Shown piece after piece: positions 1 through 64,000 of a stretch of 64,000 nucleotides of DNA; within the stretch, counting starts at the first letter, position 1, and every line of letters begins with the position of its first letter. Below the pieces are notes generated by a model. It made no database searches. It was given only the letters and a program-made list of their open reading frames with translations, and was not told the origin of the DNA. Origin of the DNA: Seonamhaeicola sp. (GTDB lineage Bacteria > Bacteroidota > Bacteroidia > Flavobacteriales > Flavobacteriaceae). The translations under genes and the position numbers were made by a program. The DNA lies in the NCBI RefSeq assembly GCF_028281565.1, contig NZ_JANQJQ010000041.1:62001-126000 (forward strand). Reading direction: 5' to 3'.

Positions 1-627
1 GCTGGTTATATAATCCGGGTCAAGAAAGTTAACCCCCACTATGGCGTCTGTTCCACTGGTTGAAGATTTATTAGCATCTACCACGCCTGTGGCGTTATTT
101 ACCGTATATGACGGATTTGCTGAACTTGTGAATGTGGGGTAAATGGTACTTCCGTCTGTGGTTTGTGCCGTTATGGTATACATGTCTCCATTGGGCGGAC
201 TGGCGTTTACATGAGATAAATCAAATGACAACGCATATATTGGAGAACTAAATGTTATGGTGCATGTGATACCCGTTGCTGAAAATCCGGTGGTATAAAG
301 GTCTATGCTTTCTACTGAAGAGCCTGTGGCTGAGGTGCCGACTTTTGGAGTTTGACTGCCCCAAACACCTAAGGTACCTGTATCTCCGGTAAAGGTTACT
401 GTAAAATCAATACCGGAATTGTCAACATTATTAAAGGTATTGGTTAAAGCACCTGCGGGTGTCCAATTGAATTCATTTGAAGCCGTTGGAGAGGAAGACC
501 AATCTAATGTGAAGTTTTCTCCACAAGCCGGAGGCGCATGTAACTGGGCGACTGCGGCGTTATTTATAAAAATAACAAAAAGTATAAAGACGTAGCATTT
601 ATAAATGCATTTGGTGTTTCTTTTCAT
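1..627 (-). CDS. Secreted protein of unknown function, partial (C-terminus beyond left edge)
   Basis: The open frame starts at the ATG at 627 and runs off the window at base 1, giving 209 residues. Residues 1-28 look like a Sec signal peptide (basic MKRNTK start, hydrophobic FILFVIFI core, AVA-Q cleavage site). The mature part is rich in Thr, Ser, Gly and Asn and looks like a beta-sandwich; it contains CGENFTLDW near its start. No enzymatic motif is visible. Its neighbours are T9SS cargo genes, and its leader hairpin matches those of the genes at 6151 and 13312, so it is probably another large secreted or surface protein whose sorting domain lies outside the window. The function is not recognised. 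Confidence 0.75.
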   Translation of the reverse strand, partial: MKRNTKCIYKCYVFILFVIFINNAAVAQLHAPPACGENFTLDWSSSPTASNEFNWTPAGALTNTFNNVDNSGIDFTVTFTGDTGTLGVWGSQTPKVGTSATGSSVESIDLYTTGFSATGITCTITFSSPIYALSFDLSHVNASPPNGDMYTITAQTTDGSTIYPTFTSSANPSYTVNNATGVVDANKSSTSGTDAIVGVNFLDPDYITS

Positions 628-640
628 AAATAGGTTATTT

Positions 641-659
641 ATTTAGTTTGGGGCTAAAT
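641..659 (-). promoter_or_regulatory. Leader hairpin in front of the start at 627
   Basis: ATTTAG and CTAAAT form a 6-bp stem around a TTTGGGG loop, 13 nt upstream of the ATG. The same hairpin precedes the starts at 6151 and 13312. It lies where a ribosome would load, so a role in translation is possible but is only inferred. Confidence 0.45.
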
Positions 660-831
660 AGTTATTCTTAATTTATTTGCTACTAAGCTTTTTTTATACG
701 TCTAATGTTTTTGTTTATCAATGATTATTAAACTTACAGGTTATGGTTATTAAAATTGAAACTTATTTTTACGCTATTTTAGTTGAGCTAGGGATAAACT
801 AAAATTTCAGTTTTCATTATATGATAGGGTA

Positions 832-923
832 CTAAGTAACGCCATCCGGACCGTTAGTAGCCCATGCTTGGAAAACCAACGGGAGGAGTACCAATGGTGT
901 CAAAGTATCTGGTGTTTCTCTCA
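832..923 (-). pseudogene. Possible remnant of a secreted-protein gene start
   Basis: An ATG at 923 opens a 30-codon frame (begins MRETPDTLTPL, ends ATNGPDGVT) that stops at 832. The DNA upstream of this ATG aligns closely with the DNA upstream of the sugar dehydrogenase gene at 7911 (shared ATAGATTTGGG, CCAAATATAT and operator-like repeats). The peptide has weak similarity to that protein's N-terminus (TNGPDG against TDGPDW). The best reading is a duplicated promoter with a decayed or truncated coding start. A real short peptide cannot be excluded, but no further coding continues past the stop. Confidence 0.3.
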
Positions 924-975
924 TGATTAATAGATTTGGGTTCATAGTTTTTTGATTATTATGATAATAGCGCTC

Positions 976-1033
976 CAAATATATAAAAAATATTACAATA
1001 ATCGTTGAAATGTTTAAAAAAATCGACAAAATG
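976..1033 (-). promoter_or_regulatory. Promoter-like region with paired 10-bp motifs, upstream of remnant 832-923
   Basis: On the minus strand there is an exact TATATTTG -7 box (976-983, + strand CAAATATA). Upstream of it lie CGTTGAAATG (1003-1012) and CGACAAAATG (1024-1033), with starts exactly 21 bp apart. The layout matches the region at 7961-8018 base for base in spacing. The rest of the 607-bp gap 628-1234 holds only this promoter, the remnant, the leader hairpin and the terminator at 1128-1166. Confidence 0.5.
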
Positions 1034-1127
1034 CATATTTTTTGACAGAAGTTTCTATGTTTGAGGGTGTTTTATTAAGATTTTTTCGTGCATATTTTAC
1101 CTTCAGATGCCGTTTTAATACTGGCTT

Positions 1128-1166
1128 CCGTAAAATAAAAAGGAGCCCTAAAACTTAGGGCTCCCA
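1128..1166 (-). terminator. Rho-independent terminator of the 1235-6151 gene
   Basis: GGAGCCCTA and TAGGGCTCC form a perfect 9-bp stem (1142-1165) with a short loop. On the minus strand it is followed by TTTTTATTTTA. It lies about 70 bp after the stop codon. Confidence 0.85.
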
Positions 1167-1234
1167 TCATAGTAAAGATTTTTGGCAGATTTTTGTCTAC
1201 ACTAATTCAACTAACTAAACAAACTAAAACTAAA

Positions 1235-4200
1235 CTATTTCTTTACTAGAACTTTCTTTGATATTTTAGAAAACTCGGTTTCTATATTTAATACATAATA
1301 GCCGGTTACAAACTGGTTGGCCTTATATTTTATATAATTTTGTGTTGTATCGGTGTCAAACTTGAATAAGGACTGTCCCAATAAGTTTAGTACTTCAATG
1401 GACCTTATGGATAAGGATTCCGGGTTAAGGATCACTATACTGTCTATTTTATTTGAAAAATATACTTGCATAGGTATATTTTTAACGTCGTTTGTATGCA
1501 GGGATTGGGAACTGGCGAAGGTAATCTCAAACCTGTTCAAATATTCACCTGCGATTAAGAAGATCTCATAATCACCTGATTTCAGGTCATGATACACTTC
1601 CAGTTCCTTATCGTGTAGATACACTTCCAAGTCTGCCGGTGCATTTTCCAATGCATCCATGGTAATACTGTTAATACCGTCATTTTTAGTATGGATCCCT
1701 ATGGGTAATACTGTATTTTCGGTGATTTCATTAATACCCTGAACGGCGTATTTTTTATCGGATATCATCCAGTACATGTCATCCATTTGGGTGTCATTGT
1801 ACAGGGCATCGTACCCCCAATCGTATCCTATTGTGGTATTTTCGTCAACAGTTGTCAACAGTTGCCTGCGGATGGTATTCACGGAGTAAAAACCAAGTCT
1901 CAACTTTAACCTGGTATCTCCGCCTTGATTGGTTGTCTTGGCTGTACTGGTTGCCTGCCCTTTTTTCCCCGATTTCATAAAAACGGAGTTTGAACCGTCT
2001 TCAGCCTGGAAAATACGCTGGCTGTTTTTAAATTTGATAGTGCCACCGGTTTCGGCGGTAACAAAGAATCCCTGGCCCACCGGAATGTATCGTCCCGGAG
2101 TTTTAGTTGGTGTTCCACCGGTTCCCACGTCAGGGTCGTTTGTACCCATAGAGGCCGCAGGTACACCGCCCGAAAGCGAATAGGTAGCATAGCCTCCCTG
2201 GTAGTCGCCTAAATTATGCGAACCGCCACCCCAGTGCTCCCAGAAATACAAAGTACCTGTAGTAGAGCCCGGGCCGGCAATAGTATTACCGTTATCAAGA
2301 ATGAACTCATGGGCATCAATGGCCGATGGGTACGGATTTCCAACCAGGTAGTCGTTACCGGCATTAATGGTCAAATTGATATCACCGTTATTTGGTTTTC
2401 CCTCCAAAATATAGTTTTGTTCTGATGAAATAGGGCCGGTTCCAGGACCTTTCATAGTAAAGCCTTCACCTATCTGAAGGGTACCGCTACTTCTTACATG
2501 TTGCCATGACGAATAATCATCACTTGGTAAATTATTGAATTTCCAGATCCAGTAATCAGCTATGGTAAGGGGAGAACCACTGCCATTATATCCTGAACTT
2601 GAGAACGTCACATTAGTAAATACATTGGTTACGTTATAGGCATTATTGTTTGTTGAATTATTAGATAATCCAACCGGAGAGGACCAATAGTTATAGGTGA
2701 AGGTATCCGCAGTTCCCTGCTGATCTTTTTCCAAAGTACCGGCACTGGTTGCTTCTAAGGTACTTTCTCCACCCTGAACCAATTGTGATTCCCCTTCAAG
2801 GTCAATTTTACCATCAAGCTCTAAATACCAACTCACATTAAGTTCGGAATCATTCAGAATATCAAGATTACTTCCACTTTCTAATAAGATGCCTACGGTT
2901 TTATGGTTTGTATTAGTATCTAAATCCCCTCGTATTTGTACAATGGCACAATCAGAATGGGTATTATCAATATCCCAAACATCTCCATGCACCCAGTTAC
3001 TGGAAGTAGCCCAACTGCCACTGCTAGATGCCGTTGTAACAAAAGGCAGTGGCGTGGTCTGCGATTCAATAATTTTAGTATTGTAAATTTTTGCTCCGGT
3101 ACCAACATCAACAGTAGCTGTGGTCAGATCATCAATAATATCATCTTTATAGGTGTCAAGTCTATAGTAGCGTTCTAAATTTGACCAGTTTAAAGGGGTT
3201 GATACTTCGGTGGCTGCATTAAAGTCTGTGATATCCTTAGGAAGTATACTGCCTCTAACCACCCCGCTATTGTCTTCTATTTCCTGGTAGATGATCTTGT
3301 GAAGTTCATTTTGCGTAAGCGCCTTGTTAAACACCCTGACTTCATCAATATAACCATGGAAGTATTTACTGTTGGTGTCCGGTTCTCTTCCTATGGTAAA
3401 GCTTGACGTATCGGCATTAAAACCACCGGTACTTGGGCTTGAGCTTGCTTCAAGGTTTCCGTTAATATACAGGTGGAAACCACCGGATAAGCAATCACAT
3501 TCAAAAGTAGCGGCTACATGGATCCATTGACCGGTTGTTAAAGGTGTGCTGTAACTCAGGGTATTTCCATCGGCATAGGCCGTAATAGTTTTATCTGCAT
3601 TCAACTGAATGTAAAACACATCCTGGCCCAAAATGATCTGGACCCCTGTTGCCGACGGATCAATTTTGATCCAGCCCATTAATGATGCTTCATTCCAGGT
3701 GTTATCTATAACTGTAGCTTCATCGGCATAATCGTTTCTACCGTCAAAGTATAATTGAAGCTTCTGGTTTAGATCTCTGGGTGACCCGAAGATACCGTCA
3801 TTGGTGTCAAATAAGTCAACAATACCATCATTTTCCGCATCATTGGTGTCGTCAATGACACCATCGGAATTACCATCTAAACCGGCATAAAGGGTATGTG
3901 AAATATCATAGGTAGAACCATCCGAAGTGACATCTAAATAATCCGGGGTTCCGTCATTATCGGTATCGGCCACGTAATATTCCCAACCGGTTCCTGTAGA
4001 GCCCTGGTTAGAATTTCCGTATGCCGTAGCCATGGTGCCACCTTCAAAGAAGTCGTACAGATCTAAAATACCATCGGAGTAATATTCTAAGGTTCCGTCT
4101 GAGTTAATATCGGTTTCCCTGACGGTGTCAGTATCGGTACCATCACCAACACCATCGCCGGTTATATCGCCGTCACCATTTTGATAGTTCGGATCACCTG

Positions 4201-6151
4201 AATTAGTAGCTCCGGATTCATCTACATCAAAGACAGCATCATTATCACTATCCAGATCAAGATAATTAGGAACACCGTCGCTATCGGTATCAGGCACCGT
4301 ATTGCTTTCCGTAGAGTCATGCATACCATTTGAATTGGCATCCACCCAGGATCCAACACCTGTCAACATAGCTTTTCCTTCACTGTGGCTTCCTAAACCG
4401 GCTTCAACCACATCAGGAATACCATCGTTATCTGAATCTAAGTCAAAAACATCGGCCACACCATCACCATCGGTATCACATAAGGTTTGAGAAATAACTA
4501 TATCATCAATTGCCAAATCATTACCGGCACCGCCCACTTCATTGTTAATGAAGTAAACGTAAAATTCACTAACATTAAATGTTAAACTAGCGGTAAACTG
4601 ATGCCAGCTGCCGGCGGCATCGCCATTTATAGAAGGCGGTATATCACCCGTGGTTATTGATGCCAGTACATTGTTATTAACATCTCTGAACTCAACTAAA
4701 ATATCCGGTCTAAGCCTGGTAGCTATACCCGGAGCTGTTGTTGTATCCAGGTTTAATACCCAAAAACTATAAGTAATAGGTACGTTTGGCAAGGCACCTA
4801 TAATAGTTGCTGTATAGAACGTACCCGGGTCATAGGAGGCATTGAACATGGCCATTCTTCCGTTAGTATCACCGGATGTATGGTCTTCTCCGGTATACCA
4901 GTAGGCATCTGCCCAGGAGGCTACCTCGGCATTCGGGGTGTCGTCTGTTCCGTCACCATCGCCGGCTTTATAATAAACAGTGTATTCACCGTCATTTAAA
5001 TCGTCTCTGTGTAAATCCGGACATTCCGTTGTTGAGGTTCCTGTTGTACCATCTTCATAGCAGTATGTTGTTTCCGCATCGTAGGTCGTGTTAATAGTAG
5101 TTCTGTTGCCTTCACCAAAGGTTTCGTTTAAGAATTTATAGTTGGTTGTACCTGCTATTGAGGAAGCCTGGCAGGCAGTTTCTTCATCCGAATCCGGAAT
5201 ACCATCGTTATCGTCATCTATATCCACATTATCAAGTACACCATCATTATCACTGTCAAAGAAGTTTTGCTCTGCGCGGGCATCAATATCAAATTGATAC
5301 GATCCTTCATCAGAATCATCATTAGTAACCGTAACAGTACATGTTTTTGTTCCCAGTGTTAACGAGTTGAATTGAATGCTGAATGTAGTAGTTCCTGTGG
5401 AAGGCACTACGGGAGACGTGTAAAAAGGAGCCACAATAGTAAAATCCACGGCATTAGATAATGCAATGTTTGAGATATTTAAGTTGACCCCGCCTTTATT
5501 GTAAATGGTATAGGTTCTGGTTATTTGTGTTCCGGCATTTGCAGTACCAAAGCTTGTATGGTCTGATATAGCAGGTGTTGTGTCCCCGTTAACAATGGAA
5601 ATAGCGTTCCCTCGAATATCAATTTCTGGGGCAGAGACCTGTACTAAAACATCATCAAAGTAACAATATTCATTATTATCTCCTGCTGTACTTGTAAATC
5701 TGAACCTTGAATTGGAGGCTAGTCCACTACTGACGGTTAAGTAGAATTCGTAGGATACATTATTTGATGCAAAGTCTGTTCCTAATGCATAGGTTTTTAA
5801 GGTAGACCACGAAGACCCGTTATAGTATTGAACAGAGAACCCTTCACCGGTATCCAGCCTAAACCCTATGAAGCAGAACGAAAAATCTACCGAGCTATAA
5901 GACGAGAGGTTTAAAGTAGGGGAGGTGGTTAAATTATTGGAGGTGTCATCGTCCTTTGAATAAACGGACTGTGTACTATTACAGGCGTAAACCGAATTTG
6001 TATTTAACCCGGAATCTGAACCACCGTCAGTCCAACCTTGAAGTCCGGATTCAAAATCATAAGAAGCAATAGTTTGCGAAGCCGCTGTAAATGACAAAGC
6101 CACACTAATGCATAGCGTAACCAACCAATTTTGGGGCAAAAACGTTTTCAT
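1235..6151 (-). CDS. Giant T9SS-secreted LamG/TSP3-repeat protein
   Basis: The protein has 1638 residues. In order: signal peptide (1-25), a MAM-like beta-sandwich with DFESGLQGW and DDGGSD-type motifs (about 27-172), a choice-of-anchor-D/HYDIN-like domain (about 175-293), a thrombospondin type 3 stretch (DSDNDGVLD, about 296-325), a second beta-sandwich (about 330-555), a longer TSP3 stretch of Asp-rich DxDxDG calcium loops (about 557-790), a LamG/concanavalin domain (about 795-955), a region shared with the 1741-residue protein at 8087-13312, and a T9SS type A sorting domain over the last 80 residues. No catalytic motif is visible. An extracellular glycan-binding or adhesive role fits the domains and the PUL setting, but is inferred. 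The start gives a good signal peptide and lies 10 nt below the leader hairpin. Confidence 0.85.
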   Translation of the reverse strand: MKTFLPQNWLVTLCISVALSFTAASQTIASYDFESGLQGWTDGGSDSGLNTNSVYACNSTQSVYSKDDDTSNNLTTSPTLNLSSYSSVDFSFCFIGFRLDTGEGFSVQYYNGSSWSTLKTYALGTDFASNNVSYEFYLTVSSGLASNSRFRFTSTAGDNNEYCYFDDVLVQVSAPEIDIRGNAISIVNGDTTPAISDHTSFGTANAGTQITRTYTIYNKGGVNLNISNIALSNAVDFTIVAPFYTSPVVPSTGTTTFSIQFNSLTLGTKTCTVTVTNDDSDEGSYQFDIDARAEQNFFDSDNDGVLDNVDIDDDNDGIPDSDEETACQASSIAGTTNYKFLNETFGEGNRTTINTTYDAETTYCYEDGTTGTSTTECPDLHRDDLNDGEYTVYYKAGDGDGTDDTPNAEVASWADAYWYTGEDHTSGDTNGRMAMFNASYDPGTFYTATIIGALPNVPITYSFWVLNLDTTTAPGIATRLRPDILVEFRDVNNNVLASITTGDIPPSINGDAAGSWHQFTASLTFNVSEFYVYFINNEVGGAGNDLAIDDIVISQTLCDTDGDGVADVFDLDSDNDGIPDVVEAGLGSHSEGKAMLTGVGSWVDANSNGMHDSTESNTVPDTDSDGVPNYLDLDSDNDAVFDVDESGATNSGDPNYQNGDGDITGDGVGDGTDTDTVRETDINSDGTLEYYSDGILDLYDFFEGGTMATAYGNSNQGSTGTGWEYYVADTDNDGTPDYLDVTSDGSTYDISHTLYAGLDGNSDGVIDDTNDAENDGIVDLFDTNDGIFGSPRDLNQKLQLYFDGRNDYADEATVIDNTWNEASLMGWIKIDPSATGVQIILGQDVFYIQLNADKTITAYADGNTLSYSTPLTTGQWIHVAATFECDCLSGGFHLYINGNLEASSSPSTGGFNADTSSFTIGREPDTNSKYFHGYIDEVRVFNKALTQNELHKIIYQEIEDNSGVVRGSILPKDITDFNAATEVSTPLNWSNLERYYRLDTYKDDIIDDLTTATVDVGTGAKIYNTKIIESQTTPLPFVTTASSSGSWATSSNWVHGDVWDIDNTHSDCAIVQIRGDLDTNTNHKTVGILLESGSNLDILNDSELNVSWYLELDGKIDLEGESQLVQGGESTLEATSAGTLEKDQQGTADTFTYNYWSSPVGLSNNSTNNNAYNVTNVFTNVTFSSSGYNGSGSPLTIADYWIWKFNNLPSDDYSSWQHVRSSGTLQIGEGFTMKGPGTGPISSEQNYILEGKPNNGDINLTINAGNDYLVGNPYPSAIDAHEFILDNGNTIAGPGSTTGTLYFWEHWGGGSHNLGDYQGGYATYSLSGGVPAASMGTNDPDVGTGGTPTKTPGRYIPVGQGFFVTAETGGTIKFKNSQRIFQAEDGSNSVFMKSGKKGQATSTAKTTNQGGDTRLKLRLGFYSVNTIRRQLLTTVDENTTIGYDWGYDALYNDTQMDDMYWMISDKKYAVQGINEITENTVLPIGIHTKNDGINSITMDALENAPADLEVYLHDKELEVYHDLKSGDYEIFLIAGEYLNRFEITFASSQSLHTNDVKNIPMQVYFSNKIDSIVILNPESLSIRSIEVLNLLGQSLFKFDTDTTQNYIKYKANQFVTGYYVLNIETEFSKISKKVLVKK

Positions 6152-6161
6152 AAGCAGGTTT

Positions 6162-6181
6162 ATTTAGTTTGGGGACTAAAT
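6162..6181 (-). promoter_or_regulatory. Leader hairpin in front of the start at 6151
   Basis: ATTTAGT and ACTAAAT form a perfect 7-bp stem around TTGGGG, 10 nt upstream of the ATG. It is the longest of three matching hairpins (also 641-659 and 13324-13341). Confidence 0.5.
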
Positions 6182-6254
6182 AGTTATATTTCAATAACTT
6201 ATTGAAAAGTAGTATAACTCCAATAAAAAACTAAAAATACTCGATTAAATACGT

Positions 6255-6276
6255 TAAAGTGTTGGTAAACAACACT
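6255..6276 (-). terminator. Possible terminator of the sugar dehydrogenase gene
   Basis: AGTGTTG and CAACACT form a perfect 7-bp stem with a 5-nt loop, 15 nt after the stop at 6292. On the minus strand only a short TTT follows, so termination may be weak. Confidence 0.4.
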
Positions 6277-6291
6277 ATATCTCTTAATTTG

Positions 6292-7911
6292 TTATTGGAT
6301 CACTAATTTTCCTGTTGCTATTTCTTTATTATTATTTTTTAGTTTAACAAAATACAAGCCGTTTGACAGGTTTGTTGTTTTCAAATCATAGTTACTATTA
6401 ATATTTTTTATATGTTGAACGGTTCTTCCATGGATGTCATAAACAAACAAATCTAGTGATGTATACGCTCTAAAATTGAAACTTATATGGGTACTGTTTC
6501 TGGTTGGGTTCGGTACCATTGAAAATTCGTTTTTATCATGGAAATCATTACTTAATGTCACACCGCTATATTGAATTTTCATGACAACCCCCTGGTTATC
6601 CATACCACTTCTTATATCAGTAATGGCATAGATGGTTACCCCATCGGGATCAAAAGCAATATCTCTGTATCTATCGTTTGATGAATGGAATTCTTCATAG
6701 GTAGTACTATCTAATCCATCACCTGCGACGTTTAATTTGGTTCTTAAAATCATTCCGGCTTTTAATGTCGGAATAAGCAAAGACTCTCCCCAGCCGGGAA
6801 TTTTTCCACCTTCATAAATATCAATGCTAGCCGGAGCCACTGTAGGCCATGTTAACCAGCCACCTGTTGGCTCAGATGCAATCGTACTGTTATAGGTGCC
6901 TATGGGTGGCATAAAGTCCGAAATGGAAGCTCCTGAAGTTGATTCATCAATATAAGAACCCGGGCAACTGTTGGAATCATAGTCGTCACAGGTGCCTGTT
7001 CCGGTTCCGGGATAGCTGGACCAATTGCAGTAAGCATAGCCACTGTCATCATTGTAACCGGCAATTAAAGGCCAGCCGTAATTTTTGCCTGATTCAATAA
7101 TATTTATTTCATCATCGGTTTTATCGCCGTGTTCAGACGAGTATAGTTTTCCGTTTGAACCAAATACTAAACCTTGGGCGTTTCTGTGCCCGTAGGAGTA
7201 CACATGACTCTTAACACTGTTTAATGTTGGGTTATCTGTAGGAATGGTTCCGTCCAGGTTTAATCTTAAAGTTTTGCCTTTGTAATCTGAATAATCGGAA
7301 TTACTTGTTGGTAAATATTGTGCTCTAATTTCATTGCAGGCGTTGCCACCTCTATTGGATCCGTGATCTCCAATGGTCCAGTATAATTTAAGGTCCGGCC
7401 CAATAACAATTTTACCTGAATTATGATCGTTACCGGCTTCGATATTATCAATTACCGTGTAGGCACTGGCACTATCTAAATTACCTGTTCCGGAATTATA
7501 GGAATACCGGGCAATTCTTAACTTACGGTCTAATCCCGAACCAGGATCATCGTCATACGTGTAAACTAAATACACATAATTATTGGTTAGGGTATTGATA
7601 TCTGCATATAAGTCCGGGTGGATAGCCATTCCCATTAACCCGTCTTGCGTGACTGATTGATGCACCACACCGGAAAGGTCCAGCATAGTGGTTTTAGAAC
7701 CTCCGGCGGTGCTTACTTTAACCACTTTTTTACCAACGCGTTCCGTGATCCAAAGTGATCCGTCCGGGCCGTAAAGAATGGTGTTTGGGTAATCTAAATG
7801 ACTGTCTGAAGTAAGATTGGTAACAGTCCAGTCAGGACCATCTGTGACAGGTGTTTGAGCAACTATTGGTATATAAGCCAACAGAGCCATGGTTAGTAGT
7901 TGTCTTCTCAT
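6292..7911 (-). CDS. Secreted PQQ-dependent sugar dehydrogenase (glucose/sorbosone dehydrogenase family)
   Basis: The protein has 539 residues. After a signal peptide (1-19) comes a beta-propeller of the soluble PQQ sugar dehydrogenase type, with typical segments PNTILYGPDGSLWITER, DGLMGMAIHPD, GDHGSNRGGN, and HRNAQGLVF then SSEHGDKTDDEIN. The last 75 residues, beginning FSMVPNPTRNSTHISF, are a T9SS sorting domain, so the enzyme should act outside the cell or on its surface. The family oxidises aldoses at C1 using PQQ and calcium; the natural substrate is unknown here. It lies between two giant LamG proteins on the same strand, has its own TATATTTG promoter, and shares its upstream operator-like repeats with them. 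An alternative is a propeller protein that binds sugars without catalysis. Confidence 0.85.
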   Translation of the reverse strand: MRRQLLTMALLAYIPIVAQTPVTDGPDWTVTNLTSDSHLDYPNTILYGPDGSLWITERVGKKVVKVSTAGGSKTTMLDLSGVVHQSVTQDGLMGMAIHPDLYADINTLTNNYVYLVYTYDDDPGSGLDRKLRIARYSYNSGTGNLDSASAYTVIDNIEAGNDHNSGKIVIGPDLKLYWTIGDHGSNRGGNACNEIRAQYLPTSNSDYSDYKGKTLRLNLDGTIPTDNPTLNSVKSHVYSYGHRNAQGLVFGSNGKLYSSEHGDKTDDEINIIESGKNYGWPLIAGYNDDSGYAYCNWSSYPGTGTGTCDDYDSNSCPGSYIDESTSGASISDFMPPIGTYNSTIASEPTGGWLTWPTVAPASIDIYEGGKIPGWGESLLIPTLKAGMILRTKLNVAGDGLDSTTYEEFHSSNDRYRDIAFDPDGVTIYAITDIRSGMDNQGVVMKIQYSGVTLSNDFHDKNEFSMVPNPTRNSTHISFNFRAYTSLDLFVYDIHGRTVQHIKNINSNYDLKTTNLSNGLYFVKLKNNNKEIATGKLVIQ

Positions 7912-7960
7912 AACTATTAGATTTGGGGTTAATAGTTTGATTTTAATAGTATTAGCTTTT

Positions 7961-8018
7961 CAAATATATGAAAAATATTGTAATTATCGATAAAATGCAT
8001 AAAAAATCCGATAAAAAG
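7961..8018 (-). promoter_or_regulatory. Promoter with paired operator-like motifs for the sugar dehydrogenase gene
   Basis: On the minus strand an exact TATATTTG -7 box (7961-7968) lies 50 nt above the ATG. Upstream are CGATAAAATG (7988-7997) and CGATAAAAAG (8009-8018), 21 bp apart. Spacing and sequence repeat those at 976-1033. Confidence 0.55.
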
Positions 8019-8030
8019 TATGTTTTTAAC

Positions 8031-8062
8031 AAAAAAGCCCTGAAAAATTTCCAGAGCTTTTT
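8031..8062 (-). terminator. Rho-independent terminator of the 8087-13312 gene
   Basis: On the minus strand AAAGCTCTG and CAGGGCTTT pair (one G-T) around a short loop and are followed by a T-run. It starts about 25 nt after the stop codon. Confidence 0.8.
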
Positions 8063-8086
8063 AACAAAGGTTTCTAAGTGAGGGGG

Positions 8087-11000
8087 TTATTTTATTAAGA
8101 CTTTTTTAGAGATCATCTTATCTTCGGATAGCATCTTGATAATATAAGTCCCGGTTTTAATATTTTTGGTTTTTACCTCTAAATAGTTTTCATCTGTATT
8201 GGCATCTATGTTGATAATAGATTGCCCCAATATATTATACAGGCTAATAGTTTCAATATGCCTTATAGTAGGGTTAAGGACGATGATACTTTCTTTTTCA
8301 TTAGAAAAATATACTTGTAAGTTTTCATTGGTTATGTCTTCATTTTCCAATAAGGAAGAAGATGAGGCAAAAGTCAATTCAAATCTGGTTAGGTGTTCAC
8401 CAGCAGTTATGAATGTTTCGTAATGGCTCTCTCTTAAGTTGTGATAAACACTCAATTCTTTGTCATGTAAAAGAATATCTAAATTATCAGCAATGTTTTC
8501 TAATCCGTCAATACTGAAAGTAGCAAGTCCATCTTTACTTATTTTGGCTCCAAGGGGCAATACTTGCGTATCATTAAAGTTATCTACCGCCTGAATAATA
8601 AGTTTGGAGTTTCCTAGTGTCCAGAACAGGTCTTCCTTGTTATCTTCAATTAAAGGCCCGTCAAAACCAAGGTCAAAATTATTGGAAGCACGTTCATCCA
8701 CACCCACAAGTAATTGACGGTGATAGCCATCAGGGGTGTTAAACATGATCCTTATTTTTTGCCTGTCATCTACCGGATTACCTGTTTTGGTTGTTTGACC
8801 TTTTTCTTTAGATTTTCCTTTTAAGAAAACGGATCCTGTATTAGAGCCTGACACATTTTCTTTTTGGAAAACACGTTGGCTGTTTTTAAATAGAATACTG
8901 CCTCCAACAATAGGTTGTGTAATTCCCGGGTCGTTTGGATCACTTACTAAATCGGTATCTAAAATTGCCGAAACAAAGAACCCTTGTCCAACAGGAATAT
9001 AGCGTTCCGGTAATTTGGTCCCGGAAGATCCGTCATTGTCAATTCTGGTATCATTGTTTACCGCTAAGGCACCTCCCATTAAAGTATATGTAGCATAGCC
9101 TCCCTGATAATCTGATAATTGATGGGAATCTACAGCATAGTGTTCCCAAAAGTATAATGCACCATTGATGATATTACCGGCCGGATTATTACCACCATCC
9201 GTAGTACCTAAATTATCCTGTAAAAAGGCATTGGCATCAAGTGCAGAAGGGTAAGGATTACCAACTAGGTAATCGTTACCTGCCGCAATAGTTAAACTAA
9301 TATCACCATTATTTGGTTGGCCACTAAAAACATAATTCTGATCTGAGCCGGCGGTTCCGGGTCCTTTCATGGTAAATCCTTCGCCCGGTAAAATAGAGCC
9401 TGTACTTCGTACATGCTGCCATTGAGAATAATCATTAGAGGCATTATTGGCATATTTCCAGATCCAATAATCGGCATTTTCAACCGGTGATGTGTTGCCA
9501 TCATATCCCGATGTTGTAAAGCCAACATTTGATATGATGCCAGCAGCCGTATAGCTGGAATTACTGGTTGGGGAAACCGGAGACGACCAATAGTTATATC
9601 TATAGGTATTGGTGGTTCCTTGTTGATCTCTTTCTAATGAACCTGAACTGGACGAATCAAAATCACTATCTGTGGTTTGAATTAATTGTGATTCCCCTTC
9701 CAGGTCAATGGTCCCGTCTAATTTTAAATAATGTGATACAGTTAATGAATACCCGGCATTAGTAGCGGTATTACCGTCAATTTGCAGATCACCGCTGTTC
9801 ACTATTAAGCCTAATACGGTTCTGTTACCATTTCTGTCTGCCGGAATTAATGCTGTATTTGAGTTATCCATTGTTACATTATGACTAATTTCTACAATGT
9901 TATAATCAATAGTTTCTAAAGCGTCTAAGTATGAATCTACCCCGGGAAGGTATTGAACATCACCATTTACCCAGGTGGTTTCATTATCCCAATCGCCATT
10001 TTGAGTGGTTTGATAGGGCAGCGGAGCCGTTTGCGCATCCAGGTGGGAATAATTGATCATAGAAGCATCATTGCCACTGTTAGATTCGTCTTTAACACTG
10101 CCAAATACCATACGGCTCATGGGGTAATAAGCTATTAAATTGTTCCAGGGAACAGATACTATTTCGTTCTTTGTGGTGGCAGACGGCAATACTTTACCAT
10201 CGGCATTTAAAGAGGCATTCTGTTCAATTTCCTGGTTCATGATATAACGGATCTGGTCACCGGTAAGTGCTACGTTCCAAACACGGACTTCATCCACGGA
10301 ACCATCATGTTTTTGTTGTCTTTTGATATGGTGGGCGGCACCGATCATAAAGTGAGCATCCGACGGAACATTCATGGGATCCAGAGTATCGTCCTGATCT
10401 TCCAGATAACCATCAATATAAAGGCTGGTCATATTGGTAGAAGAATCAAAAGTGGCAGCAATATGGTGCCATTCATCTTCCGGTATGGTAGCCGAGGTCT
10501 GCATAATGTTATTTGAGGCGTCTGCTGGGTCACGCCATACCATTCTAAATTGATTACTTGAGTTGATCCTGAAGGCATAACCATGGGTATAGTTACCGTC
10601 ATTATCCGGCCCCGGATCTATATCCCTGTTTTCGTTAAAATAATTACGTTTAGATACTACATCAAACTTTCCTACCCCTGTATTTCGTTTTACCCAGGCA
10701 CTGATCGTATAATCCGTATTGGCCAGGTCATTGACGTCACCGGCAGACAGGTAGGTATCCAAAGTTCTGTCAAAACTAACGGCTCTGGACATTTCAGCAG
10801 TGATAGCTGTTGAACCAAAAGTGATGTACTTGGTGCCTTCAAAGTAGAAGTCCACTTCCAGGTCACTTCCAACATCTTCCATGGTTGCCGAAGTCACATT
10901 AGTAGTAAAGGCAGCATCATCGGCGATGATCATAATATATTCTTCGCTTCCGGGATTGGTAACGGATACCATAGATTCCGGAATAGAAAGTTTAATGGTA

Positions 11001-13312
11001 GGTATGGTGTCTGTCACCACCATTTTCCATATTCTTTGTATAGGTGTGGCGCTTACACTGGTAGTAACACTTGTACTTGAACTAAAATCTTTGGTAATGT
11101 CAGTACCTGCCGTTGATGTAGAACCATTGTTATGTCCCCAGATTAAGAACGATTTGTCTTCGAAATAATTCGTTGAATTACTTGAGTTGGTAGTTGCTAT
11201 CTGTTTAATACCAACGGTGATATCATCTGTAGTGTTTACTGTTTTTGATTGTTTTTGTTCTAAATTGGACGCATCATCCTTACCAATACCGGTAACATTA
11301 TAGTTATAACCTACATTAGCCGATTGATCCCAGATCACTGTGCCATCAGAGTCTACATAATCCTGGGAGGTTCCGTTGGCACCTAAAGTAATACCGTATT
11401 TTATAGCGAAATAGGATTCTACTTTGTCTCTTTCACCTGAAGTCAGCGCCTGGTTATAAACAACCATTTCGGCGATGCCTCCGTTCCATCTTGTTGATGA
11501 TGTTGAAGGATCAGCACCAATACCGGCCGTTAAGGATCCCGATAAGTTATCAGCGTTAGCGGAAGCAGTTCCCTGCGATACCCCCTGAAGGAATAACTCC
11601 GAATTTCCACCTGTTACATGATCATAGTTCACTAAGAATGGCGTTCCGGAAGTAATAGTTCCCGAAACAGAACCGGAAGTTGCGGAACCATCATGATAAC
11701 TACCCTGAATGGTAGTACCTGCGGTTTGTTCTAAATCAACAGAACCGTTAGCACCGTTATCAAGATTTAATAAACTTTTAGTCGAACTAAAAGTCCCTTC
11801 CGCTACGGTAAAAACGGTCATGGTAGTATTTGGAGCTGTAGTTGCAGTCATTTCATGATTTGTACCATCAAAATCAACTGTTGGGTTAAAGTTGATAGCT
11901 GCTTCAGTAAAAACAGGTTGATTAGCTCCTGTAGCCTGTGTAGCATTGTTAGAGTTTACAGATTGGTCCAACCAGTTTAATACGGCGTCTCCATTTTCTG
12001 CAGCATCAGCGGCGGCTTCTTCAACCCCTGTATTGGCCTTTAGCCATAGTTGAATTTCAGCAGTGAATCCACCAGGTCCCTGTGTTGTGGTTACAGGAGC
12101 AGATACAAAATCCACAATTTGAATTTCGTGAGAAACACCACTGGAATGTCCGCTTCTATGCGCCCAGTGTGCCACCTGAGTTAATGAGTTTAAATAGTAG
12201 TTTCTCCAACCTTGTCCGTAACCACTACCATTACCTGCCGTATACATGGATCCCACAACCATGGATTGTGTTAAATCCGATAATCCTGCAGACGTGATAT
12301 CTACAGTAGATTCGTTATCAGCAAAACTGGTGTCTGAAAACCTGGTAACAGTCATGGTTGGGTTATTGATGACATGTATAAAGTGCCTGTTTTGGTTACT
12401 ACCGGTATCCCTGCTGGCGTCAAATGACCAGTCTACAGTTTGCGTATCGGCACCTGGTTTCATTACCGGCCACTGGCTACGAATTTTTTCCTTGTTACCT
12501 CCTGAGGCAGCTGTTTGCGCTTTGGATTGCGTAAAGATCAAGGCATTGGTCCAGGAACTTACACCGGTGGCTGTACCTGTGGCGTCATAACCATCATAAA
12601 GTGTAATGGAACCTGTGGCAGCAGAAGAGGAGGCATCACCATGCAATACGGTCCAATTGGAACCTGTAAACTCTACTAAAGTAATATAAATGGTAACATT
12701 ATTATCACTTGTACCTTTCCTGACCACTAAGTTAGTACTGGAGGATAAATGCGCCATACCGGTTGCCGAATCCGCACCATTATTGGTGTCATCGTTCATG
12801 ATTCCCGTGATGAATGGCACTACTTTATTAGGGGATACTATACCGGCACCTGAGACGTCAATATCTACATAAGTGTATCCTAAACCTGTACCTCCTGTAG
12901 GTAAGCTCGCCGTATAACGGCCTCTAACGATAAACTCGTTAGCCCCACCGGGTGTACCAATGTATTCCCAGATGTTGGTCTGGAAGTTCATATTATTACT
13001 TATGGATCCGGATTCCCGGTAATAGGTAAGTGTACCTGTTCCGGTAAGTACACGGGCACCTGCCATATCATCACCTTCCAGGGCAGTATCATTAGAATCT
13101 GACCTACCAGCATGTGTTTTACGGTTATTTGATGGTAAAGCAATGGCGTTGTTTAGAGAGGAAACGGCAGTAAAACTGGTATTGGTGCCTCCGGAATTAC
13201 CTATGTCATCCTGAATCTGTTGTATTTTAAAGTCCTGTGCCGTTAGGAGCGAACAGAAGCATATAAATACCCCTAATAGGATATATTTTAAAAGAGTAGA
13301 AACCTTATTCAT
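8087..13312 (-). CDS. Giant T9SS-secreted LamG / DUF8202-like protein
   Basis: The protein has 1741 residues. In order: signal peptide (1-25), an N-terminal beta-rich domain (about 26-410), a concanavalin-like then DUF8202-type region (about 417-830; IQLWLKANTGVE, YFAIKYGITLGANG, GIGKDDASNLEQKQSK), a LamG domain (about 840-1030), then about 700 residues alignable with the 1638-residue neighbour, including YNYWSSPV, GEGFTMKGPG and NDYLVGNPYPSA. It ends in a T9SS type A sorting domain. No catalytic residues are recognised. It is probably a surface or released glycan-binding protein. It is divergent from the secreted sulfatase gene at 13664, with which it shares a 351-bp intergenic region. Confidence 0.85.
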   Translation of the reverse strand: MNKVSTLLKYILLGVFICFCSLLTAQDFKIQQIQDDIGNSGGTNTSFTAVSSLNNAIALPSNNRKTHAGRSDSNDTALEGDDMAGARVLTGTGTLTYYRESGSISNNMNFQTNIWEYIGTPGGANEFIVRGRYTASLPTGGTGLGYTYVDIDVSGAGIVSPNKVVPFITGIMNDDTNNGADSATGMAHLSSSTNLVVRKGTSDNNVTIYITLVEFTGSNWTVLHGDASSSAATGSITLYDGYDATGTATGVSSWTNALIFTQSKAQTAASGGNKEKIRSQWPVMKPGADTQTVDWSFDASRDTGSNQNRHFIHVINNPTMTVTRFSDTSFADNESTVDITSAGLSDLTQSMVVGSMYTAGNGSGYGQGWRNYYLNSLTQVAHWAHRSGHSSGVSHEIQIVDFVSAPVTTTQGPGGFTAEIQLWLKANTGVEEAAADAAENGDAVLNWLDQSVNSNNATQATGANQPVFTEAAINFNPTVDFDGTNHEMTATTAPNTTMTVFTVAEGTFSSTKSLLNLDNGANGSVDLEQTAGTTIQGSYHDGSATSGSVSGTITSGTPFLVNYDHVTGGNSELFLQGVSQGTASANADNLSGSLTAGIGADPSTSSTRWNGGIAEMVVYNQALTSGERDKVESYFAIKYGITLGANGTSQDYVDSDGTVIWDQSANVGYNYNVTGIGKDDASNLEQKQSKTVNTTDDITVGIKQIATTNSSNSTNYFEDKSFLIWGHNNGSTSTAGTDITKDFSSSTSVTTSVSATPIQRIWKMVVTDTIPTIKLSIPESMVSVTNPGSEEYIMIIADDAAFTTNVTSATMEDVGSDLEVDFYFEGTKYITFGSTAITAEMSRAVSFDRTLDTYLSAGDVNDLANTDYTISAWVKRNTGVGKFDVVSKRNYFNENRDIDPGPDNDGNYTHGYAFRINSSNQFRMVWRDPADASNNIMQTSATIPEDEWHHIAATFDSSTNMTSLYIDGYLEDQDDTLDPMNVPSDAHFMIGAAHHIKRQQKHDGSVDEVRVWNVALTGDQIRYIMNQEIEQNASLNADGKVLPSATTKNEIVSVPWNNLIAYYPMSRMVFGSVKDESNSGNDASMINYSHLDAQTAPLPYQTTQNGDWDNETTWVNGDVQYLPGVDSYLDALETIDYNIVEISHNVTMDNSNTALIPADRNGNRTVLGLIVNSGDLQIDGNTATNAGYSLTVSHYLKLDGTIDLEGESQLIQTTDSDFDSSSSGSLERDQQGTTNTYRYNYWSSPVSPTSNSSYTAAGIISNVGFTTSGYDGNTSPVENADYWIWKYANNASNDYSQWQHVRSTGSILPGEGFTMKGPGTAGSDQNYVFSGQPNNGDISLTIAAGNDYLVGNPYPSALDANAFLQDNLGTTDGGNNPAGNIINGALYFWEHYAVDSHQLSDYQGGYATYTLMGGALAVNNDTRIDNDGSSGTKLPERYIPVGQGFFVSAILDTDLVSDPNDPGITQPIVGGSILFKNSQRVFQKENVSGSNTGSVFLKGKSKEKGQTTKTGNPVDDRQKIRIMFNTPDGYHRQLLVGVDERASNNFDLGFDGPLIEDNKEDLFWTLGNSKLIIQAVDNFNDTQVLPLGAKISKDGLATFSIDGLENIADNLDILLHDKELSVYHNLRESHYETFITAGEHLTRFELTFASSSSLLENEDITNENLQVYFSNEKESIIVLNPTIRHIETISLYNILGQSIINIDANTDENYLEVKTKNIKTGTYIIKMLSEDKMISKKVLIK

Positions 13313-13323
13313 GAGAGACTAAG

Positions 13324-13341
13324 TTTAGTTTGGGGACTAAT
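13324..13341 (-). promoter_or_regulatory. Leader hairpin in front of the start at 13312
   Basis: TTAGT and ACTAA pair around TTGGGG, 11 nt upstream of the ATG. It is the third copy of the hairpin seen at 641-659 and 6162-6181. Confidence 0.45.
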
Positions 13342-13352
13342 TATTTTGGACA

Positions 13353-13400
13353 CAAACCTATGATTTATATCCATGAAACGCAAAAAAAATCGTTGAAATA
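13353..13400 (-). promoter_or_regulatory. Promoter with operator-like motifs for the 8087-13312 gene
   Basis: The minus strand has TAGGTTTG (13353-13360), an exact TAnnTTTG box. Upstream lie CCATGAAACG (13371-13380) and CGTTGAAATA (13391-13400), 20 bp apart and similar to the motif at 976-1033, 7961-8018 and 19159-19229. Confidence 0.45.
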
Positions 13401-13460
13401 CACGTTTCGTTAACATTTAATCTATGAATTTTAAGTTAATATACTGGTTGTTAATTAGTT

Positions 13461-13500
13461 ATGTTTTTTGATGTTTTTTAGTGTTTTGTAGTGCTTTATA
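13461..13500. other. Phased T-tracts (predicted curved DNA) in divergent intergenic region
   Basis: Four consecutive 10-bp units (TGTTTTTTGA-like) place a T-run on the same face of the helix each turn. Phased A/T tracts with this period are known to bend DNA. The rest of 13313-13663 holds the minus-strand promoter (13353-13400) and a candidate plus-strand -7 box TACTTTAG (13632-13639); nothing else is apparent. Confidence 0.4.
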
Positions 13501-13663
13501 TACCCGGTTGTAGTATTTTATATATAGTCTTGATTTATCTGGTTTTTAAGGGGTTATCACGTTATTAAGAATTGTTAATTTCTTTTTGGCGAAAAGTTTT
13601 GTCCGTGCTAATTTTTTTAATCAGAATCGCCTACTTTAGTTGAATAACCAATCCCTAAACTTT

Positions 13664-16600
13664 ATGAAAACAATAAAACAATTGTGTTTATTGCTATTTG
13701 CTTTATGCATGAATGCTCTCTTCTCTCAATCCCCAAATGTTGTCATTATTATTGCCGATGATATGGGATGGTCCCAGGTAAGTACGGGACTGACCAACTT
13801 AAACAATCCCAGTGATTTTTATGAGACCCCAACTTTAGAAACATTAGCCAGTGAAGGTATAGCCTTTCCACATGCCTATGTTAACGGTGCTAATTGTGCC
13901 CCCACTCGGGCTGCTTTATTAAGTGGTCAGTATGCGTCCAGGCCCCATAATAATATTTGGGCCGTGGACAATTTGAACCGAGGCGGTAGCGGCACTTTAC
14001 TGGTTGGCCCGTCACAAGGCTTACCATCGGGCATCGATGAATTGCCGGTTAGTGCGGTTACCATTGCAGAAACGATGAAAACAGCTGGCTATGCCACGGT
14101 ACACCTTGGTAAATTCCACGTTGGTGAAAATGAAAGTACTAATAGTACTAACAATGCAGCTACAGACCAGGGATTTGATGTAAATTACGGAGGCGGAACC
14201 AAAGGAAATCCCGGGAACTATTTTGCTTCCAGTAGTGCACCTTATACATTTCATGCCAATATAGGCCCCGAATTAGATGTTTATGCCGATCCGTATACGG
14301 AAGCGGAATCTCAGATGTTGGCAGGTAACAGTTCATTGACCGGAACAAAAAAGCATGTTACGGATGCTATGGCCGATGCTGCCATAGATTGGATGGAAGC
14401 TAATAAGAACTCGCCGTTCTTTGTGCATTTTAGCAATTTTGCGATCCATGGCCCTTTCGATACCGGTAACGCAAGGCCGGACCTTGTTGCCAAGTATCAG
14501 GCGAAACCACCCAGTCAAATGGGGCACAATAGTGTGGGGCAGGCAGCCATTGCCGAAGGTATGGACCAAACCATCGGGCGCTTGGTAGATTACTTAAAAA
14601 CTACGGATGATCCGAGAAATCCCGGATTTAAATTATCGCAGAATACATTAGTATATTTTATCTCTGATAATGGTGGTGCCAGAGGCACTGATGATAACGG
14701 CCCGTTAAAAGGTATGAAGGGTGAATTGCACGAAGGTGGTATCAGATCGGTTACTTTAGCCTGGTCGGAAGCCTCCTGGTTAGCGAATAAAGGAACAGTG
14801 AACCATACGCCCATTGTAGCCTTTGATCTATACCCAACACTTGCTGAAATGGCCGGTGCTTCACTTCCCGGCGGAGGTTATGCTATAGATGGGGCAAGCC
14901 AATGGCAAATGCTGACCAATGGAACAGCTATGACCAGAGAAGCTATCTATTGGCATTTCCCCGGATATTTAGTTGATAGCAATCGGGATCAAAGACCTCA
15001 GACCGTTATTAGAAAAGGCGATTATAAGCTGATTCATAGTTATGAAACGGCTTCGTATCAAATGTACAACCTGATCACTGATATGAGTGAAACCACCAAT
15101 TTATTAGCCGGTAATCCGGATCAGGCTACCTTAATCATTGCTAATGATTTGAGTACGGATATGCAAAACCATTTAATTAGTATTAATGCGCCACTTCCAA
15201 CCTATAGGAGTAATGGACAAACCGTTCCGTTGCCCTATATTATCAGTACGGAACCCGGAGGGGGTGGTGGTGGCTTATGCGAAGCGCCTGCAGGTTATGA
15301 AGCCTACTGGAATTTTGATACGACCAATGGTGCTAATGATGCTTCCGGGAATAATCATAACCCGAATCCAATTAACGGCACTTTATCTTTTGATTCGACT
15401 GATTTTGCCGAAGGCGATCAGTCAGCTGTATTCAGTGGTTCTGTAGATATTCAATATAGCTCCGGGTCATTTTTAACCAATGCCCTGACAACAAGAAGTT
15501 ATACAGTTTGGCTAAAACCTACGGCGCTATCAGGATTACAGGTCATTATGGATGAAGGAGGAGGAAACCAGGGATTAGGGGTTCGTTTAAATGGTACTAA
15601 TCTGGAAGCCATTGTTAGAAGTGGTACGACTAATTTAACACAAATAAGTACGCCTTATCCAACAGATGGTGCATGGCATCATGTGGCGTTTGTATATGAT
15701 GGCGGAGCGACCAGTATGAAACTATATATAGACGGTGTTGAAGTGGCTTCTGATAACAGTGCGTTGAGCTCAGTTGCTACCCATACCGGCATTGGTGGAA
15801 TCGGTGGTGTTATTGGAGGAAAAGATCCGTTTGGGGAAGCTTCCGATAGTTACTTTACGGGAAAAATGGATGGATACGCTGTTTATAATGGTGCTTTAAC
15901 GCTTGCACAGGTGGAAGAAGCGGCCTGTTTAAGTTCAGTGGTTGCCGATGCCGGACCGGATGTGTCTATTTGTGAAGGGGATTCCACAACTTTGACAGCC
16001 AGTGGTGGCGATACTTATTTATGGAGTACCGGTGCTACCACGGCTAGTATTACCGTGAGTCCGGGGTCAACAACAACCTATACGGTTACCGCTTTTGTAG
16101 GTGGAAATTCCGATGATGATGATGTGATTGTAACGGTTAATCCATTGCCAACAGCAGATGCCGGTGCCGATGTAACTATATGTGATGGTGATACCACCAT
16201 CTTAACAGCATCCGGAGGTGATACCTATTTGTGGAGTACCGGAGCTACTACGGCAAGTATCAATGTAAACCCATCGTCAACTACCACGTATACAGTAACA
16301 GTGACAACCAATGGCTGTAGTGCTAATGATGATGTTATTGTCACTGTAAATCCAGCCCCAACAGCTGATGCCGGTGCCGATGTCACCATTTGTGAAGGCG
16401 ATACTACGACTTTGACAGCTTCGGGCGGTGATACCTATTTATGGAGTACAGGAGCCACCACAGCTAGTATTGATGTAAGTCCAACGTCAACAACAACTTA
16501 TACGGTAACAGTGACAACCAATGGCTGTAGTGCTAATGACGATGTCATTGTAACGGTTAATCCGTTACCGGCGGCAGATGCTGGTGCCGACGTTTCTATA

Positions 16601-19036
16601 TGCGAGGGTGATACCACCACCTTAACAGCATCCGGTGGTGACACCTATTTATGGAGTACAGGAGCCACCACAGCTAGTATTGATGTGAGTCCAACGTCCA
16701 CGACAACTTATACGGTAACAGTGACAACCAATGGCTGTAGTTCCAATGATGATGTCATTGTAACCGTAAACGCCATACCGGTTGCCAATGCCGGAGCCGA
16801 TGTGACCATATGCGAAGGAGACACCACCACATTGACCGCTTCAGGGGGTGATACTTATTTGTGGAGCACGGGAGCTACCACGGCGAGTATTGACGTTAGT
16901 CCAACGTTAACAACAACTTATACGGTAACAGTGACAACCAATGGCTGTAGTGCTAATGACGATGTTGAGGTAACCGTGAATGCTGCACCAACGGCTGATG
17001 CCGGACCGGATGTTGCTATTTGCGAAGGCGATACTACCACCTTAACAGCTTCAGGAGGAGGCACTTATTTATGGAGTACCGGAGCAACAACGGCCAGTAT
17101 TAATGTAAGTCCAGGTGTAACAACTACTTATACCGTAACTGTAACTAACAATGGCTGTAGCTCCAACGATGACGTTATTGTAACAGTTAATTCGGCACCA
17201 ACAGCCGACGCCGGACCGGATGTTACCATTTGCGATGGTGATACCACTACACTAACGGCCTCAGGAGGTGATACCTATTTATGGAGTACCGGTGCTACTA
17301 CGGCAAGTATTGACGTTAGTCCAACGTCAACCACAGTGTATACGGTAACCGTTAGTTATAGTGGTTGTGGTGTTAGTGATAATGATTCCGTAACCGTAAC
17401 CGTTAATCCAGTACCAACAGCGGATGCCGGGGCCGATGTGACTATATGTGAAGGTGATACAACCACTTTGACTGCTTTAGGAGGCGATACTTATCTATGG
17501 AATACCGGGGCAACAACAGCTAGTATTAATGTTAGTCCAACAGCAACAACAACCTATACCGTAACAGTTACAACAAATGGTTGTAGCTCTAACGATGATG
17601 TGATTGTAACGGTTAATCCGTTGCCTGCAGCAGATGCAGGAGCCGATGTTTCTATATGTGAGGGTGATACCACTACCTTAACAGCCTCCGGTGGTGATAC
17701 CTATTTATGGAGTACCGGAGCCACTACGGCCAGTATTGATGTAACACCGGGATCAACAACAACCTATACGGTCACTGCAACCTCAAATGGCTGTAGTGCT
17801 AATGATAATGTCATTGTAACCGTAAACGCTATACCGGTTGCCAATGCCGGAGCCGATGTGACCATTTGTGAGGGAGACTCCACAACGTTAACAGCGTCTG
17901 GAGGTGATACGTATTTATGGAGCACGGGAGATACTACTGCCAGCATTTCGGTGAGTCCGGGATCAACAACCACCTATACCGTAACCGCCATATCCGATGG
18001 TTGCAGTTCAAACGATGATGTTGTAGTAACGGTAAATCCAACGCCGACAGCTGATGCCGGTTCCGATGTCACTATTACTGAAGGAGACTCTATCACCTTA
18101 ACTGCTTCGGGAGGCGGGACTTATTTATGGAGTACCGGAGCTACTACGGCTAGTATCACAGTGAGTCCGGGTACTACCACTACGTATTCCGTAACCGTTA
18201 CTCAAAACGGTTGTAGCGATGTGGATGATGTGATCGTAACAGTAGAGTCTTCAGGATGTATATATACTTTAATTAATTCTGAAGGCTTTGAATCCGGATG
18301 GGGCATTTGGAACGATGGTGGCTCGGATGCCAGAAGAAGTTCCAATGATGCTATATATGCTACAACAGGAACGTATTGTATCCGATTAAGGGATGATACC
18401 TCTACATCGGTTATGACTACGGATAATCTGGATTTAAGCATCTATGAAGAACTTACCGTAGATTTTGGTTATTATGCAAGAAGTATGGATAATAGCAGTG
18501 AAGATTTCTGGTTGCAAATTTCTACTAACGGTGGTAGCAGTTATACTACTGTTGAAGAATGGAACAGGGATGATGAGTTTGTAAATAATGCATTTTATAC
18601 AGATCAGGTTGTTATCCCGGGGCCATTTACTTCAAATACCAGATTACGATTTAGATGTGACGCTTCAGGAAATCAGGATTGGGTGTATATTGATGATGTT
18701 GTAATTAACGGATGTACCTCTTCCGGTGCTGCCAAAGTAATTGAAGCTAAAGAGACAGCCAAAGATGATATAGCTGATATTGATGATGAATCGGATATTA
18801 TTTCAGCCGTTTTATATCCTAATCCGTTTAATAATAAGTTTACTATTAAGATAGAATCGGCATATAATAAAGCTGACGTAAGTATATTAAATGTTATAGG
18901 CCAATCCGTTTACTTTAAATCGTTCTCAAACAAAGAAACTATTGAAATTTCTACAGAAGATTTCCAGGTAGGGCAATATATCGTTAGAATGGATATAGAT
19001 GGCGAGACTATTTATAAGCGCGTTATCAAGGATTAG
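13664..19036 (+). CDS. Giant T9SS-secreted sulfatase with LamG and 11 Ig-like repeats
   Basis: The protein has 1790 residues from the ATG at 13664; an in-frame TTG at 13640 lies upstream, but this ATG gives the better signal peptide (MKTIKQLCLLLFALCMNALFSQ). The formylglycine sulfatase domain covers about 24-510: metal site IIADDMGWS and active-site C78-A-P-T-R82. A LamG domain (about 538-755) follows, then eleven near-identical 70-residue repeats (761-1528), a MAM-like domain (about 1530-1687) and a T9SS sorting domain (about 1713-1790, starting YPNPFNNKFTI). It should remove sulfate esters from a polymer outside the cell, with LamG and repeats serving as binding arm and spacer. The repeat-free core is closely paralogous to 19279-22911. 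Confidence 0.9.
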   Translation: MKTIKQLCLLLFALCMNALFSQSPNVVIIIADDMGWSQVSTGLTNLNNPSDFYETPTLETLASEGIAFPHAYVNGANCAPTRAALLSGQYASRPHNNIWAVDNLNRGGSGTLLVGPSQGLPSGIDELPVSAVTIAETMKTAGYATVHLGKFHVGENESTNSTNNAATDQGFDVNYGGGTKGNPGNYFASSSAPYTFHANIGPELDVYADPYTEAESQMLAGNSSLTGTKKHVTDAMADAAIDWMEANKNSPFFVHFSNFAIHGPFDTGNARPDLVAKYQAKPPSQMGHNSVGQAAIAEGMDQTIGRLVDYLKTTDDPRNPGFKLSQNTLVYFISDNGGARGTDDNGPLKGMKGELHEGGIRSVTLAWSEASWLANKGTVNHTPIVAFDLYPTLAEMAGASLPGGGYAIDGASQWQMLTNGTAMTREAIYWHFPGYLVDSNRDQRPQTVIRKGDYKLIHSYETASYQMYNLITDMSETTNLLAGNPDQATLIIANDLSTDMQNHLISINAPLPTYRSNGQTVPLPYIISTEPGGGGGGLCEAPAGYEAYWNFDTTNGANDASGNNHNPNPINGTLSFDSTDFAEGDQSAVFSGSVDIQYSSGSFLTNALTTRSYTVWLKPTALSGLQVIMDEGGGNQGLGVRLNGTNLEAIVRSGTTNLTQISTPYPTDGAWHHVAFVYDGGATSMKLYIDGVEVASDNSALSSVATHTGIGGIGGVIGGKDPFGEASDSYFTGKMDGYAVYNGALTLAQVEEAACLSSVVADAGPDVSICEGDSTTLTASGGDTYLWSTGATTASITVSPGSTTTYTVTAFVGGNSDDDDVIVTVNPLPTADAGADVTICDGDTTILTASGGDTYLWSTGATTASINVNPSSTTTYTVTVTTNGCSANDDVIVTVNPAPTADAGADVTICEGDTTTLTASGGDTYLWSTGATTASIDVSPTSTTTYTVTVTTNGCSANDDVIVTVNPLPAADAGADVSICEGDTTTLTASGGDTYLWSTGATTASIDVSPTSTTTYTVTVTTNGCSSNDDVIVTVNAIPVANAGADVTICEGDTTTLTASGGDTYLWSTGATTASIDVSPTLTTTYTVTVTTNGCSANDDVEVTVNAAPTADAGPDVAICEGDTTTLTASGGGTYLWSTGATTASINVSPGVTTTYTVTVTNNGCSSNDDVIVTVNSAPTADAGPDVTICDGDTTTLTASGGDTYLWSTGATTASIDVSPTSTTVYTVTVSYSGCGVSDNDSVTVTVNPVPTADAGADVTICEGDTTTLTALGGDTYLWNTGATTASINVSPTATTTYTVTVTTNGCSSNDDVIVTVNPLPAADAGADVSICEGDTTTLTASGGDTYLWSTGATTASIDVTPGSTTTYTVTATSNGCSANDNVIVTVNAIPVANAGADVTICEGDSTTLTASGGDTYLWSTGDTTASISVSPGSTTTYTVTAISDGCSSNDDVVVTVNPTPTADAGSDVTITEGDSITLTASGGGTYLWSTGATTASITVSPGTTTTYSVTVTQNGCSDVDDVIVTVESSGCIYTLINSEGFESGWGIWNDGGSDARRSSNDAIYATTGTYCIRLRDDTSTSVMTTDNLDLSIYEELTVDFGYYARSMDNSSEDFWLQISTNGGSSYTTVEEWNRDDEFVNNAFYTDQVVIPGPFTSNTRLRFRCDASGNQDWVYIDDVVINGCTSSGAAKVIEAKETAKDDIADIDDESDIISAVLYPNPFNNKFTIKIESAYNKADVSILNVIGQSVYFKSFSNKETIEISTEDFQVGQYIVRMDIDGETIYKRVIKD
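15944..18249 (+). repeat. Eleven tandem 210-bp coding repeats
   Basis: Each unit encodes about 70 residues beginning A(D/N)AG(A/P)DV(T/S)ICEGD and containing TYLWSTGATTASI and TTTYTVT. The units are Ig/PKD-like beta-sandwiches. Units 2-10 carry two Cys each (TIC and NGC). Unit 1 lacks the second and unit 11 lacks the first (TITEGD). Linkers NPLPAADAG and NAIPVANAG recur in the same order at units 3-5 and 8-10, pointing to a multi-unit duplication. Confidence 0.9.
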
Positions 19037-19062
19037 TTAAACTTTTTAGTTAACCGTAATTT

Positions 19063-19097
19063 AAAAAAGAAGAGCCTGTTGGGCTCTTCTTTTTTTA
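19063..19097 (+). terminator. Rho-independent terminator after the giant sulfatase gene
   Basis: GAAGAGCC and GGCTCTTC form an 8-bp stem with a short loop, preceded by an A-run and followed by a T-run. It begins about 27 nt after the stop. Confidence 0.9.
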
Positions 19098-19158
19098 TGA
19101 TTACCGGATATTATGAAAGTTTTCTCTGGCGTTCAATAGATTAAAAGACATAAATAAT

Positions 19159-19240
19159 CGATGAAATGCGTAAAAAATTGTGATAAAATATCAAATAATC
19201 GACGAAATGCTTTTTTTTTCGATGAAAGGATATATATTTG
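19159..19240 (+). promoter_or_regulatory. Promoter with four operator-like repeats for the second secreted sulfatase
   Basis: CGATGAAATG (19159-19168), TGATAAAATA (19181-19190), CGACGAAATG (19200-19209) and CGATGAAAGG (19220-19229) recur every 19-22 bp. They lie immediately upstream of an exact -7 box TATATTTG (19233-19240), 38 nt above the ATG. This is the densest cluster of the motif in the window. Confidence 0.6.
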
Positions 19241-19278
19241 ATAAAATTTATTGAAAACAATTTTATACTCTCTCATCC

Positions 19279-22200
19279 ATGAAACAAGTAACTACTTATT
19301 TTGTACTCCTGTTATTGTTTTTAAGTCCCAAGTTACATGCACAAGATCCCAATATTATTCTCATTATAGCAGATGATATGGGTTGGTCTCAAATAAGCAC
19401 CGGGCTTACTAACCTTAATAACCAAAGTGATTTTTATGAAACGCCGGTTTTAGCTACGTTAGCCAGTGAAGGTATTGCCTTTCCGCATGGCTATGTTAAC
19501 GGTGCCAATTGTGCCCCTACAAGAGCGGCCTTATTAAGTGGCCAGTATGCAGCGAGGCCTCATAACAATGTATTTAATGTTTATGACCTAAACAGAGGAA
19601 ATACCAGTTCCAATTCTACACTAATCGGACCGGATATGGGAATTGCCTCTAATGGCAATGTTGATGAAATACCGGCTTCGGCAGTCACTATTGCAGAAAC
19701 TTTGGGAACCGATGGTTATGCCACGGCCCATTTTGGAAAATTTCACGTAGGTGAAAACAGCTGGCAAACAGCCGTCTCAAATAATAATGCTTACCAACAG
19801 GGATTCGATTATAATTTTGGGGGAGGCACCAAAGGGACTCCGGGAGCTTATCATGCATCCGGTAGTGCGCCTTATGAGTTTCACAGTAATATAGGCCCGG
19901 AACTAGATACGTATGCCGCACCTTATACCGCAGCGGAATCTGCAGCGTTAGCAGTTGGTGGTTACGATATAGAAGGCGAGAAAAAGAATGTGAACGATGC
20001 TATGGTAGATGCCGCTATTGATTTTATGGATTATGCTAACAATTACGTCGATCCCTCACCGGATCTTTACAGTTCGGCAAAACCATTCTTTTTACATTTT
20101 AGCAATTTTGCCATTCATAGTCCAACAGGGCAAACACATGCAAGACCCGATCTATATGATAAATACAATACGAAACACTCAACCAGTCCCAGCTCCATGG
20201 GACATACAAACATTGGGTTAGCGGCTATTTTGGAAAATATGGATCAGGCCATTGGTCGTATTATAGATTATTTAAAAGTAACTGATGATCCAAGAAATCC
20301 AGGTAAAAAACTGTCTGAGAATACTTTAGTGTATTTTATTTCCGATAATGGAGGTGCCGTAAACACACAAGAAAATGGTCCGTTAAGAGGAATGAAAGGT
20401 GAGTACTATGAAGGCGGTATCAGATCCGTAACCATTGCGTGGTCGGAAGCCCCCTGGTTAGCCAATAAAGGAACTGTAGACAATACACCTGTAATAGGTT
20501 TTGATGTATATCCAACCTTTGCTGAAATGGCGGGAGCCAGTTTACCGGGAGGCGGATATAATATTGATGGCACCAGTTTATGGGGGTTATTAAATACCGG
20601 TACGGCACCAAGCAGAGATGCCTTGTTTTGGCATTTTCCGGGGTATTTAATTGATTCCAAAAGAGACCAAAGACCCGTTACAGTTATTAGAAAAGGGAAC
20701 TATAAGTTACATCATTTTTACGAAGACGGTGATTATGAATTGTATGATATTATCAATGATATAAGCGAGACAACCAATTTATTGCCAAGTACAGACCAGG
20801 CGGTAATCGATATTGCCAATGATATGATTGATGATATGATAGTGCATTTAACTGATACATCGGCACCACTGCCAACCTACAGAAGCGGCGGGGGTACTGT
20901 ACCTATGCCGGCTCATGTGTCTGTTTCAACCTCTAACTCTATGGCCGGTTGTCAGGCTGCAAGCGGATATGATGCCTACTGGGATTTTGACACGGCCAGT
21001 GATGCCAATGACGCTTCAGGAAATAATAATGACCCAAACCCCATGACAGGTGTTTTAACTTATGATAACTCCGATTATAAAGAAGGTGATCAATCGGCGG
21101 TTTTTGATGGTTCAACAGAAATTCAATACAGTAATGGCACATTTTTAAATGATGCCACTACAGCCAGAACTTTTACGGCATGGATCAAACCTACGGCATT
21201 AAGCGGGACACAGGAAATTTTTGAAGAAGGAGGTTCAGGTAACGGATTAGCATTGCGATTAAATGGCTCTAATTTAGAAGCCAGAATAACCAATAATACC
21301 GACCCGGATGTTACAGTAAGCGCCAGTTATCCTTCGGATGGTTTATGGCATCATATAGCGCTTGTATTTGATGGAAACAATACCACTATGGCACTATACA
21401 TTGATGGTGTAGTGGCTAACTCAACAAGCAGTGCATTCAGTCTTTTAGACAGTCACAGTAGTCCCGGAGGGATCGGTGGAGTTATCACAGGAGATGCCTT
21501 TGGCAGTGGTGGTAGTGATAGTAATTTTACCGGTAAAATGGATGCTGTAGCAGTGTATAATACCGTATTGTCCACCAGTCAAATTAGAGATGCTGCCTGT
21601 TTGGTAATTTCTAATTCAACAGATGGATGTCAGGCGGATGCCGGTTATGAAGCCTATTGGGATTTTGATACGGCAAGCGGCACAGATGATGCTTCGGCAA
21701 ATGGACATGATCCAACAGCCACACCATCCGGTGCCATTACGTTTGATACCGTAGATTTTAAAGAGGGTGATCAATCCGTTGTCTTTGATGGTACGGCAGC
21801 TATTCAATACGCCACCAATAATGCTTCGCCGGATTCATTCTTAAATAGTTCTACAGCAGCCAGAACCGTAGTAGCCTGGATTAAGCCAACCGGTTTATCC
21901 GGTATTCAGGATATTTATGATGAGGGCGGACAAAATGTTGGAATCGCTATCAGATTAAATGGTTCAAATTTAGAGTCAATTGTCAGAGAATCTTCTTCCT
22001 TAGCTACCACGTTGACCCATGCGTTTCCAAACGACGGGGATTGGCACCATATAGCCTTAGTGTTCAATGGCGCCAGTACAAGCCATAAACTGTATATAGA
22101 TGGTGACGAAGTTGCCAGTTCCGGCAGTGCGGCTTCATCTATTGGAGATCACTTTAGTTATGGAGGTATTGGTGGTAAGTTAAGTGGGAACGATAGTTTT

Positions 22201-22911
22201 AAAAACTCTTCGGACGCTTATTTTACAGGAAAGATGGATGCAGTAGCAGTGTATAACGCTGCTTTGACCGGAACCGATATTGATAACGCCAGTTCAACAT
22301 ATTATTTGGATGCCGATGGCGATAATTACGCTATATCAAAAGTGGTAAGTTGTTCCAGCCCCGGAGCTGGATACACTACAACTGTGTTGCCATTGACTGA
22401 CTGTAACGATTCTGATGACGATGAATACCCTGGTCAGACCTGGTATTTAGATTCAGACGGCGATGGTTATAGTGAAGGCACCTCCCAAGTGTCCTGTACC
22501 CGACCAATCGATTATTATCTAGCTTCAGAACTTACGGCGACCAGCGGGGATTGTGATGACGGGAAAGCGGGGGTCAACTCAGGAGCTACTGAAATTCCCG
22601 GAAACGGTATTGATGATGATTGTAATGCTACCACACTTGACGGTACATTAGGTACAGATGAAACTTCAGAGCTTACAAAAGTATCTATTTATCCAAATCC
22701 CTTTAAGGATAACCTGGTGATAAACCTGAATACGCATAATTCAAAAGTATCAGTTGAGTTATATGATGTGCTTGGTAAAAATATTTTTATTAAAACCTAC
22801 TCTAATGTCAGCAAACTTAGAGTTCCTGCTCAAAATTTAAATAGCGGATTATATTTAATAAAAATAATTTTAGATAATAAAACAATTACAAGAAGGTTAA
22901 TAAAGGACTAA
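19279..22911 (+). CDS. T9SS-secreted sulfatase with two LamG domains and MopE-like metal-binding motif
   Basis: The protein has 1210 residues. A signal peptide (1-21) is followed by a sulfatase domain (about 24-520; IIADDMGWS metal site, C78-A-P-T-R82 active site, NGANCAPTRAALLSGQY), two LamG domains (about 555-775 and 782-1000), an Asp/Cys-rich segment (about 1007-1125) with DADGDNY, DSDGDGYSEG, DCDDG and GNGIDDDCN resembling the MopE-type metal-binding motif, and a T9SS sorting domain (last 77 residues, YPNPFKDNLVINL). It is a tandem paralog of the 13664 gene with a different tail. It should act on sulfate esters outside the cell. It ends at a terminator shared with the convergent fucosidase gene. 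Confidence 0.9.
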   Translation: MKQVTTYFVLLLLFLSPKLHAQDPNIILIIADDMGWSQISTGLTNLNNQSDFYETPVLATLASEGIAFPHGYVNGANCAPTRAALLSGQYAARPHNNVFNVYDLNRGNTSSNSTLIGPDMGIASNGNVDEIPASAVTIAETLGTDGYATAHFGKFHVGENSWQTAVSNNNAYQQGFDYNFGGGTKGTPGAYHASGSAPYEFHSNIGPELDTYAAPYTAAESAALAVGGYDIEGEKKNVNDAMVDAAIDFMDYANNYVDPSPDLYSSAKPFFLHFSNFAIHSPTGQTHARPDLYDKYNTKHSTSPSSMGHTNIGLAAILENMDQAIGRIIDYLKVTDDPRNPGKKLSENTLVYFISDNGGAVNTQENGPLRGMKGEYYEGGIRSVTIAWSEAPWLANKGTVDNTPVIGFDVYPTFAEMAGASLPGGGYNIDGTSLWGLLNTGTAPSRDALFWHFPGYLIDSKRDQRPVTVIRKGNYKLHHFYEDGDYELYDIINDISETTNLLPSTDQAVIDIANDMIDDMIVHLTDTSAPLPTYRSGGGTVPMPAHVSVSTSNSMAGCQAASGYDAYWDFDTASDANDASGNNNDPNPMTGVLTYDNSDYKEGDQSAVFDGSTEIQYSNGTFLNDATTARTFTAWIKPTALSGTQEIFEEGGSGNGLALRLNGSNLEARITNNTDPDVTVSASYPSDGLWHHIALVFDGNNTTMALYIDGVVANSTSSAFSLLDSHSSPGGIGGVITGDAFGSGGSDSNFTGKMDAVAVYNTVLSTSQIRDAACLVISNSTDGCQADAGYEAYWDFDTASGTDDASANGHDPTATPSGAITFDTVDFKEGDQSVVFDGTAAIQYATNNASPDSFLNSSTAARTVVAWIKPTGLSGIQDIYDEGGQNVGIAIRLNGSNLESIVRESSSLATTLTHAFPNDGDWHHIALVFNGASTSHKLYIDGDEVASSGSAASSIGDHFSYGGIGGKLSGNDSFKNSSDAYFTGKMDAVAVYNAALTGTDIDNASSTYYLDADGDNYAISKVVSCSSPGAGYTTTVLPLTDCNDSDDDEYPGQTWYLDSDGDGYSEGTSQVSCTRPIDYYLASELTATSGDCDDGKAGVNSGATEIPGNGIDDDCNATTLDGTLGTDETSELTKVSIYPNPFKDNLVINLNTHNSKVSVELYDVLGKNIFIKTYSNVSKLRVPAQNLNSGLYLIKIILDNKTITRRLIKD

Positions 22912-22930
22912 TTATTAGCCATGAAAAAGT

Positions 22931-22961
22931 AAAAGCCCTGGAATTTTCAGGGCTTTTTTTT
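22931..22961. terminator. Bidirectional terminator between convergent genes
   Basis: AAAGCCCTG and CAGGGCTTT form a perfect 9-bp stem with a 6-nt loop. A T-run follows on the plus strand, and a TTTTACTTTTT tract follows on the minus strand, so it can serve both 22911 and 22988. Confidence 0.9.
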
Positions 22962-22987
22962 GTTTAAAAAGACAAATTGTTTTGCTA

Positions 22988-24553
22988 TTAATCTACATGA
23001 GCGGCGGTGTCACCACCTATATCATTCTCAGTATAACCTTCTAAAGTAATTTTATAGGCATGAGCATAATCAGACGGATAAGATTTAGGCGCTTTTATGA
23101 TCAACCCTTTTTCGTTTCTTTCCCATGCAATGGTTTCATTACTTCCTAATAACTCTATGTTCTCAATTTTAGAATTTAGAACACCTATTTGCGTAGTGAA
23201 TGATTTTATAACGGTTTCCGATTTCGGCTTATCCAGGACTATGGCATAAATGATTTTATCAGATTTTTTGGTAAACCTAATATCTTTATTGGTATATGCT
23301 ATTTTTATTTTTTCAATTTTGTGCCCGCCTTCCGGTAAGCGTGTCGGTCCTTCACCAAAAATAGTATAAGGCCTGGTTCCGTAAATGGCTTCCCCGTTTA
23401 CTTCCAGCCATTGTCCCATGTCTGTTAAAAGATTGACCATAACATCCGGAATGGTCCCATCAGGATTAGGCGGAACATTTAATAACATCAATCCGTTTTT
23501 TGATACAATATCAACTAAGATGTCAACTAACTCATTAGGCGTTTTAAATTTAGCTCCGGGACGGTAAAACCATGCGCCGGGCGATGTATCCGTTAACCAG
23601 GTGTTTTCCTTAGGTTGGTTGGGTCTGCCTCTTTCATAATCTTTGATGGCAGCATCTTCATTGAATGTACTTTCCTTATAACAAACAGCAACATCTTTGC
23701 CCCATTCCAGACCTTTGTTGTAGTAATAAGCTAAAAACTTAGTTCTACACGCCTCGGTCATATTTTCTAACCACCAGTCAAACCAGATTAAATCAGGCTG
23801 ATAAATATCAATAAACTCTTTTAGTTTAGCCCACCAATCGTTATAAAAATCTTCATCTGGTGTGTCTGAATCAACAGAATGCGGATTGGTATAAAGATCG
23901 TAATCTTTAGGATCTATGCCCCCATGAGCATGTGATGGTGCAAAGTATTTCCAGGTAAAAGCATGGTGAAAGGACCCCATGAATTTCATGCCCCTGGCTT
24001 CAATTTCTTTTTTAAGTTCTGCCGATGGGTCTATACCACCATAGTTCATGGAGTTCCAACGGGTAGCTTTGGAATTCCACATAGCAAAATTATCATGGTG
24101 TATGGCCACAGGGCCTGCAAATTTGGCGCCTGACTTTGCAAACAATTCCGCCCAGGCCTTGGCATTAAAACCAGATGGATTGAATTCCTCTATAATATGT
24201 TTATAACCATATTTTTTAGGATGACCGTATTTCTTTTTATGATGTACATAATTGCTGGTTGGTTGTCCGTTTTTTGTTTTTACTATTTTACCGTCCTCGT
24301 ACATTTTCATTCCGTGCCATCCTGCATAACGCGTATTTGGGTCTCCATCAACAAAAGCATTTGATACCGGTCCCCAATGGGCGTAAATACCAAATTTGGC
24401 ATCTTTGAACCAGTCTGGAGCAGCGTTCACGGAGTTAACAGATTCCCAAGTTTCCATATAAGGTTCTTTTTTTGCGTTCTGAGCAAAAGAAGTAAATACT
24501 AAGCTTGATACTAGAACAATGGTCAAGAAGTGTATTTTGTTTTTTAAATGCAT
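22988..24553 (-). CDS. GH29 alpha-L-fucosidase
   Basis: The protein has 521 residues. A signal peptide (1-24, ends TSFAQ) suggests the periplasm. The GH29 (beta/alpha)8 domain starts at APDWFKDAKFGIYAHWGPVSNAF, continues through IHHDNFAMWNSKATRWNS, and has DLIWFDWW, where D259 is the expected catalytic nucleophile. A small beta-sandwich domain follows (about 400-510). GH29 enzymes are retaining exo-alpha-L-fucosidases acting on terminal fucose. It lies divergent from the hybrid regulator gene, and the gap between them holds 21-bp direct repeats. A second, distinct GH29 is at 61812-63416. Activity on a related 6-deoxy or galacto-configured sugar is possible. Confidence 0.92.
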   Translation of the reverse strand: MHLKNKIHFLTIVLVSSLVFTSFAQNAKKEPYMETWESVNSVNAAPDWFKDAKFGIYAHWGPVSNAFVDGDPNTRYAGWHGMKMYEDGKIVKTKNGQPTSNYVHHKKKYGHPKKYGYKHIIEEFNPSGFNAKAWAELFAKSGAKFAGPVAIHHDNFAMWNSKATRWNSMNYGGIDPSAELKKEIEARGMKFMGSFHHAFTWKYFAPSHAHGGIDPKDYDLYTNPHSVDSDTPDEDFYNDWWAKLKEFIDIYQPDLIWFDWWLENMTEACRTKFLAYYYNKGLEWGKDVAVCYKESTFNEDAAIKDYERGRPNQPKENTWLTDTSPGAWFYRPGAKFKTPNELVDILVDIVSKNGLMLLNVPPNPDGTIPDVMVNLLTDMGQWLEVNGEAIYGTRPYTIFGEGPTRLPEGGHKIEKIKIAYTNKDIRFTKKSDKIIYAIVLDKPKSETVIKSFTTQIGVLNSKIENIELLGSNETIAWERNEKGLIIKAPKSYPSDYAHAYKITLEGYTENDIGGDTAAHVD

Positions 24554-24670
24554 ATGATTTATTTTTAGTAGTCTTTAAATTTCTCTCACGGTATTTCAAA
24601 AATCATCAAGAATGAATTATACCACATCTCTGCATGCAAATTTATGCCTTAAAAAAACGAAGGAATGGGA

Positions 24671-24733
24671 CATATGGTTCAGATTAGGCGAATAATGAAT
24701 CAGATTAAGTTACATATGGTTTTTTTGACTCAA
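24671..24733. promoter_or_regulatory. Three 21-bp direct repeats: candidate operator of the hybrid regulator
   Basis: CAGATTA occurs at 24680 and 24701, exactly 21 bp apart; CATATGGT occurs at 24671 and 24713, exactly 42 bp apart. This defines three head-to-tail 21-bp units between the divergent GH29 and regulator genes. AraC-type domains, such as that of the adjacent regulator, typically bind direct half-sites two helical turns apart. Confidence 0.6.
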
Positions 24734-24772
24734 ATATGCTTTTAATAAAGTGATTTGATGAGGATTTTCATT

Positions 24773-24780
24773 TATATTTG
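24773..24780 (+). promoter_or_regulatory. -7 box of the hybrid regulator gene
   Basis: TATATTTG matches the Bacteroidota -7 consensus TAnnTTTG and lies 19 nt upstream of the ATG at 24800. The leader ends in AACCAAACTAAAA, with no Shine-Dalgarno sequence. Confidence 0.6.
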
Positions 24781-24799
24781 ATATAGAACCAAACTAAAA

Positions 24800-27700
24800 A
24801 TGATACACGGCAAATGTTTTTGTAATTTATTTTTATTCGCATTTTTATGTGTGGCAGTTCACTTTTGTTATGCTCAGACCAATTTTAATTTTGAGCGTAT
24901 TACGACGAGTGAAGGCTTGTCGCAAAACGATATTAACTGTATTTATCAGGATGACGAGGGGTTTATGTGGTTTGGTACTTTTGATGGTTTAAACAAATAT
25001 GATGGTTATAAGTTTATTAATTATGTTCCAAACCCTAATAATCCTGAAAGTATTAGTAGTAATATAGTTTTTACAATTACCGGAGACAAGAAAGGAAATT
25101 TGTGGGTTGGAACTACCGGTGGCGGGCTTAACAGATATAATAAAGTAACAGACAAGTTTACTAGATTTAATCACGATCCTAACGATGGTTCTTCTATTGA
25201 TAGTGACTTTATTCGGGGCGTTTTTGTTGACAATCTAGATAGACTCTGGGTTTCCACAGATAAAGGCTTAAATATGTGGACTAATAGTAGCACAGGTAAA
25301 CCAACTTTTAAGCACTATCCTGCACCAGATGGAATGCCTTTAAAAAATATATACCAAGATTCTAAAGGAACTATCTGGACAGTAGGCTCCAACAAATTGT
25401 ATCAGGTAAAAGAAACTAAAAACGGAAGTTTTAGGTTGCGCCGTGTCCTTTATAATAATGATGTACACAATTCTGGCATATCATATATTGGTGAAGACAA
25501 TAAAGGAAATCTTCTAATAGGGACGTCTAATGGGCTATATGAAAAAAGCTTAAAGTATAAAAAGCGGAACGCCAAGCGTATATCTGGAACTCCGACCAAA
25601 AGATTGGTAATCGATGATGAGGGGCAATATTGGATTGGAGGAAACAATGGTTTGTTCCAATTTATTTACAATGAAAAAAATAGGACTTTAGTAAAGACAA
25701 ATCATTTTACTTACAACCCCGTAGATCCTAATAGTATAAGTAAGGATGTTGTTAAGGCGCTTTATAAAGATAAAACGGGAATCATTTGGATTGGGTCTAA
25801 CGGCGGGGGAGTGAATAAGGTGAACCCTAAGAAGAAACAGTTTCTTCATATTAAAAACACATTGAATCCGAATAGTTTAAGCTACGACAAAATCAGGTCT
25901 TTTTTTGAAGACAGTTATGGCAATTTATGGGTAGGTACAGAAGGTGGTGGCTTAAATGTTTTACTTCATTCCGAAAGCAATGACTTTAATAAATTTAAAA
26001 AATTTGAATCTGTTAATAAGGTTTTCGCCTTAGAGGAAATTAAGCATAAGAATAGAAAAAAACTTGTAATTGGAGATGGAAGCCGAAGAGGGTTGTTTAT
26101 GCTGGATATTGAAAAAGCTCTTAAAAATATTGATACACCTGTTGAAAGACTTATGGAAACATCCAACAGCGTATTTTCCATTTTACATGATACGGATGGT
26201 AATTTGTGGATTGGAACTTATGGAGGAGGGATTTACAGATTAATTGCAAATGAGTCTGGAGATTTTGATATCACTATTTTTAAGCATGATGAGCAAAATC
26301 CTAATAGTGTTTCAGGTGATATTATCAGGGAAATATATCAGGACAGTAAAGGAAATATTTGGTTTGGTACAGGAGATGGGTTATCCAGGCTTGATTATGG
26401 AGAACTGCTGGAAGATGACCCCATGTTTGATGTTTTTAAAACGGTTCCGGAGGATGAAACGTCCATTAGTCATAATTATATCATGCCAATTTATGAGCAT
26501 TCATCAGGAGATATCTATATTGGTACTTTTGGAGGAGGGCTTAATAAATTCGTGCCATCAAGAAATGGAATGGATGAGAAATTTGTTAGGTACATTCAAA
26601 AGGATGGGCTTCCTAATAATGTTGTTAAATCTATTTTAGAAGACCATTTGGGGAATATTTGGGTGTCAACAAACAAAGGACTATCTAAGTTTGACCCAGA
26701 AAGTGAAACTTTTAAGAATTATGATGTTAATGACGGGCTTCAGGATAATGAATTTCAGGAGCTGGCCGGGCTGAAAAGAAGAAATGGAGAACTATTATTT
26801 GGTGGAATAAACGGGTTTAATGTATTTACGCCAAGTGAAATAAATGATAACATTTTACCATCGGAAACGGTAATCTCAAGCTTTTCAATTTTTAATGAAA
26901 AGGTAGAAGTAGGTGAGGCCTATGGGAAAACTGTGTTACTGGATAGTGCTATCAGCTATACTAAAAATATCGACTTAAAACACCATCAAAATAGTTTTAC
27001 AATTGAGTTTACAGGCTTGCATTACGAAGCTCCGTTAAAAAACAAATTCTCCTACATACTGGAAGGTTATGATAAAGACTGGATGCTGTCTACATCTAAT
27101 AGCCGGTTTGCCAATTATACCAATATATCACCCGGAAATTATACCTTTAAAGTAAAATCGTCCAATAGTGATGGTATTTGGGATGCCACACCAAGTGAGC
27201 TTAATCTGTATATAGCACCACCTTTCTGGAAAACGAACGTTGCTTACTTTTTGTATACCCTGTTAGCTATCGGATTACTTTTGGCTTTCAGAAAGTACAC
27301 TATTATTGGTACTACCAGGAAGCACCAATTGGAGTTAGAACATCTTGAAAAGGAGCAAAAAGAGGAGTTGCAACGTGTTAAACTGGAGTTTTTTACCAAT
27401 ATATCCCATGAGTTTAGGACGCCATTAACCCTGATTAAAGGGCCATTAGATTATTTGATGGGGGCCAAAAGCACGCAGGATAATGAAGAGGTCCGGGAGC
27501 AATGCCAGATCATGTTAAAGAATACCAATTATCTACTTAGGTTGGTAAATCAGTTATTGGATTTTAGAAAGATCAACCAGGGTAAAATGCGATTGGTTAT
27601 TCGTCATACCAATATTGTTAATTTTATTAAAGATATAGGGGAACCGTTCCAGTTTATTGCGCACAAGCAGGATATTGATTTTAGTATCAAATCACCGCAT

Positions 27701-29017
27701 CAGAGTATTAAAGCCTGGTTTGATCATGATGCTTTAGAAAAAGTTATTAAAAACTTACTATCCAATGCGTTTAAGTTTACGCCCCGAGGTGGCGAAGTAG
27801 AAATACATATTACTAAAGAGACCAAGCCAAACGTTGAGGTTTCAGATTATGTGGTTATTAAAGTTAAAAATACGGGCCGCGGTATTGATCAGGATGAAAT
27901 TGAAAGCATTTTTAACAGGTTTTACACCAAAAAGGATAAACACAAGAATAGCAATTTTCAAAGTGGTGCAGGTATCGGACTTGCCTTTACCAAGAACCTT
28001 ATAAATTTCCATAGAGGAACCATTGAAGTTGAAAGTGAACCCAATGAGTCAACTACTTTTATTGTAAATCTTCCACAGAAGAAGACTGCTTATGAAGCTA
28101 TTCCGGAAATAAGCATTAAGGAAAAGACCGAAAGTGATTTCCATGTTAGAAGTTCAGAACAGGAATCCTATGCCATTCATTTAAACGATGAATTGGAAGA
28201 TTCTGAAATATCAAATTCACGTTCAAAACTGCCTGTTTTATTGGTGGTTGACGATAATAAAGATATTAGAAACTTTATAAGAAAAGCACTTGGAGAATCA
28301 TATAGAATTGTTGAAGCTAGTAATGGTGCGGAAGGATTAGAGTTGGCAAATGAAATTATTCCCAACATTGTTTTAACAGATGTTATTATGCCCGTTATGG
28401 ATGGCATTGAGTTGTGTAATGAGTTAAAAAACAAAAATGAGACCAGTCATATCCCGGTCATTATGCTCACCGCTAAATCGTCTAGTGAAAGCGAAATTGA
28501 AGGTTTAAAAATAGGAGCCGACGGTTACATTAAAAAACCATTTGACATTAATATTCTTAAACTAAAGCTTAGCAATATTTTAAAGTATCGAGAAGGGCTT
28601 AAGAAAAAATTCAATAGAGAAATAACGCTTCAACCGGAAGAGGTGACTGTAACATCATTGGATGAAAAATTTTTAAAACGCGCCATTGAAATTGTTGAAA
28701 AACATATGATGAATACAGATTTCAATGTGGAGTTATTGGTCAAAGAAATGGGACTGAGCAGAAGCAACCTATATGTTAAGTTTAAAGAATTAACAGGGTT
28801 ATCTTCAAGTGCGTTTATAAGAAATATTCGTCTTAAAAGAGCGGTTCAGCTTTTAGAGCAAAGCAACTTTTCTGTAAAAGAAATTATGTATATGACCGGT
28901 TTTAATACATCGTCCTATTTTTCACAATGTTTTAAAAAACAATTCGGTATGCTTCCAAGAGATTATGTGAAAAAAATTAAAGCTGAAAAAGCAAAATCCA
29001 TAGAATCTGCAGAATAA
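24800..29017 (+). CDS. Hybrid two-component system sensor/regulator (HTCS)
   Basis: The protein has 1405 residues in one chain. Signal sequence (1-25), a periplasmic sensor of many Reg_prop propeller repeats (about 30-720; recurring GLNKYDGY, GNLWVGT, GGGLNRY), a Y_Y_Y domain (about 735-805), a membrane helix (about 815-835), HisKA with phospho-accepting H870 in FFTNISHEFRTPLTLI, HATPase_c (about 970-1085, with NLLSNAFKFTP and GIGLAF), a receiver domain with phospho-acceptor D1194 in IVLTDVIMPVMDG, and an AraC-type DNA-binding domain (about 1290-1395, GLSRSNLYVKFKEL and GFNTSSYFSQCFKK). HTCS proteins bind an oligosaccharide in the periplasm and activate the PUL beside them. Its position between GH29 and susC fits that role; the ligand is unknown. 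Confidence 0.97.
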   Translation: MIHGKCFCNLFLFAFLCVAVHFCYAQTNFNFERITTSEGLSQNDINCIYQDDEGFMWFGTFDGLNKYDGYKFINYVPNPNNPESISSNIVFTITGDKKGNLWVGTTGGGLNRYNKVTDKFTRFNHDPNDGSSIDSDFIRGVFVDNLDRLWVSTDKGLNMWTNSSTGKPTFKHYPAPDGMPLKNIYQDSKGTIWTVGSNKLYQVKETKNGSFRLRRVLYNNDVHNSGISYIGEDNKGNLLIGTSNGLYEKSLKYKKRNAKRISGTPTKRLVIDDEGQYWIGGNNGLFQFIYNEKNRTLVKTNHFTYNPVDPNSISKDVVKALYKDKTGIIWIGSNGGGVNKVNPKKKQFLHIKNTLNPNSLSYDKIRSFFEDSYGNLWVGTEGGGLNVLLHSESNDFNKFKKFESVNKVFALEEIKHKNRKKLVIGDGSRRGLFMLDIEKALKNIDTPVERLMETSNSVFSILHDTDGNLWIGTYGGGIYRLIANESGDFDITIFKHDEQNPNSVSGDIIREIYQDSKGNIWFGTGDGLSRLDYGELLEDDPMFDVFKTVPEDETSISHNYIMPIYEHSSGDIYIGTFGGGLNKFVPSRNGMDEKFVRYIQKDGLPNNVVKSILEDHLGNIWVSTNKGLSKFDPESETFKNYDVNDGLQDNEFQELAGLKRRNGELLFGGINGFNVFTPSEINDNILPSETVISSFSIFNEKVEVGEAYGKTVLLDSAISYTKNIDLKHHQNSFTIEFTGLHYEAPLKNKFSYILEGYDKDWMLSTSNSRFANYTNISPGNYTFKVKSSNSDGIWDATPSELNLYIAPPFWKTNVAYFLYTLLAIGLLLAFRKYTIIGTTRKHQLELEHLEKEQKEELQRVKLEFFTNISHEFRTPLTLIKGPLDYLMGAKSTQDNEEVREQCQIMLKNTNYLLRLVNQLLDFRKINQGKMRLVIRHTNIVNFIKDIGEPFQFIAHKQDIDFSIKSPHQSIKAWFDHDALEKVIKNLLSNAFKFTPRGGEVEIHITKETKPNVEVSDYVVIKVKNTGRGIDQDEIESIFNRFYTKKDKHKNSNFQSGAGIGLAFTKNLINFHRGTIEVESEPNESTTFIVNLPQKKTAYEAIPEISIKEKTESDFHVRSSEQESYAIHLNDELEDSEISNSRSKLPVLLVVDDNKDIRNFIRKALGESYRIVEASNGAEGLELANEIIPNIVLTDVIMPVMDGIELCNELKNKNETSHIPVIMLTAKSSSESEIEGLKIGADGYIKKPFDINILKLKLSNILKYREGLKKKFNREITLQPEEVTVTSLDEKFLKRAIEIVEKHMMNTDFNVELLVKEMGLSRSNLYVKFKELTGLSSSAFIRNIRLKRAVQLLEQSNFSVKEIMYMTGFNTSSYFSQCFKKQFGMLPRDYVKKIKAEKAKSIESAE

Positions 29018-29022
29018 TTCCG

Positions 29023-29046
29023 CAGTAGTTTAATACTGTTTTATTA
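29023..29046 (+). terminator. Weak terminator-like hairpin after the HTCS gene
   Basis: CAGTA and TACTG form a 5-bp stem followed by TTTTATT, a few bases after the stop at 29017. The stem is short, so read-through is likely. Confidence 0.3.
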
Positions 29047-29073
29047 TCACACAAAACCATTTGTTTGTTTTTT

Positions 29074-29179
29074 AAACCCAAAAGTTACATTTCTTCCAGG
29101 GTTAAAAATTGGCAAACCCATATCTGACAAAGTTAAAATCATATCTAAAGTTTATAAAGGCAATTTAGTTCAACCTTTG
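29074..29179 (+). promoter_or_regulatory. susC promoter region with shared box and direct repeats
   Basis: AAACCCA-N3-GTTACATTT occurs at 29074-29092 and again before the propeller gene (40421-40439). Downstream, CATATCT occurs at 29120 and 29140 and AAAGTT at 29129 and 29147, giving an approximately 20-bp direct repeat. A -7-like AACCTTTG (29172-29179; one mismatch to TAnnTTTG) lies 27 nt above the ATG. CATAT also begins two of the repeat units at 24671-24733, suggesting a common regulator. Confidence 0.45.
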
Positions 29180-29206
29180 TTACCCTAACATTTAACGAAC
29201 TAAATA

Positions 29207-32200
29207 ATGAATTTAAAATTATTCAATTATTGCAAATCTAAACTGGCAATATCATTTCTGATCTGTGCTTTAAGTCTTGGTTTTGCAAATGCACAGAACA
29301 TTAACATTAGCGGGAATGTGGTTGCTGAAGGCCTACCACTTCCTGGTGTAAGTATTCTAGTAAAAGGCACTAATCAGGGTGCTGTAACGGATTTTGACGG
29401 AAACTTTACAATTAATGCTGCTTCCAATGCGGTATTGGTGTTTAGTTATTTGGGTTATGAAACTCAGGAAGTTTCTGTAAACGGGCGTACAAGTGTCAAT
29501 GTAACGCTCCAAACAGATTTATCTACTTTAGACGAAGTTGTAGTAGTTGGTTATGGGGTACAAAAGAAAAAAGTACTTACAGGGTCTGTAGGTCAGGTTA
29601 AAGCAGAAGTGCTAGAAAAAGTTACAACTGCTGATCTTGGTACTGCATTACAGGGGCAAATAGCAGGAGTTAATGTGTCCGCTAGTTCTGGTGAGCCAGG
29701 GGCGGCCTCAAATATTTTGATACGTGGTTTTAGTTCGCTACAAGATGGTCAGAACTCGCCGCTTTATGTAGTAGATGGGATTCCTTTTGATGATGACCCT
29801 CAATTAAGTATTAGTGAAATAGAAACTATTGATGTTTTAAAAGATGCGGCTTCAACAGCAATATATGGAGTACGTGGAGCTTCCGGGGTAATTCTTATTA
29901 CAACAAAACAAGGTAAGGTTGGACAAATGAGCATCCGTGTAAACTCAGAATACGGTTTTCAGGATATATTATCAGATTTTGATCTTATGAGTCCGGAAGA
30001 ATATTCATACTTTCATTTAAATGAAGCCTCTATTAGATCTAATAAAGTAGAAGGAGGCGTAGAAATAGATATTCATAGAAACCCTACTAACTTTACAAAT
30101 AATAGTAGTTTAAAGAATGTATTGTTAAACGATTTGGCGCCTATCCAAAACCATTCTATTAATGTTTCAGGAGGTAATGAAGGGTTAACATATAATTTTA
30201 ACGCCAATTATTTTGGTCAAGAAGGTATACTTTTCAATTCTGGCTTAGACAGGTTTAACATTCGTTCTAATGTTCAGTTTACAAAAGGTAAGTGGAAAGT
30301 TATTACTGGTTTAGCACTTAGAAGAGATCAAAGAAAGGTTGGCGTTAATCAAATAATGAATAGAATACTTGGGTTCCGTCCATTTAACCCAGAGGTAAAC
30401 CTTGATACAAATTCTTTAACCAATGCTTCGGCAATTGATGTAGATGACCCAGACAATGATTGGAAACTAGGTGAAGCACGAAGAATTGCAAATACAGCAC
30501 GTACTTTGAAAACCGAAGATAAAAGAAATCTAAACAATCATACTGCAAACATTCAGGTTGAGTTTGATGCTACTAAAAATTTAAAGTTAACAGGAAGGTT
30601 TGGTGCAACGTATGCAGATGAAAAACGTGTAAGAAAGGTGCCCAGGTTTGATGTTTTTAACAATGAAGGAAGGTTAATATCAAATCCAGATAATATCACA
30701 TCACAACGTATTACAGATCTTGTATCATCTAAATTAACTTCAGAACAGTTTCTTACGTTCAATAAACAATTTGGAAAACATAACCTTACGTTGTTGGCTG
30801 GATTCTCTTATGAAAAATCTACTAGAGAGCAATATCAACTGGAGGTAAGAAACAACTTAAACCCTGCAGTTACGGTTTTAGATAACTATGAACTTATGTG
30901 GGAAATAGAATCTGGTGGTAACGATTTTGTTAGAACTTTAATTGGAAAATACGCAAGAGCTCAATATGATTTTGATGGTAAATATCTATTCACCGGTATT
31001 ATAAGACGTGATGGTTCATCACAATTTAGTAAAGAGAATAGATGGGGAATCTTTCCTTCGGTATCTGCAGGGTGGAATATTTCTGATGAGCCATTTTGGG
31101 AGCCTCTCAAGAATACCATAAACCAAATGAAGATGAGAATTAGTTATGGTTCTAACGGTAATGACAGATTTGATGCTTATAGTAATCAAACTGTTGTAGA
31201 AACAGGAATTGATTATGTTTTTGGAAGTAGTACGGTTTCACCTGATATTATAGGTGCTCAAGGAGACCAAACTGCCTTAGGAACAACCCAGTTAAGATAT
31301 GCTAATGCAACCTTAGGATGGGAAACAAATGTAGAGCAAAACCTTGGGTTTGATTTAGGTTTCTTTAAAAATAAATTAACCGTTACTACAGAATATTATA
31401 AAAGTGAAAAAAGAGATTTATTATATGAAGTAGTTAATCCGCCATCAACAGGAGTTTCTGGTAACCAGTTTAGAAGTACCGTTTTTAATGTTGGTAATAT
31501 GGAGAACACAGGTGTAGAATATACTGCAAATTATAGACACAGAGGTAAAAAAGGCCTTAGATGGAACATAGGTGCAACTTACACCAGTAATAATAATAGA
31601 GTTACCCAAACCAGTTTAAACAATCCTATTATATATTTAGAAAATAGTTATATTTCTGATGCCGGTACTCGAGAATTAGTAAGTGTAATTACTGAAGGTT
31701 ATGAAGCAGCTGCTTTCTTTTTAAGAGAAACAGACGGTGTAATTAAGACAGAAGAAGAACTTACAGCATATAGAGAGATAGACCCAAGTGCTCAATTAGG
31801 TGAATTTAGATATGTAGACCAAAATGGAGATGGTGCAATTGATGATAACGATCGTGTTTATTCAGGTAGTGGTACTCCAGATTGGGAAGCAGGTTTAAAT
31901 TTTTCAGCTAATTACAAGGGATTTGATTTTACAATGCAATGGTATGGAGCTTTTGGGGCAGAGATTATGAATGGGTCAAAGGCATATTCTTATCAGGTAG
32001 GAACTCACAAGGATTTATTCTACACTTGGAGTAAAAATAATCCAACATCAGATTTACCATGGTGGAATGGTGCTAACTCTAGATCATATAGAGGTGCTTC
32101 AGCCTATTTCTTAGAAGATGGTGATTTTATTAGATTAAGGAATGTTTCTTTAGGATATTCTTTACCTAAAGATTTTCTTGAAAGCCTTGGCTTTAGCAAA

Positions 32201-32359
32201 TTTAGAATTTATGTACAGGCGCAGAACCCACTTACAATAACAGACTACTCAGGTTTTGACCCAGAAGTAGGAGGTAACGGTTTAAGTACTCGTGGTATTG
32301 ATAGAGGTACATACCCTTTATCATCACAGTATAAGGTTGGACTCCAGCTTCAGTTTTAA
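29207..32359 (+). CDS. susC: SusC-family TonB-dependent outer-membrane transporter
   Basis: The protein has 1050 residues. A signal peptide (1-29, ends ANAQ) precedes a carboxypeptidase-regulatory-like domain (about 33-105; GVSILVKGTNQGAVTDFDGNFTI), a TonB-box region (LDEVVVVGYGVQKKK, about 108-122), a plug domain (about 120-235; VDGIPFDD, YGVRGASGVILITTK) and a long outer-membrane beta-barrel ending in the hydrophobic YKVGLQLQF. SusC proteins import glycan oligosaccharides across the outer membrane using TonB energy, with the SusD partner as a lid. The next gene is that SusD. Length and order are typical. Confidence 0.97.
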   Translation: MNLKLFNYCKSKLAISFLICALSLGFANAQNINISGNVVAEGLPLPGVSILVKGTNQGAVTDFDGNFTINAASNAVLVFSYLGYETQEVSVNGRTSVNVTLQTDLSTLDEVVVVGYGVQKKKVLTGSVGQVKAEVLEKVTTADLGTALQGQIAGVNVSASSGEPGAASNILIRGFSSLQDGQNSPLYVVDGIPFDDDPQLSISEIETIDVLKDAASTAIYGVRGASGVILITTKQGKVGQMSIRVNSEYGFQDILSDFDLMSPEEYSYFHLNEASIRSNKVEGGVEIDIHRNPTNFTNNSSLKNVLLNDLAPIQNHSINVSGGNEGLTYNFNANYFGQEGILFNSGLDRFNIRSNVQFTKGKWKVITGLALRRDQRKVGVNQIMNRILGFRPFNPEVNLDTNSLTNASAIDVDDPDNDWKLGEARRIANTARTLKTEDKRNLNNHTANIQVEFDATKNLKLTGRFGATYADEKRVRKVPRFDVFNNEGRLISNPDNITSQRITDLVSSKLTSEQFLTFNKQFGKHNLTLLAGFSYEKSTREQYQLEVRNNLNPAVTVLDNYELMWEIESGGNDFVRTLIGKYARAQYDFDGKYLFTGIIRRDGSSQFSKENRWGIFPSVSAGWNISDEPFWEPLKNTINQMKMRISYGSNGNDRFDAYSNQTVVETGIDYVFGSSTVSPDIIGAQGDQTALGTTQLRYANATLGWETNVEQNLGFDLGFFKNKLTVTTEYYKSEKRDLLYEVVNPPSTGVSGNQFRSTVFNVGNMENTGVEYTANYRHRGKKGLRWNIGATYTSNNNRVTQTSLNNPIIYLENSYISDAGTRELVSVITEGYEAAAFFLRETDGVIKTEEELTAYREIDPSAQLGEFRYVDQNGDGAIDDNDRVYSGSGTPDWEAGLNFSANYKGFDFTMQWYGAFGAEIMNGSKAYSYQVGTHKDLFYTWSKNNPTSDLPWWNGANSRSYRGASAYFLEDGDFIRLRNVSLGYSLPKDFLESLGFSKFRIYVQAQNPLTITDYSGFDPEVGGNGLSTRGIDRGTYPLSSQYKVGLQLQF

Positions 32360-32415
32360 TTTAAATAGAAATGAAGATGGAAAAAAATAAAAGAACTAAA
32401 AAAATAAACTTTAAA

Positions 32416-34290
32416 ATGAAAAAGACATTATTAATCAGAATAGTTCCTTTAGTGCTGTTAGCTATTAGTTTTCAATCATGTTTTGATGAATTGGATCAGG
32501 TTAACCCCAATGCACTTACAAATGAAAGTTTTTGGACCAGTACTAATGACTTAAATGCGGGTTTAAATGCAGTGTATGCGGCACTAAGAGATGAAAACGT
32601 TTCGGGTGTTTTATTTGAATCTACTAGAACAGATTTAGCAGTGCCTAGATCACAACGATCTAATGATCTTGGAAACCCTATTTATGATCAAACCTTTGAT
32701 TTAACCACAGATCAAGTTCAAGATAAGTGGGATGCTTGTTACAGAGGTGTTTTTAGAGCTAATCAAGTACTTGATGCTTATGAGATTTTAAAAACTAGCT
32801 TTGACTCCAATAGAGCAGAGGAAGAAGGCATCAGGATAGCTGCACAGGCAAGAGCTTTAAGAGGCTATTTTTATTATGTATTGCATAGCACGTATAACAA
32901 TGGTAGCATACCATTATTTGAAACTGTACCAAAAGAATTTAGCGAATTTCAAAGATCCTTTTCCTCTTCTGAAGATGTAAAAGCACTTTATAGAGCTGAT
33001 TTACAATTTGGGATGGAAAATTTGCCAATAAATTATAATGATTGGATACAAGAAGGTAGCGCTGGTGATTTAGGTAGAGTTACAGCTGGTGCTTGTGAAG
33101 CATTAATGGCTAAAAGTTACATGAACGATAATGATTTTGCTAACGGTGAAATATATTTAAAGAATGTAATTGATAATTACGGTTATAATTTGGTTGATGA
33201 CTTAGAAAAATGCTTTACTGGTATTGAAGAGTTTAACAATGAATCTATATTTGAAATTAACTATTCTATAATAGCCAATCCATTAGGATTAGATGAGCAA
33301 GATTTATCACAGCCTATTTCAGAAAGGTTAAATAATGCCAATCCAATGCAACCATCAACTTGGTTTACTTTAATGTTCAAGGCGGAAAAGCCAGATCCGG
33401 CAGATCCTGCTAATAGGGTAACTAGAAATACATATGATTCAAACGGAATAGTTAACGGTTCTATAGAAACTACCAGATTGTTTAGTGCTCGTATGGGTAA
33501 TTCAATATCTACAGTAGAAGATCCAGATTCTCCTATGTATGGAGTTACAGCGGCAGAATATGGTAATCACCCAAATGCAGGGCCTCATGCCAAAAACAAC
33601 CCTAATTTTTGGAAAAAGTTTACTTCATGGAACGTACCAAATGGAGGGGCAGGAGAAGATGAATCGCAACAATTTGACAGAAGATCTGGTGTTAATATAC
33701 CAGTAATAAGGTTGGCAGAAATTTATTTATTATATGCTGAATGTATGATTGAAAAAGGAGATTTGTCCGAGGCGTTAAAATATATAAATAGGATTAGAAA
33801 ACGCTCCCATTTATATTTGCTTGGAGATGAAAGTGGTGGTGAGTTTGCGGGAGATACCTCTACTTATTTGAATGATATTGATTTAGACCCAAGTAACGGA
33901 GAAGAACCAGTGACCCTAACAAATTTAATGGATCATTTACGTTTGGTTGAAAAACCAATGGAATTAGTTTTAGAGGCCGAAAGAACTATAGATTTAAGAC
34001 GTTGGGGGATTTGGAAAGAGCGTTTGGAATATATAGCTTCATTTGAATATGATACGTATGCTTTTAGAGGAGACCAGATAGGTGAGCATAGACATCGTTT
34101 TAGATGTTATATCGTGCCTGCTGGAACGCCTTTAGAAGATATTCCGGTGAGAGTGCAAGGAAACCCAAGGAGAAATGAACCGTTGGTAAGAGATCACTTT
34201 TTAGGTTCACAGAACTTTAATGAGGAATTACATTCTTATTTCCCTGTACCGCAAGATGAGATTAACGCCAACTTCAATTGGAATAATTAG
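32416..34290 (+). CDS. susD: SusD/RagB-family surface glycan-binding lipoprotein
   Basis: From the ATG at 32416 the protein has 624 residues. The start is chosen because it gives a compact lipoprotein signal (MKKTLLIRIVPLVLLAISFQSC, lipid on C22) behind an AAACTTTAAA leader. In-frame ATGs at 32371 and 32377 would add a Lys-rich stretch of 13-15 residues. The post-Cys residues FDELD are acidic, in keeping with surface export. The body is a SusD TPR-like fold: ESFWTSTNDLNAGLNAVYAAL, RALRGYFYYVL, PVIRLAEIYLLYAECMIEKGD, and LRRWGIW near the end. It binds the glycan on the cell surface and forms a complex with the SusC encoded upstream. Confidence 0.95.
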   Translation: MKKTLLIRIVPLVLLAISFQSCFDELDQVNPNALTNESFWTSTNDLNAGLNAVYAALRDENVSGVLFESTRTDLAVPRSQRSNDLGNPIYDQTFDLTTDQVQDKWDACYRGVFRANQVLDAYEILKTSFDSNRAEEEGIRIAAQARALRGYFYYVLHSTYNNGSIPLFETVPKEFSEFQRSFSSSEDVKALYRADLQFGMENLPINYNDWIQEGSAGDLGRVTAGACEALMAKSYMNDNDFANGEIYLKNVIDNYGYNLVDDLEKCFTGIEEFNNESIFEINYSIIANPLGLDEQDLSQPISERLNNANPMQPSTWFTLMFKAEKPDPADPANRVTRNTYDSNGIVNGSIETTRLFSARMGNSISTVEDPDSPMYGVTAAEYGNHPNAGPHAKNNPNFWKKFTSWNVPNGGAGEDESQQFDRRSGVNIPVIRLAEIYLLYAECMIEKGDLSEALKYINRIRKRSHLYLLGDESGGEFAGDTSTYLNDIDLDPSNGEEPVTLTNLMDHLRLVEKPMELVLEAERTIDLRRWGIWKERLEYIASFEYDTYAFRGDQIGEHRHRFRCYIVPAGTPLEDIPVRVQGNPRRNEPLVRDHFLGSQNFNEELHSYFPVPQDEINANFNWNN

Positions 34291-34335
34291 GAGTAATTCA
34301 ACCTCCAAGATTTTAATATAAATAATACTTAAATT

Positions 34336-36390
34336 ATGAAAAATATAAAGAACTTATTTCAAACATGCTTTCTTTTGCTTGCCATAGCAACTGTTACTAT
34401 TGCATGCCAAGACGACGAGTATGATCCACCTGGGTTTTTCGTGGATCTTAATCTAACCGTGAGCACTGGGTCTACGCCTATAAGAATTGGTGAGGTCAAT
34501 AGGTTTACCTCTTTTTCCGATATATCGGCCGGGGCGGATTATTCAGAATGGATTATCCCTAGTACCGCATTTTTCCTGCAAGGACCAATTCCTAACAATC
34601 TTGAAAATTATGATGATTATATTATCAACCCAGGCGAAACCGTTTCATCAGATAAAACAGTACATGTTTTATTTACTAAAGGTGATTCTTTTACGCCTAT
34701 TAAGTATCGCGGAATTTTCCCGGATTCTACATCACATACCTTAAATGTTTGGAATCCTGAAACAGGTGAAGGAGAAGTAGACACTATAAAAACGGAACGG
34801 GTTAATGGTAAATGGGTAGCAGAATTTACGTTTATATATGACGTTTATGATACCGTAGTAGCAAAACCGGAGGTGCGGTTTTTAGATGAAACCATTTTGG
34901 ATTATGAAAATACGCCAGCGCTTACGCTATCGTTTGGAGACAAACTTATTGTTGAAGATTTAAGTGCATTTATTCTTGATAATAATGCAAGACCGGAGTA
35001 TACAAGATTTAGAGTGCATACTACAGAAGAGGATGAAGATAATCAAACTAATATGTATAGCGAAACTTTTCAAAGAGATGGTGATTTTGAACGAAGAATA
35101 ATCGACACCATTACTTTTGATGAGGTTGGTGAATTTAGAATAGAACATACGGCCCGTAGAGAGCGCGGGGAACGTGTAGGCCAAAGTGAAGATATTTTGG
35201 ATATCCCTACACTTATCACAGTAATACCTTTGGATGAAGATTTAGAATTAGATACGTCTATTTCGGTTGAAGAAAGGGATGATGATCGTATATTTATTCC
35301 AATAACCTCACGTTTAGCGGAAATTGAAGGCGATGTAACCGGTAATTTTGACGTCCAGGTAGATGGTGCTTCAATTCCTGTATCAACCGTGGGTATTGGG
35401 GCTCGTAATGGAGGTGATGCAGGGTTTATTATACTTACTTTAGAGACCCCTTTGGTTCCTGCAGATGCAGCTAAAACAGTTACAGTATCCTATGATGGTA
35501 ATGGAGATTTAATGTCTAGGGATTTACGTCCGCTACAAGCTTTTTCTAATGCTGATATTCAAGTATATGTACCAATTCCTGTGGCTTTAGATGGTACTTT
35601 AATAACGACTATTGATGGCAAAATAACAATTCCGTTTGACCAGCCACTAAGTTCGGAGTCCATTGCTAATTCATTAGACCCAACAGCTGGATTCATAATA
35701 GGATTAAATGGAGGTAGTGGAACTGTTTCTTCTGTTGCTATTAGTGCAACTGATGATAAAGTATTAGAATTAGAATTAGTGGAAGGTGTGTATGATGATG
35801 ATGTGATTACGGTTGCTTACACAGGGCCTGGGGATATTAGATCTGTAGGGGACGGAGAAATTAATGATTTTACAGCTCAGCCTGTAGAAATTGGTTTCTT
35901 TAATATTCTTGCTGATGCTGTTAGTGGTTTTGATAATCCTATAAATACCGATTGGAGGTCCAATTCAAAAACTGGAGGTGAAATGGAAATAGTGCCTACA
36001 CCAACACCATTGAATCCATCGTCTGTTACCTCTACTGGTAATGCTTTACGCATGGCCTCAGCCAATGGAGCCAATGAAAGACCAAGAGCTTTAACAGTAG
36101 TAACTGTACCTTTTGAGGATGGCGTTGCTTATAAATTCAGATATAAAAGATACCTGGTAGCTGCTAATACAACCGTTGTAGCCGGACAGGGAGATTTGTT
36201 TAGAGTAAGTTTCAATACAACAGTAAATAATTGGGATGATGCAGGTACTGTTTTTGATACATGGCAAGAATTTGAAGCCATCATAACGCCTGGCCCTGAA
36301 GGCATATTAGACTTTAGAACGGTTCAAGGGTCGCCGCATGAGGTTTATTATGATGATTTGATGATAGACAAGTATGAAACAAGACCATAA
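34336..36390 (+). CDS. Surface glycan-binding lipoprotein in the SusE/F position
   Basis: The protein has 684 residues. A lipoprotein signal ends at C24, followed by QDDEYDPP, an acidic stretch like Bacteroidota surface-export signals. Domains by pattern: an N-terminal PKD/Ig-like region (about 30-290), two SwmB/Big-like beta domains (about 295-395 and 400-510; note repeated VTVSYDGNGDL and VTVAYTGPGDI), and a C-terminal CBM4/9-like beta-sandwich (about 530-680; DTWQEFEAIITPGPEG, YYDDLMIDK). It has no catalytic motif. Directly after susD, such proteins capture the polymer for the SusCD complex. The specificity is unknown. A terminator follows. Confidence 0.85.
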   Translation: MKNIKNLFQTCFLLLAIATVTIACQDDEYDPPGFFVDLNLTVSTGSTPIRIGEVNRFTSFSDISAGADYSEWIIPSTAFFLQGPIPNNLENYDDYIINPGETVSSDKTVHVLFTKGDSFTPIKYRGIFPDSTSHTLNVWNPETGEGEVDTIKTERVNGKWVAEFTFIYDVYDTVVAKPEVRFLDETILDYENTPALTLSFGDKLIVEDLSAFILDNNARPEYTRFRVHTTEEDEDNQTNMYSETFQRDGDFERRIIDTITFDEVGEFRIEHTARRERGERVGQSEDILDIPTLITVIPLDEDLELDTSISVEERDDDRIFIPITSRLAEIEGDVTGNFDVQVDGASIPVSTVGIGARNGGDAGFIILTLETPLVPADAAKTVTVSYDGNGDLMSRDLRPLQAFSNADIQVYVPIPVALDGTLITTIDGKITIPFDQPLSSESIANSLDPTAGFIIGLNGGSGTVSSVAISATDDKVLELELVEGVYDDDVITVAYTGPGDIRSVGDGEINDFTAQPVEIGFFNILADAVSGFDNPINTDWRSNSKTGGEMEIVPTPTPLNPSSVTSTGNALRMASANGANERPRALTVVTVPFEDGVAYKFRYKRYLVAANTTVVAGQGDLFRVSFNTTVNNWDDAGTVFDTWQEFEAIITPGPEGILDFRTVQGSPHEVYYDDLMIDKYETRP

Positions 36391-36420
36391 GGTGTTTGTA
36401 TAATTTTTGTAAATAAACAT

Positions 36421-36453
36421 TAAACCCTTGAGCATTGGCGCAAGGGTTTTTTT
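36421..36453 (+). terminator. Terminator of the susC-susD-SGBP operon
   Basis: AAACCCTTG and CAAGGGTTT form a perfect 9-bp stem with a 10-nt loop followed by a T-run. Confidence 0.9.
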
Positions 36454-36457
36454 AAAG

Positions 36458-36465
36458 TATCTTTC
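36458..36465 (+). promoter_or_regulatory. Candidate -7 box of the 36495 sulfatase gene
   Basis: TATCTTTC differs from TAnnTTTG only at the last base and lies directly after the terminator, 29 nt above the ATG. Confidence 0.35.
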
Positions 36466-36494
36466 GGCATCAATTAAACACACAATTATTACAC

Positions 36495-38372
36495 ATGAAA
36501 ATCTTTTCTAAACTATTATTATTTTCTTTTGTTTGTCTATCATTTCACAGCTGCAAAACTCAAAAACAAGATGTAGATCCACCAAATATTGTATGGATAA
36601 CTTCAGAAGACAATTCAAAGCATTATATAAAACTATTTGATGAAAATGGCGTGGCAACACCCAATATAGAATCACTTGCCGATCAAGGGGTGGTTTTCAA
36701 TCACGCATTTTCAAATGCTCCCGTATGTAGTGTAGCACGTTCTACACTTATTACGGGAAGTTATACGCCAAGAATTGGGGCGCAATTTCACAGGAAAATC
36801 CAACAAGTGCCTATGCCCAAAGGATTGGAAATGTATCCGGCATATTTAAGACAGGCAGGGTATTACACTACAAATAACTCAAAGGAAGACTATAATTTAG
36901 TGAAGAGCGATAGTGTTTGGGATGACTCTTCAAAAAAAGCTACCTACAAGAATAGGAAAGAAGGTCAGCCATTCTTCCATGTTGTTAATCTGGGGGATTC
37001 GCACGAAAGTCGCCTTCATTTTTCCGAAGAAAAAATGAACAACACCCCAACTAACACTGATGTAAATACTGTTTTCGTTCAACCAAATCACCCAAATACA
37101 GATTTGTTTAAGTACACCAATGCTTTCTACAGAGATAGAATGGTGCATATTGATAAACAATTGGGAGCTATTGTTAAGGAATTGGAAGAAGATGGGCTTT
37201 TGGAATCCACAATCATATTCTATTTTGGTGATCATGGAGGCGTGTTGCCAGGTAGTAAGGGGTATATTTATGAAACAGGTTTGCACGTGCCCTTGGTTGT
37301 TAGAGTCCCTGAGAAATATAAGCATTTGGTAAATGCTGAAATCGGTGGTAGAGAAGATACCTTTGTAAGTTTTAAAGATTTTGGTCCAACAGTTTTAAAC
37401 CTGGCCGGAGTAAAAGTTCCCGGAACTATGGATGGAAAACCGTTTATGGGTGAAAATGTAACGGCAGAATATTTAAGTAGCTGTGATGAAACCTACAGTT
37501 ATGCAGATCGATTTGATGAGAAATATGACATGCTCAGAGCAGTTAGAAAAGGGAACTATAAATATATGCGTAGTTATCAACCATTCAATTTTGATGGTTT
37601 AATGAATAACTATCGCTATAAGCAGTTGGCTTATAAAGAGTGGGCTGAGTTGTACGAGGCCGGTAAGCTTAATGATGTGCAGGCTGCATTTTTCAAAAGG
37701 AGACCAGTTGAATTGCTTTTTGATGTTGAAGCCGACCCATATGAAACAAAAAACCTGGCGAATAATGCCAATTATAAAAGTACCTTGTTGGAGTTGAGAG
37801 GAAAATTAAATGATTGGGTATTGGGGATGCCAGATTTGTCATTTTATCCGGAGCATTACTTGATTGAAAATGCTTTTGATAACCCAGTAGTGTTTGGACA
37901 AAAGCATAAAAAGGATATTGAACGTTATATTGAAATTTCCAATTTAGCTTTATTGGATTATAATGAGGCTAAAGACGGTATCGAAACAAGTTTAAAATCT
38001 AGCGACCCATGGGATCGTTATTGGGGATTGGTTACATGTAGTATTTTTGGCGAAGCAGCCAAAGAGTTCGTTCCAACCATTATTGAAATTTCCAATAATG
38101 ATTCAGAATTAATCAATAAAGTAAGAGCGGCCGAATATTTAGGTTTAATTAAACATACGGAGCCAGCGGCGGTCATGACTCAGGCATTATATGATTCAAA
38201 ACAAGCTGCAGAAGCATTACTTATTATTAATTCCATTGTTTTTATGGATCAGGGAGAACACAAATATCAGTTTAACATTGATGTTGATAAGATCGACAAA
38301 GACATTCTGAAGGTTAAGGAATTAGACCGTAAAATGGATTACATTAAAAATGTCATTAACTCCAAAAACTAA
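36495..38372 (+). CDS. Lipoprotein sulfatase with helical-repeat C-terminus
   Basis: The protein has 625 residues. A lipoprotein signal ends at C20 (LSFHSC). The sulfatase core (about 29-450) has WITSEDNS at the first metal site, where most sulfatases have DD, and active-site C78-S-V-A-R82, a variant of C-x-P/A-x-R with Val at the third place. Later motifs are FYFGDHGG and YIYETGLHVPLVVRVP. The C-terminal 110 residues (from about 490; RYWGLVTCSIFGEAAKEF) look like HEAT-type helical repeats. The same build occurs in the sulfatase at 51751-53658, a paralog about as long. It should remove sulfate from oligosaccharides in the periplasm or at a membrane face; regiospecificity is unknown. Confidence 0.9.
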   Translation: MKIFSKLLLFSFVCLSFHSCKTQKQDVDPPNIVWITSEDNSKHYIKLFDENGVATPNIESLADQGVVFNHAFSNAPVCSVARSTLITGSYTPRIGAQFHRKIQQVPMPKGLEMYPAYLRQAGYYTTNNSKEDYNLVKSDSVWDDSSKKATYKNRKEGQPFFHVVNLGDSHESRLHFSEEKMNNTPTNTDVNTVFVQPNHPNTDLFKYTNAFYRDRMVHIDKQLGAIVKELEEDGLLESTIIFYFGDHGGVLPGSKGYIYETGLHVPLVVRVPEKYKHLVNAEIGGREDTFVSFKDFGPTVLNLAGVKVPGTMDGKPFMGENVTAEYLSSCDETYSYADRFDEKYDMLRAVRKGNYKYMRSYQPFNFDGLMNNYRYKQLAYKEWAELYEAGKLNDVQAAFFKRRPVELLFDVEADPYETKNLANNANYKSTLLELRGKLNDWVLGMPDLSFYPEHYLIENAFDNPVVFGQKHKKDIERYIEISNLALLDYNEAKDGIETSLKSSDPWDRYWGLVTCSIFGEAAKEFVPTIIEISNNDSELINKVRAAEYLGLIKHTEPAAVMTQALYDSKQAAEALLIINSIVFMDQGEHKYQFNIDVDKIDKDILKVKELDRKMDYIKNVINSKN

Positions 38373-38378
38373 AAAAGA

Positions 38379-38409
38379 AAACCTGCAAATTAGATTTGCA
38401 GGTTTTTTT
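38379..38409 (+). terminator. Terminator after the 36495 sulfatase gene
   Basis: AACCTGCAAAT and ATTTGCAGGTT form an 11-bp stem with a 2-3-nt loop and a following T-run. Confidence 0.92.
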
Positions 38410-38465
38410 AATCATATCAAATAATTATTTAAACATTTGGCGTATTCTTTCCTGTTCAAAATATT

Positions 38466-38473
38466 TAGTTTTG
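38466..38473 (+). promoter_or_regulatory. -7 box of the 38523 sulfatase gene
   Basis: TAGTTTTG matches TAnnTTTG exactly, downstream of the preceding terminator and 49 nt above the ATG, so this gene has its own promoter. Confidence 0.5.
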
Positions 38474-38522
38474 TTCAAGTACATTGGAGTACAGAATAAA
38501 TTAAACTAACAAAAACAAGTTC

Positions 38523-40346
38523 ATGAATTATTTTAAAAGTGTTTTATTGATGGTGTTGGCAATAACATTATCAAGTTGCGCAAATAAAAAAGAAAATCCA
38601 TCTAGCGAAGCATTTAAAAAACCAAATGTCATTATTGTAATTACTGATGATCAGGGATACGGTGATATAGGGGCGCATGGTAATAAAGTCATTAAAACCC
38701 CTAATATAGACGCTTTGCACAATGAAAGTTACAGGTTTACGGACTTTCATGTAGGGCCAACATGTGCGCCGACACGTTCAGGATTGATGACCGGTAGATA
38801 TGCTAATGAAGTAGGTGTATGGCATACCGTTGGAGGCTGGTCTTTATTGAGAGAGCAAGAAAAAACAATGGCGGATATGTTTACTGAGGCAGGTTATGCA
38901 ACCGGCGGTTTTGGTAAATGGCACCTAGGAGATAATTATCCTTTTAGACCCGAAGATCGGGGATTTCAGGAAACTGTTATGCATGGAGGCGGTGGTGTAG
39001 ATCAAACACCGGATTATTGGGGGAATACTTATTTTGATGATACCTATTTCCATAACGGAAAACCTCAAAAATATGAAGGTTATTGCACTGATGTGTTCTT
39101 TAGGGAAGCCACTAGATTTATCGGGGAAAATAAGGACAAACCATTCTTTTGCTATATTGCTACTAATGCCCCTCACGGGCCATATCATGTACCTTTAAAT
39201 TACTATAATATTTACAAGGATCTAGGGGATGATGTTCTAAAGGAAAACCAAAAACGCTTTTACGGCATGATAACCAATGTAGATGATAATTTAGGAAAGT
39301 TGAGGTCTACCTTAAAAGAATTGAACATTGCGGATAATACTATTTTAATTTTCATGACAGATAATGGCACAACAGGCTATTATAACAAGAAGGGCGTTGA
39401 AACTGGTTTTAATGCTGGTATGAGAGGGACCAAGGGCAGCGAATATGAAGGCGGGCATAGAGTGCCGTTTTTTATTTATTGGAAGGATGGTAATATATCT
39501 AAAGGAACCGATATTAACGAGTTATCGGCAAATTTAGATGTTATGCCAACTTTAGCGGAATTATGTAGAATAGACCTTCCAAAAGACCATTTAGATTTGG
39601 CTGGACAAAGTTTAGTACCGTTTATTGAAGATCCGAGCAAGACAGATAATCGGATGTTGATTACGGATTCCCAAAGAATTCAGGTCCCTGAAAAATGGAG
39701 AAAATCTTCCGTAATGCAAAACAAATGGCGTTTGGTCAATGGTAAAGAGTTATATAACATTGAAACCGATAAAAGTCAAAAGCATGATATTGCTGCCGAG
39801 CACCCTGAAAAGGTTGAGGAAATGAAAGCTTTCTACGAGAACTGGTGGAAAAGGGTGTCTGTTCAGTTTGATGAAGAGATTTATTTCAAAATAGGAACTG
39901 CAGAAGAAAACCCTATAACCTTAACCTGTCATGATGTACATGCCGATAATGGAAACCAACCATGGAATCAGAGGTACATAAGAAGTGGGGCCAAAGGTAA
40001 AGGCTATTGGAGCATAGATATTAAGGAGGAGGGCGATTATGAGGTGTCTTTAAGAAGGTATCCTATAGAAGCAGATGTATTAATTAATGGTACCGTTCCT
40101 CCAATTACCAAGGAAGAGAAGCCCGGTTTACAAAATGATTATGTTGAAGGGGTGAACCTTAATTATACGAAAGCCTCGATAAAAATTGGGGATAACGTTT
40201 CAGAATCTGTAGCAGTTTCAAATGATGACAAATCCGCAAATTTCAATGTGCATTTAACCAAAGGAAAAACCCAAATGAATGCTAGTTTCTTTAATGCCAA
40301 AGGTGAAGAAAATATAGCTTATTACGTTTATATTAAAAAGAAATAG
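38523..40346 (+). CDS. Lipoprotein arylsulfatase-type sulfatase
   Basis: The protein has 607 residues. The lipoprotein signal ends at C19 (ITLSSC). The sulfatase domain spans about 34-480: metal ligands in VITDDQGYGDIG, active-site C81-A-P-T-R85 with the downstream SGLMTGR, KWHLGDNYPF, FMTDNGTTG and EYEGGHRVPFFIYW. The last 120 residues (from about 480) form a beta-rich accessory domain not recognised as a named carbohydrate-binding module. The Cys needs conversion to formylglycine by a maturation enzyme; none is in this window. Flanked by terminators on both sides, it is a single-gene unit. Confidence 0.92.
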   Translation: MNYFKSVLLMVLAITLSSCANKKENPSSEAFKKPNVIIVITDDQGYGDIGAHGNKVIKTPNIDALHNESYRFTDFHVGPTCAPTRSGLMTGRYANEVGVWHTVGGWSLLREQEKTMADMFTEAGYATGGFGKWHLGDNYPFRPEDRGFQETVMHGGGGVDQTPDYWGNTYFDDTYFHNGKPQKYEGYCTDVFFREATRFIGENKDKPFFCYIATNAPHGPYHVPLNYYNIYKDLGDDVLKENQKRFYGMITNVDDNLGKLRSTLKELNIADNTILIFMTDNGTTGYYNKKGVETGFNAGMRGTKGSEYEGGHRVPFFIYWKDGNISKGTDINELSANLDVMPTLAELCRIDLPKDHLDLAGQSLVPFIEDPSKTDNRMLITDSQRIQVPEKWRKSSVMQNKWRLVNGKELYNIETDKSQKHDIAAEHPEKVEEMKAFYENWWKRVSVQFDEEIYFKIGTAEENPITLTCHDVHADNGNQPWNQRYIRSGAKGKGYWSIDIKEEGDYEVSLRRYPIEADVLINGTVPPITKEEKPGLQNDYVEGVNLNYTKASIKIGDNVSESVAVSNDDKSANFNVHLTKGKTQMNASFFNAKGEENIAYYVYIKKK

Positions 40347-40374
40347 ACTTAGGTTTTTTACTTATAAATTTACT

Positions 40375-40402
40375 AAAGGTATTCGTGAGAATGCCTTTTT
40401 TT
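40375..40402 (+). terminator. Terminator after the 38523 sulfatase gene
   Basis: AAGGTATTC and GAATGCCTT pair (one mismatch) around a tight loop and are followed by a T-run. Confidence 0.75.
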
Positions 40403-40420
40403 ATTGGGGATATGCAATAA

Positions 40421-40486
40421 AAACCCATTTGTTACATTTTTCCTTCACTTTCTTACTTTTTGGCATTTAGGCATAATTTAATTTAG
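40421..40486 (+). promoter_or_regulatory. Promoter region of the propeller/DUF1080/GH2 operon
   Basis: AAACCCA-N3-GTTACATTT (40421-40439) repeats the box found upstream of susC. A -7-like TAATTTAG (40479-40486; one mismatch to TAnnTTTG) lies 25 nt above the ATG. The leader ends in AACAAACTAAACTG. Confidence 0.45.
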
Positions 40487-40511
40487 CATCAACAAACTAA
40501 ACTGATGACTA

Positions 40512-43500
40512 ATGACTAAGAATATTACGAATTTTAGGAGTGCTTTTTGGGGACTCTTTCTTTTCCCAATAATGGGGTTCTCTCAAGTGTTTAGTAGTGG
40601 TTTTGAAAATACTTTAGCCACAGAATGGGATGCTGCTACAAGTGGGACCGGCCTGGATGCTTTTGAGATTACAACTGCTGCCAAAAGAACAGGTAGCTAT
40701 GGTTTTCATATAAAGTTTAGTGCCAGTGGCCAAAAAGGTAATTTATGGACCTTCAAGAATATTAATTGGGAGTTAGGTAAAACTTACAGGGTGTCCTATT
40801 ATTTCAAAATTATTTCGCCGGATAACGGTAATGATTCCCATATAAAAACCTTTGAAAGCAATGGCACCAAGTTTGGGTCTCATTTATATGGTGATAATGT
40901 TATAAATGATGCCACTACAACTTCAGATTGGATAAAGTTTGAAGACGTCATTACTCCCGAAATGAATGATACAGGAGGATACGTTTTGTTCACTTTTAGG
41001 CCATCAGCCTCCGGAGGTGGAGAGTATTACTTCGATGATTTTTTAATTGAGGAGATTGTTCCGCCATCTGGGTTCTTTGTTGATATAAAAACAAAAGATA
41101 TTGTATCGGAGCCCTCTATAGAATGGGTGCAATTTGGTCCGGGGATGAGTGGGAATAATAAAATATTCTATCCACATCCCACAGATTCCGATGTCCATTA
41201 TATAAGTCCAAATATGGGGAATTCATATCGGTCTACAGATGGAGGTTTTACTTATGAAACCCTTATGGACCCGGATGGTAGATCTTACAAGTCTGGTCAT
41301 AGAGGTCCGGTAGCTTTTTATTCGCTTGATTTTTCAAGGCAAGATGCCAGTTTTGGTTTGTCTACAGGAAGTGTTAAGGGAGGCCTTTATACAACTTCAG
41401 ATAAAGGAAAAACATGGTCGCTTGTAGAATCAGCTCAGGGAGTAGTGGGCGACAACTATTTATCAGTGGTTTCGGTAGACCCTAAAAATGACAACATTTG
41501 GTTTTTGGGAGTAGGTAGAATGCGGCATTATGGAAAATTGTCTTACCCGCAATCAAACCCTAAAGGCAGTTTTGTTGACCCCGATGCTAATGGCAGACTT
41601 TGGAAAAGTACGAACAAAGGACAAACGTGGACGCTTTCAAATTCAGGGATAAATTCCAATGCAGAGTTTAGCCATATTTTGGTTGATCCTGTAGATAGTT
41701 CCATTGTATATGCAGGAACAAATTATGGCTTTTATAAAAGTACAGATGGAGGCGTCACCTGGGCTTTAAAATCCAATGGGATAGACCATGACATGATTCT
41801 CTCAATGGATATGCATCATGATCAGGTGACTGATCAGGTCACGCTTTTCGCCTTAAGTAATATTATATGGAAAGCTGCTGCCAGTGGAAACTCTGTAGAA
41901 CATGACCAGGGTGGTGTTTTTAAAAGTACCGATAAAGGAGAAACCTGGACTAACCTTAATGGTAATTTGCATATTGATTTAAGCGAATTTAATGATGACA
42001 ACGATGTTAAGAAAAGTTATTATCAAACCGTCGCCCATTATTTTGGCTTGGGAAGTTGGACGGATGCACAAACGGCATACCCGGTCTTGCCTACTAGTAT
42101 AACCACCAGATTTAATACAATTACCGTTGATCCCAATGATGTCAATAACTTATACCTGGTTAATGAATACTCCAATGCCTCAGATAATAATTTTAAGCCA
42201 GGGCAAATTTGGAGAACTAAAAATGGTGGCGCTGATTGGTATGTAACTTTTAGGAACGGTAAAAACTGGAATAATGGTAAATATGATTCTTATTGGGTAA
42301 CACAGCGAAATAACCCTATGGGATCCAATGTTACTTTTAAATATAAAAGTGATTGGTTGAATAGAGATGGTTATGAGCGCAAGGGTTGCAATTACGCCAA
42401 GTTTAGTGCAGATGGTTCCGTATTGTATACGCAATTAGCAAAAATTGGTTTTGTGTCTTATGATAAAGGGGACACATGGGTAGATATTGATGATGAAGCA
42501 GCCGATGAACCTGGCTCTGCATTAGATGGTTGGGTAGGTGCAGGAAACAGTAATGTGCCCGGTCATGGGTTATATCAATCGCCTTTATGGCCTGGAAAGG
42601 TGTTTTGTCCGTCAGGAGAAAATAGTTTATGGATTACCAATGATGAAGGTGAAACGGTGAGGTCTGGAGCTCAAGGAGCTTCAGTAATGCATTTGGTTTT
42701 CAACAATAGTGGTATTAGACAAGAGCATTCCGTTAGTTCGGTGGTGGTACACCCAACTGATAAAGATACCTGGTACGCCACTTTTTTTAGACAGGCCGGT
42801 AGAGGGGAATTTTATAAAAGCACCGATGCTGGTGCTAACTGGACTTCTATAGGAACGCCAATTCCGCAACCTTGGGATCCGGCACCTGCCGGAAGTGGCG
42901 ATCAGGCTGTCCATCAGGTAGGTTTAATGATCGATAAAAATAACCCAGATAATATATATTTCTGTGTACCCAAATCTTCTAAAGATATAGAGTGGGTAGG
43001 GGATAGTTGTCAAAGTTGGGGTGTTCATAAATCCTCGGATGGTGGTGTGACTTGGTCTGAAATAAACTCTGGTTTGCCAAGTTCATTAGATGTCGCCAGG
43101 ATAGCTTTTGACCCTAACGATACTAATACACTTTACGCAGCCGTCATTGATAATGGGGGCGGTTTATACAAATCTACTAATGGCGGAACTTCATGGAGTG
43201 AGGTGGCATCCACGACTTCAATTTCAGGATCTTCTGGAATCAATGATATTCATTTTGATGTTGACGGTAAAGCCTATATAACAGCTGGTTTTAAAAATGT
43301 AGGAGCTGATGACGGAGGGCTATGGGTAAGTGATGATAACATGTCAACTTGGACCAAAATTTTTGATTACCCTTGGACAAATAGAGTAGAAGTATCTAAA
43401 CTTGATACAAGAACTATTATGGTGTCAACATTACCCAATAATAATGTCGACAACAGAAACGGAGGTACCTATTTATCTAAGGACTCTGGTCAAACATGGG

Positions 43501-43886
43501 TGAAATTCAATAAAGGTAACGGGCAATCTGATAGAGTGAATGATATTGCTATAGATTATACCGTACCCGGAAAATATTATACCTCCGTACGCGGTAGTGG
43601 TTGGTATATGGCTGTAGATCCTAATCCTAATAGTTTAAATGTTGAAGATAAAATCAAGAATGATAATATTTTGGTTTACCCCAACCCAACTTTTGGAGCA
43701 TTACAGGTTAAGGGCTTGTTGGGAAACTTGGAGTTAATGGTGTACTCCATTGAGGGTAAATTGTTGATTCGTCAAAAGAGACATGGGGACCAACCGTTCG
43801 ACCTTTCTTCCTTAAACCATGGACTTTATGTTTATGAAGTAACTGATGGGACCATAATAAAAACAGGTAAAATTATAAAAGATTAG
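40512..43886 (+). CDS. T9SS-secreted Asp-box beta-propeller protein with N-terminal CBM (putative glycoside hydrolase)
   Basis: The protein has 1124 residues. After a signal peptide (1-25) comes a CBM4/9-like sandwich (about 27-180; SGFENTLATEWD, YYFDDFLIEEI). A large propeller region (about 190-1035) follows with at least ten Asp-box motifs of the S-T-D-G-G-x-T-W type (SYRSTDGGFTY, FYKSTDGGVTW, VFKSTDKGETW, VHKSSDGGVTW, LYKSTNGGTSW). The last 75 residues (YPNPTFGALQVKG) are a T9SS sorting domain. Multi-bladed Asp-box propellers occur in GH74 and sialidase-like enzymes, but no known catalytic signature can be assigned and there is no sialidase FRIP motif. The 877-residue protein at 55155-57788 is a paralog without CBM or sorting domain. 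It starts the operon, with the next gene 2 bp away. Confidence 0.8.
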   Translation: MTKNITNFRSAFWGLFLFPIMGFSQVFSSGFENTLATEWDAATSGTGLDAFEITTAAKRTGSYGFHIKFSASGQKGNLWTFKNINWELGKTYRVSYYFKIISPDNGNDSHIKTFESNGTKFGSHLYGDNVINDATTTSDWIKFEDVITPEMNDTGGYVLFTFRPSASGGGEYYFDDFLIEEIVPPSGFFVDIKTKDIVSEPSIEWVQFGPGMSGNNKIFYPHPTDSDVHYISPNMGNSYRSTDGGFTYETLMDPDGRSYKSGHRGPVAFYSLDFSRQDASFGLSTGSVKGGLYTTSDKGKTWSLVESAQGVVGDNYLSVVSVDPKNDNIWFLGVGRMRHYGKLSYPQSNPKGSFVDPDANGRLWKSTNKGQTWTLSNSGINSNAEFSHILVDPVDSSIVYAGTNYGFYKSTDGGVTWALKSNGIDHDMILSMDMHHDQVTDQVTLFALSNIIWKAAASGNSVEHDQGGVFKSTDKGETWTNLNGNLHIDLSEFNDDNDVKKSYYQTVAHYFGLGSWTDAQTAYPVLPTSITTRFNTITVDPNDVNNLYLVNEYSNASDNNFKPGQIWRTKNGGADWYVTFRNGKNWNNGKYDSYWVTQRNNPMGSNVTFKYKSDWLNRDGYERKGCNYAKFSADGSVLYTQLAKIGFVSYDKGDTWVDIDDEAADEPGSALDGWVGAGNSNVPGHGLYQSPLWPGKVFCPSGENSLWITNDEGETVRSGAQGASVMHLVFNNSGIRQEHSVSSVVVHPTDKDTWYATFFRQAGRGEFYKSTDAGANWTSIGTPIPQPWDPAPAGSGDQAVHQVGLMIDKNNPDNIYFCVPKSSKDIEWVGDSCQSWGVHKSSDGGVTWSEINSGLPSSLDVARIAFDPNDTNTLYAAVIDNGGGLYKSTNGGTSWSEVASTTSISGSSGINDIHFDVDGKAYITAGFKNVGADDGGLWVSDDNMSTWTKIFDYPWTNRVEVSKLDTRTIMVSTLPNNNVDNRNGGTYLSKDSGQTWVKFNKGNGQSDRVNDIAIDYTVPGKYYTSVRGSGWYMAVDPNPNSLNVEDKIKNDNILVYPNPTFGALQVKGLLGNLELMVYSIEGKLLIRQKRHGDQPFDLSSLNHGLYVYEVTDGTIIKTGKIIKD

Positions 43887-43888
43887 GC

Positions 43889-44599
43889 ATGAAGTGTAAT
43901 AAAATTATATGTTGGGCCTTTTTGTTACTGGTAATCAGCGGATATGGTCAAGGCAAAAAGGTTCAACCTATCGAAGTAAAAAAAGGAAAGTTGTTATTTT
44001 CAGATGATTTTGAAACGGGAACCTTAGAAAGGCATTGGGAAGTAAGAGAACGATTCAAAAATGGTGCATACGCAGTTGAAAATGGCCACCTCAAAGGGAA
44101 ACAGCTAAAGGGCGTAAATCATGGTTCCGTGATGCGTGTGAAATTCGATTATTCTGATATCATTGTTGAATTTGACGTAAAATTCAATGGTGGCGAACGT
44201 TTTAACATCGTAATGGATGATAGCACCAATACAACTTCATATTGGGGGCATATTCAGCGGGTTTCTTTTTCTAAAAATGGATTCAGAATTAAAGATGATA
44301 AAACGGGCGGGATGGATTTGAAAATTCGTGAGGAAATAAAAAATAATCCAAAGCGAGCGGAAGAATTAAAGCCATTCTTGGATTCTAAATCAGTCAATAC
44401 CAAATTCAATTTTAAAGAGGGGCAATGGTATCATGTAAAGATTATTAAAAAGGGAGCTATTCTGCAATGTCAAGTCGGAGATGTGATTGGGCGCTTAAAA
44501 TCGGAAGGCATTGCCCATCCCGTTCTAAATAAGTTTGGACCAACAGTGGTTGGAGACCATTTTTTGTTTGACAATTTTAAAATGTGGCAAATTAAATGA
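43889..44599 (+). CDS. Secreted LamG/DUF1080-like protein
   Basis: The protein has 236 residues. A signal peptide (1-21) precedes a single concanavalin-type beta-sandwich (LLFSDDFETGTLERHWEVRERFKNG, VEFDVKFNGGERFNIVMDD, EGQWYHVKIIKKG, FLFDNFKMWQIK). The fold and motifs are close to the DUF1080 family (Pfam PF06439) but more diverged than the two clear members in the same operon, and the LFNGKDLxxW signature is missing. The start is 2 bp after the propeller gene's stop, so the two are almost certainly co-transcribed. It may bind sugar or act like its DUF1080 neighbours on 3-keto sugars; the function is inferred from context only. Confidence 0.7.
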   Translation: MKCNKIICWAFLLLVISGYGQGKKVQPIEVKKGKLLFSDDFETGTLERHWEVRERFKNGAYAVENGHLKGKQLKGVNHGSVMRVKFDYSDIIVEFDVKFNGGERFNIVMDDSTNTTSYWGHIQRVSFSKNGFRIKDDKTGGMDLKIREEIKNNPKRAEELKPFLDSKSVNTKFNFKEGQWYHVKIIKKGAILQCQVGDVIGRLKSEGIAHPVLNKFGPTVVGDHFLFDNFKMWQIK

Positions 44600-44652
44600 T
44601 CGAAACCACTATTCTTAAAAAAGCTTTTAGGACACCTAAAATGTAAATACTT

Positions 44653-45702
44653 ATGAAACAGGGAAAATTAAAAATATGTTCTATTGGTCTAATTCTTTTT
44701 GGGGTCTTGTTTGTTGGATGTAAATCTGATAAAAAAGTACCCGTTGAAAAAACAGAACCCATTGATAAAATAATTGGAGATTGGGCGTCTTTCTTACCTA
44801 GCGGACATTCCATTTGGATGACTTTCTATAAAAAAGATGGCGAGCTCACAGGAGAAATGTGGAATGTGGGCATGAGACGAAACATTGAAGGTCCGACGAT
44901 TAAAAATGATACTTTATTTTTCAAAAGACAAATGAAAGTGGGAAAACCCAATTATATCGGAGGGCCTCCAACCGGAGACAAAATACTTGTCGATCATAAA
45001 GCATATGTTAAGGCAGATAGGCTTCACCTCATTATGAATATCCCTCAAGATCAAGGCAAAACTAAAGTGGCTGAATTTATAGCAAAACCACTGCCTCAGT
45101 TACCTATAAAACCAGATTTAAGTAAGGTGACATTTGGTGACCCTATAGTGCTTTTCAACGGAAAAGATTTAGAGGGCTGGAAATTGACTAATGAAAATCA
45201 AAAGAACGGTTGGAGTGCAAAGCATGGTGAATTGGTCAATGATACCCCTAAACGAAGTTTCGACCCCTTTTCAAATTATGGTAATTTAAGAACGATACAA
45301 GAGTTTAATGATTTTAATCTGCAGATAGAATTTAATGTGCCCAAAGGCGGGAACAGTGGTATTTATCTTCAAGGAAGGTATGAAGCTCAAGTTGTTGACA
45401 GAGATAGCAAAATGCAAGGCAAAATAGGAGTAGGTTCCATTTTTTCTCGTATAAAGCCTTCGGAGAATGTAGGTTTAGAGGGTGGGAATTGGCAGAAATA
45501 TGATATCACATTAGTAAACAGGCATATTACTATTGTTTTAAACGGACAGAAAGTGATCGATAATGAACCGCTAATTGGGCCTACCCAAGGTGCTTTAAAT
45601 GCTGATGTTACCAAGCCCGGGCCCATTTATTTGCAAGGTGATCATACCTTGGTGAAGTACCGCAATATTATTTTAAAACCAATACAATACACAGATATAT
45701 AA
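44653..45702 (+). CDS. DUF1080 (3-keto-disaccharide hydrolase family) lipoprotein with N-terminal lipocalin-like domain
   Basis: The protein has 349 residues. The lipoprotein signal ends at C23 (FVGCKSDKK). Residues about 35-150 form a beta-rich lipocalin-like domain (IIGDWASFLPSGHSIWMTF, DRLHLIMNIPQDQG). The DUF1080 domain fills about 165-345: LFNGKDLEGWKLT, FNDFNLQIEFNVPKGGNSGIYLQGRYE, and GPIYLQGDHTLVKYRNIILKP. PF06439 members are associated with 3-keto-glycoside breakdown, acting after a Gfo/Idh/MocA enzyme oxidises C3. Such an oxidoreductase is two genes downstream, which supports that role here. Confidence 0.82.
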   Translation: MKQGKLKICSIGLILFGVLFVGCKSDKKVPVEKTEPIDKIIGDWASFLPSGHSIWMTFYKKDGELTGEMWNVGMRRNIEGPTIKNDTLFFKRQMKVGKPNYIGGPPTGDKILVDHKAYVKADRLHLIMNIPQDQGKTKVAEFIAKPLPQLPIKPDLSKVTFGDPIVLFNGKDLEGWKLTNENQKNGWSAKHGELVNDTPKRSFDPFSNYGNLRTIQEFNDFNLQIEFNVPKGGNSGIYLQGRYEAQVVDRDSKMQGKIGVGSIFSRIKPSENVGLEGGNWQKYDITLVNRHITIVLNGQKVIDNEPLIGPTQGALNADVTKPGPIYLQGDHTLVKYRNIILKPIQYTDI

Positions 45703-45713
45703 TCTATTAAAAA

Positions 45714-48185
45714 ATGACAAACCTTATAAAACCACTAATTTTATTTATTGTAATTGCGCTGGCTGGATGTGCAAATTCAAGTGATGCAAATCTGTTTAAA
45801 AACACAAAAGAAAATTTTGACTTCGGATGGAAATTTTATGCAGGAGCAGTTGAAGGAGCAGAAGCTCTAACCTTTGATGATTCAAAATGGCGCGATGTGG
45901 ACTTACCACATGATTGGAGTATTGAAGGCGAATTTAGTAAAGACAACCCGTCTTTTTCAAGAGGTGCTTGGTTACCTGCTGGTAAGGTAGTTTATCGAAA
46001 AACGTTCATGGTTGATGCCAATAAAAAAGATAAGCGTTTCGTAATCTATTTTGACGGTGCCTATAGAAATTCTGAAGTGTTTATCAACGGACATAGTTTG
46101 GGGAAACGCCCACTGGGTTATATCGCTTTTCACTACGATATGACTGACTACATAAATTTTGGTGAAGAAAATGTTATCACGGTGACTTTAGATAATTCTG
46201 AGCAGCCCGGGTCGCGCTGGTATACCGGCACAGGTATTTATCGCCATGTTAAACTAATAACAACAGAAAAGATTTTTGTGCCGGTTTGGGGGAATTATAT
46301 CGTAGCTGATAACTATTCGGACGAATCGGCAGATATCAAAATTGAGACCACTGTTAAAAACGATTTTTCTCAACCAAAAGAAATTACCGTTAAGCAATTT
46401 GCAATTGATGCCAATGGAAATGTTGTGGCGGAAACGAGTACTTCTAAATCATTAAAAGCCAATTCGGAGGCAAAAATAAATACAATTGTAGTCATTAAAA
46501 ACCCTAAAATTTGGAGTCAAGAAAAACCCAATCTTTATACAATAAAGACAGAGTTGATTTCTGAAAACAAAGTGGTTTATGAGGAAACAAACACCACAGG
46601 AATTAGAACTCTAGAGTACAGTGCTGCTGAAGGTTTTAAATTAAACGGAAAACCAACTAAGTTAAAGGGTGTTTGCTTGCACCATGCGGGAGGCCCTTTA
46701 GGTGCAGCTATTTACGAACGTACCGTAGAGCGTCAGTTGGAAAAACTTCGCGAAATGGGTTGTAATGCCGTGAGAACGGCTCATAATCCTTTTTCAGAAG
46801 AGTTTATGGATGTATGTGATCGTATGGGGTTTTTAGTAATGAACGAATGTTTTGATGAATGGGAAATCGCTAAAAACCCAACCACTGTTCAAGATGGGAA
46901 AAAAAAGCGCATTCCTGTAAAGTTTTATGCGCATAAGTTCAAGGAATGGGCAGATAGGGATTTAAGAGACTTTCTTTTAAAAGACCGTAATCACCCATCG
47001 GTCATCATGTGGAGTATTGGTAATGAAATTAAGGAAATGAGGGTGCCAGATGGTATTCCTATAGCCAACCGATTGGCAGCTATAGTACATGAGTTAGACT
47101 ACCGTCCGGTAACAAATGGTGTTAATGGGTATAATCCAAAAAAAATGGATGCCGGGCCTTTGCAAGAAGCTATAAGAACCAGCGATGTATTGGGGTATAA
47201 CTATATATTGGAAAAACGTTTGAATCATGAACAAAACCTAAACCCTGATAAAATGTCGGTGTTTACAGAACACCAATCGGCACAGAGCTTTTATCCAAGA
47301 GGTACTTATTTATTTGGAGACGCTAAAAAAGCTTGGTGGGATAAGTTCGGTTATAAGATTGATGAAGCTTATGATTGGGTTGAAGATAGAGATATTAGGG
47401 GGATTCCAGGTATGGAGGCTTGGAATTTAGCAAAGCAGGATGCTAATGTGAGCGGCATCTTTATATGGACAGGTTGGGATTATTTAGGAGAGACCATTCC
47501 ATTTGGTTGGCCTGCACGTTCATCTTCTTTCGCACCAATTGACTTGGCAGGTTTTCCTAAAGATGGTTACTATTTCTATCAAAGCCAGTGGGCAGATAAA
47601 CCTATGGTGCATATTTTTCCACATTGGAATTTAAAAGGGATGGAAGGCAAAAAAGTAACAGTTTATGGGTTTACCAATGGCGATGCCGTTGAGTTATTCC
47701 AAGACGGAAAGTCATTAGGGAAACGCAAAAATGATATTAACAGTGTAGAATATCAAAGTTGGGATGTTGTTTACCAACCCGGAGAATTAAAAGCGGTTTC
47801 TTATTTAAATGGAAAGCCTCATTCAGAAAAAATTGTAAAAACAGCTGGAGTTCCTGCAAAAATTAAAGTGGAAAGCCGTTGTTCTGAAATGAAAGCGAAT
47901 GCCCAAGATGTTATTTATGTAGAATGTACAATTGTTGATAAAGATGGTATTGAGGTGCCTACAGCCAATAATAAATTGGAATTTGTAATTGATGGTCCAG
48001 CAGTTGTTGCCGGTGTTGGAAATGGTAATAATATGGGGTTGGAGAAGTTTCAATCCAATAGCATTTCGGCTTTTAATGGCAAAGCATTGGCGATTATAAA
48101 ATCGACCAAAGAAACAGGGGAAATAAAAATTAATGTGACTTCCGATGGAGTAGAAGGAAACACAATTGTTCTAAAATCCTTTTAG
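45714..48185 (+). CDS. GH2-family glycoside hydrolase lipoprotein
   Basis: The protein has 823 residues. The lipoprotein signal ends at C19 (ALAGC). The typical GH2 order follows: jelly-roll (about 30-185; DVDLPHDWSIEGEF, YFDGAYRNSEVFINGHSLG, GSRWYTGTGIYRHVKL), Ig-like domain (about 190-300), catalytic TIM barrel (about 305-610) with GVCLHHAGGPLG, RTAHNPF, acid/base E438 in MWSIGNEIKEM and likely nucleophile E519 in VFTEHQSAQ, then two C-terminal Ig-like domains (about 640-820). GH2 includes beta-galactosidases, beta-glucuronidases and beta-mannosidases; this build without a large fifth domain is common among beta-galactosidases of algal PULs. It is 11 bp behind the DUF1080 lipoprotein gene. 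The exact sugar cannot be read from the sequence. Confidence 0.93.
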   Translation: MTNLIKPLILFIVIALAGCANSSDANLFKNTKENFDFGWKFYAGAVEGAEALTFDDSKWRDVDLPHDWSIEGEFSKDNPSFSRGAWLPAGKVVYRKTFMVDANKKDKRFVIYFDGAYRNSEVFINGHSLGKRPLGYIAFHYDMTDYINFGEENVITVTLDNSEQPGSRWYTGTGIYRHVKLITTEKIFVPVWGNYIVADNYSDESADIKIETTVKNDFSQPKEITVKQFAIDANGNVVAETSTSKSLKANSEAKINTIVVIKNPKIWSQEKPNLYTIKTELISENKVVYEETNTTGIRTLEYSAAEGFKLNGKPTKLKGVCLHHAGGPLGAAIYERTVERQLEKLREMGCNAVRTAHNPFSEEFMDVCDRMGFLVMNECFDEWEIAKNPTTVQDGKKKRIPVKFYAHKFKEWADRDLRDFLLKDRNHPSVIMWSIGNEIKEMRVPDGIPIANRLAAIVHELDYRPVTNGVNGYNPKKMDAGPLQEAIRTSDVLGYNYILEKRLNHEQNLNPDKMSVFTEHQSAQSFYPRGTYLFGDAKKAWWDKFGYKIDEAYDWVEDRDIRGIPGMEAWNLAKQDANVSGIFIWTGWDYLGETIPFGWPARSSSFAPIDLAGFPKDGYYFYQSQWADKPMVHIFPHWNLKGMEGKKVTVYGFTNGDAVELFQDGKSLGKRKNDINSVEYQSWDVVYQPGELKAVSYLNGKPHSEKIVKTAGVPAKIKVESRCSEMKANAQDVIYVECTIVDKDGIEVPTANNKLEFVIDGPAVVAGVGNGNNMGLEKFQSNSISAFNGKALAIIKSTKETGEIKINVTSDGVEGNTIVLKSF

Positions 48186-48244
48186 TAAAAGATTACATTT
48201 TGTTTAAAAAACTGAGAATAATTTATAAGTAAATAATTTTAAAA

Positions 48245-49678
48245 ATGAAAAACTCAATATCTAGAAGGCATTTTATACAAACTTCAGCCACAGCGGCAGC
48301 TGGGGTAGCTATTTTGCCGCATTTAATAAGCGCATCTCCCAATAACGTTGTTAATGTTGCAGTTGTGGGTGTTAGCGGAAGGGGTATGAACAACTGGACC
48401 CAAATGTTGGGAATACGAGTAGACAACAGACGTATTAAAGCAGGATTGGAACCAGAAGGCGAGAGAGAACCCTATCCTCATGTTAGAATCGTAGCCATGT
48501 GTGATGTTGATGACAAAGTTGCAGCCAAAGCTCATAATATGATGCCTAAGGCTAAAAGGTTCAAAGACTTCAGGGTCATGCTAGATAAAATGCATAAGGA
48601 AATTGATGCAGTCATTGTATCTACGCCAGACCATACACATTTTGCCGCTACCATGGCTGCTATGGAGATGGGGAAGCATGTTTATGTTGAAAAACCTTTG
48701 GCACATAATATTTGGCAACTTAGAACACTTAAAAAAGCAGCTGAATATTATGGCGTTGTAACACAAATGGGTAACCAAGGGCATGCCTCTAATGGTATTA
48801 GAAGTGTAAAGGAATGGTATAATTTAGGTTTAGTAGGCGATGTTAAAGAAGTACATGCTTGGTTCAATGGCCCTAAGTTTAGTGAGAAAGGCTATTTTCA
48901 CAAACCAACTAACTATCCGCCTATAGAAGAACCAGTTCGTGATACATTGGCCTGGGATTTATGGTTAGGGCCAGCAAAAGATCGCGCTTATAGCCACTAT
49001 TATTTACCTAGATTTTGGCGTTCTTACTTTGAATTGGGTACAGGAATGTTGGGAGACTGGGGTTGTCATACCCTGGATGCACCGTTTTGGACATTAGATC
49101 TGGGAATGCCAACATCAATTGAACCTGTACATTCTAAATTAAGCCCAAGACCCACTGACTTTCTTCCAGACCAATCTGTTTTAAAATATGAATTTCCTAA
49201 AAGAGGAGACAAATCTGCCGTAACGTTGTATTGGTATGAAGGGGGCAAAAGACCAAAGAACAAACCAGAATGGCATTTTGAAAAAATGCCTAAAAGCGGT
49301 ATGATCATGGTAGGGGACAAACAATCTGTTTACACAAGTGGAAAACCATACGATCCTAAAATTTTAATGCCGGAAGCTGAATGGCAGTCTTTCAAAAATA
49401 AAGGTTGGAAAGAGAGTATAAGACGTATACCCAGAGAAAGTCCTCATGATGAGTTTATGGATGCCATTAGAGGAAAAGGTCCTAAACCAGGATCTAGTTT
49501 TGAGTATGGTGCCGATTTAACAGAGGTTGCTTTACTTGGTGCTATGGCGCAACGTTTTAATACTAAAATTGAATACGATGCGGAAAACATGAAAATAACC
49601 AATCAACCTGCACTGAATGATTACATTAAAGAAGCCTCTAGAGAAGGTTGGGCCTATGGTGAAAACCTTTGGAAATAG
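48245..49678 (+). CDS. Tat-exported Gfo/Idh/MocA-family oxidoreductase
   Basis: The protein has 477 residues. The N-terminus has a twin-arginine signal (SRRHFIQT, R7-R8, then an Ala-rich core), so the enzyme should be exported folded with its NAD(P) cofactor bound. The Rossmann domain (about 36-160) has VAVVGVSGRGMNNW (GxxGxG 42-47), VAMCDVDD and the family EKP motif at 149-151 (YVEKPLAHN). A C-terminal beta-sheet substrate domain follows (GNQGHASNGI, MLGDWGCHTLDAPFW). Related exported enzymes include GH109 and the sugar-3-dehydrogenases that begin oxidative glycoside cleavage. It sits between GH2 and a DUF1080 gene in one operon, favouring the 3-keto route. GH109-like activity is the alternative. 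Confidence 0.9.
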   Translation: MKNSISRRHFIQTSATAAAGVAILPHLISASPNNVVNVAVVGVSGRGMNNWTQMLGIRVDNRRIKAGLEPEGEREPYPHVRIVAMCDVDDKVAAKAHNMMPKAKRFKDFRVMLDKMHKEIDAVIVSTPDHTHFAATMAAMEMGKHVYVEKPLAHNIWQLRTLKKAAEYYGVVTQMGNQGHASNGIRSVKEWYNLGLVGDVKEVHAWFNGPKFSEKGYFHKPTNYPPIEEPVRDTLAWDLWLGPAKDRAYSHYYLPRFWRSYFELGTGMLGDWGCHTLDAPFWTLDLGMPTSIEPVHSKLSPRPTDFLPDQSVLKYEFPKRGDKSAVTLYWYEGGKRPKNKPEWHFEKMPKSGMIMVGDKQSVYTSGKPYDPKILMPEAEWQSFKNKGWKESIRRIPRESPHDEFMDAIRGKGPKPGSSFEYGADLTEVALLGAMAQRFNTKIEYDAENMKITNQPALNDYIKEASREGWAYGENLWK

Positions 49679-49710
49679 TTATAATACGTTATTAAAAACC
49701 TAAATTAAAT

Positions 49711-50469
49711 ATGAATTCAAATAAATATGTATTGAGAATCCTGTTAGTGTTCTCATTTATAACAGCATCAGTATGGGCACAAAAAACGGATTTTTACAAA
49801 TCTCAGGGCTATACTTCTTTATTTAACGGTAAAGATTTATCTAACTGGGTAATACCGGAAGAAAATAATAATAGTTGGTCTGTGTTTCAAGGTACTATTG
49901 ATTGTGCTTTAACCTATAGTGATAAGCAAAAGGCAAAAAGACACTTAACTACAAAGAAAAAATATAAAGACTTTGCACTACATATAGAGTGGCGTTTTAA
50001 AGGATATGGTGGCTCGTTTTACAAAATGCCTATAATTTTACCTAACGGTGATTATGTTCTTGATGAGCATGGAGAAAAGGTGGTTAGAATGAAGCCAAAT
50101 GCAGATTCAGGAATATTGCTTAAGGGTGTTGGACAAGTAAACCTTTGGTGTTGGGATGTTGGTTCGGGAGAATTATGGCATGTTAGAAACAACAAAAAAT
50201 TACCTTCAGAAGTACGAGCAGGAGCGGTGCCAACATCTAATCAGGATAACCCTGTTGGATCATGGAATGCTATGGATGTTTATGTTAAAGGAAATAGAAT
50301 CACTGTTGTGAATAATGGTATTATTGTAATAGATAATGCGTTATATCCTGGTTTGGATGTAGAAGGGGAAATAGCCTTACAACACCATGGAAAGAGAAGT
50401 AAAGATGGTAAGCTAGGGCCTACGGCAAGTTTGGTTCAATTTAAAAATATTTGGATTAAGGAGCTTTAG
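49711..50469 (+). CDS. DUF1080 (3-keto-disaccharide hydrolase family) secreted protein
   Basis: The protein has 252 residues. A signal peptide (1-24, ends VWAQ) is followed by one DUF1080 sandwich: YTSLFNGKDLSNWVIP, DFALHIEWRFKGYGGSFYKMP, MKPNADSGILLKGVGQVNLWCWDVGSGE, SWNAMDVYVKGNRITVVNNGIIV, GEIALQHHG. This is the clearest family member of the three in the operon and lies 32 bp after the Gfo/Idh/MocA gene, the classic pairing. It probably acts in the periplasm on the 3-keto product of that enzyme by eliminating or hydrolysing the glycosidic bond. It is the last gene before a strong terminator. Confidence 0.9.
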   Translation: MNSNKYVLRILLVFSFITASVWAQKTDFYKSQGYTSLFNGKDLSNWVIPEENNNSWSVFQGTIDCALTYSDKQKAKRHLTTKKKYKDFALHIEWRFKGYGGSFYKMPIILPNGDYVLDEHGEKVVRMKPNADSGILLKGVGQVNLWCWDVGSGELWHVRNNKKLPSEVRAGAVPTSNQDNPVGSWNAMDVYVKGNRITVVNNGIIVIDNALYPGLDVEGEIALQHHGKRSKDGKLGPTASLVQFKNIWIKEL

Positions 50470-50490
50470 ACTAAATTGACCTGACATAGT

Positions 50491-50534
50491 AAACGCTTGG
50501 TACTGTTATATTTATCATTCAATACCAAGCGTTT
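50491..50534. terminator. Bidirectional terminator between the two convergent operons
   Basis: AAACGCTTGGTA (50491-50502) and TACCAAGCGTTT (50523-50534) are perfect 12-bp inverted repeats around a 20-nt loop. A T-rich tract follows on the plus strand. It lies between the stop at 50469 and the minus-strand stop at 50598. Confidence 0.85.
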
Positions 50535-50597
50535 GTTTTATCTTGTTAACCAAAAGGGGCAAATAGATTTAACCGCTGCATCCTTCAGGATACTTAG

Positions 50598-51545
50598 CTA
50601 ATATATAAATAGCGAAAAATGGCAGGATTTTATTTCCTTTGGTTTTAGCGTGGCCACTTGTGGTTTTTCTTCAATGGCCAAAGGCGATTCTTGCCCGTCA
50701 TGGTGTCCGATCATAGGTTCAATAGCAAGTATTGGCTTATCGTTAGGAGCCCAAAGGTTTAGATTGTTGAAATTACCAATATTGATTTCAATAAATGGTT
50801 TTTTCCCTTTTTCTGCGATACCTACAACAGTGGTTTTAGGAAAATCGAGCAATAATATACCGCCTTGTTTAGGCATCCGCTGATCATCAATGTCTAAGGC
50901 GGTGTCATTTTTTAGAAATGAAAGAGCCGATGTTTGTTTTAAAGCCTTTACAATGGGGTGACGCTTTATCGTTACGGGTTTTGAAAATGTAAATTGATAA
51001 TCTTCCCGTGTTTTGTTGTCTCCCAAAGACAGGGCAAAAATAGGGTGCCCGCCCAAATCATAATACATGAAATCGTTACTTAAATTCTCAATTATAAACT
51101 CATGTATGAGCTCGTTTTCTTCTAGTTTATAAACTATCGTTAAACTAAAATCAAAAGGGTAGTTTTTTTTAGTTTTTGCCGAAGATTGAAACGTACAGGA
51201 TGCACTGGAGGGACTCGTTTTTTTTACTTCAATTTGGCTTCTCATTAACAATCCCATCGTAGGCATTGTGTAGTGCTGCCCCTTATATGTGTACGCATTA
51301 TCTTTATATCGAACGGCAACAGGAAACATCAAAGGCGCTTTGTTTTTCCATATCTTTTTATCGTTATGTATGTATTGTTTTCCAGTCTTTTTTGATGTAA
51401 CGCTTTGTATTTCTCCACCACGAGAACTGATTTCTACTTTGATAAATTCATTTTCAATTGAAGTAATTTGTTGTGCTCTGACGGATATCGAGAAAACAGC
51501 TATTATTGAACAAAGAGTTACGTTTCTGAATGATTTTAATATCAT
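50598..51545 (-). CDS. Secreted aldose 1-epimerase-like protein
   Basis: From the ATG at 51545 the protein has 315 residues. The frame stays open to 51689, but the extra 48 codons read through a hairpin repeat, while the ATG at 51545 gives a clean signal peptide (MILKSFRNVTLCSIIAVFSISVRAQ). The body has the galactose-mutarotase sandwich: NEFIKVEISSRGGEIQSV, the conserved YDLGGHPIF histidine, and IEPMIGHHD with the likely catalytic Glu. The family interconverts alpha and beta anomers of aldoses; the closest pattern is the LacX-type branch. Export suggests that it prepares released sugars in the periplasm. It lies 205 bp downstream of the sulfatase operon, so co-transcription is uncertain. Confidence 0.82.
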   Translation of the reverse strand: MILKSFRNVTLCSIIAVFSISVRAQQITSIENEFIKVEISSRGGEIQSVTSKKTGKQYIHNDKKIWKNKAPLMFPVAVRYKDNAYTYKGQHYTMPTMGLLMRSQIEVKKTSPSSASCTFQSSAKTKKNYPFDFSLTIVYKLEENELIHEFIIENLSNDFMYYDLGGHPIFALSLGDNKTREDYQFTFSKPVTIKRHPIVKALKQTSALSFLKNDTALDIDDQRMPKQGGILLLDFPKTTVVGIAEKGKKPFIEINIGNFNNLNLWAPNDKPILAIEPMIGHHDGQESPLAIEEKPQVATLKPKEIKSCHFSLFIY

Positions 51546-51574
51546 AAGTTTAATGTTTTTAATCGAAAAGAATT

Positions 51575-51709
51575 CCCCGATGCTTGCGGCGGGGTTTCCG
51601 CTGAAATTGTCATTCCCGTGAAAACGGGAATCTAAATAACAGAATTTCGGTTTTTGGCTCTGAGGCCAAAAATGAAGCCAGCGAAACACCCCTGTGGCTT
51701 GCCCTGGGG
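51575..51709. repeat. Intergenic hairpin repeat (REP/dRS3-like)
   Basis: ATTCCCGT-GAAA-ACGGGAAT (51612-51631) is a perfect 8-bp hairpin with a GAAA loop, matching the ATTCCC-N8-GGGAAT form of the Neisseria dRS3 repeat. A second 8-bp hairpin, TTTTTGGC/GCCAAAAA, follows at 51651-51672, and a GC-rich imperfect one at 51689-51709. Base composition is richer in GC than the neighbouring genes. It looks like a dispersed chromosomal repeat inserted between the epimerase and sulfatase genes; the second hairpin could also act as a terminator. Confidence 0.5.
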
Positions 51710-51750
51710 ATAGTTGGTTTCAAGAAATTCTTTTATTGTTTTTCTGAAAA

Positions 51751-53658
51751 TTATTCGCCAAAACGCTCATAGAGGTTTAGCTGCATCCTTCCCGGGTAGT
51801 CTACAATAATTTTGGTTTTACCGGGCCTTTTAACAACCTCTTTTTTATTCATTTTTAATTGACGTACGTAAGGCATGAGATTTCGACCATCTTCACCTAA
51901 CCAGTCAACAATATTTAGGACCATTAGAATGGCATAAGAATTTTGGTTAATTAAATCCTTAAGGCATGCCATGCCCTTTTCCTTTTCACCAGTACGGATG
52001 AGAAGCCAGGCTGCCATGGCTCGAATTTCATGGGATTCATCATTTAGGGCTTTTAATCCCGCTGCTTTGTTGTTTAAAAGAAAAGAACCAACTATGCCCC
52101 AATAACGCATTCCAAGATTTTTACTGTCTAGCATTTTGAATAACTCGTCTTGGTTGTTCTGGTTTTGTTCCAGAGCCAAGTTGGATGCATCCAACAGTAC
52201 CGGTACATTGTAAAGTTTTGGGTTACGTGCCATCTCATACATGGTGGTGTTGTTTTCTTTTGCCATACGTACACACTCTGTTTCCGGAATAAGGCCGACA
52301 TCGTAAATCGCTTCCTGTTTCTGGCGCATACGTTGGCGCATTTTATTAAGAACCTTACTATATTTAGGGTTCGTTGCCAGGTTATTGACATTATCAGGGT
52401 CATTATACATGTCATAAAGTTCTTCGCTGGCTCCTCTTGGAGCGAAAAATTTAGCCTGAATGTCGTTCGCAGTACCATCGGCTATGGCTTTTTCCCAAAC
52501 CTTGGCGGCTTCCATGTTCCACATATAATCCAAATGCTGCATCCATGGTGTGTATGGCATGTAACTTCGAATGTACAGGTAACGTTTGTCTGAAACGGCT
52601 CGGGCATTATCGATGCGCTCGTCAGCGCGTCCGCGGAAAGCAAAGTGATATTCTTGTTCAGGCTCTGTTTGCGGGCCAAGGAATATTTTTCCTTGCATGT
52701 AATCAGGTACTGTTGCCCCTGTAATACTCAACCAGGTTTTTGGCATGTCTACGAAGCTTACCAAACGGTTTATTTGTGTCCCCGGTTTGTCTGCAGGCCA
52801 CAAGTGTTTATATTTTTCAGGTATGCGGATGATTAGTGGACAGTGAAGTGTGTTCTGAAATAAGTAGCGTTTACTTCGTGGTAACACACCACCGTGGTCA
52901 GAGTTATAAATAATAATGGTATTCTCATACAATCCAGTTTCTTTAAGGTTTTTAATGACTTTGCCAAAATCACTGTCCATGATTTCCATGGCATCATGGT
53001 AGAGCGCATAGTTTTCACGCATACCCGGAACATCAGGATGATATTCCGCCAGTTTTACCTTTTTAGGATCATGTTTGGTGTTACTAACATCACCAAAGGC
53101 GTTGCTTTCATGCGATTTTTTTAAGTTAAACACCTGAAAAAATGGCTGTTGCTGTTTTAGATCGTTCCAATTAGGTGGCACTTTTCTGCTACTTTGGTCC
53201 CAACATTCACCGTCTTTACGGCTACCGATATTATAATCAGTTTTGTAAAAATTACCAGTATAATATCCCCTTTCTTTCAAGAAGTCCGGGTAATATTTGA
53301 TTTTATCATGAGGAATATCGTAAGAACAACGCATTGGGTGTGTTCCCATAGATACAGCATTTACCCCGGTTATCCAGGTACTGCGTGACGGTGCACAAAC
53401 GGGGCCAGAGGCATAAGCATGCATGTATTGAAACCCCTCTGTTGCGAATTTGTCTATGTTAGGGGTTGTAGCATTCCCATTGCCATAGCAGCCCAACCAA
53501 CTAGCACTGTTGTCTTCGCAAGTTAGCCAGAGTATATTTGGACGCTCTACAGATGCTCCGGATTGCGCTTTTGAAGTTGGTGTCAAGAAAATGAATCCCA
53601 ATGCAAACAGGCAATTGAGTACAGTTTTTTTAATGTTCATTGTTATTTTGGTTTTCAT
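51751..53658 (-). CDS. Exported sulfatase with helical-repeat C-terminus
   Basis: The protein has 635 residues. The first ATG is taken; an in-frame ATG at 53640 (MNIKKTVLNCLFALGF) gives an equally good signal peptide. The sulfatase core has WLTCEDNSASWLGCYG at the metal site (E-D instead of D-D) and active-site C88-A-P-S-R92. Other motifs are YNSDHGGVLP and QNTLHCPLIIRIPEKYKHL. From about residue 505 a helical, HEAT-like tail begins (RYWGIVGSFLLNNKAAGLKAL). It is a paralog of the sulfatase at 36495-38372, but with the canonical CAPSR site and Sec signal instead of a lipid anchor. It is the last tightly packed gene of the minus-strand operon, 16 bp after the gene before it. Confidence 0.9.
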   Translation of the reverse strand: MKTKITMNIKKTVLNCLFALGFIFLTPTSKAQSGASVERPNILWLTCEDNSASWLGCYGNGNATTPNIDKFATEGFQYMHAYASGPVCAPSRSTWITGVNAVSMGTHPMRCSYDIPHDKIKYYPDFLKERGYYTGNFYKTDYNIGSRKDGECWDQSSRKVPPNWNDLKQQQPFFQVFNLKKSHESNAFGDVSNTKHDPKKVKLAEYHPDVPGMRENYALYHDAMEIMDSDFGKVIKNLKETGLYENTIIIYNSDHGGVLPRSKRYLFQNTLHCPLIIRIPEKYKHLWPADKPGTQINRLVSFVDMPKTWLSITGATVPDYMQGKIFLGPQTEPEQEYHFAFRGRADERIDNARAVSDKRYLYIRSYMPYTPWMQHLDYMWNMEAAKVWEKAIADGTANDIQAKFFAPRGASEELYDMYNDPDNVNNLATNPKYSKVLNKMRQRMRQKQEAIYDVGLIPETECVRMAKENNTTMYEMARNPKLYNVPVLLDASNLALEQNQNNQDELFKMLDSKNLGMRYWGIVGSFLLNNKAAGLKALNDESHEIRAMAAWLLIRTGEKEKGMACLKDLINQNSYAILMVLNIVDWLGEDGRNLMPYVRQLKMNKKEVVKRPGKTKIIVDYPGRMQLNLYERFGE

Positions 53659-53674
53659 AATTATATTTTATGAA

Positions 53675-55138
53675 CTATTCTTGGTTAAATTTTTTAAGTT
53701 TCTTTTTGTATTCTGGGCGTTTGCTCCATGCTTTAAAATAGGGCAGGTATTCTGGGGATTTTGTCCATAATATACGCCCAATATCTGGTTGGGAAAGCCC
53801 TCCGGCATAATCGTTGCCTTTCACACTGCTTTCAACGGAACTATGCCATTCTGAGAAAGCTTTTATCATGTTATGAGCTATTTCAGTTTCCCTATCGATT
53901 AAGTTGTCAGATTCATCAGGATCTGTCTTTAAATGGTATAATTCGTAGCTGCTTTTGTCAATATCTTTTATGACTAGTTTGTAATGGTTATCTATCCAAG
54001 CGCCTTCCGCTCTCATTCTAAACGGAATGGGTTTTGTTCTTGATTTTATATCTTTTTGAAACAATGGCTTTAAGCTGGTTCCGTCAATAGGGTGAACCAT
54101 GCTGGAATTGGGCAGCCCTATAATATCTGCTACAGTTGGAAATATATCCATGGTAACAGCTGGAAAATCAGTGATTTGTCCTTTTTTTATCATTGCAGGC
54201 CATTCTATAATTGCTGGTACCCGAAGCCCACCTTCATACATTTCGCCTTTATAGCCTTTTAGCCCATTTACGGTTTCAGGGCCAAAAGCTTTTAAGCCAC
54301 CATTATCACTATTAAACCAAACCAAAGTATTGTGCCCTATTCCCATGTTACGGAGGCCCTTACGGAGTGAGCCAACACTTTCATCCATGGCAACCAGCTC
54401 ACCATAATGCTCTTGATGTGTTGCTTTTAAATCTTCAAACCCTTTTTTAGCCCTTTCTTCCGCTTTCCATGGCCCATGCGGACTTCCATACCAAATAACC
54501 ACAAACAAAGGTTGGTCGTTATTCTTTTCACGTTCCATAAACTGCAGTGCTTCATTAACTATTATAGCAGACGATTCGCCTTGTATTTCTTCAAAATTTC
54601 CGTTTCTGCTCATTATTGGGTTTATGTCGAAGTAGTTCGAGGTTGACAGCCAGTAATCGAACCCAAATGCGCCCGGGCTACACTTGTCACTTTTAAAAAT
54701 AGGAACACCGGGACCCTGTAATCCGTTCAAGTGCCATTTTCCAAAATGAGCTGTTTTGTAACCAGCATTTTTAAGGGCTTGAGCAATCGTTTTTTCCTGC
54801 CTTCTTAAGGCATAACCATGTGTATAGACGGCTGATCTATCATTAGAGCGCCCAGTTAACACACTTGCCCTTGTTGGAGAACATACTGGGGCCCCGGCAT
54901 AGAACCGATTAAATTGCAAACCATTATTTGCCATGTCATTCAGGTTTGGTGTTTTAAGGATAGGGTGGTCGTAATATCCGGTTTGGCCCCATCCTTGGTC
55001 GTCGGCCATGATAAGAATGATATTGGGCTTCGACTCGCTCAGGCTATCTGGTTTTTCATTCTGTGCAGATATGTGGCCTGAAATAGCAGCAAGAACAAAA
55101 AGCATGAGGGTTTGTAGTATGTTATGATAATGATTCAA
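53675..55138 (-). CDS. Exported sulfatase
   Basis: The protein has 487 residues. A signal peptide (1-25, ends GHISAQ) precedes a complete single-domain sulfatase: metal ligands in IMADDQGWGQTGYYDHP, active-site C86-S-P-T-R90 followed by ASVLTGRSNDR, FGKWHLNG, SDNGGLKAFGPE and MYEGGLRVPAIIEWP. It is the size of a basic S1-family sulfatase without accessory domains. It probably removes sulfate from imported oligosaccharides in the periplasm. Gaps of 16 bp on both sides place it inside the operon. Confidence 0.92.
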   Translation of the reverse strand: MNHYHNILQTLMLFVLAAISGHISAQNEKPDSLSESKPNIILIMADDQGWGQTGYYDHPILKTPNLNDMANNGLQFNRFYAGAPVCSPTRASVLTGRSNDRSAVYTHGYALRRQEKTIAQALKNAGYKTAHFGKWHLNGLQGPGVPIFKSDKCSPGAFGFDYWLSTSNYFDINPIMSRNGNFEEIQGESSAIIVNEALQFMEREKNNDQPLFVVIWYGSPHGPWKAEERAKKGFEDLKATHQEHYGELVAMDESVGSLRKGLRNMGIGHNTLVWFNSDNGGLKAFGPETVNGLKGYKGEMYEGGLRVPAIIEWPAMIKKGQITDFPAVTMDIFPTVADIIGLPNSSMVHPIDGTSLKPLFQKDIKSRTKPIPFRMRAEGAWIDNHYKLVIKDIDKSSYELYHLKTDPDESDNLIDRETEIAHNMIKAFSEWHSSVESSVKGNDYAGGLSQPDIGRILWTKSPEYLPYFKAWSKRPEYKKKLKKFNQE

Positions 55139-55154
55139 AACTTTTATTTATTAA

Positions 55155-57788
55155 TTAGTTTTTATCAATAGCCTTGTAAAACCCTGCTCCGTAAGTAGAG
55201 CACCAGTAAATACCGGGATTGTGGTAATCAATTTGAATATCGACTATACGGTCTGACTGAATATTACCGGCGTTAATTTTTGCCCAGGTTTTACCCTTAT
55301 CCAGGGAACGATAAATACCAGGATTCAGAATGCCTGGAGCGGCATGAGATGGAATGGTAAGTAACAAAACCTTAGGGTCGTATTTCGCCACCCGAATGTG
55401 GTTGGTAAAGCTATACGGAAATACCTGTTTCCATTTTTTTCCTTTACCATAGGACCAAACCCCGCCAGCATTAGCTTTACCTCCCCAAGTGCCTCCGGAG
55501 ATATACAATTCATTATCTGTTGAAAAATATAAATCGTTTACACTTATCATGCCTTTAGGAATTGAAATGGCTTGCCATTCGTTCGCTCCGTCTTCTAATT
55601 TATAAACCCCACCTGGGGCATTTTTCGAGCCTGATACCGCCGCATAAACCACGCCTTTGTTGTTTGGGTCCAGTTCTAATTTTTGTACGTTTCCTTTTGC
55701 GGGAAGCCCCTTGTTTATTATCTGAAAGTTTACACCACCGTCGGTAGAGCGATAGACACCATAGGCTTTGAATTTCCCAACTCTACCACCACCGCCACCA
55801 CTGGTAACTCGTTTTTTGGCAATCACGCAGTAAAAGCGATTTGGGTAATCCGGGTCAATGCGCAAATGGTTCTGCGGAATGCTCATACTTACGGGGTTTC
55901 CAAATGCTTTAGGATTGAATAAGGAACCATGGGGTTCCCAAGTTTCACCGGCATTTGTCGATTTCATTAGCTTACCGAAAAAGGCTTGGCGGAAATGCAG
56001 TGAATAAAGGGTATTAGTGTCTCTAGGGTGGATGGCCATGGTGCCTACAGAACATTCTGCAGGTTTCTCTTTGTTTGGGATACTCAATTTGTAAACTGCC
56101 TGAGCTCCTGGACGGACTAAATCACCGTCATTAGTTGTTTTCCAAATACTGTTTTCACCAGAACACAGGTAAAAATGGTTTTTCAATCGCATATCCTGTA
56201 CTAGCTCTGCTCCGGGTAGGTTACTATCACCGGCGCCCACCCAATGATGTGAACCAAGTACTGTTTCTTTTTCGTCGTTTTCCAACCAGCTATCGCCATT
56301 GTTGTTGGATACACAAACTACTTTGGCCACCTGACACATAATGGTGGTACCATCACTATTGAACTCGACAACAGCCCCTGCTTTGCGATCATATAAATCG
56401 CGTTTTTCCCATTCACCTTGACTAACCCAATTAACGTTGTGAGATGTTTCATTGCCACGAGCTTGCCAAAGCACTTTGTCTTTGCCTTCCCAATTTTTGC
56501 CATTACGCAGAGTTACGTACCAGTCTTTTCCACCGTTGTCGGTTCGCCATAACATACCGCCCTGAAATGTAAATTGCGATTTGTAGTTGTTTATTACCAA
56601 AACATGGTCCGGGTTTTTAGGGTTGACTCGAATCAAGCTAACCGAATGCATCATTTTTTCGGGTAGTTCAGGGTAAAGTTTTGTAACTTCCTTATCGGTT
56701 TTCCCAAACCACTTGCTCAAGGCTATTTTGTAATACGATTTTTTGATAGGAGCACTTTTAAGTACCGCCTTTTCCAATGGCATATTGTGGTTTATGTTTG
56801 TCCAACGCTCACCCTCGTCGGTACTTTTGTAAATACCGCCATTATAGGTCATCGATTTTCCGTTAGGAATATATTTAACCAAATCAATGGCATATAATGT
56901 TACCTTTTTCGTTTTGGTATCGAAATGCATATCCATGGAACGGATGATGTTATTATCAAAACCAACCTCTTTTTTTAACTGCCATGTTTTACCGGCATTG
57001 GTGCTTTTATAAAAACCGTAAGTTGTTGGCGTAAAAAGCACATTAGGTTTGCCGGGGTGTACAAAAATGCGGGTAATCTGAGCTAAAGGCGCTATGCCTT
57101 TAGGTGTAATATCTTTCCAAGTTTGTCCCTTGTCTGTACTTTTCCATATTCTGGATTTGTGGCCATAATCTACCTTACCATCACTGCCTTTTCCAACTAC
57201 GGTTTTACTTCCAAATACACCATGCGGGTTTTTATAAGTATGGAAAAAGTGATTAAAGTCACGAATGTTTCCGGAACCGGCATACCAAATATTATCATCC
57301 GTAGGGTCTACCTCAATAGTGTTTATGTGAATGCCCTTAAATTGTGAGCTTATGGCATCGTTCTTTTCCCATGTAAGCCCTTTATTAGTTGTGGTATAGA
57401 TATGTGAAGCACCTTCCATGGTACAGATACCAAAATTTTCATCTTGATGAGAAAACTCTGGAGAATAAATCTCTACGGGGCCTCTTTCCCATGACCTATA
57501 TCCAGGTCCGTCCGGGTCCATGACTCCTGTATAGGTTTCTCCACGGTTTGTGGAGCGGTACGAGTTCCCCATATTAGGACCATGAAATACGGTGTTGGGG
57601 TCGGTGGGGTGCCAATAGATGTGATAGTTGTTACCGGCACTTCCGGGACCAAATTGTGTCCATTGAACCGAAGGGTCCGAAACAATTTTCTTTTTATCAA
57701 TTTTAGAAAAATCGATTGGGCTTTGGGCATTAAGGCTAAAACCTGATACCATCAGGATTAATAGGGAAAGAATGAGTTTATTTTGCAT
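55155..57788 (-). CDS. Exported Asp-box beta-propeller protein (putative glycoside hydrolase)
   Basis: The protein has 877 residues. A signal peptide (1-21, ends LNAQ) is followed only by propeller blades with about ten Asp-boxes (SYRSTNRGETY, IWKSTDKGQTW, FYKSTNAGKTW, LMKSTNAGETW, VYRSTDGGVNF, IYRSLDKGKTW). It is paralogous throughout to residues about 190-1035 of the protein at 40512-43886 (shared VQWTQFGPGxxGNN, GPNMGNSYRST, WVGAGxSN), but ends where the propeller ends, with no CBM and no T9SS domain, so it should stay in the periplasm. Catalytic function is not established. Its place between two sulfatase genes suggests it acts on desulfated or sulfated oligosaccharides. Confidence 0.8.
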   Translation of the reverse strand: MQNKLILSLLILMVSGFSLNAQSPIDFSKIDKKKIVSDPSVQWTQFGPGSAGNNYHIYWHPTDPNTVFHGPNMGNSYRSTNRGETYTGVMDPDGPGYRSWERGPVEIYSPEFSHQDENFGICTMEGASHIYTTTNKGLTWEKNDAISSQFKGIHINTIEVDPTDDNIWYAGSGNIRDFNHFFHTYKNPHGVFGSKTVVGKGSDGKVDYGHKSRIWKSTDKGQTWKDITPKGIAPLAQITRIFVHPGKPNVLFTPTTYGFYKSTNAGKTWQLKKEVGFDNNIIRSMDMHFDTKTKKVTLYAIDLVKYIPNGKSMTYNGGIYKSTDEGERWTNINHNMPLEKAVLKSAPIKKSYYKIALSKWFGKTDKEVTKLYPELPEKMMHSVSLIRVNPKNPDHVLVINNYKSQFTFQGGMLWRTDNGGKDWYVTLRNGKNWEGKDKVLWQARGNETSHNVNWVSQGEWEKRDLYDRKAGAVVEFNSDGTTIMCQVAKVVCVSNNNGDSWLENDEKETVLGSHHWVGAGDSNLPGAELVQDMRLKNHFYLCSGENSIWKTTNDGDLVRPGAQAVYKLSIPNKEKPAECSVGTMAIHPRDTNTLYSLHFRQAFFGKLMKSTNAGETWEPHGSLFNPKAFGNPVSMSIPQNHLRIDPDYPNRFYCVIAKKRVTSGGGGGRVGKFKAYGVYRSTDGGVNFQIINKGLPAKGNVQKLELDPNNKGVVYAAVSGSKNAPGGVYKLEDGANEWQAISIPKGMISVNDLYFSTDNELYISGGTWGGKANAGGVWSYGKGKKWKQVFPYSFTNHIRVAKYDPKVLLLTIPSHAAPGILNPGIYRSLDKGKTWAKINAGNIQSDRIVDIQIDYHNPGIYWCSTYGAGFYKAIDKN

Positions 57789-57806
57789 AGTTTTTTTTAT
57801 TAATCT

Positions 57807-59300
57807 TTAGTTTCCGTCTTTAGGGTCTAAGTTTTTCACATCAGCGTGTCTAATATCTATTGGGCGCAGAAAAGGGTTACGGGCGGCAGGCATTTCATTA
57901 CGAAAGTTGATATACGCTCCAAAGATTTCATCCATAACTTCTGGGTTCTGTTTCATAACGTTGGTGGTTTCACCAATATCGTTTTCTAAATCGAATAAAT
58001 AATGTTTATTGTCTTCTATAAGCAATTTCCATTTCTCCATTCGGGCAGCCCCCATGCGGTTAGCGTACCAAAACAGGGCCTTATGTGGGTCTTCTTTATA
58101 ATCTCCACGCATCCAGGGAAGTAGGTTCACGCCATCTAAATTTGTGTATTCCGGGGTTTTTACATCAGCCGCTGCGCAAAGTGTTGGGTACAGGTCTAAT
58201 GTAGAAACAGGGTTGTCAATTACTTTACCATATTGCAATTGACCAGGCCATGATATAATATATGGAATGCGGATGCCGCCTTCCCACATAGTGCCTTTGT
58301 AACCGTTTAAAGGCTTGCATTGCCCAAGTAGATGATAGGGTGTTTTTTTAGGCCACCATGAAGGTATGTTTAGATGAACCGGATTGGCAGGACCGTTATC
58401 ACTTACCAAAGCAATGATGGTGTTTTCACGTAGTTTTTCTTTTTCAAGAACCTCAATGATTCTACCTATATTTTCATCAATGGAAATGGCCATGGCTGCG
58501 TATAATTGCATCACCTCAGACTTTAAATGACTGACCATTTTTTTATGCGATTTTTTTGCATGAAACGGAGAGTGTACGGCATTAAAAGCCAAGTATAAGA
58601 AGAACGGCTTGTCCTTGTTTTTCTGAATGAATTCTACACTTTGACGGCCACAGCGGTCTGTTAAATATTCATCGCCTTCGCGTTCTGGTCCCCACATCAT
58701 CATCTGGAAGCCTCCTTTTGGTTTGCGTACCCCATCAACACCTTTATAGCTCCCATCTGCCTCGGGGAAATAATTTGCTCCTGCCGAGGTTAGAGAAAAC
58801 TCATAATCGAAAGACGTTTCAGGGTATCCTTCCAAATTGTATTTACCTACAATAGCAGTGACGTATCCTGCATCTGAAAACGCCTGATTAATATGTTTGT
58901 GTGCTTTTGGTACAATGGTTTCTCTTTCGCGATGTTGCAGCTTATAAGTATCATGATTCCACTGAATTCCGAAGCGCTGTTGATAGCTGCCGGTTAGCAA
59001 ACCATGACGACTTGGGGAACATACTGGGGCAGAAACATAGCCGTTGGTGAATTTGATGCCTTCATTTGCAAGTTGGTCAATATTTTCAGTTTTAAAAGCA
59101 GTACCTCCGTAACAGGATGGGTCGGTATAACCCATATCATCAATATTGATAATGATTACGTTCGGCCGTTTTAAAACGTTTGATTGCTTGCTTTGAGCAT
59201 TTACTACTGTTGCCGTCCCTATAAGCAACCACAATAATGTGCTTATAAAAGAATGGAATTGTTGGAGTTTTATCTGTTTAAAAATTAATGCTGGTTTCAT
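57807..59300 (-). CDS. Exported sulfatase
   Basis: The protein has 497 residues. The N-terminus has a longer basic stretch and then a Sec signal (FISTLLWLLIGTATVVNAQ, cleavage near 36). The sulfatase core follows: IINIDDMGYTDPSCYGG at the metal site, active-site C94-S-P-S-R98 with HGLLTGSYQQRFG, VGKYNLEGYPE, LVSDNGPANP and MWEGGIRIPYIISWPG. The length is standard for a single-domain member. It is separated by 11 and 18 bp from its neighbours in the operon. The position of the sulfate it removes cannot be told. Confidence 0.92.
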   Translation of the reverse strand: MKPALIFKQIKLQQFHSFISTLLWLLIGTATVVNAQSKQSNVLKRPNVIIINIDDMGYTDPSCYGGTAFKTENIDQLANEGIKFTNGYVSAPVCSPSRHGLLTGSYQQRFGIQWNHDTYKLQHRERETIVPKAHKHINQAFSDAGYVTAIVGKYNLEGYPETSFDYEFSLTSAGANYFPEADGSYKGVDGVRKPKGGFQMMMWGPEREGDEYLTDRCGRQSVEFIQKNKDKPFFLYLAFNAVHSPFHAKKSHKKMVSHLKSEVMQLYAAMAISIDENIGRIIEVLEKEKLRENTIIALVSDNGPANPVHLNIPSWWPKKTPYHLLGQCKPLNGYKGTMWEGGIRIPYIISWPGQLQYGKVIDNPVSTLDLYPTLCAAADVKTPEYTNLDGVNLLPWMRGDYKEDPHKALFWYANRMGAARMEKWKLLIEDNKHYLFDLENDIGETTNVMKQNPEVMDEIFGAYINFRNEMPAARNPFLRPIDIRHADVKNLDPKDGN

Positions 59301-59311
59301 TGCTTATTCTT

Positions 59312-61792
59312 TTACTTTCTCTTTAACCCTTCTACTAATGCTTTACTGGGTTTTGGTTCTGATAATGGGTATGGTTTTCTAAAAACGGTTTCTTGGTCAT
59401 CTTGTGTTTCCATCCAGTCATTTAGTTTTTGCTTTAATCTTTCAATTTCAGCTTTATAGTTTGAATCGTTGATAAGATTATTTTGTTCATTGGGGTCTGT
59501 ATTGAGGTCATAGAACTCCTCGGCAGGGCGTTGGTAATATTTAGAAACAATTTGTGCCGCTCGCTTATCATGTTTGGCAACTTCATCCCATGAATCCCAA
59601 TAGGCTCCTGCGCCATCGTTTCTTAGTATGTCTGAATGGTTGGTGTGATAGTAATCGGGCAGTAAGTTTTTGATGTATTTATATTGCGGGGTTCGCACAC
59701 TTCTAATGGGATAGATATTAAAATAGCCGTCACCACTATGGGTAGTAAAGATTTCTTTTCTAAAAGCATCCGTTTCACCGGTCAGCACATTTGCAAACGA
59801 TTTTCCATCTAAGGCATTTGGTGTTTGAGAACCGGTAATATCGAGTAGGGTAGGAAGGATGTCAATCCAACTCACCATAGCCTTGGTGCGTTTTCCTTCC
59901 GGAATTTTTCCTTTCCATTTTACCACCAAAGGCGTCCTTATGCCATCATCGTATAAATTCCATTTTCCGAAAGGCCATTGTGCGCCGTGGTCGCTTGACA
60001 TTAAGGTGATGGTGTTTTCTCCCAAAATGGTTTCCAAAAACTTAAGGTTTTTACCCATAGTTTGATCAAAGCCCGTTACATCAGAATAATATCTGCCCCT
60101 ATGTTCCCGTGTTTCTTTTGTGTCGATTAAATAATCTGGTAAGTCTACTTTGTTTGGGGCGTATATGTTTTCTTTGGTCCATGATACGTGTGGCCTTCGG
60201 TCTCCTATCATCACGCAAATAGGACCGTCTACTTTAGTATCATTGAAAAACGCCTTAACAACTTTATCTAGGTTAGCAGATTTAATATGGAAATGTTCCC
60301 AGCCATGTGGGTTATCCTTTTTACCATGGGCAATCTTCCCAAAAGAATAAATTTTATAACCGTTTTTTTGGAGTTGTTTTGTTAGAATTTCTACGTTTGG
60401 TCCTGGATAGGTATGATTGGCCTCAGCTCCGTTTCGAGCAGGCATTAAACCGGTTAGCAAAGCGGCACGACTAGGAGCACAAGCAGGCGATGCTATAAAG
60501 GCATTTTCAAAAACCATCCCCTCATTGGCTAATTTTTGCAGGTTAGGGGTTTTCACCACTATGGCACCGTTAAAAGAAACGTCTTTCCAGCCTAGGTCGT
60601 CGGCTAAGTATATTATGATGTTAGGTTGTTCGTTTGTTTTTTTTCGTTTTGCAAATTTTGGTTTGGTACTTGTTAATGCCTTGATAAGGTCAATTTCCTT
60701 TTGGCTATAAGGAGTACCATCCTTTCTGAAAACATCGTGAAACCATTGGGCTGGTTCAGAGGTGTACGTTTTCTTCCACGAATCCCATGGGTAAATGGTT
60801 TGGGATTTACCACTAAACAATCCCCAATTGTAGGCTGCGACATTGTTTTTATGGAAAATGGGTAAAATAGCTTCAAAAGTAGAACCAACCGAACGTGCCA
60901 TATATTCGGTACACATTATGGGGCGGTTGTATTTTTGCAATCCCTTGACCATACGTTTCGTTTCTTCCGGCCCTTGATAACTATGGAATGAAATAACATC
61001 TGAATTTTCAAGGCTGAATTTTTCGATGGCATCGGGGGCTTTCAACCATGTTGGTTTGCCCCAAACACCGACGGTTAACGGTTGGGACGGATTTATTTCA
61101 CGAGCCCATTCAAACGACTTTTGAAGTAGTTCGAAAGATCGTTTTAATTTCTCCTCTCTGGGTAAGTCTGGCGCTTTACTGCCGCCTCCAAAATTACCGG
61201 CGTTAGCATTGTCGGGTTCATTGAACATATCCCATATTAAAATGCGCGCATCATTTTTATATCGAGATAAGACAGATTGTACGTAATCTTTTAATTCATT
61301 TTGTTTATTGGAATCAGAAAGGATTTCTCGCCCTGGTGATTGTACCCAACCTGAGTTATGAGTATGTGGCGTAGGTTCTGGTTGTTTCCCCATTTTTGGA
61401 TAAGGGTTCCAAACGCCATCAAAAAACACCAGCATTGGTTTAATACCATATTTTTCCGAGATTTCTAGAAATTTGTCAACCCTAGAGAAAAAGCCCTCCT
61501 TATCCTGTTTCCATGCCAAATCATGTAAAAACACACGCATGGTATTCATACCTATTTCGGAAGTATGTTGGAGTTCGAAATCAATTCGCTCCTGGTCAAA
61601 CGTATCTTCCTGCCACATTTCCAACTGATTGATGGCCGATGCGGGCACATAATTCCCTCCGGCTAGAAAAGAATATTGGTCATACCATGCATTTGCTCTT
61701 TCCGCAGTCCATCGTTCCTTAGAGTTTTGGTTCTTGCCACAGTTAACTAATAGTAGGGCCAATAGAATTATTATAAATATGTTACGTGTCAT
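59312..61792 (-). CDS. Fusion of clan GH-A glycoside hydrolase and sulfatase (lipoprotein)
   Basis: The protein has 826 residues. The lipoprotein signal ends at C18 (LLLVNC). Residues about 28-365 are a GH5-like TIM barrel of clan GH-A (NYVPASAINQLEMWQEDTFD, GMNTMRVFLHDLAW) with acid/base E192 in WDMFNEPDN and nucleophile E296 in PIMCTEYMAR. A Lys-rich linker (about 366-388) leads to a full sulfatase (about 389-826): IYLADDLGWKDVSF metal site, C438-A-P-S-R442 active site, FGKIAHGKKDNPHGW, MSSDHGAQWPFGKWN and DDGIRTPLVVKW. There is no frameshift or internal start, so the fusion is real at sequence level. It could desulfate and cut the same residue in sequence. The substrate is unknown. Confidence 0.88.
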   Translation of the reverse strand: MTRNIFIIILLALLLVNCGKNQNSKERWTAERANAWYDQYSFLAGGNYVPASAINQLEMWQEDTFDQERIDFELQHTSEIGMNTMRVFLHDLAWKQDKEGFFSRVDKFLEISEKYGIKPMLVFFDGVWNPYPKMGKQPEPTPHTHNSGWVQSPGREILSDSNKQNELKDYVQSVLSRYKNDARILIWDMFNEPDNANAGNFGGGSKAPDLPREEKLKRSFELLQKSFEWAREINPSQPLTVGVWGKPTWLKAPDAIEKFSLENSDVISFHSYQGPEETKRMVKGLQKYNRPIMCTEYMARSVGSTFEAILPIFHKNNVAAYNWGLFSGKSQTIYPWDSWKKTYTSEPAQWFHDVFRKDGTPYSQKEIDLIKALTSTKPKFAKRKKTNEQPNIIIYLADDLGWKDVSFNGAIVVKTPNLQKLANEGMVFENAFIASPACAPSRAALLTGLMPARNGAEANHTYPGPNVEILTKQLQKNGYKIYSFGKIAHGKKDNPHGWEHFHIKSANLDKVVKAFFNDTKVDGPICVMIGDRRPHVSWTKENIYAPNKVDLPDYLIDTKETREHRGRYYSDVTGFDQTMGKNLKFLETILGENTITLMSSDHGAQWPFGKWNLYDDGIRTPLVVKWKGKIPEGKRTKAMVSWIDILPTLLDITGSQTPNALDGKSFANVLTGETDAFRKEIFTTHSGDGYFNIYPIRSVRTPQYKYIKNLLPDYYHTNHSDILRNDGAGAYWDSWDEVAKHDKRAAQIVSKYYQRPAEEFYDLNTDPNEQNNLINDSNYKAEIERLKQKLNDWMETQDDQETVFRKPYPLSEPKPSKALVEGLKRK

Positions 61793-61811
61793 CCTTTTAT
61801 AATTGTTAATG

Positions 61812-63416
61812 CTATTTAGCTGGTTTGGGGTTCATATGGTTTTTGAAAGTAATGCGCAATGGGTAGGCATAGTTGTAAGAAGGCTTTTTGGGCATTTTAA
61901 TTTCCAAACCGTTCTTAGTTTGTTTGAACTTTAGTTTGTTCCCGGTACCCAAAAGTTTAATGGCCTTGATGTTTTTTGCATCAATATCAGCTAAAGACTT
62001 TATGGTTATTATTTCTCCCGGCCATTCTAAAACAGTAGCATAAAGAATATTATTTTCCTTATTTCTGGTAAAACGGATGTCTTCTTTTGTAGCAATGTAT
62101 AATTGGTTGTTGTTTTCATTTCTTTCCTCCCATTTGCTTCCAATTTCACCAAAGACTTTATAGGGCCTTGTTTTATAAACGGCTTCTCCACAAACTTTCA
62201 ACCAATCTCCTAACTCGTACATCATTTGTTTTTGTTCTTCTGGGAAAGTACCATCGGCTTTTGGAGCGAATGATAACATTAAAACACCTCTTTTACTTAT
62301 GATGTCCATTAATTGGTCAACAATCATATTGGTTGGTTTAATAGGTGTTCCAGCTACAAATCCCCAGTTGTGGTCATCATAAACGCAATCGTCGGTTTGC
62401 CAAACCATATCTGCTATGGTTTTCATACCGCCTCTTTCAAAATCCTTTACGGCAGTGCCAGCTTTAAAAGCGTTGCTTTTGTAATTAAGAACAACACCGG
62501 GATTCCCAAAAGTACCTTGTCCTGTTTCCACTGCATGGTTATAATAGAAAGCCCCAAATGCTTGTTTTCTAGAATCCCATATAGACGGGTTGAACCCCCA
62601 ATCGAAATAGTACAGATCTGGGCTGTACATTCCAGCTAATTCTTTGGTTCTTTCTAACCATCTATCCATATCGCGCTTGCTGGGTCTAATAAAATTTTCA
62701 TTTCGTTTGGTTTTTTTTACCCAAGAAGCTTTAGTGTCTTTTGCGGTATATCTTACGGTATCGGCGCTTTTTTGAATGATAGGGTTGCCATATAAATCTT
62801 CATTTTCTTTATTTATAGCATCGTATCTATTAATATGATTCCAGGAAAAGAAATCATAGTTCCAAGCGGTATGGTTGGAAACCCCAAATTTTAAGCCTTT
62901 TTTTCGAACAGCTTCTGCAATTTCACCAACCAAGTCTTTTTTTGGGCCCATATTAACCGAATTCCATTTTGATAATTTGGTGTCCCACATACAAAATGAG
63001 TCATGGTGAGCTCCCATCATGGTAAAAAACTTGGCGCCTCCTCTGACGCATAGTTCTGCCCATTCATTGGCATTAAAGTTTTCGGCTTTGAACATCGGAA
63101 TGAAATCCTTATATCCAAATTCATCTGGACTGCCATAGGTTTTATTATGGTACAGATGCGTTGCCAACCCCTTACTGTTGTTAGAGCTTTGGCCTAGTTG
63201 AGAATACATCCATCGGCCATACCATTCTGCTGCATGATTACCTTTAAAAGCTGGAACAGAGTATACGCCCCAATGTACCCAAAACCCTAACTTGGCATCT
63301 TCATACCATTCTGGGGCCGTGTAGTTTTGTAAAGACTCCCAATTTGCCTCATACTTTTGGGCATTTATTGTTAGTGATAACAGGATTACGCTTATGGTTA
63401 ATAACTTTTTTCTCAT
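61812..63416 (-). CDS. GH29 alpha-L-fucosidase
   Basis: The protein has 534 residues. A signal peptide (1-19, ends TINAQ) precedes the GH29 barrel: APEWYEDAKLGFWVHWGVYSVPAF, AEWYGRWM, FTMMGAHHDSFCMWDTKLSKWNSV, and SPDLYYFDWGFNPS with expected nucleophile D272. A C-terminal sandwich follows (about 415-525). It differs clearly from the fucosidase at 22988-24553, suggesting a different linkage, for example a sulfated versus an unsulfated fucose neighbour. It lies 22 bp downstream of a partial sulfatase gene and 19 bp before the GH-A/sulfatase fusion gene. Confidence 0.93.
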   Translation of the reverse strand: MRKKLLTISVILLSLTINAQKYEANWESLQNYTAPEWYEDAKLGFWVHWGVYSVPAFKGNHAAEWYGRWMYSQLGQSSNNSKGLATHLYHNKTYGSPDEFGYKDFIPMFKAENFNANEWAELCVRGGAKFFTMMGAHHDSFCMWDTKLSKWNSVNMGPKKDLVGEIAEAVRKKGLKFGVSNHTAWNYDFFSWNHINRYDAINKENEDLYGNPIIQKSADTVRYTAKDTKASWVKKTKRNENFIRPSKRDMDRWLERTKELAGMYSPDLYYFDWGFNPSIWDSRKQAFGAFYYNHAVETGQGTFGNPGVVLNYKSNAFKAGTAVKDFERGGMKTIADMVWQTDDCVYDDHNWGFVAGTPIKPTNMIVDQLMDIISKRGVLMLSFAPKADGTFPEEQKQMMYELGDWLKVCGEAVYKTRPYKVFGEIGSKWEERNENNNQLYIATKEDIRFTRNKENNILYATVLEWPGEIITIKSLADIDAKNIKAIKLLGTGNKLKFKQTKNGLEIKMPKKPSYNYAYPLRITFKNHMNPKPAK

Positions 63417-63438
63417 GAGGTGGATGCCGGTATTTCGC

Positions 63439-64000
63439 TTATTGTTTTTGCTTCCTTTTATTTTCCGTTTTTTTTAGCTGCTGAAGCCTTCCTTTTTCAT
63501 CTAATTTATTTTTATTGGTTTCTAAGGCTTTCCAACTGTCTACTGGTTTAAAAGAGGGGTCATTATAATCGGCTCCCGAATGACTTTTTTGAATACTGTT
63601 AAAAATAGACAGTAATTCATTTTGCATTTCAATTACTTTTTTGGAGTGTTGCGAGGCAATATTATTTTTCTCTTCATAGTCATTAGACAAATCGTATAAT
63701 TCTTTATGAGGAAATACTAGTTTGTAATTGTCTTTAATTAATGAAGAAATACCACCAAAATAACGAAATGGAATAGATTTAGAGCGTTGTTTTTTATGGC
63801 CAATTATAATGGGTAGAATGTTTTCACCATCAATAGGACGGTTGTCCGGCATATCATAACCTACAATATTTTGAATGGTAGGGAAATAATCCAAAGTAGA
63901 TAGAATAACATCAGACGTAGTTTCCGATTTTATTTTTCCTGGCCATACGGCAAAGGCAGGTACTCTAACACCGCCATCATATAAGCTACGCTTTCTTCCT
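63439..64000 (-). CDS. Sulfatase, partial (N-terminus beyond right edge)
   Basis: The reading frame is open from the right edge to the stop at 63439, giving the last 187 residues. The visible part begins GRKRSLYDGGVRVPAFAVWPG, the conserved sulfatase segment after the active site, and continues through TLDYFPTIQNIVGYDMPDNRPIDGENILP and a C-terminal subdomain with ELYDLSNDYEEKNNIAS. The catalytic Cys and metal residues lie outside the window. The Lys-rich tail (KKTENKRKQKQ) is unusual. It is the most upstream visible gene of the minus-strand operon, whose promoter is outside the window. Confidence 0.88.
   Translation of the reverse strand, partial: GRKRSLYDGGVRVPAFAVWPGKIKSETTSDVILSTLDYFPTIQNIVGYDMPDNRPIDGENILPIIIGHKKQRSKSIPFRYFGGISSLIKDNYKLVFPHKELYDLSNDYEEKNNIASQHSKKVIEMQNELLSIFNSIQKSHSGADYNDPSFKPVDSWKALETNKNKLDEKGRLQQLKKTENKRKQKQ

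Follow-up and report, generated by a model that had tools for sequence, protein, structure and literature searches.

The window, meaning the whole 64,000-nucleotide stretch of Seonamhaeicola sp. DNA analysed here, contains a PUL with the defining combination of a SusC/SusD pair, a regulator and CAZymes: a hybrid two-component sensor/regulator (HTCS), SusC, SusD, two GH29 genes, a GH2 gene and sulfatases. Its genes are arranged as follows.

24800..29017, + strand: HTCS of the PUL (PF07494, PF02518, PF00072, PF12833)
29207-32359, + strand: SusC-like gene (PF07715/PF13715; the SusC/SusD pair spans 29207..34290)
32371-34290, + strand: SusD-like gene (PF07980/PF14322)
36495-38372, + strand: first sulfatase (NCBIfam sulfatase models, below equivalog cut-offs; CSVAR in the translation)
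38523-40346, + strand: second sulfatase (NCBIfam sulfatase models, below equivalog cut-offs; CxPxR)
40512..43886, + strand: W13, Sortilin/Vps10-like propeller with a T9SS tail (PF15902 5e-30, PF18962)
43889..44599, + strand: W14, concanavalin-like sandwich, DUF6250-related (profile comparison, AlphaFold model)
44653..45702, + strand: W15, N-terminal beta domain and PF06439 domain (PF06439 E 1.2e-38)
45714..48185, + strand: W16, GH2, beta-galactosidase relative (PF02836/PF02837/PF00703)
48245..49678, + strand: W17, Tat-exported Gfo/Idh/MocA oxidoreductase (PF01408 E 4e-16, TIGR01409)
49711..50469, + strand: W18, PF06439 protein with a variant motif (PF06439 E 4.2e-30)
50598..63416, - strand: convergent cluster of the same PUL, with an aldose epimerase-like gene, four sulfatases, a second propeller and GH29

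The family matches are beyond chance because the scores are strong and the frames intact. W13 to W18 are six intact genes (40512-50469) separated by 2, 53, 11, 59 and 32 bases, and the initial annotation correctly placed a GH2 protein (W16) and a propeller (W13) in the same operon. Scans for promoter-like sites (51 versus 50.1 in shuffles, no excess worth using) and terminator-like sites (14 versus 11.4) were not used further. W16, whose N-terminus looks lipoprotein-like by eye, scores 709 bits with the GalB model NF041463 (cut-off 900). The predicted target of the PUL appears to be a sulfated, fucose-rich glycan of algal type.

W17 had been described as a Tat-exported Gfo/Idh/MocA enzyme, in agreement with its PF01408 match and with a Tat signal that scores 19.9 bits in TIGR01409, over the NCBIfam cut-off of 16.7, but is under the cut-off of Pfam's PF10518 (19.8 versus 22.7 bits). 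Its closest named family is NF058561, the BT_2158_fam glycoside 3-dehydrogenases, at 330 bits (NCBIfam cut-off 750) versus 68 bits for the second-ranked family. The same model gives 501 bits for the best gene of this genome and 378 bits for a W17 relative from a conserved locus, both likewise below 750. The nearest solved chains are 8tdh (E 3.6e-58) and 8tdf, at E about 1e-58, and the next chain follows at 3e-13. W17 contains the NAD-binding motif GVSGRG at 42, EKP at 149 and GDWGCH at 270; EKP and GDxxCH, which we take to be motifs with catalytic roles, align with the dehydrogenase 8tdh. W17 is thus a candidate glycoside 3-dehydrogenase as judged from its sequence. Placement outside the sugar-3-dehydrogenase clades had been named in advance as evidence against such a role, and the nearest named family is of precisely that kind.

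The NAD-dependent glycosidases of the Gfo fold, a fold common to W17, are GH109 and its kin. W17 was also considered as a GH109 enzyme, and this was rejected: no GH109-named family occurs among its matches in the two profile libraries searched, Pfam (E<=1) and NCBIfam (E<=0.1). GH109 enzymes have in common with the proposed route the oxidation-elimination chemistry described for them (PMC10628242), but the window has separate genes for lyase-type partners.

Both proteins that the initial annotation called clear DUF1080 members, W15 and W18, match PF06439. In W15 the domain covers residues 164-341 (about 45142-45675), behind an N-terminus that looks lipoprotein-like by eye (lipobox-like). It carries the motifs NSG, YEAQVVD (E-x-Q-x-x-D) and QGDH; the counterparts in BT2157 (3osd/8rr2) are EYQVLD and QDHG, and the W15 motif matches that of BT2157. 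The fold of the W15 model matches 4qhz, 8v31, 8tda, 8rr2 and 9fbe, the PDB titles naming a hydratase for 8v31/8tda and an eliminase/hydratase for 8rr2/9fbe; all entries in the top 19 PDB rows are also found by the W15 sequence profile. W15 is therefore regarded as a candidate 3-keto-glycoside eliminase/hydratase. W18, with a Sec-like N-terminus by eye, reads GQVNLWCWD where E-x-Q-x-x-D is expected and LQHHG at the second motif, so that in the motif comparison the E-x-Q of BT2157 and W15 is absent from it. In the sections consulted, PMC9765024 marks presumed active-site positions of PF06439 proteins only in a figure, so no residues could be taken from it.

W14, proposed earlier as a third, diverged DUF1080 protein, does not belong to this family: the Pfam profile search gives no PF06439 match at E<=1, and profile comparison aligns it with W15-type PF06439 at a probability of 0.8%, versus 96.9% (E 1.6e-10) with seven DUF6250 relatives, two of which Pfam confirms as DUF6250. 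W14 itself has no direct Pfam match to DUF6250 (PF19763); by profile it is nearest to that family. Its AlphaFold model (pLDDT 79.6) is a sandwich that resembles structures of GH16, CBM66, PL7 and DUF1080, none of which stands out, and its N-terminus looks Sec-like by eye. The closest relatives of W14 (52%) and of the GH2 protein (67%) lie in one common sulfatase cluster that has no W17-type or PF06439 match. Since these relatives recur without such genes, W14 and GH2 were rejected as parts of a core module; W14, W16 and the propellers probably perform general services for the PUL.

W17 falls in a clade of nine (support 100/99), six of whose members have PF06439 or AP_endonuc_2, a lyase-type TIM barrel, within two genes: those of the window, Ochrovirga, Lutibacter (two), Labilibacter and Saccharicrinis. 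The pair itself is retained in Ochrovirga pacifica, where a W18 orthologue (70%) adjoins the W17 orthologue (73%). Across the neighbourhoods of 73 of 80 W17 relatives, PF06439 or AP_endonuc_2 accounts for 21 of 256 genes within two genes versus 3 of the 267 lying five or more genes away (Fisher p 9e-5, the units being genes and not independent events); for PF06439 alone the contrast is weak (10/256 versus 3/267, p 0.05). A second sample has PF06439, AP_endonuc_2 or GMC within two genes at 7 of 13 non-window loci and none of the three at the other six. In five flavobacterial loci of this sample, which have one conserved layout, the W17 relative (50-56%) is the last gene and PF06439 lies directly beside it. 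No PF06439 or AP_endonuc_2 gene was found in the flanks examined (up to 10 kb per side) of the Zobellia and both Maribacter orthologues, nor in the flanks of the more distant Bacteroidota loci counted (L038-L054). In Zobellia and Maribacter, a Vps10-like propeller lies two genes from the W17 relative.

The two closest relatives of W15 found (57-59%) belong to PULs with sulfatases in two other genera, each with two AP_endonuc_2 genes and one also with GMC and Gluconate_2-dh3. Nine of the 11 W15 regions examined lie outside sulfatase/AP_endonuc_2 clusters, including L146, with one sulfatase and a weak AP_endonuc_2 match, and a W17-type Gfo gene occurs in none of the 11. W15-type PF06439 was consequently dismissed as an indicator of Gfo modules in general. 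These counts would also fit a reading in which the PF06439 proteins are sandwiches that bind glycans or hydrolyse them in the ordinary way (compare the endo-xanthanase THTE_1561; PMC9007349) and W17 works on its own, as an NAD-dependent glycosidase or dehydrogenase; the genes would then be neighbours without forming one pathway. The missing E-x-Q of W18, the several W17 orthologues with no known lyase gene nearby and the abundance of PF06439 (18 matches in this genome) point the same way. We consider this reading rather unlikely, as W15 keeps the BT2157 motif, W17 and W18 stay adjacent in Ochrovirga, PF06439 directly adjoins the W17 relative in the five further flavobacterial loci, and W17 lacks a GH109-named match in Pfam and NCBIfam.

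The nearest known system is that of Bacteroides thetaiotaomicron, in which the periplasmic glycoside 3-dehydrogenase BT2158 works with BT2157, a PF06439 3-keto-glycoside eliminase/hydratase. The window likewise has an exported Gfo enzyme nearest to BT_2158_fam and a PF06439 partner with the BT2157 motif; it differs in that W17 reaches less than half of the NF058561 cut-off, that two PF06439 genes are present, one with a variant motif, and that the surroundings are a PUL which also has sulfatases, GH29 and SusC/D. In Caulobacter the dehydrogenase is the membrane-bound LacABC, which is GMC-type, and not a Gfo enzyme as in the window. Like the candidate pair, the LacABC/DUF1080 lactose route there couples periplasmic C3 oxidation to a PF06439 protein, proposed as a 3'-ketolactose hydrolase (PMC9007349). 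The flavobacterial GMC/AP_endonuc_2/Gfo/PF06439 loci (L210, L213, L214, L215 and partly L218) resemble a glycoside-degrading operon of Agrobacterium (PMC10628242) and share with the window the W17 relative beside PF06439, whereas the window operon is without GMC, AP_endonuc_2 and a second Gfo gene.

The module might be real yet serve disaccharides or glucosides generally, being carried along by the operon with no sulfated, fucosylated glycan as its target. Growth on trehalose, leucrose and palatinose requires BT2158, according to PMC11300592, the five conserved loci have no sulfatase in the stretches examined, and on C44 this genome has a separate locus of more canonical make-up. Still, a sulfatase is the immediate neighbour of the W17 orthologues in Lutibacter and Maribacter, sulfatases surround the closest relatives of W15, and the genes in the window are packed 2-59 bases apart, making this quite unlikely. 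In L208 the neighbours of a W17 relative are GH29, fucP, an L-fucose dehydrogenase gene and a fuconolactonase-like gene, and in L212 another W17 relative adjoins GH29, with no PF06439 or AP_endonuc_2 match in the stretches examined of either. This would fit a role for W17 in oxidising or reducing a released monosaccharide, perhaps related to fucose, as a step of sugar catabolism and not of linkage cleavage. Fucose would be expected to be broken down in the cytoplasm, whereas W17 is exported and the named family nearest to it has glycosides as substrates; such a role is very unlikely.

The preferred reading, to which we give a probability of roughly 60%, is that this PUL, rich in sulfatases and in other respects hydrolytic, gains from the operon a periplasmic route of oxidation and elimination. 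Family, motifs, phylogeny and gene neighbourhoods lend support to the earlier proposal that a Gfo enzyme and PF06439 partners act by oxidation and elimination; the position of W17 below the equivalog cut-off, the lack of E-x-Q in W18, the flanks without PF06439 or AP_endonuc_2 in Zobellia and Maribacter, the nine W15 regions outside such clusters and the separate C44 locus weigh against it. W17 would be exported by Tat in a folded state with NAD(P) bound. Sulfatases, GH29 and GH2 would first trim the oligosaccharide, and W17 would then oxidise C3 of one of its sugars. By analogy with solved relatives, W15, possibly together with W18, would catalyse beta-elimination of the activated linkage and add water to the resulting 2-hydroxy-3-keto-glycal. 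W17 may finally re-reduce the 3-keto sugar, closing a redox-neutral cycle, which is the least certain step. Because the operon also has GH2, GH29 and sulfatases, this manner of cutting would apply to some of the linkages at most. The reason suggested in the initial annotation, a block of classical enzymes by sulfation or an unusual sugar, is conjectural.

Oxidation-elimination chemistry is already known; the literature searched does not place it in PULs for sulfated glycans. Marine Flavobacteriaceae may have repeatedly built such cassettes into clusters for sulfated, fucose-containing glycans: Gfo with PF06439 in the window, Gfo with AP_endonuc_2 in Lutibacter and, in two further genera, two AP_endonuc_2 genes with a PF06439-esterase fusion, one of these clusters also having GMC. 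Their targets would be fucosyl or sulfated residues beyond any characterised substrate, and the Vps10-like propeller of Zobellia and Maribacter would be W17's partner and a new family of 3-keto-glycoside lyases. This wider scenario is doubtful and, taken whole, unlikely. Fucose-rich sulfated algal glycans are a store of carbon that turns over slowly, and it has long been asked how marine bacteria open them; PULs are currently interpreted almost entirely as hydrolases, lyases and sulfatases. If C3 oxidation and elimination account for part of the cutting, the Gfo, PF06439, AP_endonuc_2 and GMC genes in such PULs would be bond-cutting enzymes and not 'other' genes.

Six genes in a sulfatase-rich PUL of this 5.27-Mb Seonamhaeicola genome run in the same direction:

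40512-43886, + strand, W13: Sortilin/Vps10-like propeller with a T9SS tail, ending 2 bases ahead of W14
43889-44599, + strand, W14: fails PF06439
44653-45702, + strand, W15: PF06439 (DUF1080) protein, E 1.2e-38
45714-48185, + strand, W16: GH2
48245-49678, + strand, W17: Gfo/Idh/MocA protein with Tat signal
49711-50469, + strand, W18: PF06439 protein, E 4.2e-30

From W14 to W18, neighbouring genes are 11 to 59 bases apart, all on the + strand. A hybrid sensor, SusC, SusD, one more gene and two sulfatases lie on the 5' side of the six genes; 3' of W18 follow, convergently, an epimerase-like gene, four sulfatases, a second propeller and GH29, and the cluster extends rightward past the window with further sulfatases, a third propeller, GH28 and a GH29-like gene. 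Profile searches bear out the initial annotation in that W15 and W18 are DUF1080 proteins, W17 is a predicted Tat-exported Gfo/Idh/MocA enzyme, and a GH2 (W16) and a propeller (W13, Sortilin/Vps10-like with a T9SS tail) are packed into the same operon.

From gene families, motifs and gene context, we consider it probable (about 0.6) that the operon cleaves some linkages by oxidation and elimination. W17 would most likely oxidize C3 at an oligosaccharide end, W15 would carry out elimination and then hydration, and W17 may also close the cycle.

Within the window, the sulfatase at 36495-38372 reads CSVAR, with CxPxR in the other sulfatases. Two sulfatases (13640-19036, 1798 aa; 19279-22911, 1210 aa) are fused to Laminin_G_3 and carry T9SS tails, and two giant Laminin_G_3 proteins (1235-6151 and 8087-13312) are encoded near them. 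A T9SS-tailed glucose/sorbosone-type PQQ dehydrogenase (PF07995) lies near the cluster edge at 6292-7911.

The nearest NCBIfam family to W17 is BT_2158_fam glycoside 3-dehydrogenase, at 330 bits against a cut-off of 750 that no gene of this genome passes; the next family scores 68. W17 ranks second in the genome for BT_2158_fam, after a contig 44 gene with 501 bits. Among solved chains, 8tdh and 8tdf lie closest to W17 (E about 1e-58), beyond which values fall to 3e-13. W17 carries the motifs GVSGRG, EKP and GDWGCH; EKP occurs in 43 and GDxxxH in 47 of the 48 rows of its relative set. PMC11300592 describes BT2158 of Bacteroides thetaiotaomicron as a periplasmic glycoside 3-dehydrogenase on which growth on trehalose, leucrose and palatinose depends. 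The 501-bit gene belongs to what looks like a canonical 3-keto-glycoside locus on contig 44 (57000-86000; stretches L021 and L022), with several GMC, PF06439, AP_endonuc_2 and Gfo genes. A 40% paralogue of W17 sits in a second sulfatase/GH29 cluster (L025, contig 46), with no PF06439 or AP_endonuc_2 match beside it in the stretch examined.

An NSG ... E-x-Q-x-x-D ... Q-x-x-H run is widespread among 59 PF06439 domains (fragments included); by loose patterns, the E-x-Q part occurs in 50 and the terminal Q..H part in 55. The run is present in BT2157, the partner of BT2158, by alignment of 3osd and 8rr2, and likewise in W15 (YEAQVVD, QGDH), while in W18 and its Ochrovirga orthologue QVNLWCWD replaces E-x-Q-x-x-D. 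The first 19 PDB rows for the predicted model of W15 (pLDDT 81.2) are all recovered by the W15-type sequence profile as well; they include 8tda and 8v31, by title 3-keto-2-hydroxy-glucal hydratase, and 8rr2 and 9fbe, by title 3-keto-glycoside eliminase/hydratase. A sequence search with W18 (E<=1) returned only 4qhz, 3u1x, 4hxc, 3h3l and a kinase resembling a chance match, and none of the PDB entries titled as such lyases. Because of these motifs and structure matches, W15 is a fair eliminase/hydratase candidate and W18 a less sure one; W18 may have a different role or substrate.

W14 had been counted as a third, diverged DUF1080 protein, an assignment that we drop. It has no PF06439 match, and a profile of four W14-type sequences scores 0.8% against 13 W15-type sequences versus 96.9% against seven others, two of which were Pfam-checked and are DUF6250, with sub-threshold PF06439 matches (0.00056, 0.0056). 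Its predicted model (pLDDT 79.6) is a sandwich with no specific nearest family. Thus, W14 is at best a distant cousin of DUF1080 by fold. Contig 38 of this genome encodes a W14 relative of the DUF6250 family (L162:8614-9420), with GH29, SDR, FAA_hydrolase and FMN_dh nearby in a gene set that resembles a route for fucose or a deoxy-sugar acid. Relatives of W14 (52%) and W16 (67%) share a sulfatase cluster in genome G002 with no W17-type or PF06439 match in the 37 kb examined, and both genes are therefore left out of the core module.

The closest W15 relatives found (57-59%, 684-685 aa) lie among sulfatases in two other genera. One (L142) is surrounded by GH29, GMC, Gluconate_2-dh3, two AP_endonuc_2, SusC and SusD; the other (L143) by two AP_endonuc_2 and a hybrid sensor, with SusC/SusD matches in the adjoining stretch. 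At L142:9873-11927, Pfam identifies a fusion of PF06439 with an esterase domain (BD-FAE/alpha-beta hydrolase), and L143:8332-10389 encodes a protein equal in length and alike in sequence. Among the 11 W15-relative regions, which hold 12 of the 30 non-own W15 matches, nine lack sulfatase/AP_endonuc_2 surroundings (one of these, L146, has a single sulfatase and a weak match to AP_endonuc_2), and none has a W17-type match.

Neighbours of W17 relatives were counted by script in 80 loci from a genome-contig scan (18 also mapped gene by gene), 73 of them with an anchor gene. Within two genes of the relative, 256 genes include 10 PF06439 and 11 AP_endonuc_2, versus 3 and 0 among 267 genes at least five genes away (Fisher p 9e-5 combined, 0.05 for PF06439 alone, 3e-4 for AP_endonuc_2 alone; counts are of genes rather than independent events, with profiles purpose-built for this analysis). 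PMC10628242 describes the Agrobacterium 3-keto-glucoside beta-eliminase as a putative sugar phosphate isomerase; we infer that it belongs with AP_endonuc_2 (PF01261). W17 matches at E<=1e-120 occur in 13 of 299 same-family genomes (14 matches, own included); 12 regions were mapped, and the remaining non-window match is the previously mapped Ochrovirga locus of G180. PF06439, AP_endonuc_2 or GMC lies within two genes in seven of the 13 non-window matches (two in G180, and G019, G169, G246, G017, G004) and in none of the other six (G001, G249, G183, G020, G149, G002). G019, G169, G246 and G017 share the order GMC, gene, AP_endonuc_2, gene, second Gfo, AP_endonuc_2, PF06439, W17 relative, with families Pfam-checked in L213 only and the second Gfo assigned elsewhere by matching place and N-terminus. 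The second G180 copy is reduced: it has no AP_endonuc_2 at the first such place, and the second-place gene matches only at E 4e-4. This layout is plausibly a complete 3-keto-glycoside locus, ending in the W17 relative.

In a 48-row tree, W17 belongs to a clade of nine, supported at 100/99, whose other members come from Zobellia, Ochrovirga, Lutibacter (two), Maribacter (two), Labilibacter and Saccharicrinis; the flagged long branches all fall outside it. Six of the nine, the window counted, have PF06439 or AP_endonuc_2 at most two genes away. The Zobellia and two Maribacter orthologues have neither within two genes, and a W13/W22-type propeller lies two genes 3' of each. Such Vps10/Sortilin-like propellers of ~870 aa occur in 11 of the 299 genomes, own included (E<=1e-80); the three copies of this genome are all in this cluster. 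Family members include:

window 40512-43886: propeller family member
window 55155-57788: propeller family member
L028:2929-5520 (separate stretch): propeller family member

Five of the 13 genomes with W17 are among these 11 (hypergeometric p 3e-5, both draws taken as the same 299). This co-occurrence may simply mark algal degraders. The propeller could be a backbone-cutting enzyme. The boldest form of the oxidation-elimination reading, in which such cassettes are repeatedly built into clusters for sulfated, fucose-containing glycans and the propeller is a new 3-keto-glycoside lyase family in Zobellia and Maribacter, appears unlikely.

The four Lutibacter and Maribacter W17 orthologues are each directly flanked by a sulfatase, on one side or on both; three of these loci also carry GH29, and none shows SusC/D in the flanks examined; the Zobellia locus has SusC/D matches and no sulfatase match. 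In L208, the genes after a W17 relative include one of the SOUL family, GH29 and genes for the use of L-fucose (fucP and L-fucose dehydrogenase above their own cut-offs, a fuconolactonase-like gene below), and a second relative (L212) lies beside GH29 in similar gene order. These neighbours point to fucose-containing substrates, without naming the glycan itself.

Papers in Nature and Angewandte (both 2024) reportedly describe 3-keto-glycoside oxidation-elimination chemistry. PMC9007349 gives BT2157 the role of 3-ketotrehalose hydrolase and assigns a DUF1080 protein of Caulobacter to lactose use, and PMC10628242 describes an Agrobacterium 3-keto-glycoside route. In describing a Maribacter arabinogalactan response, PMC11036162 mentions an expressed Gfo-type protein called GH109, its function given there as not known. 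By title and opening abstract lines, no paper brought up by full-text searches describes such a module in sulfated-glycan PULs, a silence that is weak evidence of absence because most subscription journals lie outside coverage. The chemistry is established by BT2157, Caulobacter, Agrobacterium and the PDB titles, and what we regard as new here is its setting in a sulfated-glycan PUL, together with one altered PF06439 protein.
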